In this document: one piece after another, positions 1 through 64,000 of the stretch | Layout: each line of letters begins with the position of its first letter | Position numbering within the stretch: the stretch's first letter is position 1 | Assembly: GCA_024741835.1 (NCBI GenBank) | Contig: JAENRP010000038.1 | Span: 1 to 64,000 of the forward strand | From: Diplocarpon mali | Lineage: Eukaryota; Ascomycota; Leotiomycetes; Helotiales; Drepanopezizaceae | Length of the DNA stretch: 64,000 nt | Direction: 5' to 3' | Made by a program: the position numbers and the translations under genes | Notes under the pieces: model-generated | The model's input: the letters and a program-made list of their open reading frames with translations, nothing else | The model's database searches: none | What the model was told of the DNA's origin: nothing

Positions 1-14
1 ATTTAATAGAAATA

Positions 15-220
15 ACTCTTAGGCTAAGACTGCAAGTAGATTTTATAAATTCGCTAATAATAACTCTTAGGCTAAAATCGTAAGTGAAATTCGCAGAAAT
101 GACTCTTAAGCTAGGATTGTAAGTAGATTTTGCTATTTTTAGGAAATCAACTCTTAAGCTAAGACTGCGAGTAGATCTTGCGGTTTTATTAAAAATAACT
201 CTTAAGCCAGGCTCGCAATT
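15..220 (+). repeat. Array of five 23-bp palindromic units in Copia-A
   Basis: Units start at 15, 63, 102, 150 and 198, so the periods are 48, 39, 48 and 48 bp, all multiples of three. Each has the form ACTC[CT/GC]AGGCC, one base, then a reverse-complement arm ending GAGT, here worn by RIP to forms such as ACTCTTAGGCTAAGA. The array is cut by the left edge of the window; the same array in Copia-B has eight units. Reading frame: T-L-R/K-L-x-L-x-V. Confidence 0.9.
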
Positions 221-229
221 GGAAAACAG

Positions 230-3186
230 CAAAACCTTAAACTGCTATTACTAGTCCTTTTTAGCCGCCGATAATAAAGTATTAACTAATAATAAGCTAC
301 TAAAGCTATTAAAAGCTGAAAGCCTATTAAAGTATTAGCTAATATATAAAAGATTTATATATTTAAAGCTAAAGAAATTGAAGGGCCTATATAAGGTCTA
401 AACCTTAAAATAGAAGATCTAAGTACTAAAGGATCACTTAATATACTAAATTTATAAGCTAATAAAACTTTAAAATTGGATATAAACTAAACTTAGTTTA
501 TAAAAAGATTTAATACTAGCGCTAATATCTATTGATACTATTAGACTATTTATAACCTTAATTAAAGGAAATAATTAGTTTTCTTAAATAGTAGATAACT
601 CTATTTAATAGATATAGACTATTTGCGCTAGGACCAAATCTAAGCTTATAGAAAAGCTGGAAACTTAGAAAGTAATAAAGGAACGCTAGACCTAATTAAA
701 GCTAATAGCTATTAGGTTTAATAATATATTAGAGATTAAGGCAAAGCTTAATAAATAGGCAAAATAAGGAGTTTATTATAAACTAACTATAATATATAAA
801 GGTTCCTATTAGAATAGTATCGCTAAGCGAAGTATTTAATAAGTAAAGACTGACTATTGCGCTCTATTGTAAGATGCTAACCTACTACTAGAATTCTAAG
901 ACCTTGCGATTAAGGCAGATATATACTTATAAAATAGAATAGGTAGTAGACTAATAGTTAATAGCACCCGAATATCGCTATATAAGGCATATTTCAAATA
1001 GAAACTAAGCCTAGACTATATTTGTATCTTTAAAAGCGTCTACTACTCTTATATTAGCCTAAAGTCCTAGCCTGTAGGTATAAAGAGTAAGAAGCTAATA
1101 GACTAAGGTAGAGAATATATATTTATTAGATATATTAAATAGATAATAAAGTAATAGATAGTATATGCGCTAGATCTAAGGCAAATAATCATATCCTTAA
1201 TAGTTGAGTTCAATAAAGCTTGAAATAGGAGGGAGCTATCCTTAAAGCTTTGCATACTTAGAGATTTGTAAGGTATACCACTTGATAGTAATACTATTAA
1301 GCTGAACTAATAACCCCTTTCTCTTAGCTTAGGTATATTAAGCGCACCTGCTAATCGACGACCTACTAATTGCCTAAAGGCCGAATAGACTATTCCTATC
1401 GTTTGCAAACTGCCTAAAGTATAAAACAACTTTAATATTATTATTCCTTTAATTAAAGCACCTAAGGTAAAGGATATTTCCAAAATAGGTATAAGTAATA
1501 ATAAGCCTTTACTATTAGAAAGCGGTTTCTTAGATAATAAGCCTATAGAACCTATAGCTAAACCTACGTCTTTAAAGAGAAATAGAGACCTAGAACTAAA
1601 AGATACCTTAGACGAACGCGAGTCTAAGCGTATCTAAGCTATAATAGCGCATAAGATCTATAAGCTTAAACTTTAATAAAGCTTTAATAAAGATAATATA
1701 TTCCTAGCCACTAAAGAGATAATGAAAATCTCTCTTTTAAAGATGTATAATAAAGCTATTAATGATCTAGAGAATAGAGTAGCATAGAGTAAGGCAATCT
1801 AAGAGGAGATAAGCTCTCTTATTGCAAATGGCATATAAATAAAGGAACTAATACCAAAGGATATAAACCTAGTATTAACAAAGTGGGTCTTTATAATTAA
1901 GATATATGCAGATAGGACCTTAGAATATTATAAGGCAAGGCTTATAATTAAGGGCTTCTCCTAATAGTATAAAGAAGACTACTTCGATATATTCGCGCTA
2001 ATAGTTCGCATAGATACCCTTTGCATATTTATAGCAATAGTAGCTGCTAAGGACCTTAAATGCAGATAGTATAATATTAAAAATGTATTTACTAAAGCGA
2101 TTATAAAGGAACGGATTTTTCTCTCTTAACCTAATAGTATTCTTATATGGTGCGGTCGGCTGGAGGGCCTTCATTGGGTCGCTAAGGAGGCTCGCAGAAG
2201 TAGGAGAAGATGATTGATTGTATTGTTCTCTAGTGTATGTATGGTAAGGAGACTTCGGAAAGAAAAGGGAGAGTCTATGACTAAGCAGAGTCACGTGGAG
2301 GGTCTCCAGAATAAGTGGAGACTCCGCCCATTCTGCACGATATCTTATATACGCTAGCCACTCTCTCTATATACTCCGCAGTATTTATAGGCTTAAACAA
2401 TCAGCCTATAATTAAAACCTCTTATATAGCTTTACTCTAATAGAAATAGGATTCATTTAAAGCTTAGCTAACCCTTATCTATTTACCTATATTAAGCGTA
2501 GAATCAAGTTATTACTATATATCGACAATATTGCTATAGCTGCGAAGATAACTACTTAATTAGATTAGTTCTTTATAACGATTTAAAAACATTTTAATAC
2601 TAAGGATCTAAGGGGAATTTATAAGATCCTTAGCATCTGTATTATAAGGAACCGCTCTACTTAAGAACTCTAGTTAGACTAAGAGTAGTATATTAAGAAG
2701 ATCCTAAATCGAATAGGACTTTCTGCTTATACTCCTAACTTTAAGCCAAAGTATACTCTAATTAAAGGAAAGTATAATAAGTTAAAGCCTACTAATAAAA
2801 ATAAGTAAAAAGGAGATTTAAAGAAGTACTAATAGGATATTAAAGCAATTATATATACTATAGTATATATAAGATCAGATATTGCCTTTATTATTAAGCA
2901 ACTTAATTAGAACTTAAAGGATCTGATAATTTAATATAAGAACGCAGTTAAGCGACTTAAAAGATACCTTCGATTAATAATTATATAAAAGGTAAGATAT
3001 AGACTAACGAAATATATAAGCGTAAAGCTTAAGGTATATACTAATTCCGATTGGGCAAATATAAAAGGTTGGAAAAGTATATCTAAAAGCGTATTAATAC
3101 TATATAGTAGACCTATATTATAAGGAAGTAAGAAGTAGAAATCAGTAGCTACTATAAGCACTAAGGTAAAATATATATTAATATTA
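230..3186 (+). pseudogene. Copia-A pol: integrase, RT and part of RNase H
   Basis: When TAA/TAG are read as Gln, the translation gives a Copia integrase core, then RT with KWVF near 1880 and a YKARL..KGF motif, and the catalytic YxDD region reads LLYIDNIAIAA near 2510-2545. The second catalytic Asp has become Asn, which fits G-to-A mutation. RNase H ends abruptly at the Copia-B insertion and continues at 9291-9620. Dozens of in-frame stops make it non-coding. A 194-bp insertion interrupts the RT at 2149. Confidence 0.88.
2149..2342. mobile_element. 194-bp MITE-like insertion with 8-bp target duplication
   Basis: Copia-B (near 7610-7640) reads straight through this point, but Copia-A carries 194 extra bases between two copies of TCTTATAT (2141-2148 and 2343-2350). 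The insert is clearly richer in G and C than its surroundings and keeps TG and CA dinucleotides, so it escaped RIP. The ends are imperfectly inverted (GGTGCGGTCGGCTGGAG at the left; the right end reversed reads TATCGTGCAGAATGGGCGGAG). An 8-bp duplication is typical of hAT-type transposition, but the family is inferred, not shown. No ORF of note. Confidence 0.75.
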
Positions 3187-3381
3187 TATTGAGATAGGTG
3201 ATATAGCCATCACTCTAATGTATTATTATATGACCCTACTGCTTAGTCAGTAGGATATTAATATATATATAGCTATAGGGAAGAAAGGGGTAACCTTCCT
3301 TCCTTAACTCTTATTAATATATTAACCATCGACCTTTAGAAGTTTCTATTACCTACTGCGCCGACTCACTTAAGCTCAATA
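3187..3381 (+). repeat. Copia-B 5' LTR (195 bp)
   Basis: It matches 9091-9285 throughout with scattered C/T and G/A differences. It contains an inverted repeat CCTACT..AGTAGG around 3235-3255. Its outer (left) edge keeps TG dinucleotides that are TA in the 3' LTR. Confidence 0.95.
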
Positions 3382-3392
3382 GGTTATAAGCC
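3382..3392 (+). promoter_or_regulatory. Primer-binding site for initiator tRNA-Met anticodon arm
   Basis: GGTTATAAGCC directly follows the LTR. With the RIP change TA back to TG it reads GGTTATGAGCC, complementary to the GGCUCAUAACC anticodon arm of eukaryotic initiator tRNA-Met. Priming by an internal half-tRNA is established for Copia elements. Confidence 0.75.
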
Positions 3393-3503
3393 TTAGATAG
3401 ACTGATAATAGATTATTAACTTCCCTTGGAAAGCACTTACGCTGCAACTGTTAGTAGGAAGTTGAATGAGACTTATAGTAAGAGGCGAGCAATCGGCGAA
3501 TAG

Positions 3504-3629
3504 GAGGTATAATTCCCTATTTAGCCAACCTATATTGCAAGAGGTATAATTCCTTACTCTATAACCCTTTGGTACTATAAGAGGTATGATTCTTTGCTTT
3601 ACTATGTTTTATAAGAGGTATGATTCCCT
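3504..3629 (+). repeat. Four spaced leader repeats in Copia-B
   Basis: The 15-mer GAGGTATRATTCYYT recurs at 3504, 3541, 3581 and 3615 with unrelated spacers, between the primer site and gag. The same set occurs inverted in Copia-C (38162-38302), so it belongs to the family and is not a local accident. Function unknown. Confidence 0.7.
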
Positions 3630-3762
3630 GCGTTACAGCTTAAAAACCCTTTTTAAGAAGAGGACTTCCTCTTTATTTAATACTTCTATAATACCTGCTA
3701 TTTAATCATTTCAACTTTTCGATAGGAGGAGTGCCTTTAACTATTTAATTTATTTGATTTTA

Positions 3763-6700
3763 AATGCAATTCTATTCGAAACGGTAATAGCATCTGATTC
3801 TAATCGAAATACTAAGCTTAGAGACTTCTAACTCTCTTAGAAGAACTAGCAACAATGGTTCGACGATTTAGAGCTTTACTTTAAAAGCAAAGGCATTAAA
3901 ATAGCGATTTAAAAGACACTTATTAAATACGTAAGAATAGCCCTTTATACTCCCTCTACTAATTCGTCTACTTCCACTTTAATAGCTAATACAACTACTA
4001 AGGATTTATTAGATATACTAAATAAGCTTAGCCTAAGAGCTTTAGTAGATAATAATTGAGAATCCTAAAGGTAGATTTTAAATGTAGAAAAGGAGAAGGA
4101 GTATAGGCTGGCCTTAGCTAAATGCAAGCTTAAGATCAATAGAGGTTTAAGCGATAAAAACTAAGATTTTATTTGAGTTTATAATAATGCGAAAATAAGA
4201 TAGGATACTTTAAAGGTAAAATACTCTTAGACAACTGCCCTTGATACCTAGCATCTGCTATAGTAGATCACTTCATTTTAATATAGAAAAGATAAAGATA
4301 GCAAGGATATAGATATAAATATAGACTCTGCTTAGTCTATATTGCGTAAAGTAAAGAGGAGAGTAAGAGCCGCAGATCCTAAGATAGCTATAACTTTTAG
4401 GGAAACTTAGCTTTTTAGTTTCTTACTTAATAGCCTCTCTTCTAAGTTTGCTATTATAAAATAATCTCTTCTTATCTAACCTAACCTTAAGATCTATAAG
4501 AAGATTAACCTCCTTTGAACTATTAAGTAAGACCTTGAAGGATACTCTAAATCGGCAAATGCCGCATTATAAGGCAATAATAAGCCTAAGAAGAGGAAGG
4601 AGCGTAGGATAAGCCTTTAAGCTTATCGGGGATACTACTTTTATAATAGTACTTATAATATTATTAATTGTAAAGTTAAAAGGCAATTGATCGATATAAT
4701 CGCTAGCTTTAATATTAAGAAGCAATCGAAGCAGAAGTTAAGAAGTAAACTGCCCTTATCCCGCCGAAGGCTATAACTACTAAAGAAAGGCAAAGGAAAA
4801 GGCTATTTAATCAGAACTTTAGCAAATACCTCTAATAATAATAGTAGGTCATTTAAACCTAAATCCACTTCTAATAATTTAAATGATAATTATAATAAAG
4901 ATGCCTATATTTTAAAAGCCGATCTCTATAAGATCCTTAAATCCGATTAGTATAGTGATACTAGTTGCATAGTATATATAACTAATAAACCCTACCTATT
5001 TAAAGGCCCGCTTACTAAAATAAAAAGGCGCTCTATTAAGGTTAGTAGTAGAAGGTTATATATAGACTCAATAGGTATAGTAGAGATAAATATTGCTAGC
5101 ATTTCTTTCCTTTTGCAAAATGTTCTCCTTATACTTAGCTTAAGCATCAATCTCTTATCTAGCTGCAAGATCTATATAAAGTTGAATTATATAAGAGTTT
5201 TTAATAATCAATTTATATAATTTATAAATAATAACTATAAAGTGATTTTTAAAGCTAAAATCAAAGATGGACTTTATATTATCTTAAAAGTAATATTATA
5301 GAAATTGACTCCTAGGCCAGACCTACGAGTGAATTCCTTTAAGGAAAGTGCACTCTCTGCCTTAATATAATTAAGTAAGGATAAGGAGAATAGATGGACT
5401 CTTAAGCTAGGATCATAAGTGAATTTGGCAGAAATGACTCTTAGGCTAGGACTGCGAGTAGATTCTGCAAATTCGCTAATAATAACTCTTAGGCTAGGAT
5501 CGCAAGTGAAATTTATAGAAATGACTCTTAGGCTAAGACTGCGAGTGAAATTCGCGAATTTGTTAAAGATAACTCTTAAGCTAGGACTGCGAGTGGATCT
5601 CGCTATTTCCAGGAAATCGACTCCTAAGCTAGGACTGCGAGTAGATCTTGCGGTTTTACTAAAAACGACTCCTAAGCTGGGCTTGCAATTGGAAAATGGC
5701 AAAACCTTAAACTGCTATTACTAGTCCTTTCTAGCTGCTGATAATGAAATATCGACTGACGATAGGCTATTAAAGCTATTAGAAGCCGAAAGCCTATTAA
5801 GGTATTAGCTAATATATAGAAGATTCGCGCATCTAAGGCTAGAGAAATTAAAGGGCCTATATAAGGTCTTGACCTTAAAACGGAAGATCCAAGTACTAAA
5901 GGATCGCCTAATATGCCGAATTTGCAAGCTAATAAAACTTCAAAATCGGACGCAAACTAAGCTTAGTCTATAGAAAGATTCGATACTAGCGCTAATATCT
6001 ATTAATACTACCGGACCATTTATAACCTCAATTAGAGGAAATAATTGGTTTTCTTAAATAGTAGATAACTCTACTTAGCAAATATAGACTATTTGCGCTA
6101 GGACCAAATCTAAGCTTATAGAAAAGCTGGAAACTTGGAAAGTGATAAAAGAACGCTAGACCTAGTTAAAGCTAATAGCTATTAGGTCTAATAATGTATT
6201 AGAGATTAGGGCAAAGCTTAACAAATGGGTAAAATAAGGAATTTGTTATAAACCAACTATAATATATAAAGGTTCCTACTAGAATAGCATTACTAAGCAA
6301 AGCATCTAGCAAGCAAAGACTAACTATTGCGCTCTACTGCAAGATGCTAACCTACTATTAGAATTCTAGGACTTTGCGATTAAAGCAGATATATACCTGC
6401 GAAATAGAATAGGTAGTGGACTAATAGTTAATAGCACCCGAATATCGCTATATAAGGCATATTTCAAATAGAAATTAAGCTTAGACTATATCTACGTCTT
6501 TAAAAGCGTCTGCTACTCCTATATTAGCCTAAAGTCCTAGCCTATAGGTATAAAGAGTAAGAAGCTAATAGACTAAGGTAGAGAGTATATATTTATTAGG
6601 TATATTAAACAGATAATAAAGCAATAGATAGTATATGCGCTAGATCTAAGGCGAGTAATTATATCCTTAGTAGTTGAGTTCGACGAATCTCGAAATAGGG

Positions 6701-8788
6701 GAGGAGCTATCCTTAAAGCTCTATATACTTAAAGATTCGCAAGGTATACCACTCGACGGTAATACTATTAAGCCGAACTAATAACCCCTTTCTCTTAGCT
6801 TAGGTATATTAAGCGCACCTGCTAATCGACGATTAGCTGGTCGTCCAAAGGCCGAATAGACCATTCCTATCGTCTGCAAACTGCCTAAAGTATAAAACAA
6901 CTTTGATATTATTATCCCTTTAGTTAAAGCGCTTATAGTAAAGGATGTTCCTAAAATAGGTATAAGTAACGATAAGCCTCTACTACTAGAAAGCGGTTCC
7001 TTAAATAATAAGCCTACGGAACTTATAGCTGAACCTACGTCCTTAAAGAGGAATAGAGACCTAGAACTGGAAGACACCTTAGATAAACGCAAGTCTAAGC
7101 GTATCTGGGCCATAATAGTATATAAGATCTATAAGCTTAAACTTTAATAGAGCTTTGACGAAGATAATGCGTTCTTAGCCGCTAAGGGGATAATGAAAAT
7201 CTCTCTTCTAAAGACGTACGATAAAGCTATTAATAACCTAGAGAATAGAGTAGTATAGAGTGAGGCAATCTAAGAGGAGATAAGCTCTCTTATTGCAAAT
7301 AGTATATAGATAGAGGAACTAACGCTAAAGGATGTGAACCTAGTATTAACAAAGTGGGTCTTTATAATTAAGATATATGTAGATAGAACCCTAGAGCGTT
7401 ATAAGGCAAGGCTTATAGCTAAGGGCTTCTCCTAATAGTATAAAGAAGACTATTTCAATATATTTGCGCTAATAGTTCGCATAAATACCCTTTGCATATT
7501 TATAGTAATAGTAGCCGCTAAGGACCTTAAATGCAGATAGTATAATATTAAAAATGCATTTACTAAAGCGATTATAAAGGAACGGATTTTTCTCTCCTAA
7601 CCTAATAGTATTCTTATATGCGCTAGCTACTCTCTTTGTATACTCCGTAGTATCTATAGACTTAAACAATCAGCCTGTAATTAGAACCTCTTATATAGCT
7701 CTGCTTTAGTAAAAATAGGATTCGTTCAGAGCCTAGCTAACCCTTGTCTATTTACCTATACTAAGCGTAGAATCAAGTTGCTACTATATATTAATGATAT
7801 TGCTATAGCTGCGAAAACAACTACTTAATTAGATTAGTTCTTTATAATAATTCGGAAACGTTTTAATACTAAGGATCTAAGGGGAATTCATAAGATCCTT
7901 GGCATCTGCATTATAAGGAACCGCTCTACTTAAGAACTCTAGTTAAATTAAGAGCAGTATATTAAGAAGATCCTAGACCGAATAGGACTCTCCACTTATA
8001 CTCCCAACTTTAAGCCAAAGCGTACTCCAATTAAAGGAAAGTATAATAAGTTGAAGCCTACTAATAAAAATAAGTAGAGAGGAGATTTAAAGAAGTACTA
8101 ATAGGACATTAGAGCGATTATATATACTATAGTATATATAAGACCAGATATCGCCTTTATTATTAGGCAACTTAGTCAGAACTTAAAGGATTTGACGATT
8201 CGATATAAGAATGTAGTCAAGCGACTTAAAAGGTACCTTCGATCGATAATTATATAAAAGGTGAGATATAGACTAATGAAACATATAAGTGTAAAGCTTA
8301 AGGTATATACCGATTCCGATTAGGCAAATATAAAAGGTCGGAAAAGTATATCTAAAAGCGTAGTAGTGCTATATAGCAGACCTATATCATAGGGAAGTAA
8401 GAAGTAGAAATCAATAGCTACTATAAGCACTAAGGCCAAATATATATCAATATTATCAAATTGCAAGCAAGGATTATAGATCGCTTAAATTCTAAAAGAT
8501 ATAGGTTTCGCTAAGTATATTAGACGAGATAGGAACTATATTAATCTCTAAGCAAATAATATAAGGGCGATTGCATTTGTAAAGAATCCACACTTATATA
8601 AGCGATCGAAACATATCGATATTGCCTACTACTTTATCCGCGACCTTATTATAAAGAATAAGTTATCGATTACCTATATCCCAACCGATCAAATAGTAGC
8701 AGATGGATTTATAAAGCTACTAGAGACAGTTATAAAGTTCGAAGCGTTTAAAGATATGCTAAAGTTGCAGAAGACAGTAGGGGCTTAG
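3763..8788 (+). pseudogene. Copia-B gag-pol polyprotein
   Basis: Domains in order: gag (frame includes QQWFDDLELYFKSKGI, near 3847-3900), retropepsin-like segment (near 4950, YSDT..YITNKPYLF, in place of the usual D-S-G), a stretch like the usual Copia NVLxxPxLxxNLLS segment (near 5120), palindrome array, integrase (near 5900-6660, GPF..IRGNNWFS), linker, RT (7352 onward, KWVF; catalytic YxDD near 7780-7800 reads LLYINDIAIAA), RNase H (STKAKYIS near 8420). The terminal TAG is at 8786-8788. gag to integrase lies in one frame and RT to the end in another: relative to A and C there is one extra G in the run at 6698-6704. All other breaks are RIP-type stops. The exact start codon is unclear. Confidence 0.9.
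5308..5690 (+). repeat. Array of eight 23-bp palindromic units in Copia-B
   Basis: Units start at 5308, 5398, 5437, 5485, 5524, 5572, 5620 and 5668 (spacings 90, 39, 48, 39, 48, 48, 48). All spacings are multiples of three, in the segment between protease and integrase. Spacers alternate between 16 and 25 bp and are themselves related (GAAATTCGCGAATTTG-like). In the coding frame the units read TLRLGLRV or TPRPDLRV. Because the unit is palindromic, the opposite strand also reads as a repeat peptide (TRSPSLRV). Confidence 0.93.
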
Positions 8789-8802
8789 CAGGCTTAAGGA
8801 CG

Positions 8803-8952
8803 ACTCCTAGGCCCGCCTTGCAAGTTAGGTCATATAATCTTATAAAGGAAAGTTTTTAAATCGACTCCTAGGCCTAGACCGTAAGTCAAGTTATATAGTC
8901 TTATAAAGGAATATCTTTTGGGAAATTTGACTCCTAATCCCGCCCTACAAGT
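8803..8952 (+). repeat. Three palindromic units in the Copia-B 3' untranslated region
   Basis: Units start at 8803, 8864 and 8930, just after the pol stop and before the 3' LTR. Spacings of 61 and 66 bp are not both multiples of three, unlike the coding array. Copia-A (9638, 9702) and Copia-C (32909, 32973) have only two units here, so B gained one by a roughly 60-bp tandem duplication. Confidence 0.88.
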
Positions 8953-9090
8953 AGGAATAGTAATTTTAATAGAGGTTGCTATTAATTAATTGTTTTTAAT
9001 TTAAAGAGATACCTAAGAGTTGGATTAGTGCAAAAGGATAATTGTTATTTTCCCAACTATAGGTCAATCGGAGTAAGGTCTGAGTAAGGG

Positions 9091-9285
9091 TATTAAGATA
9101 GGTAATATAGCTATCACTCTAATGTATTATTATATAACCCTACTACTTAATTAGTAGGATGTTAATACATATATAGCTATAAGGAAGAAAGGGGTAACCT
9201 TCCTTCCCTAACTCTTACTAATATATCGACCATCGACCTCTAGAAGTTTCCATTACCTACTGCGCCGACTCACTTAAGCTCAATA
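9091..9285 (+). repeat. Copia-B 3' LTR (195 bp)
   Basis: It is the same length as the 5' LTR and begins TATTAAG where the 5' copy has TATTGAG. A purine-rich stretch (GAGTAAGG..GAGTAAGGG) directly upstream is the likely polypurine tract. The right flank repeats the TATTA target site (9286-9290). Confidence 0.95.
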
Positions 9286-9896
9286 TATTATTAAATTGTA
9301 AGTAAGGATTATAAATCGCTTAAGTTTTAAAAGATATAAGTTTCACTAAGTATATTAGATAAGATAAAAACTATATTAATCTTTAAGTAAATAATATAAG
9401 GGCGATTGTACTTATAAAGAATCTATACTTATATAAGCGATCGAAATATATTAATATTACCTACTACTTTATCTACAACCTTATTATAAAGAATAAGTTA
9501 TCAATTACTTATATCTTAATTAATTAAATAATAGCAAATGGATTTATAAAGCTACTAAAGATAGTTGTAAAGTTCGAAGCATTTAAAGATATACTAGGGT
9601 TATAAAAGATAGTAAGGGCTTAATAGGCTTAAGGATAACTCTTAGGCCTAGACTGTAAGTTAAGTTATATAGTCTTATAAAGGAACGCTTTTAGAAATTT
9701 AACTCTTAGTCCCACCTTATAAGTAGGATTAGTAATTTTAATAAAGGTTACTATTAATTAATTGTTTTTTTAATTTAAAGAGATACTTAAGAGTTGGATT
9801 AGCGCAAAAGGATAGTTATTATTTTCCCAACTATAGGTTAATTAGAGTAAGGTTTAAGTAAGGGTATTAAGATAGGTAATATAGCTATTACTCTAA
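9286..9896 (+). mobile_element. Copia-A, middle part: end of RNase H, 3' UTR, LTR start
   Basis: It resumes RNase H exactly where 3186 stops and parallels Copia-B 8447-9120. Two palindromic units lie at 9638-9660 and 9702-9724. The 3' LTR starts at 9865 and is interrupted after 32 bp at 9896 by Gypsy-X (target TCTAA, 9892-9896). Confidence 0.93.
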
Positions 9897-10032
9897 TATG
9901 AGCAATGGCACGAATGTGCAGATATGGGAGGTAGAAGAAAAAGGTGTCCATTATCTCTTAAGGAAAGCGAGTATTATATATAACCTGCTTCTACTGCGCA
10001 CCTGCTTATAATCTACTGCGCACCTGCCTATA
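9897..10032 (-). repeat. Gypsy-X 3' LTR (136 bp)
   Basis: It equals 32124-32259 apart from RIP changes. It contains a direct duplication of CTACTGCGCACCTGCYTATA (two copies, 9993-10032). Just inside it, TCCCTTTT on the plus strand is a short purine tract in the element's sense. Confidence 0.92.
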
Positions 10033-10299
10033 ATAGTCCCTTTTAAGCTATTTGCATATCCTTATATTAAATTAATCTAGAATATAGAAGTAAAGTAAAT
10101 TATCGCAAGCTAGTATAGTTTTCTTCTTAAAACTTGCGATTGATAATTAATATTAAAGCAACTCGCCTCCTTAATTATTGTAATGAATTTTGTTTCCTAC
10201 TAATATTATATCCTAATTTAAGTATAGTAAAGGAAGAAGAATATTAAAGCAAGAAGTAAAGTATAATAAAATAACTTAGTGATTAATAGGTCGCATTAA

Positions 10300-13200
10300 T
10301 TATATTATAATTTCGCAGCCTTATAATATAAAATACGTTATAGTAGTGCAGATTGTTAAGCTTCTTCAAACTCCTATATTAACTCTTTTACATTGCCTAA
10401 AGCTTCCTTAGGATACTAGTTATTATATTCGTTACCGTATCCTTTGAACTTGATTAGGTATTTAATATATTATTAATAGCTTCGACCAATTCTCCTTATG
10501 CGCTTCTTAATAATCCGCTCGAGCTTATACGACTCCTATTCCTTATTATCACCGTCTGCTAACACTAGCATAGTGATATTTAGCAATTCTCGATTAAAAG
10601 GATCCTTACTTATTAGCGCAAGAGCCAAATGCGCAATAGAAACTATAGAGTGAACTCTCTATTGCAGTAGAAACTCGATCTTATATATAAGCTTTCTAAC
10701 TCGTCTTACAACTTGAAATAGTCCTATGCGCTATTTGGAAATCTTCTTATTCGAGTTTCCTAATAGGTTATACCCCTTGTGCAATCGCAGGTATATAAAT
10801 TATCCTTTTGCGAATTCTATCGGCTTATGCTTTCGATTGTAGTATTCCTTATTAGCGTTTGCTGCGAACTCGATTGCTATTTCAGCTTTTATATAACGCA
10901 GATTCCTTAGAACTTCTGGCGTTTCTCCTTCAACCGATTGCAATAGCGATAAGGATATATTTATATTATGCCTATATACTACTATATTTAAGGATATTCC
11001 TAAAGTTCTTAAAATTATATTATTAAAAGCCGTTTAAAGAGAAATAATAAATTTTATCTAAGGCATTATTAGAGCATCTATTATAAGGTGTTATATTGCG
11101 ATTTCAACTTGCTAGTTCTTATTTTCTAACTGTCCATCTATCTATAGATGCTATACTATTAAGAATAGAAGTCTTATTCCTAGCACTAATTATATTTCCT
11201 TTTATAGAGAACTTACAAACTTTACATCTTAATCTGATATAATTCCTTGCGGAATTCCCTATTCGCATAGTGTTAGCATTTAAATAAGTATTCTTACCTA
11301 ATTTTCTATTATATATATATTATAACCTAGTATTAATAAGGTACGCTTGCTAAACTTGCAAGTTACTATTAATATAGAATTGAAAATAGTAAATCCTTTA
11401 AGTGCCTAAGGGGAAATAGTATAGACTTCTAGTATCGCTAAGATAAAGTCTATAGTGATTATATAAAAAGGAATTAGTGTTATTATAATTAATTATAGTG
11501 CACTATTTAGCAATGCTTGACTTATAGAGTTTAAAATATAACTCTAATAATATTTAATATAGTTAAGAACCTTCCTTATCAATTTCGGAATGTAAAAATG
11601 TCGAAGTTTATTATAAGTACAATTGAATCCGAAATGATATTTATTATAGACTATTTCAAATAACAACTTTGTGCAATTGTTTAGAATATACAACCGGGGT
11701 AGTCCTAATAATAGTATATATTGCAATAATCTATCCTTTATAATAAAATTTATTCTATATTGCTTTATTTTAAAATCGCCTAATAGCAATTCTTTTAGAA
11801 ATCCCAAAAGCTAAGAGATATATATAAAATAGGGATCATCTTTATATCCCTATTTAAGTTTAAGTTTAAACTTATTACTAATATGGATTTCGGAAAAACT
11901 GAGTATATTATCTAATTCATTATCTTGCGCAATATCCTTCTTCTTAATAGCTATGAGCTGTGATAATGCGTTAGGTATAATGTTCAGTTTTCTTAGAATG
12001 TATTATATATTAAGGTTATACTACAATAGGTATCTTAATGCTAATACTAGTTTCATATTTGCCTTACTTATATTATTAGTATCTAACGATATTTGTATAT
12101 ATATCCCTTGTATTGCTATATAATCTATTAATATAATAATAGCTTCATTTGCCAATTGTAGCATCACTCGAAGTCGGCGGTAGGCATATACTAAGTATGC
12201 TACTTCTATTTCTATACTTCTATAATTTCTTTTTACTAGACTAAGCAACTTGCTTAAGAATAAGATTAGTTGTATTATAGTGCTTGCAATCTTTGCATAG
12301 TTCTTTAGAACCTTATATTCTTACTTTAAATAAAATGCGAGAATTCCAAAGCCCTACTTATATAAAGCATCGATCTTTAGAAACAATCTTTGATCTAAAT
12401 CTATATGCATAAGTATGCGCGAACTAGATAGATAATCCTTAATAGCTTAGAATAATGTTTTTTCTTCTTATATCGGTAACTATCTTATTTATATAATAAA
12501 CCCCTTCCTCTTTGCTCCTATAGCTCCTTTCTATTGCCTGATCGCTAGTAATGCCGTTTTTCTCTCTTGCAATAGTTCGATGACTTTAGTATAGTATAGA
12601 ACGAAGCCTTAAAGAAAACCGGCTATACTAATGAATTTTTCAAGCTATTATAATATTTTAAGAAATACGATATTCTTTATTACTACGACCCTTTCCTTTA
12701 TTATGCTTATATTAAAACCGTTAATAAGATAGCTAAGGAGCTTAACTAATAGGTATTTAAGGAAACTCTTTTTACTTAAAAGAGAAATCTTTCTTTCTTA
12801 AAACAATATAAAGATTGTATATAAGTGTTTTAGATAATCCTTATTTGATTTTAAGAAGATTATAATATTATTAATAAAATACTTGCAAAATGTAGAGTAT
12901 ACCTTTAATAGTTAGTCTATAAATCGCTATATATATACTAGTAATCTATAATATCCTATTAACGCTACTTAAGAAGTTTCCTATCTGCGATATATAATTA
13001 CTATAAATCGTTCTTAATGCGCCTCCTTTATAAGGAACTAATAAAAGAACGCCAAGGCGTCGACTATAGAAATGACTACCGCTCTTCTAATTGCAGCAAT
13101 AATGTCTTATTATAAAGGCATCAGGTAGTTGTCTAGGATTTTCAAATCGTTTAGAACCTGTAAATCGGCAACTAGGCGACCTTTCGGCTTTCCTATTATA

Positions 13201-14779
13201 AACTTCTAAATTATGAAAACTGGCCATCCGAATGCTATAGCCTTAGGAGCCTAGTACATTTTTCCTTAATTGTATAGTCTATTAAAAACTTTATTAATTA
13301 TAGCTCGGTCCCTTTTCCCGATTAAGTAGATTCAATATTTGATTTTCTTTTTATACTAATCATCGATCAATAGTATCTCTATTCTCTTATCCTTAGGCAT
13401 AATAATTAAGGATCTATTATCTTCCTAGCAATTAGTAAACTCTAATATAATCGCTTGAATTTAATCTATGAGATTTCTATCTAGTTTGCAGATCTAAACC
13501 TTATTTAGCAAGGTTTATTCTAGCACTAATATTGGTTTTAAGATTCCTACTCCTTTTATAACTTTCGGCAACTCTATTAGCGCTATTGCATTAATGCGTT
13601 CTAATGAATCAGTCTGCTTAGGAATATCCTCTAGTATAACTAAGAAACATCCTTCTTTATTATAATCTTATAATGTTTTTAAATAAGCATTTCGTAGAAC
13701 CGTTCTAGGCATATTAGTAGTATTTGTAAATATGATAAAGCTTATATAATCTATAATAGTATTATAAACCCTATCTAATGAAGCGTCGAAATAGTAATTG
13801 CGATCTTCTAGTATAAGTGGGTAAATTATATCTATTTGTACAGTTGCTCCTAGTGCTACTACTATAGCGACCTTTGCGCGCAATTTGCGCACTACCTTAG
13901 GTCTATAGGTTATGACTGAGATTAGTACCTTTAAGTTCTCAATTGCTTTAAATATGATATTTTCATTAGGTAGATTAATGACAGCCTTATAAGGTAGTAG
14001 GAACCCGTTTCTAAGAAGCAATAATAGTTGCAACTAGTCCGTGACCTATACTCCGATCGTTAATTTTCCTTACTTCTTTTATAGACCGATAGTTCCTATT
14101 ATATAAATATTAAATATAGCCTATCCTTATAGATGCTGGACTGATCTGACTCTACGAATAACTATAGAACGCTTATTATTAATTTAAGCAGTAGGGTTAG
14201 AAGCTAGCTATTCTCAATCTACTAATAGGCGAGAGCATCCTATATCTATATATATGTAGAAAGTTTTACTATTAATAGTATGCTTAATACCTATTGTGGC
14301 ATATCGGTACCCGATGAATCTATCTTAAGCATCTACTATAATAGGTTTAGCAATAATGATATTATTTGCTTAATGGATATCGATAGTTTTATTACTCATT
14401 TCGACGGGTTTGCAATCGTTAGTATATATATATTTAAATATTTGATTGCGTATAAGAAACCGTCTCTTATACTTCTTACAATCGAGACTTTTACTCGATT
14501 TCTAATCGGGTATTACTACTAAGGTAGTATCTTCCTCCCTTATATCGTTTATATATTAGTATCTATAAGACGTTAATTCTTTATTAAACTTATCTCTCAA
14601 TTATTTAGCGATATCTATATATTCCTCTTTAACTAAATTTCCACTTTTAAATTTCTAAAAGCGTTAGAACTTTAATTGATTATTTAACTCATTTTTAAAG
14701 AACGTCTTAGCAGAGCGATTATTACTTTTATCTTGCTTGCTTATATCCCTTATAAATCCGGCTGTGATTTATCTTTGCG
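10300..14779 (-). pseudogene. Gypsy-X pol: protease region to chromodomain
   Basis: Read on the minus strand from right to left: a segment near 14033-13668 before RT; RT near 13260-12900 (PKGRLVADLQVLND; A-x-F-F-Y in the palm); RNase H-like segment near 12250-12020; integrase zinc-binding segment near 11810-11544 (KYHFGFNCTYNKLRHFY); and near 10540-10340 a chromodomain (YKLERIIKKRIRRIGR, then IKYLIKFKGYG). The chromodomain places it among chromoviruses, whose integrases target heterochromatin. Stops throughout are TAA/TAG at Gln positions. Confidence 0.87.
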
Positions 14780-14784
14780 TAGTA

Positions 14785-15025
14785 TAAAACTGAGGGGAGA
14801 CAACACAAGAATAGGCCTAAGGGAAGACCTAAAAACAAGAGGAGGAAGCACCACAAGCGGGCTCTCTTAAACAAGATGTTGGGAATAAGTCCCAAGTATA
14901 GGGTATATTCAGTACTATAGCGATACGCGCTGTCTCTATATATAGAAGATGGCCCTTTTATCCTCCTACCATCTTACGTTAATTATATGATATATATTAC
15001 GAGACCTATCTATCTTAGGTCTTTA
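14785..15025 (-). repeat. Gypsy-Z 3' LTR (241 bp)
   Basis: It matches 30300-30540. The outer (left) edge keeps CA dinucleotides (GGGGAGACAACACAAG) while the inner end is RIPed (TCTTAGGTCTTTA). No clear polypurine tract is visible next to it. Confidence 0.93.
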
Positions 15026-15373
15026 TATATATCTTAAATAATAAAAGTAGTAGCCTTTACTACTATTAGCAAAGAATACAGAATAATACAGGTTAAGGTA
15101 ATAGTATGTCAATTACTAGCAAACCTTAAGTGCGAGAAAACTAATATATCAAAAGGCCTAAACTAGGGCTATATTATTATTAAAGGTAAAAGAAAAAAAA
15201 GGAGAGTTTTTTNNNNNNNNNNNNNNNNNNNNNNNNNNNNNNNNNNNNNNNNNNNNTATGCGCTTTTCACCTATAGGCCGGGCCCAGGAGTCAGAAAAAG
15301 AAACTAGCAAAACAAACAAACAAGCTATAGAATCGTAAAAAAAAAAACAATCAAAATAGAACCAACCTAGGCG
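15026..15373 (-). other. Gypsy-Z 3' untranslated region with sequence gap
   Basis: Non-coding stretch between ORF3 and the 3' LTR. It contains 44 N at 15213-15256, flanked by an A-run and T-run, and one palindromic unit at 15269-15291. Gypsy-Y has a gap at the same place. Confidence 0.85.
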
Positions 15374-18300
15374 TCAGTTTTCCTTGGTTCTCTTTAAAGG
15401 ATAGAGAGAACTATCATTAGATAATACTCTTTTTGCCAAACGACCACTTCTTCTTATAGTATTGCTATTAGTATCCGACGAGGCAGGTCTTAGTATAGCA
15501 GGAGCTTCTATGCTCCTTGCGGATGCTAGTATAGTATAACGGCTTCTGCTAATAAGAAGAGAGACTTGTATAGTAGTATTATTATTATTATTATTATTAT
15601 CATCTTTAAGAGAATTATTAGTAATAGAGGAGGAGGAGGCGGGAGATTCCACGGATACTACTTCCTTAGCCTTGCCCTTTGATAGATCAAGTTGCGGGCC
15701 GGGCCCAGGAGTTATATTAAGTATCTTTGCATAAGGCTTCTTAGTACTATACTTTTTAAGGAGTATCGTCTTATTAATCATATTATCAGCTTTGATATTG
15801 TCATCTATATCCTTAGTCTTTGTCCAAGACTTGTTGCTATACAATTATAGCTCTAGTTGTTAAACCAGCTTTTAAGTACTAGCAAAATCTTTAAAAAGTT
15901 CTTGTTCGTACTTCTTCAGATATGCTATTAGCTAAGATACGTCTTTTGCGAATAAATCCTTTATAGTTATTACTATTAATAGATCACTCTATAATCGTCT
16001 TCTTATAAGAGCGTCTGATAGTAGACCACCTTTTGTTATGCTAAGCGTTATACGAAACTTGGCTAAGGCTTCTTTAGTAATACTCCATCTTACTATGCTT
16101 AGTTTCTTTATGCGAATGGAATCGATAATAAATTCTTCTAGGTCAGCGCTATTCTTAAGTGATTTATTGCTAATAACTTTTGTATAGTTATTGCTAATAG
16201 TAAGAAAACCACCCTTTCCAGGTTCTCTATCAGAATCCAGGTTAATAAAGGTGCCTTATCTTATAAATATCGAGAATGGAATAGTCTTATTAGAAATGTA
16301 CTCCTTTAGAATTGTTCTATCCTTAGTGTTCAATTCTTTCTATTAAGCTGCGCTTTATGCTAGATTTAATAAGATCTATTAAGAGTTCTTAAGGCGATAG
16401 GATATAAGTGTAGATGACTTATAAGACTTTTCTTATATAGTAAATTCTCCGGTCGATTGTTTGGCTGCTAGAATTATATAGTAGTCAATAGTTCTATTAT
16501 TAGGTGGATTGACCTACGAGCTAGGCTTAGGAGTCAATCTTACGAATCTTATATTAGTATTAATCTTAGTAGAAATAATTCGCAAATAGTGGTTAATGCT
16601 TATAAACTATATAGGCTTAGGATACGCTACTAGCTTATGTAAAGAATTATAATAAGTTAATAGAGCACTAAGATATAGACTATAGTGCATCCTTAAGGTC
16701 TGCTATATCAAGCTATAAGTTATATTATAGAGGAAGGCGGAGGGGGAGCTTGGCTTCTTATCTAAGGTCCGGAAATGGTATTAATACATTTCTAGCTCCT
16801 CTTATGCTATTATTAAAAATGAATTCTTTCTACAATTACTATAACTATGCGTGCGTATAGTACTTAGGAAAGCGCAGCTGAACAATTTAGGCATATTTAA
16901 AAAACCTTTGCTGCGGAGTAATATTAGGTTATCACTAGTTAGTATAGTACTATATTAAGCGGGAGTCCAGGCGATATTATAGAATAATTTCAGAGCTTTA
17001 GGCTCTACCTTAAACTTAGCGAAACCTAATAATATATCTTTCTTGACCTGGCTCGCTATTCTATTGCTAGTGGCCATAATTATATGATTCCTTAGGTATA
17101 GTAAAAACAACTTTAGGTCGGGTGCAATGCAAAATTTGTATATATTAAAGGAAACTTGCTTATTAATTAGAGATACTATTATTAGCTTATAATATTATAT
17201 ATATTATTGTTTATATAGAATATAAAATTTTTCGAAACTGAAGTCCTCGAATATCCTTATTACAAATTTGCTTAATTATATCTTTATCTTTAGTATTATT
17301 GCAATCTTAAATCTATTGCTATATTAAAGTATTATCTTAATATTAAGGGGAACTTTATAGCACTCTATAGATATGATTATTGTACTATTTTCTGGCTTTT
17401 CTTTAAGGATATAGTAGTCGCCCTTCGATTTCTTATGCTTAATAAAGAAATGCATAATGTTGTCTATAGAAAATTCGTCTTATTGTAGCTTTATGATTTG
17501 TTTAATAGCTCTTGCCATTGCTTCTTATACTAGTAAAACTTCTCCTTGACCTTCCTTTTTCAAACGCTTTATTATTAACTTATAGAATTTCAAAACAAAT
17601 TTTTGCAGGTCTTCGGAAAAGGTTTATACGATATCGGCTATGTCCTTCTTAGTATTATTAAAAATTTCTATTACATTAGTGATAGGGTTGTTCTCTTCGT
17701 CTGTCAGATCATCTTTAGAGTCTATATCATTACGTATTCTAACCTATAGGCTAGGCTCATAAGTCAACTTCTTTACTATTAGTATTCTAAGTATTTAAGG
17801 CATCTCTAAGGATAGTAAATCAAACTCGTCTAAGTCTGATAATTAGTAATCGCGATAGTCAACTGTTTGAGTTCCAGGTGTTATAAGCACCTTTAGCTTA
17901 GGGACATCCTCCTTATATAGTACTTCCATCTATAGGCCAGGCCTATGAGTCAAATTTTGCTTATCAGTTGAATCTTCTAAGGGTAGTAGCATTTTCTAAG
18001 CAGCAGGTATAATAAACTCCTATCTTTCCGTCTTATTATCGAAGTAGTTTATAGTATACTCAGCTAGATAGATCATCTTTTCCTTTACAATAAGTAAACT
18101 ATATTATAACTGTTGCAAACTAAGGGTATCTAGAACTGTTTAATCTAGCAATGCAATATTGTTATACTAAGAGGGGCTATCCTTTATAGTCTGAATGGCG
18201 GAATGGACAATAGTACTTAAGAAACCTATAAATTTTCTACCTTGCGCACTATTTTCCTATAGCTTTTTTATACCCTCTTAGATAGTGAAATGATTTAATA

Positions 18301-18886
18301 CCTATATGGCCTTTGCTACTAGTTAGTATATCTTAAAAATTTTGCCAAGCCCTTGCAAGGCGTTATTAGCAGTGATATCAGTTATAAAGTGTGTTCGAAA
18401 AAGTGTACTATAGGTGCTACTTATAAACTGCAACAACCTTTTCATACACTTATTTTTCTTGTCTCGATTCTTCTAAAATAGATCGATTGAATTAGCATAC
18501 CTCTAATATTCCTATAGGAATTTTTCACAATCGATTCCCTTTGTCTTAAGCTTATTCTTAAGAAAATCATCGAAGCCTAAAAATCCTTCTTTGACTATAG
18601 AGATTCTATAGTTTAATACTTCAATAGATGAGTTCAGGAATACCTATTATTCTATTTCACCTAACGTTCTATAAGTACTCACTACATCTTCCAATGATCT
18701 TAATGACTTGCCCTCTTATAAAAAGCCACCCTTTAACATTAGCTTATTGCTAGTAGTATTTATTGACTTACTGCCTAAGGCAACGACTGATATATTCTTC
18801 TTAGGTGTGGCTTTCTTATTTAAGCTTAGTGGTACTATAATGAATTAGTCAGCAGGGGAGGTAGCTTTAAATAAAGAGATGATTAT
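15374..18886 (-). pseudogene. Gypsy-Z ORF3, accessory protein paralogous to ORF2, function unknown
   Basis: One frame runs from the stop TGA (15374-15376) up to at least 18844 with no frameshift, about 1157-1171 codons. Only RIP-type stops interrupt it. The start is uncertain; ATA at 18886 may be a RIPed ATG. It is paralogous to ORF2 along most of its length. Shared blocks include STYxxLGxI near the N-terminus, KFKxxPKALK and MxKxFxCxFL mid-protein, YHFRxxD, AYPKP, and a C-terminal helix-rich block before the basic tail. The tail is low-complexity: a run of seven Asn, Ser/Thr-rich stretches and RRSGRLAKR, which resembles a nuclear-localisation signal. I recognise no catalytic motif. Palindromes encode ITPGPGPQL at 15690 and related peptides at 16512, 17742 and 17928. 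Confidence 0.85.
15583..15600 (-). repeat. ATT microsatellite encoding poly-Asn in ORF3
   Basis: About seven ATT repeats (plus strand) give an Asn tract in the ORF3 C-terminal low-complexity region. Gypsy-Y has a split, longer version near 41255-41290. Confidence 0.8.
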
Positions 18887-19025
18887 TTAAGAAAGATTAA
18901 TAATATAAGAGGCCTATATTAGAAAAGATTGATAATGGAAAGATAATAGTAGTAGTGCTAGTATTATAGGTCTAGTAGGGTTGTAGAGAAAGTAAAAAAG
19001 TAAAATCGTTATACGAAGAGAGGCT

Positions 19026-19033
19026 TATTTATA
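19026..19033 (-). promoter_or_regulatory. TATA-like box upstream of ORF3 (Gypsy-Z)
   Basis: TATAAATA on the minus strand, about 140 bp before the probable ORF3 start and followed by a pyrimidine-rich stretch. It is conserved at the same place in Gypsy-Y (44710-44717). The 511-bp ORF2-ORF3 spacer (18887-19397) holds no ORF I can support. It may be an internal promoter; in such AT-rich DNA chance is possible. Confidence 0.4.
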
Positions 19034-19397
19034 AAGTTTGGAATCGCGCTAGTGCACAAAGGAAAAGTGGGCATAATGAGCTTGGAAGTGGGAACAAAAG
19101 TAGGGTATAACGCATATAAGGACCTATAATTGGTAAATGATAATTCTTCAAAGGTAAGGATGACATTTCAAAGGTAAGCATTAGAAAGTTGTATATAAAG
19201 GAAATAATCAAGGGGTAGATTATATAAAGAATGAAGTAGAGTAAAGAATATATATAGAATAGAATAATAAATAGAGAATAAAGAGGTATAGGTATATAAA
19301 AAGTAGATAATCTTAAAAAATTCAATATTTAATTTGCAATTTCTCCAAATGGTTTTTAAAGGGGGGGGTAGACTATGATTCTTTAGATCGAATCGAC

Positions 19398-22300
19398 TCA
19401 ATTGTCAGTTCTATTATCATTTTAAAGTCTTCTTCTCTTGTATTAGTTCTTATTTCTTAGCGATTTCTTAGCTTTAGGGACCTCTTTTAAAGGATCTTCT
19501 ATTAGTACCCCTAGATTTAGTAACCGAGGTTCATCCGAACCTTCTTATAGGCTTAAGCCAGCTGAGTCCAACCTCACTCGCAGGCTAGGCTTGCGAGTCA
19601 GTCTTAGCGTTTCTAAACTTAAGGGTAAAAATAGGGGATTGGTTCCTAAATCAGGGTCTGATACTATACTAGCATCTCGGTTTGTCTCTTTTCCGAATTT
19701 TCTTATAATAATGCCTTTATTAATTAGTACATTAGGCTTTCGGATAGCATTTACTTTATTGCGTTATCCTTAAGACTTAAGTCTATAAAGAAGCGACTTA
19801 GTATTTATAATATTCGTCTAGGCCTTAATAAGGGTGTTAAAGAGCTTCTGATTATATTTTATAAGGTGGATTTTCAATTCGTCTTTATTAAGAAGAAACA
19901 ACTCTTATACTTCGATTATAACTAATGGATCTATTTAAGAGCGTCGACTAATAATAGCTTTAGAAAGGCTGCTGCAGTTCTTAAGATGAAAAGCTGCTTT
20001 GAAAGGTGCAGTGGTCCTGCTTATATTAATCTATTGAAGTACTAGAGGTTGCTTTAGAGTAGAGATTGAAAAGATAAGGTTGGAGATTTAAGTCTTATTT
20101 TCTAAGGTGTTCTTATTGCGAATAGCTATATAGTTATTACAAAAGGCTATGAAACTACCAGTCTTATAAGGATTATCCGAAAGCATTTTAAGAAGGTGTC
20201 CCTATTTTATTATTATTATAATTAGATTGCTATTATTAGTAATAGGTCGTAAGATCTCCTTTCGCTTCAATTTTACAATCATTTGAGCTAGTTAAGATTT
20301 TGAACCAAGTGCTTAAGAAGTCTATCGACTTGTCTTCTTCGTAGATAGAGTAAGTTTTATATTCGACTAAGAGCCGACCTACCTATTAAGGCTTTTAAAA
20401 GCTAGCCCTTGTCCGATCGGTAGGATCTGATAATCTAAGACTTGCTTTCTAATAAAATTGACTCGCAGGCTAGGACCGCAAGTAAAAATCGGAATTTCTT
20501 TATTAGTAGTACTTGCATCTCTCTTTATTAAAACGACTTAATTATAAAGACTAAGGCCAATCAATTAGGGAGGTTTAGGGTAGGCTATAAGCTGATAGGT
20601 TCCTTTACTTCTTGCTATTATAATTAAGAGGTAGAGTCTATAGTACATTTGAAGGACTTATTAAGTGAGATTAAATATCATATTATAAAGAAAATAAGAA
20701 GGTATAAAGGTCGCGCTATCCATAGGGCGGAAGTGATAAAGATATATCTTTACTTCTTATCTTATAATAGAAAGGAATGTACTTGTAAAAGCACTATTAT
20801 TAGTAGTAAAATTGTCGGTTAGGAAGCGGCATTTAAAGGGTTTAAGCATTACAATTGACCCTTCTTCCTCTATTTCCTCTTGCTATTTATTATTTAGCAA
20901 TGTCGATAAAAAGGAATTGTCCTATTCAATCGGCTCTAATGCCTTTAAGGCTTTAGGATTAGCCTTGAATTTTACAACACCTAGAGATGCCTCTATTATT
21001 AATAGGTTGGATTTACATATCCTTAAAGAGATAAAGAATTAATTATTAAGGTGGATTAGAAAAAGATCGATATCTTCTATTATATAGAGAAGTTCAAGGT
21101 ATTTAATGATTTTATTAATATCAAATCCTTTATAATTAAGACTATAGTAAACCGAAAGAGAGCGAATATAAAGGTCGCAAAGTCTTCTTCCTTCGATTCT
21201 TACGCTAGAAAGATACTGTCGAAAGCGAGTTTTTATTGCAAAGGACACTTAAATGTTATATTGTTCTTTAAGTTCAAGGTTAAGAATGACCGATTAAGGC
21301 ATATTGCTATAATTATAAATGTCTTAATCAATAGATTCCTTTTTGTATTCTCTTTCTTATAAGATAAAATAGTCCTGCTTAGCATCTAAGAGACTAGGTT
21401 TTTAACTTTTGCAATTATTAAAGAATTGAATAATATTTGTAAGGGCGAACTTATCTAAGATAAGCTATTGAATTTATCTAACGGCTCTCTTAATTATCTC
21501 TAAAGTAGGAGGAATAAGGTCTTCCCTTATATTATCGTTTCTAAATCAATTGCATATAAATACAAAGAAGTTAAGAACTAGCTCCTTTAAGTTATTAAGG
21601 AAGGAGTCTAAGCGAGCGCGCAATCCTTTAGTTTTAAATTGCAAATTAGCTAAGGTGGCTATCGAACGATCTATCCTTCTTAGAGGTCGAGTCAAAATTG
21701 GTTGTTTAGCTAAAGGAGAGTCCCTTAAAGATTCTGAAAATTCTAAAGAGGCTGCGCTAAGCGTTCGAGCAGTCTATTCGATAGCGGTTTCTAGAATCAT
21801 TTCGGCAAGAGGCAGGTTAGGTCCAGTTTTAAAATTCTCGTTTCTAACTCTTAGTCTAGGACCGCGAGTCAAATCATATAGTTTAGCACTTATTGTATCT
21901 TTAGGCTAAGAGGCGAATTTCAAAGCAGGCTTAACTACAAATAACCAATTCTCTTCTTTATTATTAAAGAAATCTTATTTAAACTCTAGTATAAGAGTCC
22001 AGTTTTCTTTTAAAATAAGCAACCTATAAGTAGAAGCGTAGAGCCTTAGTATATTAATAATAGTGCTATTAGGTAGGGTAATATCTACAGCCCAATTTGA
22101 TCTTTTTATAGCTCTATTAGCTACTATAAGTACTGCATTAGATAGGCCTATAAATCTGCAACTGCGAATTCGATTGCTTTAGAATTTTACTACTCCTTTT
22201 TAAATAATAAAGAAATTGAGAATTTGAATAGCTCTGGCTATAGGAGTGTTTTCCTTAAGAATTTTTAATAACACTCGCCTTCTATTATTAGAATCAATAT

Positions 22301-22715
22301 TTGTTAAGAAACGTAAACGAAATAGGAGTCCTCTCTTATTAATGGCTAAATTATCTAATCGTCGAATAGATTCTTCCCTTTTATCTTGGTCTATTTTAAA
22401 AGTGTCGGCCAAGGTTATATATTAATCTGCATCAGCTAAGAATTCCTCTTTAAAGATTCCCTTTAGTCTTAATTCTTTAGTTAGGAAGTTGTTAAATTGG
22501 AGAATTCCAAGGGCCACTTGGGTTGAAAGGTTGCTAATAGCATTCGCATAAGCTAAAAGGAGTTTTTATTACTTTATATCTCCTAAGGCTGCGTAGGTCG
22601 ATTTAAAGCTCTTTAATAATGCAATGGCTCTACTATCCTAAGAGAAGTTTGTAACTAGTGCTTGTTTATCCTTTATTGTAGTAGATAAAACCATTTGTGA
22701 GTTCTTTAAAGGCAT
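19398..22715 (-). pseudogene. Gypsy-Z ORF2, accessory protein, function unknown
   Basis: A single uninterrupted frame of 3,318 bp (ATG at 22713-22715, TGA at 19398-19400; 1105 codons) broken only by RIP-type TAA/TAG. Gypsy-Y ORF2 is exactly the same length, with TAA at the stop, as expected from TGA by G-to-A. The N-terminus begins MPLKNSQMVLSTTIKD. It aligns with ORF3 from about residue 40 to the C-terminus. The end is strongly basic (YKRRRL). Palindromes encode LTRGPRLRV (21847), FTCGPSLRVN (20461) and LTRKPSLRV (19576). It lies on the same strand as pol, just downstream. It is not gag, protease, RT, RNase H, integrase or an envelope protein that I recognise, and no transmembrane segment or signal peptide is evident. 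Confidence 0.86.
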
Positions 22716-22930
22716 ATTGCTTATGAAAGATAAGGAGTATAAATAAGAAAGTTTAATAGGGTATAAGAATTAAAAGGGCATATAAGCTGCAATAGGTTTA
22801 CTATATATATATTAAGGAAATTGGACTTTTTTATTTGTTATTTAAGGAAAGTAATAGGAATATTATAATTAAAGGCCAATATTAAGAATGTAAAATAAGT
22901 TAAAGTAGGCAAGAATTTAAAGTGATCTTA
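22716..22930 (-). other. Spacer between pol and ORF2 (Gypsy-Z)
   Basis: About 200 bp without a supportable gene. It holds an AT-alternating stretch (about 22801-22812) roughly 90 bp before the ORF2 ATG that could act as a TATA element. The exact pol stop is unclear because several candidate stops are RIP-type. Confidence 0.4.
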
Positions 22931-25900
22931 AAAGATCTATATCTTAAATAATAAAGGAGGCGACCTCGCCGAAAATGTAAAAATAAGGATTAAAGGAAGG
23001 TAAGACAATTAATAGGCTAGGAAATCGTTTAGTATTCCCGCTTGCGTTCTTCGGATATTTTAGGAATAATAACTTAAGGTCGCAATTAGTTAGGTATTTT
23101 AATATTCTTTATCCGCAGGACTGGCTTATAGGTCAAATTGGAAAAATCTTAGTCTTTATCTAAGGGTTTAAAATTGCTTATATCGCTATTAGTTCTTATA
23201 AAAGATTCAGAGGTTGTATCAATTTCTGATTCGTCTTCTAAAGGGAATAAGGTCTAGTTGCGTTAATAAAAGCGCTTTAGTCAGTTGGCTGCGAAGGTTC
23301 CTTTAATATCGACTCTATTAAGTTCCTAAAGAGAATAATATCCCTTTTCTTCCTACTTAGACTTAACCTTAAATAGACTAAGCTATTGATAGTTAAGTTT
23401 AATATCTGCGGATATATTAATACTTCTTGCAATGTTATAGACTAGGATAAGATCATCTTTTCAAATAGGGTGCGTTTTAAGTACTTTAAAAGCAGCCTAC
23501 GCTTCTTTAGCTTTTTCCTAATATCGTTTCTTTTGCAGAATGATTTCCTCTATATCTATATCTTAAAGCTCAAGTTGTTAGCATCTTATTATAAGTAAAT
23601 CAGAACGGTTCCGAATTTGACTATAGTCGAATAATCTTTAAATAGGCCATTGGGATTCAAGAGGGAGCTATGCCTCTTTGCCGTAGATAAGGAAGAATAG
23701 TATAACTCTAGTCGGTTTATAGATTGTCGTTCGATAAGTAAAGAGTATTTTATAAAAGCGTTTTATCTAATCCTTGAATCCTCTATAAGTAACTTTAGAT
23801 AAACTATTAAGAATGTCATAGTGTCCTCGTTCTACTACTCTATTAGCTTTCGAGTTGTACGCTAAGATTTGAACCTATTTAATGCTATATTTTCATAAGA
23901 AAGCTTTAACTACTCCTTTGTTTTTAAGGCCTTTATTAATAGTTAATCTGCTAAAAAGTCTATAGCAATAGACCACGTCTTCCTAAAGGAACTTTGCAAT
24001 AGATTCAGAGTTAGCAGATCTTAAAGGTCGTCCTTTAAGCCATCCTAATAGGTCTTCCTTTATTAGAATAAAATATATTATCCTATTCTTAATAGTTAGT
24101 ACTTATATAACGTCAAGGCTGACTTTATAGAAAAGGCTTAATAGCTAGGTTAGGAATAAGGGATTTTCCTTACGACTAGGTTTTCGTTTCTAATAGGGGA
24201 CGCAACTCTTTACGAAAGCTTTGCAGTCTTTAAAAGAGCCTTTTTAAAAGAATTTTCTTAAGAGTTAGTAGTAAGTAGACTCAGCTCCTTAGTGGCCAGT
24301 TTCCTTATAAACATCCTAGATAGCCTTAGCCTTTAGTTTTTCGTCGTCTAAGTAGAGTTATATAGGGAATGAGTTATTGCTCCTTTTAAATAATCGTCTT
24401 CCTTATATTAGATAAATCAGAGCTTTAGCTTTGAATTTCTAAAAATCCTTAGGAGTAACTATCTTTAGTTGTTTAAGCGTAATTAAAAACTTCGCAATTT
24501 CTTTAGAGTCACCTAAGTAGTTAGGTGATAAAATTCTCTTATTTGACTCGCGGGCTAGGCTTGCGAGTTAAGTCCCTTTAAGGCGATATATCGATAGATA
24601 ATTAACTTCGTTTTCTACTTACTTATTAATATCTGTTTTATCTTCTTTAATTAAATTAAAAGGGTAGGGCTAAGTTCTTTTTAAAAGGCTATCTGCGGTA
24701 GTGTTTTTCATTCTTAGAATATATTTGACTTTAAAATCCATTAGTCTTATTTAAGCAATCCATTTTATTAGCAAGGCTTTAGGTAGGTCGCTTATAGCTC
24801 TATTCAATTGTTCTACTAGCACTTTAGTATCGGTTTCGAAGATGAAGTGAGTGCTATAGAGGTCGCTTCTTATCTTTTTCATTGCTTTTAAGGCTCCTTT
24901 GCATTCCTATTTAATAGTATTATACTTTATCTCTACTGGATTCTAAAGACTACTTTTAAAGCGAGCTAGATGTCTTTTCTATTAGCTATTAGCTTATTAA
25001 AGGACGGCACCCTATCCGATTAAGCTTGCGTCAACTATTAGTATTATTGGCCTAGCGTCGGCTCTATAGTCTATTTTAATCAAATATAGCGCTTTAAGCA
25101 ACGCTTGCTTTAGTTATTTCATAGCCTCTATTTAAGGTTCCTCCTATTAAAACTCAGCCCCTTTCTAAAATAAGGCGTAAATAGGCGCTGCCTTTTTAGC
25201 GAAATCCTTGATCTAAATGCGATAATATACCATAACGCTAATGAACGCGCGAGCTTTTGCTACATTATTATACCTCTTCTATTCGTCGATTTTAAGTACT
25301 TTAGCCCTTTAAGGACTTCGGCTATTAGAATTAGTAATAAAACCAATAATTTCTATTGATAGAAGATAGTATTATAACTTTGGACCAACTGTTGCTCTTG
25401 CCCTTTCGAATCGTATAAGTACCTAGTTTAGGTTTTAAATGTGTTCTATTATAAATCGTCGTATATTAGGAAGAACTTCTTTATAGTTATAGAATGATCT
25501 TAATCCTTTTACTCTTATATCGTCTATATAAGGGAGCGCAATATTAAGTATATAATCTACTAATATCTTATAGATTACTCGGACAAATTAAGCGATCGAA
25601 TTTATAGCCTCTTAAGGTAATCTTATTATCTAAAGTAGCCTAAGAGGGGTTTGAATTGCTATTATATCTCTCAATTTAACGTTAAGAATAAATTGGTTAT
25701 ATTTAAAGAAGAAGTCAATAAGAGAGCTATAGGTTAATCTTACGAATTCATTCGAGAACTTATCCATATTCGGAGGAACGTTAGCGTCCTTAACAGTTAC
25801 TCGGTTCATCTCTACTACTGCTATTATTAGTCTATAAGTTCCCTTCTCTTTCTTAGCAACTAAGAACCATTTGTTCCTATAAGGGCTATTATAGAACTTG

Positions 25901-26811
25901 AGAACTCTTTGCTTTAGCCTATCCTTTAATATTTCGATTACCTTTTCTTAAAGAGCTTTAGGGACCTTGAATGTTTTCTCTTACTAGGCTTTATAGGGTA
26001 TTGTTTTAATCTTAATATAAGGTATGACCTCTTCTCGAATCTAGCTAAGTTCCGTCTAATTAAAAGCTAAAGTGTCCTCTCGATTTATTAAGGTTTTATA
26101 AAGTAGTTCGCGTTCTTGTTTTATTAAGTCATCTCTAATTTTCAGCATATCGAAATGTTCTTTTATTAGCCGATATCCGATAGGTTTATTAGAAAATCTG
26201 CCTATAATAAACTTATTAAATTTGCCACCCGGCTTCGGAGGTCGAAGCTTCTCGTCTTATTCAAACCAATCGTCCAGTCCTTTAGGCTTTAAGCTATTAA
26301 AGATTCCTTAATCCACCGGTTGTACTTTATCGGCCTTGCTTTTATATATAGTTCGAATATTAGCTAGTACTATACTTCTCTGCTTCTTTCCTTTTTTATC
26401 AAATCCTATAAAACAGTCCGAATTTTCCTTTTTAAAAACAAATAAAAGATTTTTTGAATCGTTAATTTAAAGTACGTAAATGGAAATGTCGTTGGTAATT
26501 TTATTATTTTTCACTCGCAGGTCCGGTCTATAAGTGGTTTTTAGGTTTTTCAAAATGATTAGTAAATTGTCGAAATTTGTAAAACGAACTCTCTTTTCTA
26601 TCTTATTTTTCTTTTTTCTTAATTGTTAAGCCGATAAAACGCCGATTGCACTATTTTTCAAAATTCCAGATTTGACTCCTAATCTAAGACCGCGAGTCAA
26701 ATCGCTATTATTCAAAATCGGCAAACTCACCTTTCTTTTACTATAACTCCTCGCTAGGTGCCTTCCTTTATTAGCATTAAGCCTAGCCCTTATACTAGCT
26801 AATCGTTTCCT
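22930..26811 (-). pseudogene. Gypsy-Z pol: RT, RNase H, integrase
   Basis: Translated on the minus strand, it opens after a stop near 26817, in the -1 frame relative to gag-protease. RT: NKWFLVAKKEKG near 25880, LIDFFF in the palm, and the catalytic IDD within LPYIDDIRVKG at about 25505-25540. RNase H near 24840-24700 includes LNRAISDLPKALLIKW. Integrase follows (about 24300-23300) and ends in a basic tail. Palindromes encode LTRGLRLGV (26675), TYRPDLRV (26513) and LTRKPSPRV (24546). RT to integrase stay in one frame; stops are RIP-type. The end coordinate is approximate. Confidence 0.87.
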
Positions 26812-29800
26812 AAAACCTCATTTTAGAATTCGGCTATATCTCTTGCGATAACTATTTATCCTTCTAAGGATTGATCCGTATTCTAAAGGCTAGCTTTTAT
26901 AAGCCTATCTTTAGGATAGTTAAATATTAGCTAAGATTTTAAAATAAAGGGCATTTTTAAAAGAATATCGTTTAAGGAATTCTCTATTATTAAAAAGTTA
27001 GTATAATTAATGATTCCTTTAACTCTAACCTTTACATTTTTTACCTATTTATTAAAATTGTATTTCAATCCAAAGATAGTCAAATAAATAAAGAGTCGAT
27101 CGCTAACAATTATTAATTAAGCTATTTCTACCACTTTTCTAATTATTATATTAACTTCTGAACTATAATCGATTAGAGCCTTTGCTTTAACTAATTCTTC
27201 TATAGAATAAATAATAATAGGGCTTTTTATCGCAACTGCTAAACAATTTCAATTAATATTTTAAGATATTAAAGCTATTGCTATAATATTATAGTACCTC
27301 TGGGTTCCTTTGTCTTTTGCAATCTAAAGACATTTGATTAAGGCTAGGTGCTTTTTAAAGTTCTTTTACATTACAATTTCCATTTCCTTATTATTATTCA
27401 AATCTTTAAAGGCAACTAGGATATGCTTTCCTAGCACTTTATCAAAGCGTTTAATTAAACTAAATAGGTCTTTAAACGTAAGGTTAATTTGCTAAGCTAT
27501 AATATTCTCTACGGCTTTCTTTATTGCGGTTGAACTAGCGTATTTATCAACGAATTTCTCCTATTTTAATATCTGTCTCTTTCGCTTAAGGTCAAGGGTC
27601 TGCGTAATAACTTCAACTTCTTAATCTTTAAGCTTAGAGCTATCTTTATTTATTATATCTTTAATCAATTCGTCTGCTATATCAGCTTTATCCTTATCTA
27701 CTGCAGTTCTAGACTATTAGGTATCTTTTAATATTTGGACTCTATATTAAGATTCCTAAGTTGCACGCGCTGATTTCTGAACTTTAGCTAGTTTTATTAG
27801 TATTAATAGAGTAGAAGATCTAGAAGGACGCTGAGAATTCCAAGGGTTCCTAGATATAAAAGCAGTATTAATATCAGCTGAAATATTGTTATTAACCTAT
27901 CTTAAGATAGAGATGCCTTTAACTTCTATAGCTATTTAATTAAAAGCTAGGTCCTTAAGAACTCCCTTAGGTAGATTGCTAATTAGACCTATATATATAT
28001 AAGTTGGAATTTTAGCATTTATATCTATAATACGCTATCGTTCGACCAAATTCTCGTCCTATTTCGTACTATATATCATTGTTCGAATAGTCTATAACTA
28101 TAAGCGATTCTGGTGCTTTTTAATAAGGATAGCTTTTAGCCTAGGATCCCTAATGCAAAGCATCCTATACTTATTAATATATATGACCCTAGTGTTAATA
28201 AAACGAAGGAAAAGAGGGTAATCGTTGCGATACTTATATAGAGCGCAATTGGGTTCTTTATTATTGCAAAAGTTGCAAGTTAGTCGTCTTCTATTACCAT
28301 TCCCTTAGTACCCTATAGCATTGATATTAGCAGAGTGCTAGTTGGGATTAATTTCTCCTTCTTTAATCAACTGTTGAGTTCTTATATTAATAGGTTGTTC
28401 CGAATGATAAGAAGCAGGAGTCTGGTAATAAGAACTACTATATTAGCTTATAATGGCCGAGTTTTGCCTATTACCAAATTAGGGAATATGCTATTTTTCT
28501 TATAAGAGATTATTAATCTTAGTTTTTAAGCTTTAGATTCGGAGTTCTGCAAATTAGGTCTTAAGTTCCTTAATTCTAAGGTTGGATTTCACTCCTAGGT
28601 CGGGCTCGCGAGTGAAAGGTATGACTACTAGGTTCTTCTTTACCTCCTCTATAACTTCTAGAGCCTTTGAGTGTTCTTGGACCAGGCTCTTAAGGTCTTT
28701 AGTATAAAAGGGAGTAGGGGCTTTTTCCTACTCTATAGTATCAATGGTTCTTTTACTAAGATCTGATTTTAAAGTAAAGGCCGCGAATTCCTTAAATAAG
28801 GCGAAGGTTATAGGGTCTTGCTTATTGATCCTAAAATGCTTAATGATCTTATTTTAAAGTCCAATAGGTAATCTGAGTAAGAAAAGGCGGCCTCTTTCAA
28901 CTTCGCTAAGTATTTTCTAGCTGATTAAAGTGTTTGATATATAAGTAAAAGTCCGATAGTAGTTCTTGAGTTCCTTAGGAGTATAAGTGACTAGAACAAA
29001 TTCCTTTAAGAAAGCTAGGGTATTGCGAATCTGCTATTTATTAAATTTGCGAAATTCAGATTTAAGGGCCTTAATAAGGAGTTCTTATAAACTATGAGTT
29101 TTCCATTTGAGGAGGGACTTGATAATATCCTTACTTATATGATTATAGTAGCAAGGAAGTTAAGAAATCATATCCTCTTATATAATATTAAAATCGTAAT
29201 AAGTTTCCTTATATTACTTAAGGAAATTAGTAATATTAGCGCCTATAAAGTAAGGAGCGCTAAGGGAATTAGGAAGGGGAAAGTGACTAGTAATAGCCTT
29301 GAATGCGGCTATTATCGTTTTATACTAACCATCTAAGTTAATAGAATCTATAAGAGGTAAAAGGGAAGCTTTAATATTGCGAGATTGATTGCTAAAAGGA
29401 GTACTTCGAAATTCAAAAGGGCTTAAAGAATGTTTAGAATCCGAGTCAATCTTAAAGTGACTAAGACGAGTTTGAAAAGATTCAAATAAAGGGTTAGTGA
29501 AAAGTTTAAAATTATTATTATTTTTAATGTTTTTTAATATTAATATTAAAAAAGTAAATAGCAGTCCTAAGTTGTTTAAGGACGTCTTTTTATCCTCCTA
29601 CTTATAGGCTAGGCTTAGGAGTAGAATTCCAGATTCTGCTAAAAGTTTAATCTGAGTTTGCTAAGAGATTCTAAGTAGGTGCTAAATAGCTAATAGGAGC
29701 GTCGCGACTAATCGCAATAAGATAAGGTTTACTTAATCAAGGACTAATTTCTAAGATAAGGTTTATATTTAAGATTCTTCTTAGCCTTTAAGCCAATTCC

Positions 29801-30008
29801 TATTAGTCCTTAGAATAAAGGGGTCTCTAAAGACGATTCTAGGGCAATTTTTAGAGTTCTATTAAGCTAAGGCGGCTGAATTATTAGATTCGGATTTCTG
29901 AAGATTCTGAGGAGGCACTTCCAGTTAGAGTTTGCGCTTGGTATTACTTGAGTACTCGAAACCACTGCTATTTAAGATTGCTATTATAGGGTTCGCCAAA
30001 CTTTTCAT
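26727..30008 (-). pseudogene. Gypsy-Z gag-protease
   Basis: ATG at 30006-30008 (begins MKSLANPIIAIL), TGA at 26727-26729: 1093 codons in one frame. A Cys cluster CNFCNNKEPNC near 28250-28290 is a possible nucleic-acid-binding knuckle, though it is not a standard CCHC. The protease at about 27179 reads ALIDYSSEVNII, where the usual active site is A-L-I-D-S-G-S; Tyr and Ser here need more than one change. The capsid region is not otherwise recognisable. Palindromes lie at 28591 and 29600. Frame 0 and the pol frame overlap by about 90 bp, with the candidate slip site inside. Confidence 0.83.
26805..26811 (-). promoter_or_regulatory. Candidate -1 ribosomal frameshift site between protease and RT (Gypsy-Z)
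   Basis: Minus-strand AGGAAAC sits in the gag frame as A GGA AAC. Reversing one RIP change (TTAGG from TTGGG) gives G GGA AAC, a known retroviral -1 slippery heptamer. Slipping there reads AAA CGA TTA and enters the pol frame. The frame offset between gag start and pol is 3n+2 in both Gypsy-Z and Gypsy-Y. Confidence 0.5.
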
Positions 30009-30299
30009 ACTAGGAAGCCGAAAATTCCGAAAATCTTAAAGTTAAGGAAGAAAATAAGGGTTTTTAAAGCAGAGCCGAAAAGGGAAAATCTAAGGTTATT
30101 AATAATTGCTAAATGAAAATCGATAGTTCCAAGTAACTAGGCGATTAAGGATAAGGGTTTTAAAGTCGATTAAAATGCTATAAGTGTTTCGAAGACGTAT
30201 TCTTCAAAAGGCCGGTCTCTTATCTGCGAACTAAGAGATCGATAAGGTCGTATAAGGACGGAAATCTCAAGAAATCGGTCCCTGCGTAAGTTACTAATA

Positions 30300-30540
30300 T
30301 AAAACTAAGGGGAGATAATATAAGAATAGGCCTAAGGGAAGACCTAAAAACAAAAGGAGGAAGTACTATAAGCGGGCTCTCTTAAATAAGATGTTAGGAA
30401 CAAGTCCTAAATATGGGGTATATTTAATACTATAGCAACACGCGCTGTCTCTATATATAGAAGATGGCCCTTTTATCCTCCTACCGTCCTGCGTCGATCA
30501 TGTGATATATATCACGAGACCTATCTATCTCAGGTCTCTA
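30300..30540 (-). repeat. Gypsy-Z 5' LTR (241 bp)
   Basis: The outer 40 bp hold two dyads: GTGATATATATCAC and GAGACCT..AGGTCTC. These could form hairpins at the end of the LTR. The leader 30009-30299 has no ORF; no convincing primer-binding site was identified next to the LTR. Confidence 0.93.
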
Positions 30541-30545
30541 TAGTA

Positions 30546-32123
30546 GGACGCTAAGGTAGCTTCTGTATTTCGGTCTTTATAGTATTAGCATTAGTAGGTC
30601 GAGAACTAGCAAAAGGAAAAGGAGGTAGGTAATAAGGGCAGATTCTAAAATGAAAAGGATATAAAGGACGTCGATCCTAAGAACCCTTACGATCCCGAAA
30701 TGAAACTTATATACCTATTTTAAGAAAGAGAGTACTAATCTAAGCTTTTTCAAATCGTTATTAAGACTGGTATATCTTTATCTAGCTTAGCTATTTCGCA
30801 GCCACTATTTCTATAAACCCGGCTAAAGATATTATTACTATTAGCCTATTAATATAGATGCGAAGCTCTAGGTCTAGATTATTCCAGGCTTAAGACAGTT
30901 ATTATACCGTTTTATCAAATTCCGCCGCCTTTGCATAGTATATAATAGATGTAATATATAATCGCATATTCTTTCCTTTTCGCATATCCTCTTTAGTATA
31001 CTTCTCACCTTGCAGTTTTTTCAATACTATTAATAGGGTATCCTTAAAACGAGTGATTAACGCATTTATTTAAGTAATAACTCCATCTTAATAATATTTC
31101 AATCTAGTTTATTATAAATCGTCAAGCTCTGCTATATACTATTATAACGCTAGACTGCGAAGATAGGTTACCAGATTTTGCCAAACTATAGCAGCTTGCT
31201 CTCCTATAGTATTATCTATAACCGCATTAGTAAAGAGGTAAACATTTCTCTACTAAATCGTATTCCCTAGAGTAACGCAATCTCTAGTGCTTTGCTCTTT
31301 AGAAAGGTCTAGGTCGAAGAATCTAATATTAATAGGACGCTATCTGAGATCGGTTAGAGTCTATTCTCTTCCGTTTCCTCCATTCCCTCTATTCCCTCTA
31401 TTATTTGTATTATTACGTATAACTTATATAGCCGCAGTTACTACCGTAGTTATAAGGTTTTGCAAATCCTTAGAAGAGAGTGTGATTAATGCTATTGCTA
31501 GTCTTAATAGTAAAGGGTTTCTATAGCTCTAAGATCTTATTCTAAATAGTCCTACCTCTAATTCTCTAAATCCGCTTAGTATAACTTAAGGTATCTCTTC
31601 TATTCTAATCAAAGATAGTGGTTAAGATGTTTAAGAGGACGAAGGAATTCCTTTAATATCTGGATTCGTTATTGATATTAGGGTTTCGGTAATAAGAGTC
31701 GCGTATTATAAGAGTTTGCGTATTTGACTCTCGAAATTGCGCAGATCCTTTCGAAATAGTATTTTATTAATAGCCTAATCGGATAGGAATACAAATGGTA
31801 GTAGTGCTAAACGTTAAGATCCCGCAGATAATGCAATTGAACTTTCGTAAGAAGGATATAAGGTATTAATATTAGCAATTGCCTATCGTTCGACTAAGCC
31901 GATCTCTTATAACAATTAATAATTTGTTATAATAAACGCCTTAAATAACTGTACTTATGCTACTAAGATATTAGGTATTGCTATATCTATAGGCGATAGA
32001 TTAAATAGGTGATTGCAAAGGTTTTGGTCGTAGGATCAATTCTAAATCGTATATGATTTAAGATAATCGTTAATAGACTAGTATATAGTCTATAAATGTG
32101 GTAAATAAGGAATTGCTACCATT
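30546..32123 (-). pseudogene. Gypsy-X gag and leader
   Basis: The minus-strand frame from about 32030 shows a long gag with an Asn/Gly/Arg-rich stretch (NNRGNRGNGGNG near 31400), then RPINIRFFD near 31330 and a capsid-like continuation to the Gypsy-Z insertion at 30546. The RPxxxxFFDPD element is typical of gag in fungal Gypsy elements. Stops are RIP-type. The start codon was not resolved. Confidence 0.75.
32109..32121 (-). promoter_or_regulatory. Candidate Gypsy-X primer-binding site
   Basis: Minus strand TGGTAGCAATTCC, two bases from the 5' LTR. TGG is expected for pairing with a tRNA 3' CCA end. The tRNA was not identified. Confidence 0.45.
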
Positions 32124-32259
32124 TGTAAGTAATAGTACGAATGTGCAGATATAGGAGGTAGAAGAAAAAGGTGTCCATTATCTCTTAAGGAAAGCGAGTA
32201 TTATATACAACCCGCTTCTACTGCGCACCTGCCTATAATCTACTGCGCACCTGCCTATA
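32124..32259 (-). repeat. Gypsy-X 5' LTR (136 bp)
   Basis: It is followed on the right by TCTAA, the target duplication, and then the rest of the Copia-A LTR. Confidence 0.93.
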
Positions 32260-32427
32260 TCTAATGTATTATTATATAATCCTACTACTTAATTAGTAGG
32301 ATATTAATACGTATATAGCTATAGGGAAGAAAGGGGTAACCTTCCTTCCCTAACTCTTACTAATATATCGACTATCGACCTCTAGAAGCCTCCTTTACCT
32401 ACTGCGCCGACTCACTTAAGCTTAATA
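32260..32427 (+). mobile_element. Copia-A, right part: remainder of the 3' LTR
   Basis: 32265-32427 (163 bp) joined to 9865-9896 (32 bp) gives 195 bp, exactly the LTR length of this family. It ends CTTAATA. The following GATTA (32428-32432) would be the Copia-A target duplication; the other copy lies outside the window. Confidence 0.92.
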
Positions 32428-32573
32428 GATTATGCTATTTCGCTCGCTTACTAACCTCTGCTATACAGATAGTAATGACTTAAGGATCCACCTCGACAAG
32501 TTCTATTAACGCTGGATACGGATGTTTAAATGCTATATAGTATTAACGCAATCTATAGCTAAAGCGATAAGAC
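32428..32573 (+). mobile_element. Copia-D fragment (gag region)
   Basis: Short piece of the oldest element, between the end of Copia-A and the start of Copia-C. It joins smoothly to 38617 across the AAGAC target duplication (32569-32573, 38612-38616). Too short and degraded for a domain call by itself. Confidence 0.7.
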
Positions 32574-32768
32574 TATTTAGCTTAAGTGAGTCGGCGCAGT
32601 AGGTAAAGGAGGCTTCTAGAGGTCGATGGTCGATATATTAGTAAGAGTTAAGGAAGGAAGGTTACCCCTTTCTTTCCTATAGCTATATATGTATTAATAT
32701 CCTATTAATTAAGCAGTAGGGTTATATAATAATATATTAAAGTAATAGCTATATCACTTATCTTAATA
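32574..32768 (-). repeat. Copia-C 3' LTR (195 bp)
   Basis: Equal in length to the right LTR. Its left (outer) edge is less mutated and its right (inner) edge more mutated than the partner. Confidence 0.94.
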
Positions 32769-32908
32769 CCCTTACTTAAACCTTACTCTAATTGACCTGT
32801 AGTTAGGAAAATAACAACTATCCTTTTATGCTAATCCAACTTTTAAGTATCTCTTTAAATTAAAAAAACAATCAATTAATAGTAACCTTTATTAAAATTA
32901 CTAATCCT

Positions 32909-32995
32909 ACTTATAAGGTAGGACTAGGAGTTAAATTTCCAAAAGCGTTCCTTTATAAGACTATATAACTTAACTTGCGGTCTAGGCCTAGGAGT
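32909..32995 (-). repeat. Two palindromic units in the Copia-C 3' UTR
   Basis: Units at 32909-32931 and 32973-32995. The second is almost unmutated (right arm CTAGGCCTAGGAGT). Confidence 0.88.
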
Positions 32996-33009
32996 CGTCC
33001 TTAAGCCTA

Positions 33010-36000
33010 CTAAGCCCTTACTGTCTTTTATAACCTTAGTATATCTTTAAATGCTTTAAACTTTATAACTATCTTTAGTAGCTTTATAAATCTATCTACT
33101 ATTATTCAATTGGTTAAGATATAGGTAATTAATAACTTATTCTTTATAATAAGATTATAGATAAAGTAGTAGGTAATATTAATATATTTCAATCGCTTAT
33201 ATAAGTATGGATTCTTTATAAGTGCAATCGCCCTTATATTATCTGCTTAAAGATTAATATAGTTCCTATCTTATCTAATATACTTAGCGAAACCTATATC
33301 TTTTAAAACTTAAGCAATCTATAATCCTTACTTATAATTTGATAATATTAATATATATTCTACCTTAATACTTATAATAGCTACTGATTTCTACTTCCTA
33401 CTTTCTTATAATATAGGACTGCTATATAGTATTAATACGCTTTTAAATATACTTTTCCAACCTTTTATATTTGCCTAATTAGAATTGGTATATATCTTAA
33501 GCTTTGCGCTTATATATTTTATTAGTCTATATCTTACCTTTTATATAATTATTAATCGAAGGTATCTTTTAAGTCGCTTGATTATATTCTTATATCAAAT
33601 CGTTAGATCCTTTAAGTTCTGATTAAGTTGCTTAATAATAAAGGCGATATCTGGTCTTATATATACTATAGTATATATAATTGCTTTAATATCCTATTAA
33701 TACTTCTTTAGATCTCCTTTCTACTTATTTTCATTAGTAGGCTTTAACTTATTATACTTTCCTTCGATTAGAGTACGCTTTGGCTTAAAGTTAGGAGTAT
33801 AAGCAGAGAGTTTTATTTAATTTAGGATCTTTTTAATATATTGCTCTTAGTTTAACTAGAGTTCTTAAGTAGAGCGGTTCCTTATAATGCAGATGCTAAG
33901 GATCTTATAAATTCCCCTTAGATCCTTAGTATTAAAACGTTTCCAAATCGTTATAAAGAACCAATCTAATTAAGTAGTTGTCTTTATAGCTATAGTAATA
34001 TCGTCGATATATAGTAGCAATTTGATTCTATGCTTAATATAAGTAAATAGATAAGGGTTAGCTAGGCTTTAAACAAATCCTATTTCTACTAGAGTAGAGC
34101 TATATAAGAGGTTCTAATTATAGGCTGATTGTTTAAGCCTATAAATACTGCAAAGTATATAAAGAAAGTGGCTAGCGCGTATAGGAATACTATTAGGTTG
34201 GGAGAGAAAAATCCGTTCCTTTATAATTGCTTTAGTAAATGCATTTTGAATATTATACTATCTATATTCAAGGTCCTTAGCGGCTACTATTACTATAAAT
34301 ATATAAAGGGTATTTATATGAACTATTGGCGCAAACGTATCGAAGTAGTCTTCTCTATACTATTAGGAGAAGCCCTTAGCTATAAGCCTTGCCTTATAAT
34401 ATTCTAAGGTCCTATTTGTATATATTTTAATTATAAAGACCCACTTTGTTAATACTAGGTTCATATCCTTTAGTGTCAGTTCCTCTATTTATATACCATT
34501 TGTAGTAAGAGAGCTTATCTCTTCTTAGATTGCCTTACTCTATACTATTCTATTCTTTAGATCGTTAACAGCTTTATTATATATCTTTAAAAAAGAGATT
34601 TTCATTATCTCCCTAGCGGCTAAGAATGTATTATCTTTATCGAAGCTCTATTGAAGTTTGAGCTTATAGATCCTATATGCTATTATAGCCCAGATACGCT
34701 TAGACTCGCGTTCGTTTAAGGTATCTTTTGATTCTAGGTTTCTATTTCTCTTTAAAGACGTAGGTTCGGCTATAGGTTCTATAAGCTTATTATTTAAGGA
34801 ACCGCTTTCTAATAATAGAGGCTTATTATTACTTATACCTATTTTGAAAATATCCTTTACCTTAGGTACTTTAACTAAAGGGATGATAATATCGAAGTTG
34901 TTTTATACTTTAGGCAGTTCGCAGACAATAGGAATAGTCTATTCGGCCTTTAGGCGATTAATAGGTCGTCGATTAGCAGGTGCGCTTAATATACCTAAGC
35001 TAAGAGAAAGGGGTTATTAGTTCGGCTTAATAGTATTACTATTAAGTAGTATACCTTGCGAATCTTTAGGTATATAGAGCTTTAAGGATAGCTCTCCTTT
35101 ATTTCGAGCTTTATCGAACTTAACTACTAAGGATATGATTACTCGCTTTAAATCTAGTATATATACTATCTATTACTTTATTATCTATTTAATATATTTA
35201 ATAAATATATATTCTCTACCTTAATCTATTAGCTTCTTACTCTTTATACTTACGAGCTAGGACTTTAGGCTAATATAAGAGTAATAGACGCTTTTAAAGA
35301 CGTAGATATAATCTAAGCTTAATTTTTATCTGAAATATGCCTTATATAGCGATATTTAAGTGCTATTGACTATTAGTCCACTACCTATTCTATTTTGCAA
35401 GTATGCGTCTGCTTTAACCGCAAGGTCCTAGAATTCCAATAGTAGGTTAGCATCTTATAGTAAAGTGCGATAGTCAGTCTTTACTTACTAAATGCTTCGC
35501 TTAGCGATGCTATTCTAATAGGAACCTTTATATATTATAATTGGTTTATAATAAATTTCTTATTTTACCTATTTATTAAGCTTTGCCTTAATCTCTAATG
35601 TATTATTAGACCTAATAGCTATTAGCTTTAATTAGGTCTAGCGTTCCTTTATTACTTTTTAAGTTTCTAGCTTTTTTATAAGCTTAGATTTAGTCCTAGC
35701 GCAAATGGTCTATATCTATTAAGTAGAGTTATCTACTATTTAAAAAAACCAATTATTTCCTTTAATTGAGGTTGTAAATAGTCCAATAGTATTAATAGAT
35801 ATTAGTATTAGTATTAAATCTTTTTATAAACTAAGCTTAGTTCGCATTTGATTTCGAAGTTTTATTAGCTTACAAATTTAGTATATTAAGCGATCCTTTA
35901 ATACTTAGATCTTTCGTTTTAAGGTTAAGACCTTATATAGGCCTTTCAATTTCTTTAGCTTTAAATATGCGAATCTTTTATATATTAGCTAATACCTTAA

Positions 36001-38060
36001 TAGGCTTTCGACTTTTAATAGCTTTAGTAGCTTATCGTTAGTTGATGCTTTATTATTAGCAGCTAGAAAGGACTAGTGATAGTAGTTTAAGGTTTTGCCA
36101 TTTTCTAATTGCAAGCCTAGCTTAAGAGTTATTTTTAATAAAACCGTAAGATCTACTTACAGTCCTAGCTTAAGAGTCGATTTCTTAAAAATAGTAAGAT
36201 CTACTTGCGATCTTAGCTTAAGAGTCATTTCTGCGAATTTCACTTACGATTTTAGCCTAAGAGTTATTATTAGCGAATTTATAAAATCTACTTGCAGTCT
36301 TAGCCTAAGAGTTATTTCTATTAAATTCACTTATAATCCTAGCTTAAGAGTTATCTTTAAAGATACCTTATAATCTACCTATAGTCTTAGCTTAAGAGTT
36401 TATTTATTCTCCTTATCCTTACTTAATTGTATTAAGGTAGAAAGTGCACTTTCCTTAAAGGAATCTACTTATAAGTCTAGCCTAAGAGTTAACTTCTATA
36501 ATATTACCTTTAAGATAATATAAAGTCTATCTTTAATTTTAGCTTTAAAGATTACTTTATAATTGTTATTTATAAACTATATAAATTAATTATTAAAAAC
36601 TCTTATATAATTCAACTTTATATAGATCTTGCAGCTAGATAAAAGATTAATACTTAAGCTAAGCATAAGGAGAACATTTTATAAAAAGAAAGAAATACTA
36701 GCGACATTTATCTTTATTATACCTATTAAGTCTATATATAACCTTCTACTACTAACTTTAATAGAGCGCCTTTTTATTTTAATAAGCGGGCCTTTAAATA
36801 GGTAAGGTTTATTAATTATATATGCTATGCAATTAGTATTACTATACCAGTCGGATTTAAGGATCTTATAAAGATTAGCTTTTAAAATATAAGCATCTTT
36901 ATTATAATTATTATTTAAATTATCAAAAGTGGATTTAAGTTCAAATAACCTACTATTATTATTAGAGGTATTTGCTAAAGTTTTAGCTAAATAGCCTTTT
37001 CCTTTGCCTTTCCTTAATAGTTGCGGCCTTTGGTAGGATAAGGGTAGTTTACTTCTTAACTTTTGCTTCAATTGCTTTTTAATATTAAAGCTAGCGACTA
37101 TATTGATCAATTGCCTTCTAACTTTACAATTAGTAATATTATAAGTACTATTATAAAAGTAGTATCCCTAATAAGCTTAAGGGCTTGTCTTACGCTCCTT
37201 CCTCTTCTTAGGCTTATTATTACCCTATAATATAGCGTTTGCTGATTTAAAGCGTCCTTTAAGGTCTTACTTAATAGTTTAAAGGAGGTCGATCTTCTTA
37301 TAGATCTTAAGGTTAAGTTAGATAAGAAGAGATTGTTTTACAATAGCAAACTTAAAAGGGAGGCTATTAAATAGGAAACTAAAAAGCTGAGTTTCCTTAA
37401 AAGTTATAGCTATCCTAGGATCTGCAGCTCTTACTCTCCTCTTTACTTTATATAATATAAACTAGGCAGAGTCTATATTTATATCTATATCCTTACTATC
37501 TTTATCTTTTCTATATTAAAATAAAGTGATCTACTATAGTAGATGCTAAGTATTAAAGGCAATTATTTAAGAGTATTTTACCTTTAAAGTATCCTATCTT
37601 ATCTTCGCATTATTATAAACTTAAATAAAATCTCAATCTTTATTACTTAAACCTCTATTAATCTTAAGCTTGCATTTGGCTAAGGCTAGCTTATATTCCT
37701 TCTCCTTTTCTATATTTAAAATCTACCTTTAGGATTCTTAGTTATTATCTACTAAAGCTCTTAGGCTAAGCTTATTTAGTATATTTGGCAAATCCTTAGT
37801 AGTTATATTAGCTATTAAAGTAAAAGTAGACGAATCGGTAAAGGAAGTATAAAGGGCTATTCTTATATATTTAATAAGTGTCTTTTAAATTGCTAATTCA
37901 ATACCTTTGCTCTTAAAGTAAAGCTTTAAATTGTTAAACCATTATTACTAGTTCTTTCGAAAGAGTTAGAGGTCTCTAGGCCTAGTATTTCGATCGGAAT
38001 CGGAAGCTATTGCTATTTCAAATAGAATTGTATTAAAAAATCAAATAAATTAAATAGTTA
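33010..38060 (-). pseudogene. Copia-C gag-pol
   Basis: Minus-strand order: gag and protease (38060-36520; includes a protease frame with WYSNTNCIAYIINKPYLF), palindrome array (36489-36107), integrase (about 35950-35100), RT (about 34460-33850), RNase H (about 33400-33050), terminal TAG at 33010-33012. It lacks the extra G that shifts Copia-B (here AAATAAAGGAGAGC). The stops are RIP-type. Confidence 0.88.
36107..36489 (-). repeat. Array of eight palindromic units in Copia-C
   Basis: Starts at 36107, 36155, 36203, 36242, 36290, 36329, 36377 and 36467. The spacings 48, 48, 39, 48, 39, 48, 90 are the exact mirror of Copia-B, so unit number and phase have been stable since the two copies diverged. 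Confidence 0.93.
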
Positions 38061-38161
38061 AAGGTACTCTTCCTATCGAAAAGTCGAAATGATTAAATAG
38101 CAGGTATTATAGAAGTATTAAATAGGGAGGAAGTCCTCTTATCGAAAAGGGTTTTTAAGTT

Positions 38162-38302
38162 ATAACGCAGGGAATTATACCTCTTATAAAATATAGTAAA
38201 GCAAAGAATTACACCTCTTATAGTACTAAAGGGTTATAGAGCAAGGAATCACACCTCTTATAATATAGGTTGGCTAAATAAGGAATTATACCTCCTATTC
38301 GC
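38162..38302 (-). repeat. Leader repeats of Copia-C
   Basis: Four inverted copies of the GAGGTATRATTCYYT leader motif (for example GGAATTATACCTC), matching 3504-3629 in Copia-B. Confidence 0.7.
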
Positions 38303-38406
38303 CGATTGCTCGCCTCTTACTATAAGTCTTATTCAACTTCCTACTAATAGTTATAGCGTAAGTGCTTTTTAAAGGAAGTTAATAATCTATTATCGGTCTA
38401 TCTAAG

Positions 38407-38416
38407 ACTTATAACC
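38407..38416 (-). promoter_or_regulatory. Copia-C primer-binding site
   Basis: Minus strand GGTTATAAGT directly abuts the 5' LTR; same site and same tRNA-Met anticodon-arm match as Copia-B, with one more RIP change. Confidence 0.7.
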
Positions 38417-38611
38417 TATTTAGCTTAAGTGAGTCGGCGCAATAGGTAAAGGAGGCTTTTAAAGGTCGATAGTCGATATATTAGTAAGAGTTAGGGAAGG
38501 AAGGTTACCCCTTTCTTCCCTATAGCTATATACGTATCAATATCCTACTAATTAAGCAGTAGGGTTATATAATAATACATCGGAGTGATAGCTATATCAC
38601 CCATCTTAACA
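38417..38611 (-). repeat. Copia-C 5' LTR (195 bp)
   Basis: The outer end reads CACCCATCTTAACA, against CACTTATCTTAATA in the partner LTR. Confidence 0.94.
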
Positions 38612-40474
38612 AAGACCTATATTCGAATCCGATAAGGTTAAAGGCTTATTCTTTTTAGCAACTCTACTAGATACGATAAACTATATCATCGATAACTTAA
38701 GCAGTCGCGATATTACTAAGTTTATTAATATCGAATTGAAAATACTAGATATCTCTAATAAATACTTACTAACTATCGAAACATCTACTACTACCTACGC
38801 TGCGCAATAGACGGCTGCCTACGATATACAATAATCCTAAGCCGCACTGCTAGTACTACCGAGGATAGTAAAGTACTTATAATGCCGAAAGTACAACCTT
38901 ACCTTCGTCGGATACGTCTATACGAATTGCAATAAGCTTTAAAAGCATAAGGAGTAATAGCAGAGACGAATACTAGCGGCATTATTATCTGTATTAAAGC
39001 TTAAGGGACATAGCGCTAAACGCTAAAAAGCAAATAATGCATTAGCAAATAACGCTAATAAATCTACTAGCGATACCGACAATAGCGGTATAAAGGTTAT
39101 CGCACTATCCGCTTACTATACTACCCGCGCTATAGCTAGCGCAACTATTGACTTAACAGATAGCCTACTATTAAGATATACCTTGCTAGTAGAAAACCTT
39201 AACTAGAACGGAAAGCGATCCCGTATTAAGGAGGTAAGTGCCTACGCTGCCATCCGACGGCCCTTAGCTATTACAACCAACGACCCTACCTATTAGCTAT
39301 TTAATACCAGTGCCTTACGGCATATAACCGGCTATATAGATGATTTTATATCCCTATCCCTTAAGATAGGTACTATTACTATAGCTAGCAAGATCAAATT
39401 ACCTATAAAGGGCATTGGACTTATTCAATTACACTATAGGATGCTAGATAGGTCTATTAAGATCATTAAGCTAACTAATACTCTCTACTCTAGTGAGTTG
39501 TATAAGACCCGGCTCTTCTTATAGAGCTATATCTATTACTGCGGCTTTAAGCTCTACGGTAAGGGTAATAACGTCTACCTTACTTGCAATAGTATAAACG
39601 CTATTTAGGCACGCTATATAGACGGCATTATACAAATACAACTCGATAACCTAAACGCTCTATCTTCTAATTAAGTAGCACTTGCAACTAGTTGCTTTAT
39701 ATTATATATAGAGTTCTATTACGCTATTGGATATCTTTAGGTCCTAAAACCTAAGCGAGTGTATAAGGACGGCGAATACCTATTACCTTAACCTAAAGAC
39801 TTCTACTACAAGACCTGCGAGCTCTTTAAGTCTATATATCGCTGACTTATACTATCTACCCTAATAGTAGCGCAAGCGCTTAAACCTTTTAAAGTTATAT
39901 ACTCTAACCTATTTAGCAAATTCTCTTAGGCTAGCTTTAGAGGCGCTAGGTACTTTATAAGCTTTATCTGCTAGGCCACTCGCCACTTATAGGTTCGTTT
40001 CTTTAAAAAGAAGTCAGATGTCCTATAAGTAATACGCGATTTTATTATATATATTAATATACAGTTCGACCAATAGGTTATACCTACTAATATTATACTT
40101 ATTAAGTGTTTTAAAATAGATAATAGTAATAAATATATCGCTACTATAAAAGACCTTAAGTAATTGGGAATCGTATATAATATAGTGCCGCCCTACTACT
40201 ATTAACTTAATAGACTCCATAAGAGATGGAACCGCGCTATTATAGAAATTTCCTATGCGATAATCGATACTAATCACCTCTTATTCTTATAAGCAAAGGC
40301 GGTTCAGACTGCTAATTTTCTTAAAAACATCACCTCTTACTTTGCACTTAAATGTACGCTGTATAAAGCTCTATTTAGCAAAAAGCCATCTATTAAATAC
40401 CTTTATCCTTTTAATACAAAGGTCTATATATATATCCCTTTTAAAGCTTAAGCTCTTAGCTTAAAGCTATTATA
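38612..40474 (+). mobile_element. Copia-D: gag, protease and integrase region
   Basis: A different Copia family from A/B/C and W. The plus frame shows a gag with RKYNLTFVGYVY near 38890, a long middle segment, and an integrase ending with PPYYYQLNRLHKRWNRAI near 40190-40240 (compare PPYxPQxNGxxER in Copia integrases). It breaks at 40474 where Gypsy-Y starts. RIP stops throughout; no 23-bp palindromes seen. The family keeps an unusually GC-rich texture in places (for example 38800-39300). Confidence 0.85.
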
Positions 40475-40714
40475 AAACTGGGGAGGAGACAACATAAGAA
40501 TAGGCCTAAGGGAAGACCTAAAAACAAGAGGAGGAAGCACCACAAGCGGGCTCTCTTAGATAAGATATTAGGGACAAGTCCTAAGTATAAGGTATATTCA
40601 ATACTATGGCGATACGCGCTATCTCTATATATAGAAGGTGGCCCTTTTATCCTCCTACTAGCCTGCGCCGATCATATGATATATATTATAAGACCTATCT
40701 ATCTTAGGTCTTTA
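40475..40714 (-). repeat. Gypsy-Y 3' LTR (240 bp)
   Basis: Partner of 61606-61847. Outer edge keeps GGAGACAACATAAG; inner end is RIPed. Confidence 0.93.
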
Positions 40715-40883
40715 TATATATCCTAAATAACAAAAGTAGTAGCCTTTACTACTATTAGCAAAGAATATAAAATAATATAAGTTAAGGCAATAGTATATCA
40801 ATTATTAGCAAACCCTAAGTGCGAGAAAACTAATATATTAAAAGGCCTAAACTAGGGCTATATTATCATTAAAGGTAAAAGGA

Positions 40884-40929
40884 NNNNNNNNNNNNNNNNN
40901 NNNNNNNNNNNNNNNNNNNNNNNNNNNNN
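40884..40929. other. Sequence gap (46 N) in the Gypsy-Y 3' UTR
   Basis: It lies in the 3' UTR between GGTAAAAGGA and a T-run, at the position homologous to the 44-N gap of Gypsy-Z. A palindromic unit (40948-40970) follows at once. Confidence 0.95.
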
Positions 40930-41047
40930 TTTTTTTATACACTTTTTACCTATAGGCCAGGCCTAGGAGTTAGAAAACGAAACTAGTAAAATAAACAAAT
41001 AAGCTATAGAGTTGTAAAAATAATTAAAAATAGTACTAACCTAGATG

Positions 41048-44000
41048 TCAATTTTCCTTAGTTCTCTTTAAAGGATAGGGAGAACTATTACTAGATAATA
41101 CTCTCTTTATAAAGCGCCTACTTCTTCTTAATAGTTCACTATTAGTATTAGAAGAGTCTGGTCTTAGTATTGTAAGAGCTTTAGTATTTTATAAAGATGC
41201 TAGTATAGTTTGACGGCTTCTGCTAATAAGGAGGGAGACTTATATTATGGCGTTATTATTATTATCCTCTTTATTATTATTATTATCCTTTAAAGAGTCT
41301 TTTGCTATAGAGGGAGATAAGGCGGGCAATTTAATAGATAATACTTCCTTTTCTTTACCTTTGGTTAATATAAGTTGCGGGCCGGGCCTAGGAGTTATAT
41401 TAGAGGGTTTAGTATAAGGTTTCTTAGTGCTATACTTTTTAAGAAGGATCGTCTTATTGATTATATTATTAGCCTTAATATTATTATTAGTGCCTTTTAT
41501 CTTAGTCTAGGACTTATCCTTATATAGTTATAGCTCTAACTATTGAATTAGCTTTTAAGTATAGGTGAAATTATTAAAAAGTTCTTACTTATACTTCTTT
41601 AGATATATTATTAATTGAGTTATATCTTTAGAGAATAACTCCTTTACTATTATTACTACTAATAGATCGTTCTATAGCCGTTTCCTTATAAGTGCCTCTA
41701 ATAGTAGGCCTCCTTTTATTATGCTAAGTATTATACGAAATTTGGCTAACGATTCTCTAGCAATACTCTATCTTATAGTACTAGGTCTTTTTATACTAAT
41801 AGAATTAATAAGAAAATCTTCTAGGTCTATGCTATTCTCTAGTAAGTTATTGCTAATAACTTTTGTATAGTTGTTGCTAATAGTAAGAAAGCCACCTTTT
41901 CCTAGTTCTCTAGCAGATTCTATATTAATAAATATGCTTTGTCTAATAAATATAAAGAACAGAGTCGTTTTATTAGAGATATACTCCTTTAGAAGTATCT
42001 TCTTTCTAGTGTTTAATTCTTTCTATTGTACTGCATTTCGAGCCAGATTTAGTAAGATCTATTAAGCATTCTTAGGGCGTTAGGGTATAAGATTTGATAA
42101 TTTATAGGATTTTTCCTAAATAGCGAATTCTCTAGTCGATTGTTTAGCTACTAGAATCATATAGTAATTAATAGTTCTATTATCGGGTGGATTGACCTAT
42201 AAGCTAGGCCTAGGAGTCAATCTTATAAATCTTGTATTAGCATTAATCTTAGTAGTAATAACTTTTAAGTAGTAGTTAATTTTAATAAACTATATAGGCT
42301 TAGGATATATTACTAGTTTGTATAAAGACTTATATTAAGTTAGCAAAGCACCTAGGTATAATCTATGATGCATCCTTAGTATTTATTGTATTAAGCTATA
42401 AGTTATATTATAGAGGTAGGCAAAGGGGAGGTTTGGCTTCTTATCTAAGGTCCAGAAGTAGTATTAGTATATTTCTAGTTCTTCTTATACTAATATTAAA
42501 AATGAATTCTTTCTACGATTACTATGACTATATGTGCGCATAGCGCTTAAAAAGGCGTAGCTAAATAACTTAGGCATATTTAAAAAGCCTTTGCTGCAGA
42601 ATGATATAAAGTTGTTAATAGTTAGTATAGTATTGTATTAGGCAGGGGTCTATGCGATATTATAGAACAATTTAAGGGCTTTAGGTGCTACTCTAAACTT
42701 AGAGAAGCCTAACGATATATCCTTCTTAACTTGGCTTGCCATTCTATTGCTAGTAGCTATAATTGCATGATTTCCTAGATATAATAAAAATAAGATTAAG
42801 TTAGGAGTAGTATAAAATTTGTAGATATTAGACGATATATCTTCATTAGTAAGGCCTATTATTGCTAATCTATAGTACTGCGCATATTAGCATTTATAAA
42901 GGGCGTAGAACTTTTCAAAATTGAAGTCCTTAAATATTCCTATTATAAACTTTATAAGTCTTATCTTTATTTCTAATATCACTACTATCTTAAAACTATT
43001 GCTATACTATAGTATTATCTTTATATTAAAGGGGACCTAATAATATTCTATAAAGATAATATTTATATTAACTTCGGATTTCTCCTTAAGAATATAAAAG
43101 TCACCCTTTAATTTCTTATACTTAATAAAGAACTATATAATATTATCTATAGAAAATTCGTCTTATAGCAGTTTTATGATCTGCTTAATAGCTCTTATTG
43201 TCCTTTCCTATGCTAATAAGACTTCTCCTTAACCTTCTTTTCTTAAATGCTTTATTATTAACTTATAGAATTTGAGAATAAATTTTTATAAGTCATTAGG
43301 AAAAGATTGTATAATATCGGCGGTATCCTTTTTAATATTATTAAAAATTTCTAGCATATTAGTAATAGTGCCTATTTCTTTATTAGACAATTCATCTTCT
43401 AAGTCTATAATATTATATATATTAACCTATAGGCCGGGCCTGCGAGTTATTTTCTTTACTACTAATGTTTAGGATATTTAAGGTATATCTGAGGATAGTA
43501 ACTCAAATTCATCTAAGTTGGAGGAATAGTAGTCGGGTAGGTCAGCTGCTTAAGTTCCTAGTATTATAGGTACCTTTGGCTTAAGGACATTCTCCTTATA
43601 TGCTGATTCTACTTATAGGCTGGGCTTATAAGTCAAATTCTCCTTATCAGTTATTCCTATTAAGGGTAGTAGTATTTTTAAAGTAATAGGGATAATAAAC
43701 TCCTATCTCTCTAACTTATTATTAAAGTAATTTATAGTATATTTAGCAAGATAAGTCATCTTTTCTTTTATAATAAGTAGACTATATTGCAACTGTTAAA
43801 GGCTAAGTATATTTAGAACAGTTTAGTTAGGAAGTGCAAAATTATTATACTATAAGGGTTCATCTTTTATAGTCTAAATAGTAGAGTGTATAATAGTGCT
43901 TAAGAACCTAACAAATTTTCTACCTCTAATACTATTTCCTTACAGCTTTTTTATATCTTCTTAAATAGTGAAATGATTTAATACTTATATGGCCTTTGCT

Positions 44001-44560
44001 ATAGGTTAGTATATTTCAAAGATTTTGCCAAGCCCCTATAAGGCGTTATTAGTAGTAATATCGGTTATAAAGTAGGTCCGGAAAAGTATACTATAAGTGC
44101 TACCTATAAACTGTAATAATCTTTTTATATACTTATTCTTCTTATCTCGATTTTTCTAAAATAAATCTATAAAATTAGCATACTCTTGATATTCCTATAG
44201 AAATTTTTCATAATTAATCCCTTTTATCTTAAGCTTATTCTTAAGAAAATCATTAAAGCTTAAAAATCCTTCTTTTATAGTAGAAATTCTATAGTTTAAT
44301 ACTTCTATAGATGAGTTTAGGAATACTTGCTGTTCTATTTTACTTAACATTCTATAGGTGCTTACTATATCTTCTAATAATCTTAGAGCTTTTCTATCCT
44401 ATGAAAAGTTACCCTTTAATATTAGTTCATTATTGGCAGTATTTAGGGGTTTGCTGCCTAAAGCTACAACTGATATATTCTTCTTAGGTATGGCTCTTTT
44501 GCTTAAGCTCAATAGTGCTATGATAAATTATTTAATAGGAAGGAGTAGTTCTAAACAAAG
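41048..44560 (-). pseudogene. Gypsy-Y ORF3
   Basis: Homologue of Gypsy-Z ORF3: stop TGA at 41048-41050, one frame up to at least 44527 (1160 codons, three codons more than the same stretch in Z). A one-base indel relative to Z lies near the N-terminus, so the start is not defined. Palindromes at 41373, 42195, 43425 and 43611. The C-terminal Ser/Asn-rich tail and basic end are conserved. Confidence 0.83.
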
Positions 44561-44709
44561 AGATGATTATTTAGGAAAGATTAATAATATAAGAGGCTTG
44601 TACTAAAAAAGATTAATAACAAAAGATAATAGTAGTAGTGCTAGTATTATAGGTCTGGTAGGGTTATAGAAAAAGTAAAAAAAGTAAAATCGTAGTGCAA
44701 GGAGAGGCT

Positions 44710-44717
44710 TATTTATA
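44710..44717 (-). promoter_or_regulatory. TATA-like box upstream of ORF3 (Gypsy-Y)
   Basis: TATAAATA on the minus strand at the same place as in Gypsy-Z; the surrounding 15 bases (ATAAATAAGCCTCTC) are also conserved. Confidence 0.4.
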
Positions 44718-45082
44718 GAGTTTAAAATCGCGCTAGTGCATATAGGAAAAGTGGGTATAATAAGCTTGGAAGTGGGAATAAAAGTAGGGTGTGACGTATA
44801 TAAGGACCTATAATTAGTAAATGATAATTATCAAAGGTAAGGAAGATATTTCAAAGGTAAGCGTTAGAAAGTTGCATACAAAGGGAATAATTAAAGAATA
44901 AATTATATAAAGAGTAAAGTAAATAAAGAATATATATAAAATAGAATAATAGGTTAAGAATAAAAAGGTGTAGGTATATAGAAAGTAGATAATCCTTAAA
45001 AATTTCAACTTCTAATTTGCAATCTTTTTAAATGGTTTTCAAAGGAGGGGTGGTAGACTCGATTCTCTAAGCTCGAGTCGAC

Positions 45083-48000
45083 TTAATTGTTAGTTTTATT
45101 ATCACTTTGGAGTCTTCTTCTCTTATATTAGTTCTTATTTCTTAGCGATTTCTCAACTTTAGGGACCTCTTTTAAAGGATCTTCTATTAGTACCCTTAGA
45201 TTTAGTAACTAAGGTTCATTTGAACTATCTCATAGGCTTAAGCTAGCTAAGTCCAACCTTACTCGCGGGCTAAGCTCGCGAGTCAGTCTTGGCGTTTCTA
45301 AGCTTAAGGGTAAAAATAGGGGATTGGTTCCTAAATCAGGGTCTAATACTATACTAAAGTCTTAGTTTGTCTCTTTTCTGAATTTTCTTATAATAATGCC
45401 TTTATCAATTAGTGCATTAGGCTCTTAAATAGCATTTACTTTATCGCGCTATCCTTAAGACTTAAGTCTATAAAGAAGCGACTTAGTATTTATAACATTC
45501 GTCTAGGCCTTAATAAGGGCGTTAAAGAGCTTCTAATTATATTTTATAAAGTAGATTTTTAATTCGTCTTTATTAAAAAGAAACAACTCCTATACTTTAA
45601 TTATAACCGATAGATCTATTTAAGAGTATCGACTAATAATAGCTTTAGAAAGGCTACTGCAGTTCTTAAGATGAAAAGCTGCCGTAAAAGGTGCAGTAGT
45701 TCTACTTGCATTAATCTATCGAAGTACTAGAGGTTACTTTAAAACAGAAATTGAAAAAATAAAATCGGAGATTCGAGTCTTATTTTCTAAGGTATTCTTA
45801 TCAAGGACAGCTATATAATTATTGCAAAAGGCTATAAAACCACTAGTCTTATAAGAATTGTCCGAAAGCATTTTAAAAAGGTATCCCTATTTTATTATTA
45901 CTATAATTGGATTGCTATTATTAGTAATAGGTCGCAAGATCTCCTTTCGCTTTAACTTTGCGATTATTTAAGCTAGTTGAGATTTTGAACTAAATGCTTA
46001 AGAAGTCTATCGACTTATCTTCTTTGCAAATAGAGTAAGTTTTATAATCGATTAAGAGCCGACCTACCTATTAAGGCTTTTAAAAGCTAGCCCTTATCTA
46101 ATTAATAGGATTTGATAATCTAAGACTTGCTTTTTAATAAAATTGACTCGTAGGCTAGGACTGCAAGTAAAAATCGGAATTTCTTTATTAGTAGCACTTA
46201 TATCTCTCTTTATTAAAACGACTTAATTATAAAGACTAAGGCCAATTAATTAAGGAGGTTTAGGGTAGGCTATAAGCTAATAGGCTCCTTTACTTTTTGC
46301 TATTATAGCTAAGAGGTAGAGTCTATAATGCATCCGAAGGACTTATTAAGTAAGGCTAAATATTATATTATAAAGAAAATAAGAAGGTATAAAGGTTGCG
46401 TTATCTATAAGGTAGAAGTGATAAAGGTATATCTCTACTTCTTATCTTATAATAGAGAGGAATATACTTATAAAAGTACTATTATTAATAGTAAAATTGT
46501 CAGTTAGGAAGCAGCATCTAAAGGGTTTAAGTATTATAATTAACCCTTCTTCCTCTATTTCCTCTTACTATTTATTACTTAATAATATCGAAAAGAAAGA
46601 ATTATTCTATTTAATTAGCTCTAACGCCTTTAAGGCTTTAGGATTAGCCTTGAATTTTATAGCACCTAGAGATGCCTCTATTATTAATAGGTTAGATTTG
46701 CATATCCTTAAAGAGATAAAGAACTAATTATTAAGGTAGATTAGAAAAAGATCGATATCTTCTATTACATAAAGAAGTTTAAGGTATTTAATAGTTTTAT
46801 TAATATCAAATCCTTTATAATTGAGACTATAGTAAACCGAAAGAGAGCGAATATAAAGGTTGCAAAGTCTTTTCCCTTCGATTCCTATGCTAGGAAGATA
46901 CTATTAAAAGCGAGTCTTTATTATAAAAGACACTTAAATATTATATTGTTCTTTAAGCTTAAGGTTAAGAATAACCGATTAAGGCATATTGCTATAATTA
47001 CAAATGTCTTAATTAATAGATTCCTCTTTGCGTTCTCTTTCTTATAAGATAAAATAGTCTTGCTTAGCATCTAAGAGACTAGGTTCTTAAATTTTATAAT
47101 TATTAAAGAATTGAATAATATCTATAGAGGCGAACTTATCTAAGATAAGCTATTAAATCTATTTAACAGCTCTTTTAATTATCTCTAAAGTAGTAGGAAT
47201 AGGGTCTTTCCTTATATTATTATTTCTAAAACGGTTGCATATAGATATAAAGAAGTTAAGAACTAGCTCCTTCAAGTTATTAAAGAAGGAGTTTAAGCGA
47301 GTGCACAATCCTTTAGTTTCAAATTGTAAATTAGCTAAGGTGGCTATTAAACGATCTATTCTTTTTAAAGGTTGAGCTAAAATAGGTTATTTAGCTAAAA
47401 GAGAGTCCTTTGAAGATTCTGAAAATTCTAAAGAGGCTGCGCTAAGCGTTTAGGCAGTTTGTTCGGCAGCGGTTTCTAGAATCATTTTAATAAAAGGTAG
47501 GTTAGGTCTAGTTTTAAAATTCTCGTTTCTAACTCCTAGTTTAAGACTGCGAGTCAAATTATATAGTTTAGCATTTATTATATCTTTAAGTTAAGAAGCG
47601 AATTTTAAGGTAGGCTTGATTATAAATAACCAATTCCCTTCTTTATTATTAAAGAAATCTTATTTAAACCCTATTATAAGAGTCTAGTTCTCTTTTAAAA
47701 TAAGCAAACTATAAGCAGAAGCGCAGAGCCTTAGCATATTAATAATAGTGCTATTAAGTAAGGTAATATCTATAGCCTAATTTGATTTTTTTATAGCCTT
47801 ATTAGCTACTATAAGTATTGCATTAGATAGGCTTATAAATCTACGACTGCGAATTCGATTGCCTTAGAATTTTACTACTCTTTCTTAAATAATAAAGAAA
47901 TTGAGAATCTGAATAGCTCTAATAGTAGGAGTGTTTTCCTTAAGAATTTTTAATAATACTTGTCTTCTATTATTAGAATCAATATTTATTAGGAAGCGCG

Positions 48001-48400
48001 AACGAAATAAGAGTCCTCTCTTATTAGTAGCTAAATTATCCAGTTGTCGAATAGATTCTTCTCTTTTATCTTAGTCCGTTTTGAAAGTATCGGCCAAGGT
48101 TATATATTAATTTGCATTAGCTAAGAATTCCTCTTTAGAGATTCCTTTTAATTTCAATTCTTTAATTAAGAAGTCGTTAAATTAGAGAATTCCAAGGGCT
48201 ACTTAGGTTGAAAGGTTGCTAATAGTATTCGCATAAGCTAAAAGGAGTTTTTATTACTTTATATCTCCTAAGGCTGCGTAGGTCGATTTAAAGCTCTCTA
48301 ATGATGCAATGGCTCTACTATCCTAAGAGAAGTTTATAACTAGTGCTTATTTATCCCCTATTATAGTAGATAAAACCATTTATGAGTTCTTTAAAGGCAT
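45083..48400 (-). pseudogene. Gypsy-Y ORF2
   Basis: ATG at 48398-48400 to TAA at 45083-45085: 3,318 bp, exactly the Gypsy-Z ORF2 length, with no indel overall. This equality despite heavy point mutation shows that decay has been by substitution only. Palindromes at 45261, 46146 and 47532 are in the same frame and places as in Z. Confidence 0.86.
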
Positions 48401-48599
48401 ATTGCTTATGAAAGATGGGTAGTATAAATAAGAGAGTTTAATAGGGTATAAGAATTAAAAGGGCATATAAGCTGCAATAGGTTTACTATATATATATTAA
48501 GGAAATTGGACTTTTTATTTATTATTTAAAGAAAGTAATAGGAATATTATAATTAAAGGCTAATATTAAGAATGTAAAATAAGTTAAAGTAGGTAAGAA

Positions 48600-51500
48600 T
48601 TTAAGATGATCTTAAAAGATCTATATCTTAAATAATAAAGGAGGCGACCTTGCTAAAAATGTAAAAATAAGGATTAAAGGAAGGTAAGACAATTGATAGG
48701 CTAAGAAATCGTTTAGTATTCCTACTTGCATTCTTCGGATATTTTAGGAATAATAACTTAAGGTTGCGATTAATTAGGTATTTTAATATTCTTTACTTAT
48801 AGGACCGGCTTATAAGTTAAATTGGAAAAATCTTAGTCTTTATCTAAGGGTTTAAAATTGCTTATATTGCCGTCGGTTCCTATAAAGGATTTGGAGGTTA
48901 TATCAATTTCTAATTCGTCTTTTAAAGGGAATAAGGTCTAGTTGCATTAATAAAAGTGCTTTAGTCGGTTGGCTGCAAAGGTTCCTTTAATATTAATTCT
49001 ATTAAGTTCTTAAAGAGAATAGTATCCCTTTTCTTTCTACTTAGATTTAACCTTAAATGGATTAAGCTATTAATAGTCAAGTTTAGTATCTGCTAATATA
49101 TTAATACTTCTTATAATGTTATAGATTAGGACGAGATTATCTTTTCAAATAGGGTGCGTTTTAAGTACTTTAAAAGCAGCCTACGCTTCCTTAGCTTTTT
49201 CCTAATATCGTTTCTTTTATAGAATGATTTCCTTTATATCTATATCTTAAAGCTTAAGTTGTCGGCATCTTATTATAAGCAAATCGGAATAGTTCCAAAT
49301 TTGACTATAGTTAAACAATCTTTAAATAGACTATTAGGATTTAAAAGGGAGCTATGCCTCTTTGCTATAGATAAGGAAGAATAGTATAACTTCGATCGGT
49401 TTATAGATTATCATTTAATAAGCAAAGAGTATTCTATAAAAGCGTTTTATCTAATCCTTGAATCCTTTATAAGTAACTTTAGATAGACTATTAAGAATAT
49501 TATAGTATTCTTATTTTATTACTCTATTAGCTTTTAAGTTATATATTAAGATTTGAACCTATTTAATGCTATATTTTCGTAAGAAAGCTTTAACTACTCC
49601 TTTGTTTTTAAGGCCTTTATTAATAGTTAATCTGCTAAAAAGTCTATAGCAATAGACTATATCTTCTTAAAGGAACTTTGCAATAGATTTAAAGTTAGTA
49701 GATCTTAAAGGTTATCCTTTAGGCTATCCTAATAGGTCTTCCTTTATTAAAGCAAAATATATTATCCTATTCTTAGTAATTAGTACTTATATAATATTAA
49801 GGCTGACTTTATAAAAAAGGCCTAATGGCTAGGTTAGGAATAAGGGATTTTCCTTATAATTAGGTTTTCATTTCTAATAGGAGACGCAACTCTTTATAAA
49901 AGCTTTACAGTTTTTAAAAGAGCCTTTTTAAAAGAATTTTCTTAAGAGTTAGTAGTAAGTGGACTTAGCTCTTTAGTAGCCAGTTTTCTTATAAATATCT
50001 TAGATAGCCTTAGCCTTTAGTTTTTTATTATTTAAGTAGAGTTATATAAGGAATAAGTTATCGCTCCTTTTAAATAATCGTCTTCTTTATATTAGATAAA
50101 TTAGAGCTTTAGCTTTGAATTTCTAAAAATCCTTAAGAGCAACTGTCTTTAGTTATTTAAGTGTAATTAAAAATTTCGCGATTTCTTTAGAGTTACTTAA
50201 GTTGTTAGGTAATAAAATTCTCTTATTTGACTTACGGGCTAGGCTTAGGAGTCGAGTCCCTTTAAGGCGATATATTAATAGATAACTAACTTTATTCTTT
50301 ACCTACTTATTAATATCTATTTTATCTTTTTTAATTAAATTAAAGGGATAGGGGCAAGTTCTTTTTAAAAGGCTATTTGTAATAGTGTTTTTCGTTCTTA
50401 GAATGTATTTGACTTTAAAGTCTATTAGTCTTATTTAAGCAATCTATTTTATTAGTAAGGCTCTAGGTAGGTCGCTTGCAGCTTTATTCAATTGTTCTAT
50501 TAGCACTTTAGCATTAGTTTTAAGGATAAAGTAAGTGCTATAAAGGTCGCTTCTTATCTTTTTTATTACTTTTAAGGCTCTTTTACATTCCTATTTAATA
50601 GTATTATACTTTATCTTTACTAGATTCTAAAGACTACTTTTAAAGTAAGCTAGATGTCTTTTCTATTAGCTATTAGCTTATTAAAGGACGGCACCTTATT
50701 TGATTAAGCTTGCGTCAACTATTAGTATAATTGGCCTAGCGTCAGCTTTATAATCTATTTTAATTAGATATAGCGCTTTAAGCAACGCTTGCTTTAGTTG
50801 TTTTATAGCCTCTATTTAGGGTTCCTCCTATTGAAACTCAGCCCCTTTCTAAAATAAGGTATAAATAGGCGCTGCCTTTTTAATAAAATCCTTGATCTAA
50901 ATGCGATAGTATACTATAATGCTAATAAACGCGCGAGCTTCTGCTATATTGTTATACCTCTTCTATTTATCGATTTTAAGTACTTTAGCCCTTTAAGGAC
51001 TTCGGCTATTAGAATTAGTAATGAAACTAATAATTTCTATTAATAGAAGATAGTATTATAACTTCGGACTAACTATTGCTCCTACCCTTTCGAATTATAT
51101 AAGCACTTAGTCCAGGTTCTGAATATGTTCTATTATAAATTATTATATACTAAGAAGAACTTCTTTATAATTATAGAATGATCTTAATCCTTTTACTCTT
51201 ATATTATCTATATAAGGGAGCGCAATATTAAGTATATAATCTACTAGTATCTTATAGATTATTTAAATAAATTGAGCGATCAAATTTATGGCCTTTTAAG
51301 GTAATCTTATCATTTGAAGTAGCTTAAAAGGGGTTTGAATTGCTATTATATCTTTTGATTTAATATTAAGAATAAATTGGTTATATCTAAAGAAGAAGTT
51401 AATAAGAGAGCTATAGGTTAATCTTATGAATTTATTTAAGAACTTATCTATATTTAAAGGAACGTTAGTATCCTTAACAGTTACTTAGTTTATCTCTACT

Positions 51501-52495
51501 ACTACTATTATTAGTTTGTAAGTTCCCTTTTCTTTTTTAATAACTAGGAATTATTTATTCTTATAAGGGCTATTATAAAACTCGAAAACTCCTTGCTTTA
51601 GCCTGTCCTTTAATATTTCGATTACCTTTTCTTAAAGAGCTTTAAGGACCTTGAATATTTTCTCTTGCTAGGCTTTATAAGGTATTGTCTTAATCTTAAT
51701 ATAAGGCGTGACCTCTTTTTAAATCTGGCTAAGTTCTATCTAATCAAAAGCTAAGGCGTCTTCTTAATTTATTAAGGTTTTATAAAGTAGTTCGTATTCT
51801 TATTCTATTAAGTTATCTCCAATTTTTAATATATTAAAACGTTCTTTTATTAGCCGATATCTAATAGGTTTATTAGAAAATCTACCTATAATAAACTTAT
51901 CGAATTTGCCACCTAGCTTCAGAGGTCGAAGCTTCTTATCTTATTTAAACTAATTATCCAGTCCTCTAGGCTTTAAGCTATTAAAGATTCCCTAATCTAC
52001 CAATCGTACTTTATCAGCCTTACTTTTATATATAGTTCGAATATTAGCTAGTACTATACTTCTTTACTTCTTTCCTTTTTTATTAAATCCTATAAAATGG
52101 TCCGAATTTTCCTTTTTAAAAATAAATAAAAGATTTTCTAAGTTATTAATTTAAAGTGCATAGATAGAAATATTATTAGTAATTTTATTGTTTTTTACTC
52201 GCAGGTCCGGCTTATAAGTGGTTTTTAGGTTTTTTAAAATGATTAGTGAATTATCGAAATTTGTAAAATAAACTCTCTTTTCTACCTTATTTTTCTTTTT
52301 TCTTAATTGTTAAGCCGATAAAACTCCAATTATACTAATTTTTAAAATTCCAGATTTGACTCCTAGTCTAAGACTGCAAGTTAAATCGCTATTATTCAAA
52401 ATCGGCAAACTCACCTTTCTTTTACTATAACTCCTTGCTAAGTGCCTTCCTTTACTAGCATTAAGCTTAGCCCTTATACTAGCTAATCGTTTCCT
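48600..52495 (-). pseudogene. Gypsy-Y pol: RT, RNase H, integrase
   Basis: Colinear with Gypsy-Z 22930-26811 and in the same -1 frame relative to its gag. RT, RNase H and integrase segments are recognisable but more mutated than in Z. Palindromes at 48795, 50230, 52197 and 52359. The right arm at 50230 (TTAGGAGT) differs from the Z copy (TTGCGAGT) by a C/G transversion that RIP cannot make. Confidence 0.83.
52489..52495 (-). promoter_or_regulatory. Candidate -1 frameshift site (Gypsy-Y)
   Basis: AGGAAAC on the minus strand, conserved with 26805-26811 of Gypsy-Z and in the same codon phase. Confidence 0.5.
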
Positions 52496-54180
52496 AAAAC
52501 CTTATTTTAGAATTCGGCTATATCTCTTATAATAACCATTTATCCTTTTAAAGATCGATCTATATTCTAAAGGCTAGCTTTTATAAGCCTATCTTTAGGA
52601 TAATTAAATATTAGCTGAGATTTTAAAATAAAGGGTATTCTTAAAAGAATATTATTTAAAGAATTCTCTATTATTAGAAAGTTAATATAATTAACGATTC
52701 CTTTAACTCTAACCTTTACGTTTTTCACCTATTTATTAAAATTGTATTTCGATCTAGAGATAGTCGAATAAATAAGGAGTCGATTGCTAACAATTATTAA
52801 TTAAGCTATTTCTGCCACTTTTCTAATTATTATATTAACTTTTAAACTATAATTGATCAAAGCCTTTACTTTAACTGATTCTTCTATAGAATAAATAATA
52901 ATAGGGCTTTTTATTATAACTGCTAAACAATTTCGATTGATATTCTAAGATATTAAAGCTATTGCTATAATATTATAATACCTCTAGGTTCCTTTATCTT
53001 CTGCAATCTAAAGATATTTAATTAAGGCTAAGTGCTTCTTAGAGTTCTTTCGCATTACAATTTCCATTTCCTTATTATTATTCAAATCTTTAAAGGTAAC
53101 TGGGATATGCTTTCTTAGCACTTTATTAAAGCGTTTAATTAAACTAAATAGGTCTTTAAACGTAAGGTTAATTTGCTAGGCTATGATATTCTTTACAGCT
53201 TTCTCTATTGCGGTTGAACTAGTATATTTATTAACGAATTTCTCTTATTTTAATATCTATCTCTTTCGCTTAAGGTTAAGGGTCTGCGTAATAACTTCAA
53301 CTTCTTAATCTTTAAGCTTAAAGCCATCTTTATTTATTATATCTTTAATTAATTCGTCTGCTATATCGGCTTTATCCTCGTCTACTATAGTTCTAGATTA
53401 TTAAGTGTCTTTTAGCGTTTAAACTCTATATTAAGATTCCTAAGTTATATATATTAATTTCTGGACTTTAGCTAATTTTATTAGTATTAAAGGAGTAGTA
53501 GATCTAAAAGGATGCTAAGTATTCTAAGGGTTTTTAAATACAAAAGTAGCATTAATATTAATAGATATATTATTATTAACCTATCTTAAGATAGAGATGC
53601 CTTTAACTTCTATAGCTATTTGATTAAAAGCTAGGTCCTTAAGAACTCCCTTAGGTAGGTTGCTAATTGGACTAGTATATATATAAGTTGGAATTTTAGC
53701 ATTTATATCTATAATACGCTATCGTTCAATTAAATTCTTATCCTATTTTATATTATATATTATTATTTAAATAGTCTGTAACTATAAGCGATTCTAGTGC
53801 TTTTTAATAGGGATAGCTTTTGGCCTAAGATCTCTAATGCAAAGTATCCTATACTTATTAATATGCATGACCTTAGTATTAATAAAATAATAGAAAAGAG
53901 GGCAATTGTTATAATACTTATATAAAGCGCAGTTAGGTTCTTTATTATTATAAAAGTTGCAGGTTAATCGTCTTCTATTGCTATTCCCTTAGTACCCTAT
54001 AGTATTAATATTAGCAAAGTGCTAGTTAGGATTAATTTCTCCTTCTTTAGTCAACTATTAAGTTCTTATATTAGCTAGTTGTTTTAAATAATAAGAAGCA
54101 AGAGTCTAGTAACAGGAACTACTATATTAGCTTATAGTGGCCGAGTTTTACCTATTACTAAATTAGGGAATATACTATTT

Positions 54181-54429
54181 TGTAGCAAGGAGGTTCTCAG
54201 ATAGTGAACTTGATAGTAAACTAGAAGAGAGGGCACAAAGAAGTATGAGGTGCAAACGACGATATTAAGTGTCTTGATTTATAAGAGCTCTCTAACTACA
54301 AGCTACTTAAGGTAAGCGGGCTTCTTAGCGAAGCCGCTAAGTCATATAGTAAGTCATATGATATATTATATATATAATATATTATATAATAGATCATATA
54401 ATAAATATATAACGGGTATACCTACAATA
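54181..54429 (-). repeat. Copia-W 3' LTR (249 bp)
   Basis: Matches 59552-59800; outer edge intact, inner end turned into an almost pure AT stretch by RIP. Confidence 0.94.
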
Positions 54430-54438
54430 CACCCCTTT
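54430..54438 (-). promoter_or_regulatory. Copia-W polypurine tract
   Basis: AAAGGGGTG on the minus strand directly abuts the 3' LTR, where the plus-strand primer is expected. Confidence 0.6.
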
Positions 54439-54606
54439 AGGGAGACCTTTAAAGGTATTCGCCAGTAATACATATAACATCATAACTTTTGTTATATTTT
54501 ACAGTTTCGTATGAAAAATCAACCTATAGATATTAGAAATAGAGTAGAGTTCGCTAGCGCGCTCTACTCTAAAGTAGGAAATCCACCCCTTAATAAGTCA
54601 AAATCA

Positions 54607-54629
54607 ACTCACGGGCCTGGCCTAGGAGT
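54607..54629. repeat. Well-preserved palindromic unit in the Copia-W 3' UTR
   Basis: Arms ACTCACGGGCC and GGCCTAGGAGT around a central T; it lies outside the coding frame. Confidence 0.92.
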
Positions 54630-54717
54630 AAAAAAAATCACCCTTTAATAGAAGTGCAAAAAAAAAAATCACCCTATAATAGGGGTATAAAAAAATCACC
54701 CTTTAATCAAGGTGCAG
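54630..54717 (-). repeat. Three tandem repeats across the Copia-W stop codon
   Basis: Three copies of TCACCCTWTAATNNNNGTGCA with A-runs between them. The copy nearest the gene contains the pol stop codon, so the 3' UTR was extended by duplicating the end of the ORF. Confidence 0.8.
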
Positions 54718-56506
54718 AACCTTCATATTTAACAATTTGATAAAGGCGGCGTAGTTGGAGCTATTTAAGCTCTTAGTAAGGCTATCGGCAGCGTTATCTT
54801 TAGTATTTATATACTAGAGGTCCAAATGGCCTTTTTAAAGCTGCTATTAAATATAATGGAACTTGATATTAATATGCTTCGTTCTCTAATAATATTTGGG
54901 ATTTTCGGTAAGATAAAGGGCTTCCTAGTTATCGCAAATCATCTCAACTTTAGTAGCGTTATCACTAGCGTAGCCTATTTCCTTAAGTACCTGGCGTATC
55001 TAAGAGGCTTCTTATGCGAATTTGCATATAGCAATATACTCTGCCTTTGTAGATGAGAGAGCGATAATAGTTTATTGCTTAAAGGAGGCGGTAATTACAC
55101 TATTATTAAGGAAGAAGACGGCCCTAGAATAGGAGGCTCTACTTCCTCTATTACCTGCCTAGTTAGAATCGCAGTAGCTATGCAATTTCTAAAGCTCTAA
55201 GTCAGTTGTTTTACTTCCGAAGGTAGTATAATAGAATCGCGTTTCTTATAAGTACTATAAAACTCATTTTAAAGCTGCTATATATTATAGCGAAGGGTTA
55301 GTAAGGAATTTGCTAAGAATGGAGCAGTAGTATAGTATATCCTAACGCGTATAGTGCGCAAGGTACTATAGAGAACCATAGATCTTTTAGTATAGCTTTA
55401 CTTCTTATAGAGTGGCTTGGCCTTTAAATTTGACTATATGAACTTTATAGCTACTAGCAAAAGGCGTTAGTACGCTTTTGCAATTAGTTATATGAAAACA
55501 TTTAAAAACCTTATTAATATAGGCGTTTTAATAAAGTGAGATTATTCTATTTTATCGATCTCTAACTATATGTACTCTTAAGAAGTAGTTAGCCGATTCG
55601 CCACTTATGATTTCGAAGAGGTTGCGAAGATCTCTTTTGAACTTATTATATATATTACCCTTCTTTGCTACTATAAGGAAGTCGTCGATGTAGGTGATAA
55701 TGAGAATCCGAGAGGCGCGGTTGATATATACGCAATTGTTAGTATCGAGAGGTTGAAAATCGAGCTTTTATAGCTTAGACCATAGCTTTTCTTACTATAG
55801 TTATAGAGATTGCTTTAAGCTATATAAGGCCTTAAGAAGCTTAAGATAGTAGTCTTAAGGTAAAAGAATAACCTTATCTTAAGTGTATTTAAGAGGTAAC
55901 TTGATATAGATATTAAAGTCAGCTTCTGAATTAAAGAAAGCTGTCTCAATATCGAACTAATCTAGCTCGAAGTCATATAGCGCTGCAAGCGCGATTATGA
56001 TCTTCTAAACTGCAGATTTGCATACTCTAGTAAAAGTCTGGTTGTAATCTCGACCTTATCGTTGCATATAGCCTTGTATAACGAATCTGACCTTTTATTA
56101 AGAGATTTCCCTGTTTTAGTCTCTTTTAGTTTTAAAGACAAGTCTCGATCTAAGTACTTTATCGTCTTTAGAGAGTTCTAAGCGTTTCACCACTACTTAT
56201 ATATTCTTATAAGCGAGGGAATTGTATTTAAAGTTGATCGTAGATTGCTATTTATCGGCGTTAGCGCAAGAGAGGGCTTATTCGACTGTTTTCGGGTTAT
56301 TTAGGTAAGGAGAGTCGAGTAAGGCTATATGGAAGGCGCTTAAATAGGCTTCCTTATTATTAGAGTTATCAGCTTTGAATCTAAGAGTAGTAGAGCGAGT
56401 AGCTCTCTTCTCAAAAGGCTAAGGGTAAGCCTTATTCTTTAAACCAAGAGGTCTTCCTCTCTTTCTTAGAGTTAGAAGCTTAGCTTTATTAGCTTCTCTT
56501 GAATCG

Positions 56507-56637
56507 ACTCGCAGTCCTAGCCTAGGAGTAAAATCATTATTATCGTAAGAGTCAGAATTGACTCGCGGTCCTGGCCTAGGAGTGAAATCATCATTATCGT
56601 AAGAGTTAGAATTGACTCGCGGTCCTGGCCTAGGAGT
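56507..56637 (-). repeat. Three palindromic units with 54-bp period in Copia-W
   Basis: Starts 56507, 56561 and 56615. The 54-bp period (18 codons) is a true tandem repeat encoding DFTPRPGPRVNS with a YDN spacer, in the integrase-RT linker. The nearly identical spacers indicate recent duplication. Confidence 0.94.
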
Positions 56638-58024
56638 GAAATCACCCCTTAATTGCGGCTCTATAATTAGGCCGTCTTTATCGAATCGAATGTAAGATAA
56701 TCGAATAATCTTTTCCCCTATTTGCAATAGTATATAAATCTAATAGATACTTCTGCTATTAAATCCGATAAGAGTACCTACCTTTGCTCTTAAAGCGAGT
56801 TTATTGCTTTAAGTTCGCTTTTCTTTCTCGATTAGCATATAGATGCGATAGCCTAGTACTCGAAGATGCTTAACTAAGGGAGTATAAGGCTTATTAGGCT
56901 TGATATTATCCTAAAAGACCTTATATAGAGTCTTGCTACCTAGAATATCAAAGGCGGTAAGATTAGTAATATATATTACCGAAAGAAGGAGGTAAGGCTA
57001 GAGAAAGGAGGGGATATTTTGGTCAATTATAGCTATTCGCAACTTTTCCATTAGTGTACGAATTGATCGTTCTAATCTGCTATCTTATTCTGGTGTATAT
57101 AGAGTAGATTCTTCTAAAATTATGCCAAGGTTTTCTATAAGTATTTGTATCTATATAAGAGAGTACTCTTTGCCTCTATCAGTTCTCTAACGCTTGATTG
57201 TACAATTATACTAAGTTTATAAAAGGCTGATCATTTTCTTATTTGCCTTAAAGGCATTAGATTTGTTTATATAGGTCTATCCCTATTTAGCTATTATAGC
57301 TGCGCAAGTGAAGATAGAAGCGTATTTATAACCATTAAGGCCAGTTGGCTTTAGATAAACCATATTAATATATAGCTTGTTAAGTGCCTTTATAGGTCGA
57401 GGGCGAGCTAAACGTTTATTAACATATTAGAGAGGTCTGCCCTTTTTGCAAGAAGCGCAGATTTGCGTCTTTCTTAATTTTGTTTCCTTAATTTGCATAT
57501 TAGTAATAGCAGATTAGGTCTTTTTAACCGTTTATAGGCCAGCGTGGCCTAATCGATAGTGCTAGAGCTTAATATCAAGAGGTCTATTCTCAATTGCAGC
57601 TAGGAGAGCATATCCACTTATATAACTAAAGGAGTTAGTAGAAGGCTGTTCCTTATTAATATATATATTATTATCGATAGTGCAAATTTCCTTCTTATTA
57701 GATAGGAATAGCTTGCCATTTCGGTAGAAGCCTTTGATTTTATTAAGTTTACTACCTAAGTATAGGCAGATAGGTGACTAAGGTATATAGAGAGTATTAA
57801 TTAACTTAAGAATATATACCTTTCTATTAGATTTAAGTGCGTTAACTTTATAAATGCTAACACTAAGAGGTTGAATAGATCTATTAACTATACTTAAGGA
57901 GGGTAGATTGTCTTAAGCAGTATAGGAAGTGAACTTAAAGAGATTATTAGAGATATGCTTACTAGTACCTATATTATATAGCCAACAATTCCTTAATTTT
58001 GATAAGAAGTAGGTAGAAGAACTA

Positions 58025-58101
58025 ACTCTTAGGCCCGGCCTGCGAGTGGAAATTGGCCTTAGGGAGGAGTTAGAATTGACTCTTAGGCCCGGCTTGCGAG
58101 T
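58025..58101 (-). repeat. Two palindromic units with 54-bp period in Copia-W gag
   Basis: Starts 58025 and 58079. Arms ACTCTTAGGCC and GGCCTGCGAGT, i.e. one arm of each type. The period is the same 54 bp as in the linker cluster although the spacers differ. Confidence 0.93.
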
Positions 58102-59538
58102 GAGAATTGGCCCTAGGATTAGTAATAGTATAGTATGCCTAAAGAGGTCATTATCTAACTCTTTATCTTCCTTTTAAATCTTTTTAAAAGGCTTCTTACC
58201 TTTTGGTAATAATAGCAAGGACTTGTCGTCCTTGCCTTTAAGGTAATAGAATACGTACTTCTTCTTTAAATCCTTCTCCTAGGCCTCTCTTTTCGATTTG
58301 TTAATTATAAAGCAATCTTCTACCTTATAGTATAGCTCTGGTTGCTTATAATAAGGATAGGGGGAGTTGGGGGAGGAGGTGGTAGTATTCTTAAAGGTGC
58401 TCTTCTTTAAGTCTTTAAAACCTCCTTTGTTTTCTAACTTCTTATAGTTAGAGGAATGCGGCTTGCTAGCCGATTTATTACTATATAAGATGGTTCTATT
58501 CATTTTTAAACTCTATAAGGCTCGAGCTTTATTAGTGATATCTTTAATAAGAGCTTTAAGCGTAATCTCTGATTTTCGTCTAGCTGCTATAGCTAAGCGA
58601 AGGTTAGAACGTTGTCGATCTGCCCAAATAGGCCATCTATTGGAATAGCTAGCAATAAATATAATAGGGTGCTAGTAAGAGGGAGGGGCAGAGTCGAGAG
58701 CTTCCAATTTAGTAATTGAAAGCCTAAAGGCGACGATATAAGCTTTAAATGAATTAAAGTTATTATATTTAATAGTAACATAGGTCTATATAGCGTTGTA
58801 TTTAAGTACTATTCCAGATCCTTTGTACTATTTTTAAAAAGCTTCCTATATGTCTAAGGCAGATTTGTCGCCTTCTATATAAGCTAGTAGTCCTGGTTTG
58901 CAATTAAGTGTAATAGCAAGCTTTATCTAAGATTCCTTAGCTTCCTATTTAACCTAATTGTCCCTTTCCTTATTTATAATAGAACGGTCTTATAAGTCAA
59001 CCTTAGGTGGAGTATATATTCTAGCTTTTGTATAAAGATGTATGGTTAAGGCATTTGACTTTGCAAAGTTCAAAACCTTATTCCTCTACTAGCTGTAGTC
59101 CTTTGCGCCTTTAAGCTTTTGAGACTTAAGGAGGCTAAGGGCAGCCGAAGATAATGACGACATCTTATTTGTATATTTGTATATAGAGTTGTCGAAAGGA
59201 GGAGAAGGAGGAGGAGGAGGAGATGAACTATTAAATTCGAGTTTAAGGTATTATATATTAGTCCCTTTAAAAATAGGTGATTTAGGCAGTGGAGTACTTT
59301 CAGCAATTAAGCTGGTAATCTTAGCTATTAGTCCTAATGATTCAGCTATAGTAACGAATCTTGCGTAAGCTTGGATTATTGCATAGCGCTTTAAAAGGGG
59401 AGTAGCCACTATTTTATTATTAAGATAACGCTTATTATACGTCGTTAGTTAAGTAAAACTCAAAATGTCGATCAGCCTTTTCGTTTATAAGGGAGACTCT
59501 GATCGATGGAATTTGTCAAATGCTATTTATAGGTATGC

Positions 59539-59551
59539 GGGGCTTATAACC
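59539..59551 (-). promoter_or_regulatory. Copia-W primer-binding site
   Basis: Minus strand GGTTATAAGCCCC abuts the 5' LTR. Allowing for one RIP change it matches GGTTATGAGCCC, complementary to the initiator tRNA-Met anticodon arm, as in Copia-B. Confidence 0.75.
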
Positions 59552-59800
59552 TATAGTAAGGAGGTTCTTAGATAGTGAACTTGATAGTAAACTAAAAGAG
59601 AGGGCATAAAGAAGTATGAGGTGCAAACGACGATATTGAGTATTTTGATTTATAAGAGCTCTCTAACTACGAGCTACTTAAGGTAAGCGGGCTTCTTAGC
59701 AAAGCCGCTAAGTCATATGGCAAGTCATATGATATATCATGTGTATAATGTGTCATATGACAGATCATGTGATAAACATATGACGGGCATACCTGCAACA
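59552..59800 (-). repeat. Copia-W 5' LTR (249 bp)
   Basis: Contains a cluster of short dyads built on CATATG and ATCATGTGAT at about 59711-59783 (GTCATATGAC perfect at 59752-59761). The matching part of the other LTR has decayed to AT. Confidence 0.93.
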
Positions 59801-61605
59801 TATTTTTCTTATAAGAGATTATTAATCCTAGTTTCTAAGCTTTAGATTTAGAGTTTTATAAATTAGGTCTTAAGTTCCTTAATTCTAGGGTTGGATCTTA
59901 CTCTTAAGTTAGGACTGCAAGTGAAAGGTATAACTACTAGGTTCTTCTTTACCTCCTTTATAACTTTTAAAGCCTTTAAGTGTTTTTAGACCAGGCTTTT
60001 AAGGTCTTTAATATAAGAGGGAGTAAGGGCTTTTTCCTACTTTATAGTATTAATAGTTCTCTTATTAAGATCTGATTTTAAAGCAAAGGCTAAGAATTCC
60101 TTAAATAAGGCAAAGGTTATAAGGTCTTACTTATCGATCTTAAAATGCTTAATGATCTTATTTCAAAGGCTAGTAGGTAATCTAAGTAAAAAAAGGCGGC
60201 CTCTTTCAACTTCGCTAAGTATTTTCTAGCTAATTAAGGTATTTAATATATAAGTAAAAGTCCGATAGTAGTTTTTAAATTCCTTAGGAGTATAAGTGAC
60301 TAGAATAAATTCCTTTAAGAAAGCTAAGGTATTGCGAATCTGCTATTTATTAAATTTGCAAAATTCAGATTTAAGGGCCTTAATAAGGAGTTCCTATGAA
60401 CTATAAGTTTTCTATTTAAGGAGGGACTTGATAATATCCTTACTTATATGATTATAGTAGCAAGGAAGTCGAGAAATCATATCCTCTTATATAATACTAA
60501 AATCGTAATAAGTTTCCTTATATTGCTTAAGGAAATTAGTAATATTAGCGCCTATAAAGTAAGGAGCGCTAAGGGAATTAGGGAGGGGAAAGTGATTAGT
60601 AATAGCCTTAAATGCGGCTATTATCGTTTTATACTAACTGTCTAAGTTAATAGAATCTATAAGAGGTAAAGGGGAAGCTTTAATATTATAAGATTAATTG
60701 CTAAAAGGAGTACTTCGAAATTCAAAAGGGCTTAAAGAGCATTTAGAATCCGAGTCAATCTTAAAGTGACTAGGACGAGTTTGAAAAGATTTAGATAAAG
60801 GGTTAATAAAAAGTTTAAAATTATTATTATTATTAGTGTTTTTAAGCGTTGATATTGAAAAAGTAGGTAGTAATCCTAAGTTGTTTAAAGATGTCTTTTT
60901 ATCCTCTTACTTATAGGCCAGGCCTAAGAGTAGAATTCTAGATTCTATTAAAAGTTTAATCTAAGTTTGCTAAGAGATTTTAAGTAAGTGCTAAATAGCT
61001 AATAGGAGCGTTGCAACTAATTGCAATAAGATAAGGTTTACCTAATCTAAGACTAATTTCTAAGATAAGGTTTATATTTAAGATTCTTCTTAGCCTTTAG
61101 GCCAATTCCTATTAGTCTTTAGAATAAAGGGGTCTTTAGAGACAATTCTAAGGCAATTTTTAGAATTCTATTAAGCTAAGGCGGCTGAATTATCAGATTC
61201 GGATTTTTAAAGATTCTAAAGAGGCACTTCCTATTAGAATTTGCGCTTAGTATTACTTAAGTACTCGAAACTACTACTATTTAAGATTGCTATTATAAGG
61301 TTTATTAAACTTTTCATATTAAAAAGCCGAAAATTCCGAGAATCTTAGAGTTAAGGAAGAAAATAGGGGTTTTTAAAGCAGAGCTTAAAAGGGAAAATCT
61401 AAGGTTATTAATAGTTGCTAAATAAAAATCGATAGTTTTAAATAACTAGGCGATTAAGGATAAGGGTTTTAAAGTTGATTAAAATACTATAAGTATTTCG
61501 AAGATGTATTTCAAAGGCCGGTCTCTTATCTGCGAACTAAGAGATTGATAAGGTCGTATAAGGATGGAAATCTTAAGAAATCGGTCCTTGCGTAGGTTAC
61601 TAATA

Positions 61606-61847
61606 TAAAACTAAGGAGGAGATAATATAAGAATAGGCCTAAGGGAAGACCTAAAAACAAGAGGAGGAAGCACTATAAGCGGGCTCTCTTAGATAAGATG
61701 TTAAGGATAAGTCTTAAGTATAGGGTATATTTAGTACTATAGCGATACGCGCTGTCTTTATATATAGAAGGTGGCCCTTTTATCCTCCTACCGGCCTACG
61801 CCGATCATATGATATATATCACGAGACCTATCCATCTCAGGTCTCCA
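61606..61847 (-). repeat. Gypsy-Y 5' LTR (242 bp)
   Basis: Ends CTCAGGTCTCCA, the least mutated version of this family's terminus; in the element's sense the LTR starts TGGAGACC. Confidence 0.93.
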
Positions 61848-64000
61848 TACTACTTTACTACGCAGAAGAAGGCATCTTTATTAGATATAGACGCAATACT
61901 AAGATATCCTGCGTTTATATTCCTTCTTGCTATATTATTCTTAAGTTGCGAAACGTCTAGTTTTAGCTATTCTTAATCACTTACGCGCCGCTAGCCTTTT
62001 AACTTATTTTAGAAAATGAAATTCTACTAGCTAAATACGTATCTAAAGTTAATAACAACCGCCTGATCAAAGCTTATACGCCTTTAAGGGATACTATAAC
62101 TCTAGATAACCTAATATCACCTTCCTAGCTGATCGACGAACTGGCCGATATAGATAATAATACTAAGTTATAGCTACCGCCTTTAATTGCGCCGCTTAGC
62201 GTTTCTACCTGCGCATTGCGCGCAGCGTCTGACCAGCCTTTAATAACGCAGCTTGCGTTATTAAGAATAGTGACTATACAGTTAGGCCGTATATCTAAGC
62301 TATTGCAAAAGAAGAAGGAATCAGAGTTAGTATATATAGCCTTTGCTCTACTATCAGATGACAAATTAGCATATGCGTTTTACTATATTAGTAAAACTAA
62401 TATTAATAATAAGATCCCTTATATATACGCTAAGGCTATAAGCGAGATAAACATATCTCTATAGCTGCTGCCTATCTACTGCAAAGTGCAGGCTTATATT
62501 AATAATAGCACCTAAGAAGTGGAATACAACTTGCTAGCAAACGCTAAGATAGTAGGTATATATTAGGTTTTCAATATCAAATGCGACTAATTTAGCAAAG
62601 TCGTAAAGCGCAAGGCTTGATTAATTGCATAAGGCTTTTTATAGCGACTTAGTATTAACTTTAATAATATATATTTACTAATCGTCCGATATAATAGCCT
62701 ATAATTCATTATCTTTATTGCTCTTACTTAAGGATAGGATATGCGCTAAGTGGATTTTGACGCCGCGTACCTTGATAGCAAACTTAGCTATATTATATAC
62801 GCTCGCGCTCTATTAGGCGTACTAATATACGGCGCAATAGTTATATGCATCAAGCGAGCCTTATATAGGCTTAAATAATCTAGCTGCGAATAGTATAGCA
62901 TACTATCTCGCTAGCTTAAGGAGCAAGACTTTATCTAAGCGACCTTCGATCTATATATCTTTATCTTACCTAACCTTATCCTAGGTATCTATATTAATAA
63001 TATCTTAATAGCTAAGACGACCTTTGCAATATCTACTATAATTACGCGAACTAGGGCACGCTTTAAGTTCCGGGATATAAGCAGACTTAAGCTCCTACTT
63101 AGACTTAAGATCAAGGATAGCCACCTCTATAGTATATGGCTAATTCAGCTATATTAGCGTACGTATATTACAGCGATTCTATACTATTATAGTATAAGTG
63201 ACTGCAATAGAAGACTTACGCCGCTAGATCTAAACTCTTTTCTATTATAATCCTTAGCAGACGAACCTATTAACCTCGAACGTTAGAAAACGTTCTAATT
63301 GATCGTTAATTCTATTAACTTCCTTACAATTGTTAGTTATCTAAATCTATCCTATATAATTAGCATACTCAGCTTATATAACTCAAACCTATTAGAGCTA
63401 TACTTAAAGATAGTATACCAAACGTTACGCTATATCTAAGCAACCTGCGACCTTAGCATTAATATAACCGACGCCTGGCTATCTTATCAGCGAACGGCGC
63501 AGTCCGCAACTAGGGTCTAGCTCGTTATATACTCTAACGCCTCCTTTAGCTTAGACCTAGATAACTCTAAGTCATTCTTAAGGTATATACTAAAGATCAA
63601 CGGCTGTACTATATTATAGTCTTTTAAGCGGCAGTCTTGCGTTGCGAAATCTACTTATAAAGCTGAGTATATAGCCGTATTATATACTGCTAGCCACCTG
63701 GTATAGGCCCGCTAGGCGATTAAGGAACTTATTAGCATCTCTACTAACTTATTAATAATTAATGCATATTTCCTAATCGATAACGAACCTGCTATTACGC
63801 TAATTAAGGACTAACGAATAAGCAACTGTTTAAAATATATTGACGTTTACTACCACTTCGTTTATAAACGATTCGCTAATAGTAAATATAGTCTTTCTTA
63901 TATTCTATTGGTAGAAAACCTGGCGGATATCTGCATTAAGTCACTTCCTTAAACTACTATCGCTCTCTTAAGGGACCAAATCTTCGACTGTAGTCACTTG
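61848..64000 (+). mobile_element. Copia-D: RT and RNase H, running off the window
   Basis: Plus-strand frame continuous with 40474 after removal of Gypsy-Y. An uninterrupted stretch at 62216-62464 lies just before RT (ends YAKAISEINISL, compare the usual AxxSPxxxxW). RT: DFDAAYLDSKL near 62755, then YRLKQSSCEWY; the catalytic motif reads LGIYINNILIA near 62980, where Asp residues appear as Asn. RNase H: KAEYIA near 63665 and ADICIKSLP near 63925. The 3' end and LTR lie beyond the window. Confidence 0.87.

What the first reader, a model, noticed from the sequence alone, without database searches (positions are those of the whole stretch)
15374..22715. Giant Gypsy retrotransposon carrying two tandem, mutually paralogous accessory ORFs of unknown function
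Downstream of integrase, Gypsy-Z carries ORF2 (19398-22715, 1105 codons) and ORF3 (15374-18886, about 1157-1171 codons), both on the pol strand. Read through RIP stops, they share blocks in the same order (STYxxLGxI; KFKxxPKALK; YHFRxxD; AYPKP), palindromes at apparently matching places, and a basic C-terminus. They therefore look like an old duplication within the element. Neither resembles a retroelement protein I know, and two large proteins make up nearly half the element.
Basis: partly seen in the sequence, partly recalled or inferred. Interest (0 to 1): 0.92.

Follow-up and report, generated by a model that had tools for sequence, protein, structure and literature searches.

The report
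Retrotransposon with hypervariable duplicated accessory gene
A 15.8-kb fungal jumping gene carries two large sister proteins of unknown function, and one of them exists in many old, reshuffled versions while the rest of the element is nearly uniform, a pattern usually seen in genes for self-recognition or conflict.

Summary
A 15.76-kb Ty3/Gypsy element (14783-30542, minus strand) carries two ~1,100-residue ORFs after pol. ORF2 and ORF3 are paralogues: BLASTP E=4e-70 with RIP stops as X; 35% identity, 638 bits between intact homologues annotated in Diplocarpon coronariae under consecutive locus tags. No significant Pfam, NCBIfam or PDB match; AlphaFold2 failed (pLDDT about 30).

New here: counting only transversions, which RIP does not make, ORF3 is a hypervariable cassette. 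Between the window's two copies it shows 1.7-8.1% per 300-nt bin, against 0-1.7% in ORF1, pol and ORF2. Twenty ORF3 copies fall into nine haplotypes, several of them mosaics of others; third codon positions dominate. So these look like old alleles under purifying selection, exchanged between near-identical backbones. Two of four public D. coronariae ORF3 proteins match whole haplotypes, two in part. Function is not shown. I favour a nuclear self-specificity (copy-control) factor, with Ty1 gag/p22 as nearest working parallel; VANC-like anti-silencing and neutral import are rivals. The palindromes are a separate dispersed repeat. New variant of a known kind.

The parts
14783..30542 (-). Giant Ty3/Gypsy LTR retrotransposon, copy 1 (15,760 bp)
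   Evidence: 245-bp LTRs at both ends; candidate 4-bp target-site repeat (CTAC) read by eye
30298..30542 (-). 5' LTR
   Evidence: limits read by eye
27000..29999 (-). ORF1 (gag-like, approximate limits); no Pfam gag match
   Evidence: stop density per frame; only a sub-threshold Pfam hit
22900..27000 (-). pol frame (approximate limits)
   Evidence: stop density; read in pieces with X at stops
25519..25530 (-). YIDD motif of reverse transcriptase
   Evidence: position counted by eye; the RVT_1 profile gave no hit in the RIPed copies
24757..25053 (-). RNase H domain (PF17917, E=9e-13)
24175..24297 (-). Integrase zinc-binding domain (PF17921, E=7e-7), downstream of RNase H = Gypsy order
19398..22715 (-). 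ORF2, 1105 codons, uniform accessory gene; public homologue P0004 (PZA11_006394)
15374..18838 (-). ORF3, paralogue of ORF2, hypervariable mosaic gene; public homologues P0005-P0008
18839..19397 (-). ORF2-ORF3 intergenic block, 1.8-4.4% transversions in the 8 of 8 ORF3 loci that hold a different ORF3 haplotype and cover it; it does not follow ORF3 strictly (C255, C292: 0.6-0.8% with copy 1's ORF3)
14783..15027 (-). 3' LTR
   Evidence: limits read by eye
16509..16537 (.). dispersed palindrome in ORF3 (linker peptide LTPGPGSRV in P0005)
19573..19601 (.). dispersed palindrome in ORF2
20458..20486 (.). dispersed palindrome in ORF2
21844..21872 (.). dispersed palindrome in ORF2
24543..24571 (.). dispersed palindrome in pol, read in another frame than the others
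26510..26538 (.). dispersed palindrome in pol
26672..26700 (.). dispersed palindrome in pol
28588..28616 (.). dispersed palindrome in ORF1
40467..61844 (-). Copy 2 of the same element, interrupted by a nested LTR element (54183-59798)
45086..48400 (-). ORF2 of copy 2 (13 transversions from copy 1)
41051..44521 (-). ORF3 of copy 2, a different haplotype (186 transversions from copy 1), the haplotype of public protein P0007

Best explanation
A giant Ty3/Gypsy retrotransposon of a Diplocarpon (very probably D. coronariae) carries a tandem pair of paralogous accessory genes. SHOWN: ORF2 and ORF3 are paralogues; both were under protein-level constraint before RIP; ORF2, pol, ORF1 and LTRs are nearly uniform between the copies read; ORF3 exists there as several diverged, often intragenically recombined haplotypes on that uniform backbone. 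INFERRED: the haplotypes are swapped between elements by template switching of co-packaged RNAs, and are kept diverse by selection favouring rare types. MOST LIKELY MECHANISM (about 0.35): ORF2 and ORF3 are nuclear, non-structural trans-acting proteins. ORF2 is the invariant partner. ORF3 sets specificity: ORF3 made by resident copies acts on elements with the same ORF3 type (self-restriction or copy-number control), so an element that acquires a rare ORF3 escapes and spreads. This would work like Ty1 gag/p22 copy control or phage immunity groups, but with a dedicated, duplicated accessory gene.
For: Paralogy. Eighteen of 18 distinct full-length ORF2 copies align without a gap, and ORF2's few transversion columns also lean to codon position 3 (10/8/20). 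Transversion-only scan of the two window copies: ORF3 1.7-8.1% per 300-nt bin, ORF1, pol and ORF2 0-1.7%. In the same pairs of elements, ORF2 differs by 10-15 and ORF3 by 151-191 transversions (C12, C150, C245 versus copy 1). Codon position 3 carries 286 of 438 polymorphic transversion columns among 9 haplotypes (93/59/286). In those three pairs the number of third-position transversions is itself 16-21 times that of ORF2 (94-124 versus 6-7), so the alleles are old, not merely fast. Mosaics: C298 is transversion-free against C214 for 1,100 nt and against C150 for 2,395 nt; 18 of 36 haplotype pairs have a longest shared run reached in 0 of 2000 random placements (the pairs share blocks, so they are not 18 independent events). 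One backbone with another's ORF3: C255 has 8 ORF2 but 2 ORF3 transversions from copy 1. Public proteins match: P0005 = haplotype of C214 (2 of 1157 residues not explained by RIP), P0007 = copy 2 and C245 (1 of 1086 each); P0006 matches C150 over the first 300 codons only, and P0008 comes near C298 and C150 after about codon 400. The four differ from each other by 14.6-17.0%. No membrane-like stretch (maximum 19-aa hydropathy 1.26 and 1.06), basic C-termini RKRRRLRS / RRSGRSAKR..PPKRTK: suggests nucleus, not envelope (my reading, no predictor run). Parallel: Ty1 mosaics whose breakpoints coincide with the gag ORF, with gag type deciding restriction (PMC7055915, abstract and passages).
Against: No function, localisation or expression datum. 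No fold (pLDDT 29.5 and 31.1). No significant similarity of ORF2/ORF3 to the element's gag or pol pieces (best E 0.044), so it is not p22-like by descent. The LTRs do not vary with ORF3 in the copies read, so a DNA target of ORF3 specificity is not evident. The intergenic and 3' regions vary, but not strictly with ORF3: C255 and C292 keep copy 1's ORF3 yet differ in both (C292 only). ORF3's first part is less variable between the two window copies (1.7-2.4%), C581 is only 0.7-3.7% from copy 1, and 18 of 36 haplotype pairs gave no 0-of-2000 run. Balancing selection is inferred, with no formal test; repeated import of ORF3 from diverged sister elements could mimic it. The 20 ORF3 copies are not a random sample: 2 from the window, 16 from the top of two ranked searches, 2 picked from their lists.
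Confidence: 0.4

Rival explanations
1. ORF2/ORF3 are sequence-specific anti-silencing or transcription factors of the element (VANC-like): they bind element DNA in the nucleus and lift host silencing; ORF3 diversifies to follow or shift targets.
For: Nuclear-type basic tails; two related proteins in one element; related VANCs act on different target spectra (PMC5735166, abstract and section list only). The dispersed palindromes have the shape of a dimer binding site.
Against: Targets should co-vary; LTR, gag and pol vary little in the copies read. An arms race predicts recent, amino-acid-rich change, but third positions dominate. No Pfam match above cut-off. The palindromes also lie in an unrelated Copia-like pol.
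Confidence: 0.25
2. No special selection: ORF3 was imported several times from long-diverged sister elements by recombination downstream of ORF2, while a recently successful gag-pol-ORF2 backbone spread; ORF3 diversity is neutral carry-over.
For: Recombination is plainly frequent; protein-level constraint is purifying; the intergenic block is partly uncoupled from ORF3.
Against: Nine haplotypes in 20 copies, most pairs of them 149-229 transversions apart, with breakpoints inside ORF3 rather than only at its border. The public search gave four ORF3 clusters against one ORF2 cluster at 90% identity. A neutral locus with that much recombination should have shared the backbone's shallow ancestry (inference).
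Confidence: 0.25
3. ORF2/ORF3 are structural or entry (env-like) proteins and ORF3 varies as viral surface proteins do.
For: Position after pol is that of env; the most variable gene of retroviruses is env (established knowledge, recalled).
Against: No hydrophobic stretch strong enough for a membrane span, no signal-peptide-like start by eye, basic nuclear-type tails.
Confidence: 0.05
4. ORF3 is a killer/antidote-type selfish gene (as wtf genes beside Tf LTRs in fission yeast; recalled, not looked up), diversified because each type protects only against itself.
For: Old mosaic alleles fit such systems.
Against: Multi-copy on a retroelement; no membrane region; ORF2, the only candidate partner, is nearly uniform.
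Confidence: 0.05

Closest known systems
Ty1 / Ty1' copy number control (gag, p22) in Saccharomyces
   Same: Divergence between elements of one family is high over one ORF, mosaics break at that ORF's borders, and gag type decides which elements are restricted (PMC7055915, abstract and passages read).
   Different: There the gene is gag itself and two main types exist; here it is a separate accessory gene after pol, duplicated, without significant similarity to the element's gag/pol pieces, with nine haplotypes in 20 copies. Self-restriction is untested here.
VANC anti-silencing proteins of VANDAL elements (Arabidopsis)
   Same: Element-encoded accessory proteins acting on their own elements; related proteins with diverged targets (PMC5735166, abstract and section list).
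   Different: VANDALs are DNA transposons (recalled); no VANC sequence was compared; no target variation seen here.
Giant Gypsy elements with extra domains (Burro of planarians; Ogre and Cyclops of plants)
   Same: Gypsy elements enlarged by extra coding sequence (PMC6431247, passages; Ogre and Cyclops seen there only in the reference list).
   Different: Burro exceeds 30 kb and has env- and BCL2-like regions before the protease; here 15.76 kb with two paralogous ORFs after pol.
Botrytis cinerea BcGypsy1 (Boty-type) with additional ORF brtn
   Same: Leotiomycete Gypsy element with an additional ORF (PMC8365987, passages).
   Different: brtn is antisense (title in that paper's reference list); ORF2/ORF3 are sense, two, paralogous and about 1,100 aa.
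Rickettsia palindromic elements (recalled) / protein-coding palindromic repeats (PMC2996958, search listing only)
   Same: Short palindromes placed in frame inside unrelated proteins.
   Different: Here in fungal retroelements; concerns the side feature, not ORF2/ORF3.

Membership tests
Ty3/Gypsy LTR retrotransposon | LTRs at both ends | tested here: met
   245-bp LTR pair, copy 1 and copy 2
Ty3/Gypsy LTR retrotransposon | RT-RNase H-integrase order | tested here: met
   RNase H 24757-25053 then integrase zinc domain 24175-24297 on the minus strand; YIDD upstream; RVT_1 profile itself not hit
Ty3/Gypsy LTR retrotransposon | recognisable gag | tested here: inconclusive
   long frame, no Pfam gag match in the RIPed copy
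env-bearing Gypsy (errantivirus-like) | third ORF with signal peptide and membrane span | tested here: not met
   maximum 19-aa hydropathy 1.26 / 1.06; signal peptide judged by eye only
Ty1-type copy control | restriction factor derived from gag | tested here: not met
   no significant BLASTP between ORF2/ORF3 homologues and gag/pol pieces (pieces read through stops as X, which lowers sensitivity)
Ty1-type copy control | specificity gene is a divergence peak in a uniform element | tested here: met
Ty1-type copy control | type-specific trans restriction of mobility | not testable with these tools
   needs an assay
VANC family | sequence homology to VANC | not tested
   no VANC sequence was compared; only the absence of any Pfam match above cut-off is known
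VANC family | binding to element-specific motifs | not testable with these tools
   needs DAP-seq or ChIP
ORF2/ORF3 as one family | end-to-end homology | tested here: met
   35% identity over 1064 columns, 638 bits

The most novel reading that the evidence does not exclude
A eukaryotic retrotransposon family keeps a multi-allelic self/non-self recognition locus: ORF3 haplotypes act as 'immunity groups' that decide which sibling elements are restrained, are held by negative frequency-dependent selection inside one species' element population, and are shuffled by reverse-transcription template switching.
Probability: 0.25. Interest if true: 0.9.

Novelty: new variant of a known kind. Interest (0 to 1): 0.74.

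Why it matters
Old, mosaic, balanced-looking alleles are the mark of recognition genes (MHC, S-locus, het genes; general knowledge). Finding that mark on one gene of a transposon, with the other gene of the pair nearly uniform, would mean that elements within a genome compete and recognise each other, and it gives a concrete protein pair to test. The transversion-only method used here also reads the population genetics of RIP-destroyed elements without repairing them.

Tried and rejected
Profile searches: Pfam on RIPed and public proteins, NCBIfam, PHROGs, PDB by sequence for ORF2 and by profile for both: nothing significant; EF-G-binding_N (best E 0.024) is below its cut-off and a PHROG of unknown function (E 0.036) matches 17 residues; both rejected. 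Viral contigs: 144 pattern matches, none confirmed. Protein database: only D. coronariae homologues, but these searches are weak at distance: the ORF2 search did not return the ORF3 homologues (36-38% identity to P0004), and the profile search did not return four of its own five members, so 'restricted to Diplocarpon' is not claimed. AlphaFold2 on P0004 and P0005 with 5-row alignments gave pLDDT 29.5 and 31.1; no fold search was run on such models. Origin of ORF2/ORF3 from gag or pol: no significant match. First palindrome pattern: 0 matches, replaced by a better one. Reading the 20 palindrome loci as host genes: rejected; all 20 show one peptide context ([Q or stop]L[R/K]..LT), and the 2 of 20 tested carry a retroviral-polymerase SH3 domain that I read as Copia-type. 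Rows dropped: in script some loci were wrongly oriented (overlong alignments), corrected, with L012 re-oriented by its coordinates; L001 and L009 (the window's own copy) were not used twice; L022 and L033 (same places as L003 and L011) were dropped; L028, L016 and L036 were not but are. Paper searches: nine of ten allowed; in the listings seen none names these ORFs; only searches were aimed at that. In the D. coronariae genome paper (PMC11527701, 12 of 20 passages shown) I saw Ty3 and Copia fractions and no mention of these ORFs.
Full report
THE ELEMENT. The window lies in a 49.4-Mb genome of 676 contigs. Copy 1 spans 14783-30542 on the minus strand with 245-bp LTRs; its ends carry a candidate 4-bp target repeat read by eye. 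The order on the minus strand is ORF1 (gag-like), pol, ORF2, ORF3. Pfam finds RNase H (E=9e-13) and, downstream, the integrase zinc domain (E=7e-7) in read-through pieces; YIDD is visible, though the RT profile itself was not hit. That is Ty3/Gypsy order. Copy 2 (40467-61844) is interrupted by another LTR element.

THE TWO ORFS. With stops as X, ORF2 and ORF3 align over 1033 columns at 28% identity, E=4e-70. A protein search found an intact 1105-aa ORF2 homologue, PZA11_006394, and four ORF3 homologues, one of them PZA11_006393, all named Diplocarpon coronariae. The consecutive tags and equal longest-contig length suggest that the pair is adjacent there too. P0004 and P0005 give 35% identity and 638 bits. 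P0006-P0008 differ in places in ways that look like gene-model errors (internal stretches missing in P0007 and P0008, altered C-terminus of P0006). ORF3 starts at 18838 by this alignment. In the genome 60 distinct ORF2 and 72 distinct ORF3 places were listed (each search lists 40-42, so lower bounds); 42 of the 60 have a listed ORF3 place 511-580 bp away. All listed protein matches carry stops: 32 or more in the 42 of ORF2, 31 or more in the 40 of ORF3.

WHICH FUNGUS. Residues of the public D. coronariae proteins that differ from the window genome's copies are almost all explained by RIP-type changes when the haplotype is the same: 2 unexplained of 1157 (P0005 versus C214), 1 of 1086 (P0007 versus copy 2 and versus C245), 1 of 1105 (P0004 versus C298). 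Other ORF2 copies tested leave 16-19 of 1105; other ORF3 pairs leave 70-149, except three partial matches (25, 39, 51); ORF2 against ORF3 leaves 534 of 1044. The genome is therefore D. coronariae or something very near (inference).

ORF3 IS HYPERVARIABLE. RIP makes transitions only (established knowledge), so transversions show the history before RIP. Between the window's two copies, 300-nt bins of ORF3 carry 1.7-8.1% transversions, and bins of ORF2, pol and ORF1 0-1.7% (the lowest ORF3 bins are at its start, the highest others are the ORF2 end and one ORF1 bin). In other copies ORF3 bins of other haplotypes are mostly 3-8% (range 0.7-8.3%, the low ones in C581 and C12), the intergenic block 1.8-4.4%, ORF2 0-0.7% except C523 (1.5-1.7%), the end of pol 0.1-0.7%; in one copy read further, pol is 0.3% and ORF1 0.6%. 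Copies with copy 1's own haplotype show nearly none in ORF3. Eight elements with both genes read: C12, C150 and C245 differ from copy 1 by 10, 12 and 15 transversions in ORF2 but 151, 191 and 185 in ORF3; C218, C253 and C390 by 0 in both; C255 by 8 in ORF2 and 2 in ORF3, so the two genes are not locked together.

OLD ALLELES, PURIFYING SELECTION, MOSAICS. Eighteen ORF2 copies align without one gap; among 14 ORF3 copies nine gaps are of 9 nt and one of 1 nt. Among nine ORF3 haplotypes 93, 59 and 286 columns show transversions at codon positions 1, 2 and 3. Position-3 divergence of other haplotypes from copy 1 (94-136 per about 1,155 codons) is an order of magnitude above that of ORF2 (0-10 per 1,105), so the ORF3 lineages are older, not just faster in amino acids. 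Twenty ORF3 copies cluster into nine haplotypes at a 30-transversion limit (sizes 9, 3, 2 and six singles; C7 is 33 from C214, so eight under a slightly looser limit). Several are mosaics: C298 equals C214 for 1,100 nt and C150 for 2,395 nt; C581 follows copy 2 at its start and is nearer copy 1 later; C12 shares a 914-nt block with C523. In 18 of 36 pairs the longest shared run was never reached in 2000 random placements; the pairs share blocks and so are not independent, uneven rates along the gene would also lengthen runs, and the other 18 pairs did not reach that mark. The public proteins P0005-P0008 are nearly equidistant too, 14.6-17.0% apart, and P0006 matches C150 over its first 300 codons but not beyond. 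Sampling is not random: 2 copies are the window's, 16 the top of two ranked searches, 2 picked from their lists.

MECHANISM. No domain, fold or expression evidence exists. The tails RKRRRLRS and RRSGRSAKRVLS...PPKRTK look like nuclear signals (my reading, no predictor run), and neither protein has a membrane-like stretch. An env role is therefore unlikely. Old, many, diverged alleles with purifying selection fit rare-type advantage better than an arms race of sweeps (inference; no formal test of balancing selection was made). I therefore favour ORF3 as a self-specificity factor with ORF2 as invariant partner; the Ty1 case shows that an element gene can play this part, with mosaics breaking at the gag ORF (PMC7055915, abstract and passages). 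Against it: no co-varying target is seen, and the intergenic block does not follow ORF3 strictly (C255). VANC-like anti-silencing (PMC5735166, abstract) and neutral import of ORF3 are real rivals, and I give them 0.25 each.

THE PALINDROMES. TTGACTC N5 CC N GG N5 GAGTCAA occurs 16 times in the window with up to 3 mismatches, against 0.00 expected, and 27 times exactly in the genome against 0 for the reversed control. Twenty stretches holding 21 of those 27 were read; all 20 show one peptide context, Copia-like by its SH3 domain in the 2 tested. In copy 1 of the Gypsy element 7 of 8 coding palindromes above threshold read in one frame, 1 in another (37 hits in the window against 0 or 1 in each of 10 shuffles). 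At the two aligned positions of ORF2 and ORF3 they precede the duplication or were reseeded. They are a dispersed palindromic repeat of retroelement coding regions, reminiscent of Rickettsia palindromic elements (recalled), and not in themselves proof of the duplication.

NOVELTY. Nine paper searches in an open-licence library listed no paper that I could see to report these ORFs; I saw listings, passages of four papers and the abstract of one more. Gypsy elements with extra ORFs are known; a duplicated accessory pair with one hypervariable mosaic member is, as far as these searches show, new.

Noticed in passing
window 5305-5645, 8861-8889, 36113-36408, 54604-58104 and within the element: A ~29-bp GC-rich palindrome dispersed over several repeat families, partly in tandem arrays; in the coding stretches read it mostly gives LTxGPGxRV, also in a Copia-like pol.
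   Followed up: partly
window 54183-59798: LTR element (245-bp LTRs, 90% alike) nested in copy 2 of the giant Gypsy element.
   Followed up: no
window 1-9899 and 32128-38609: Another repeat family in inverted orientation, about 86-95% alike per longer piece, with internal direct repeats.
   Followed up: no
window 19398-22715 (ORF2) and 15374-18838 (ORF3): An invariant C-x2-H-x7-C with an upstream invariant C in all five public homologues of ORF2/ORF3 (P0004 C469, C513, H516, C524), a possible metal site.
   Followed up: no
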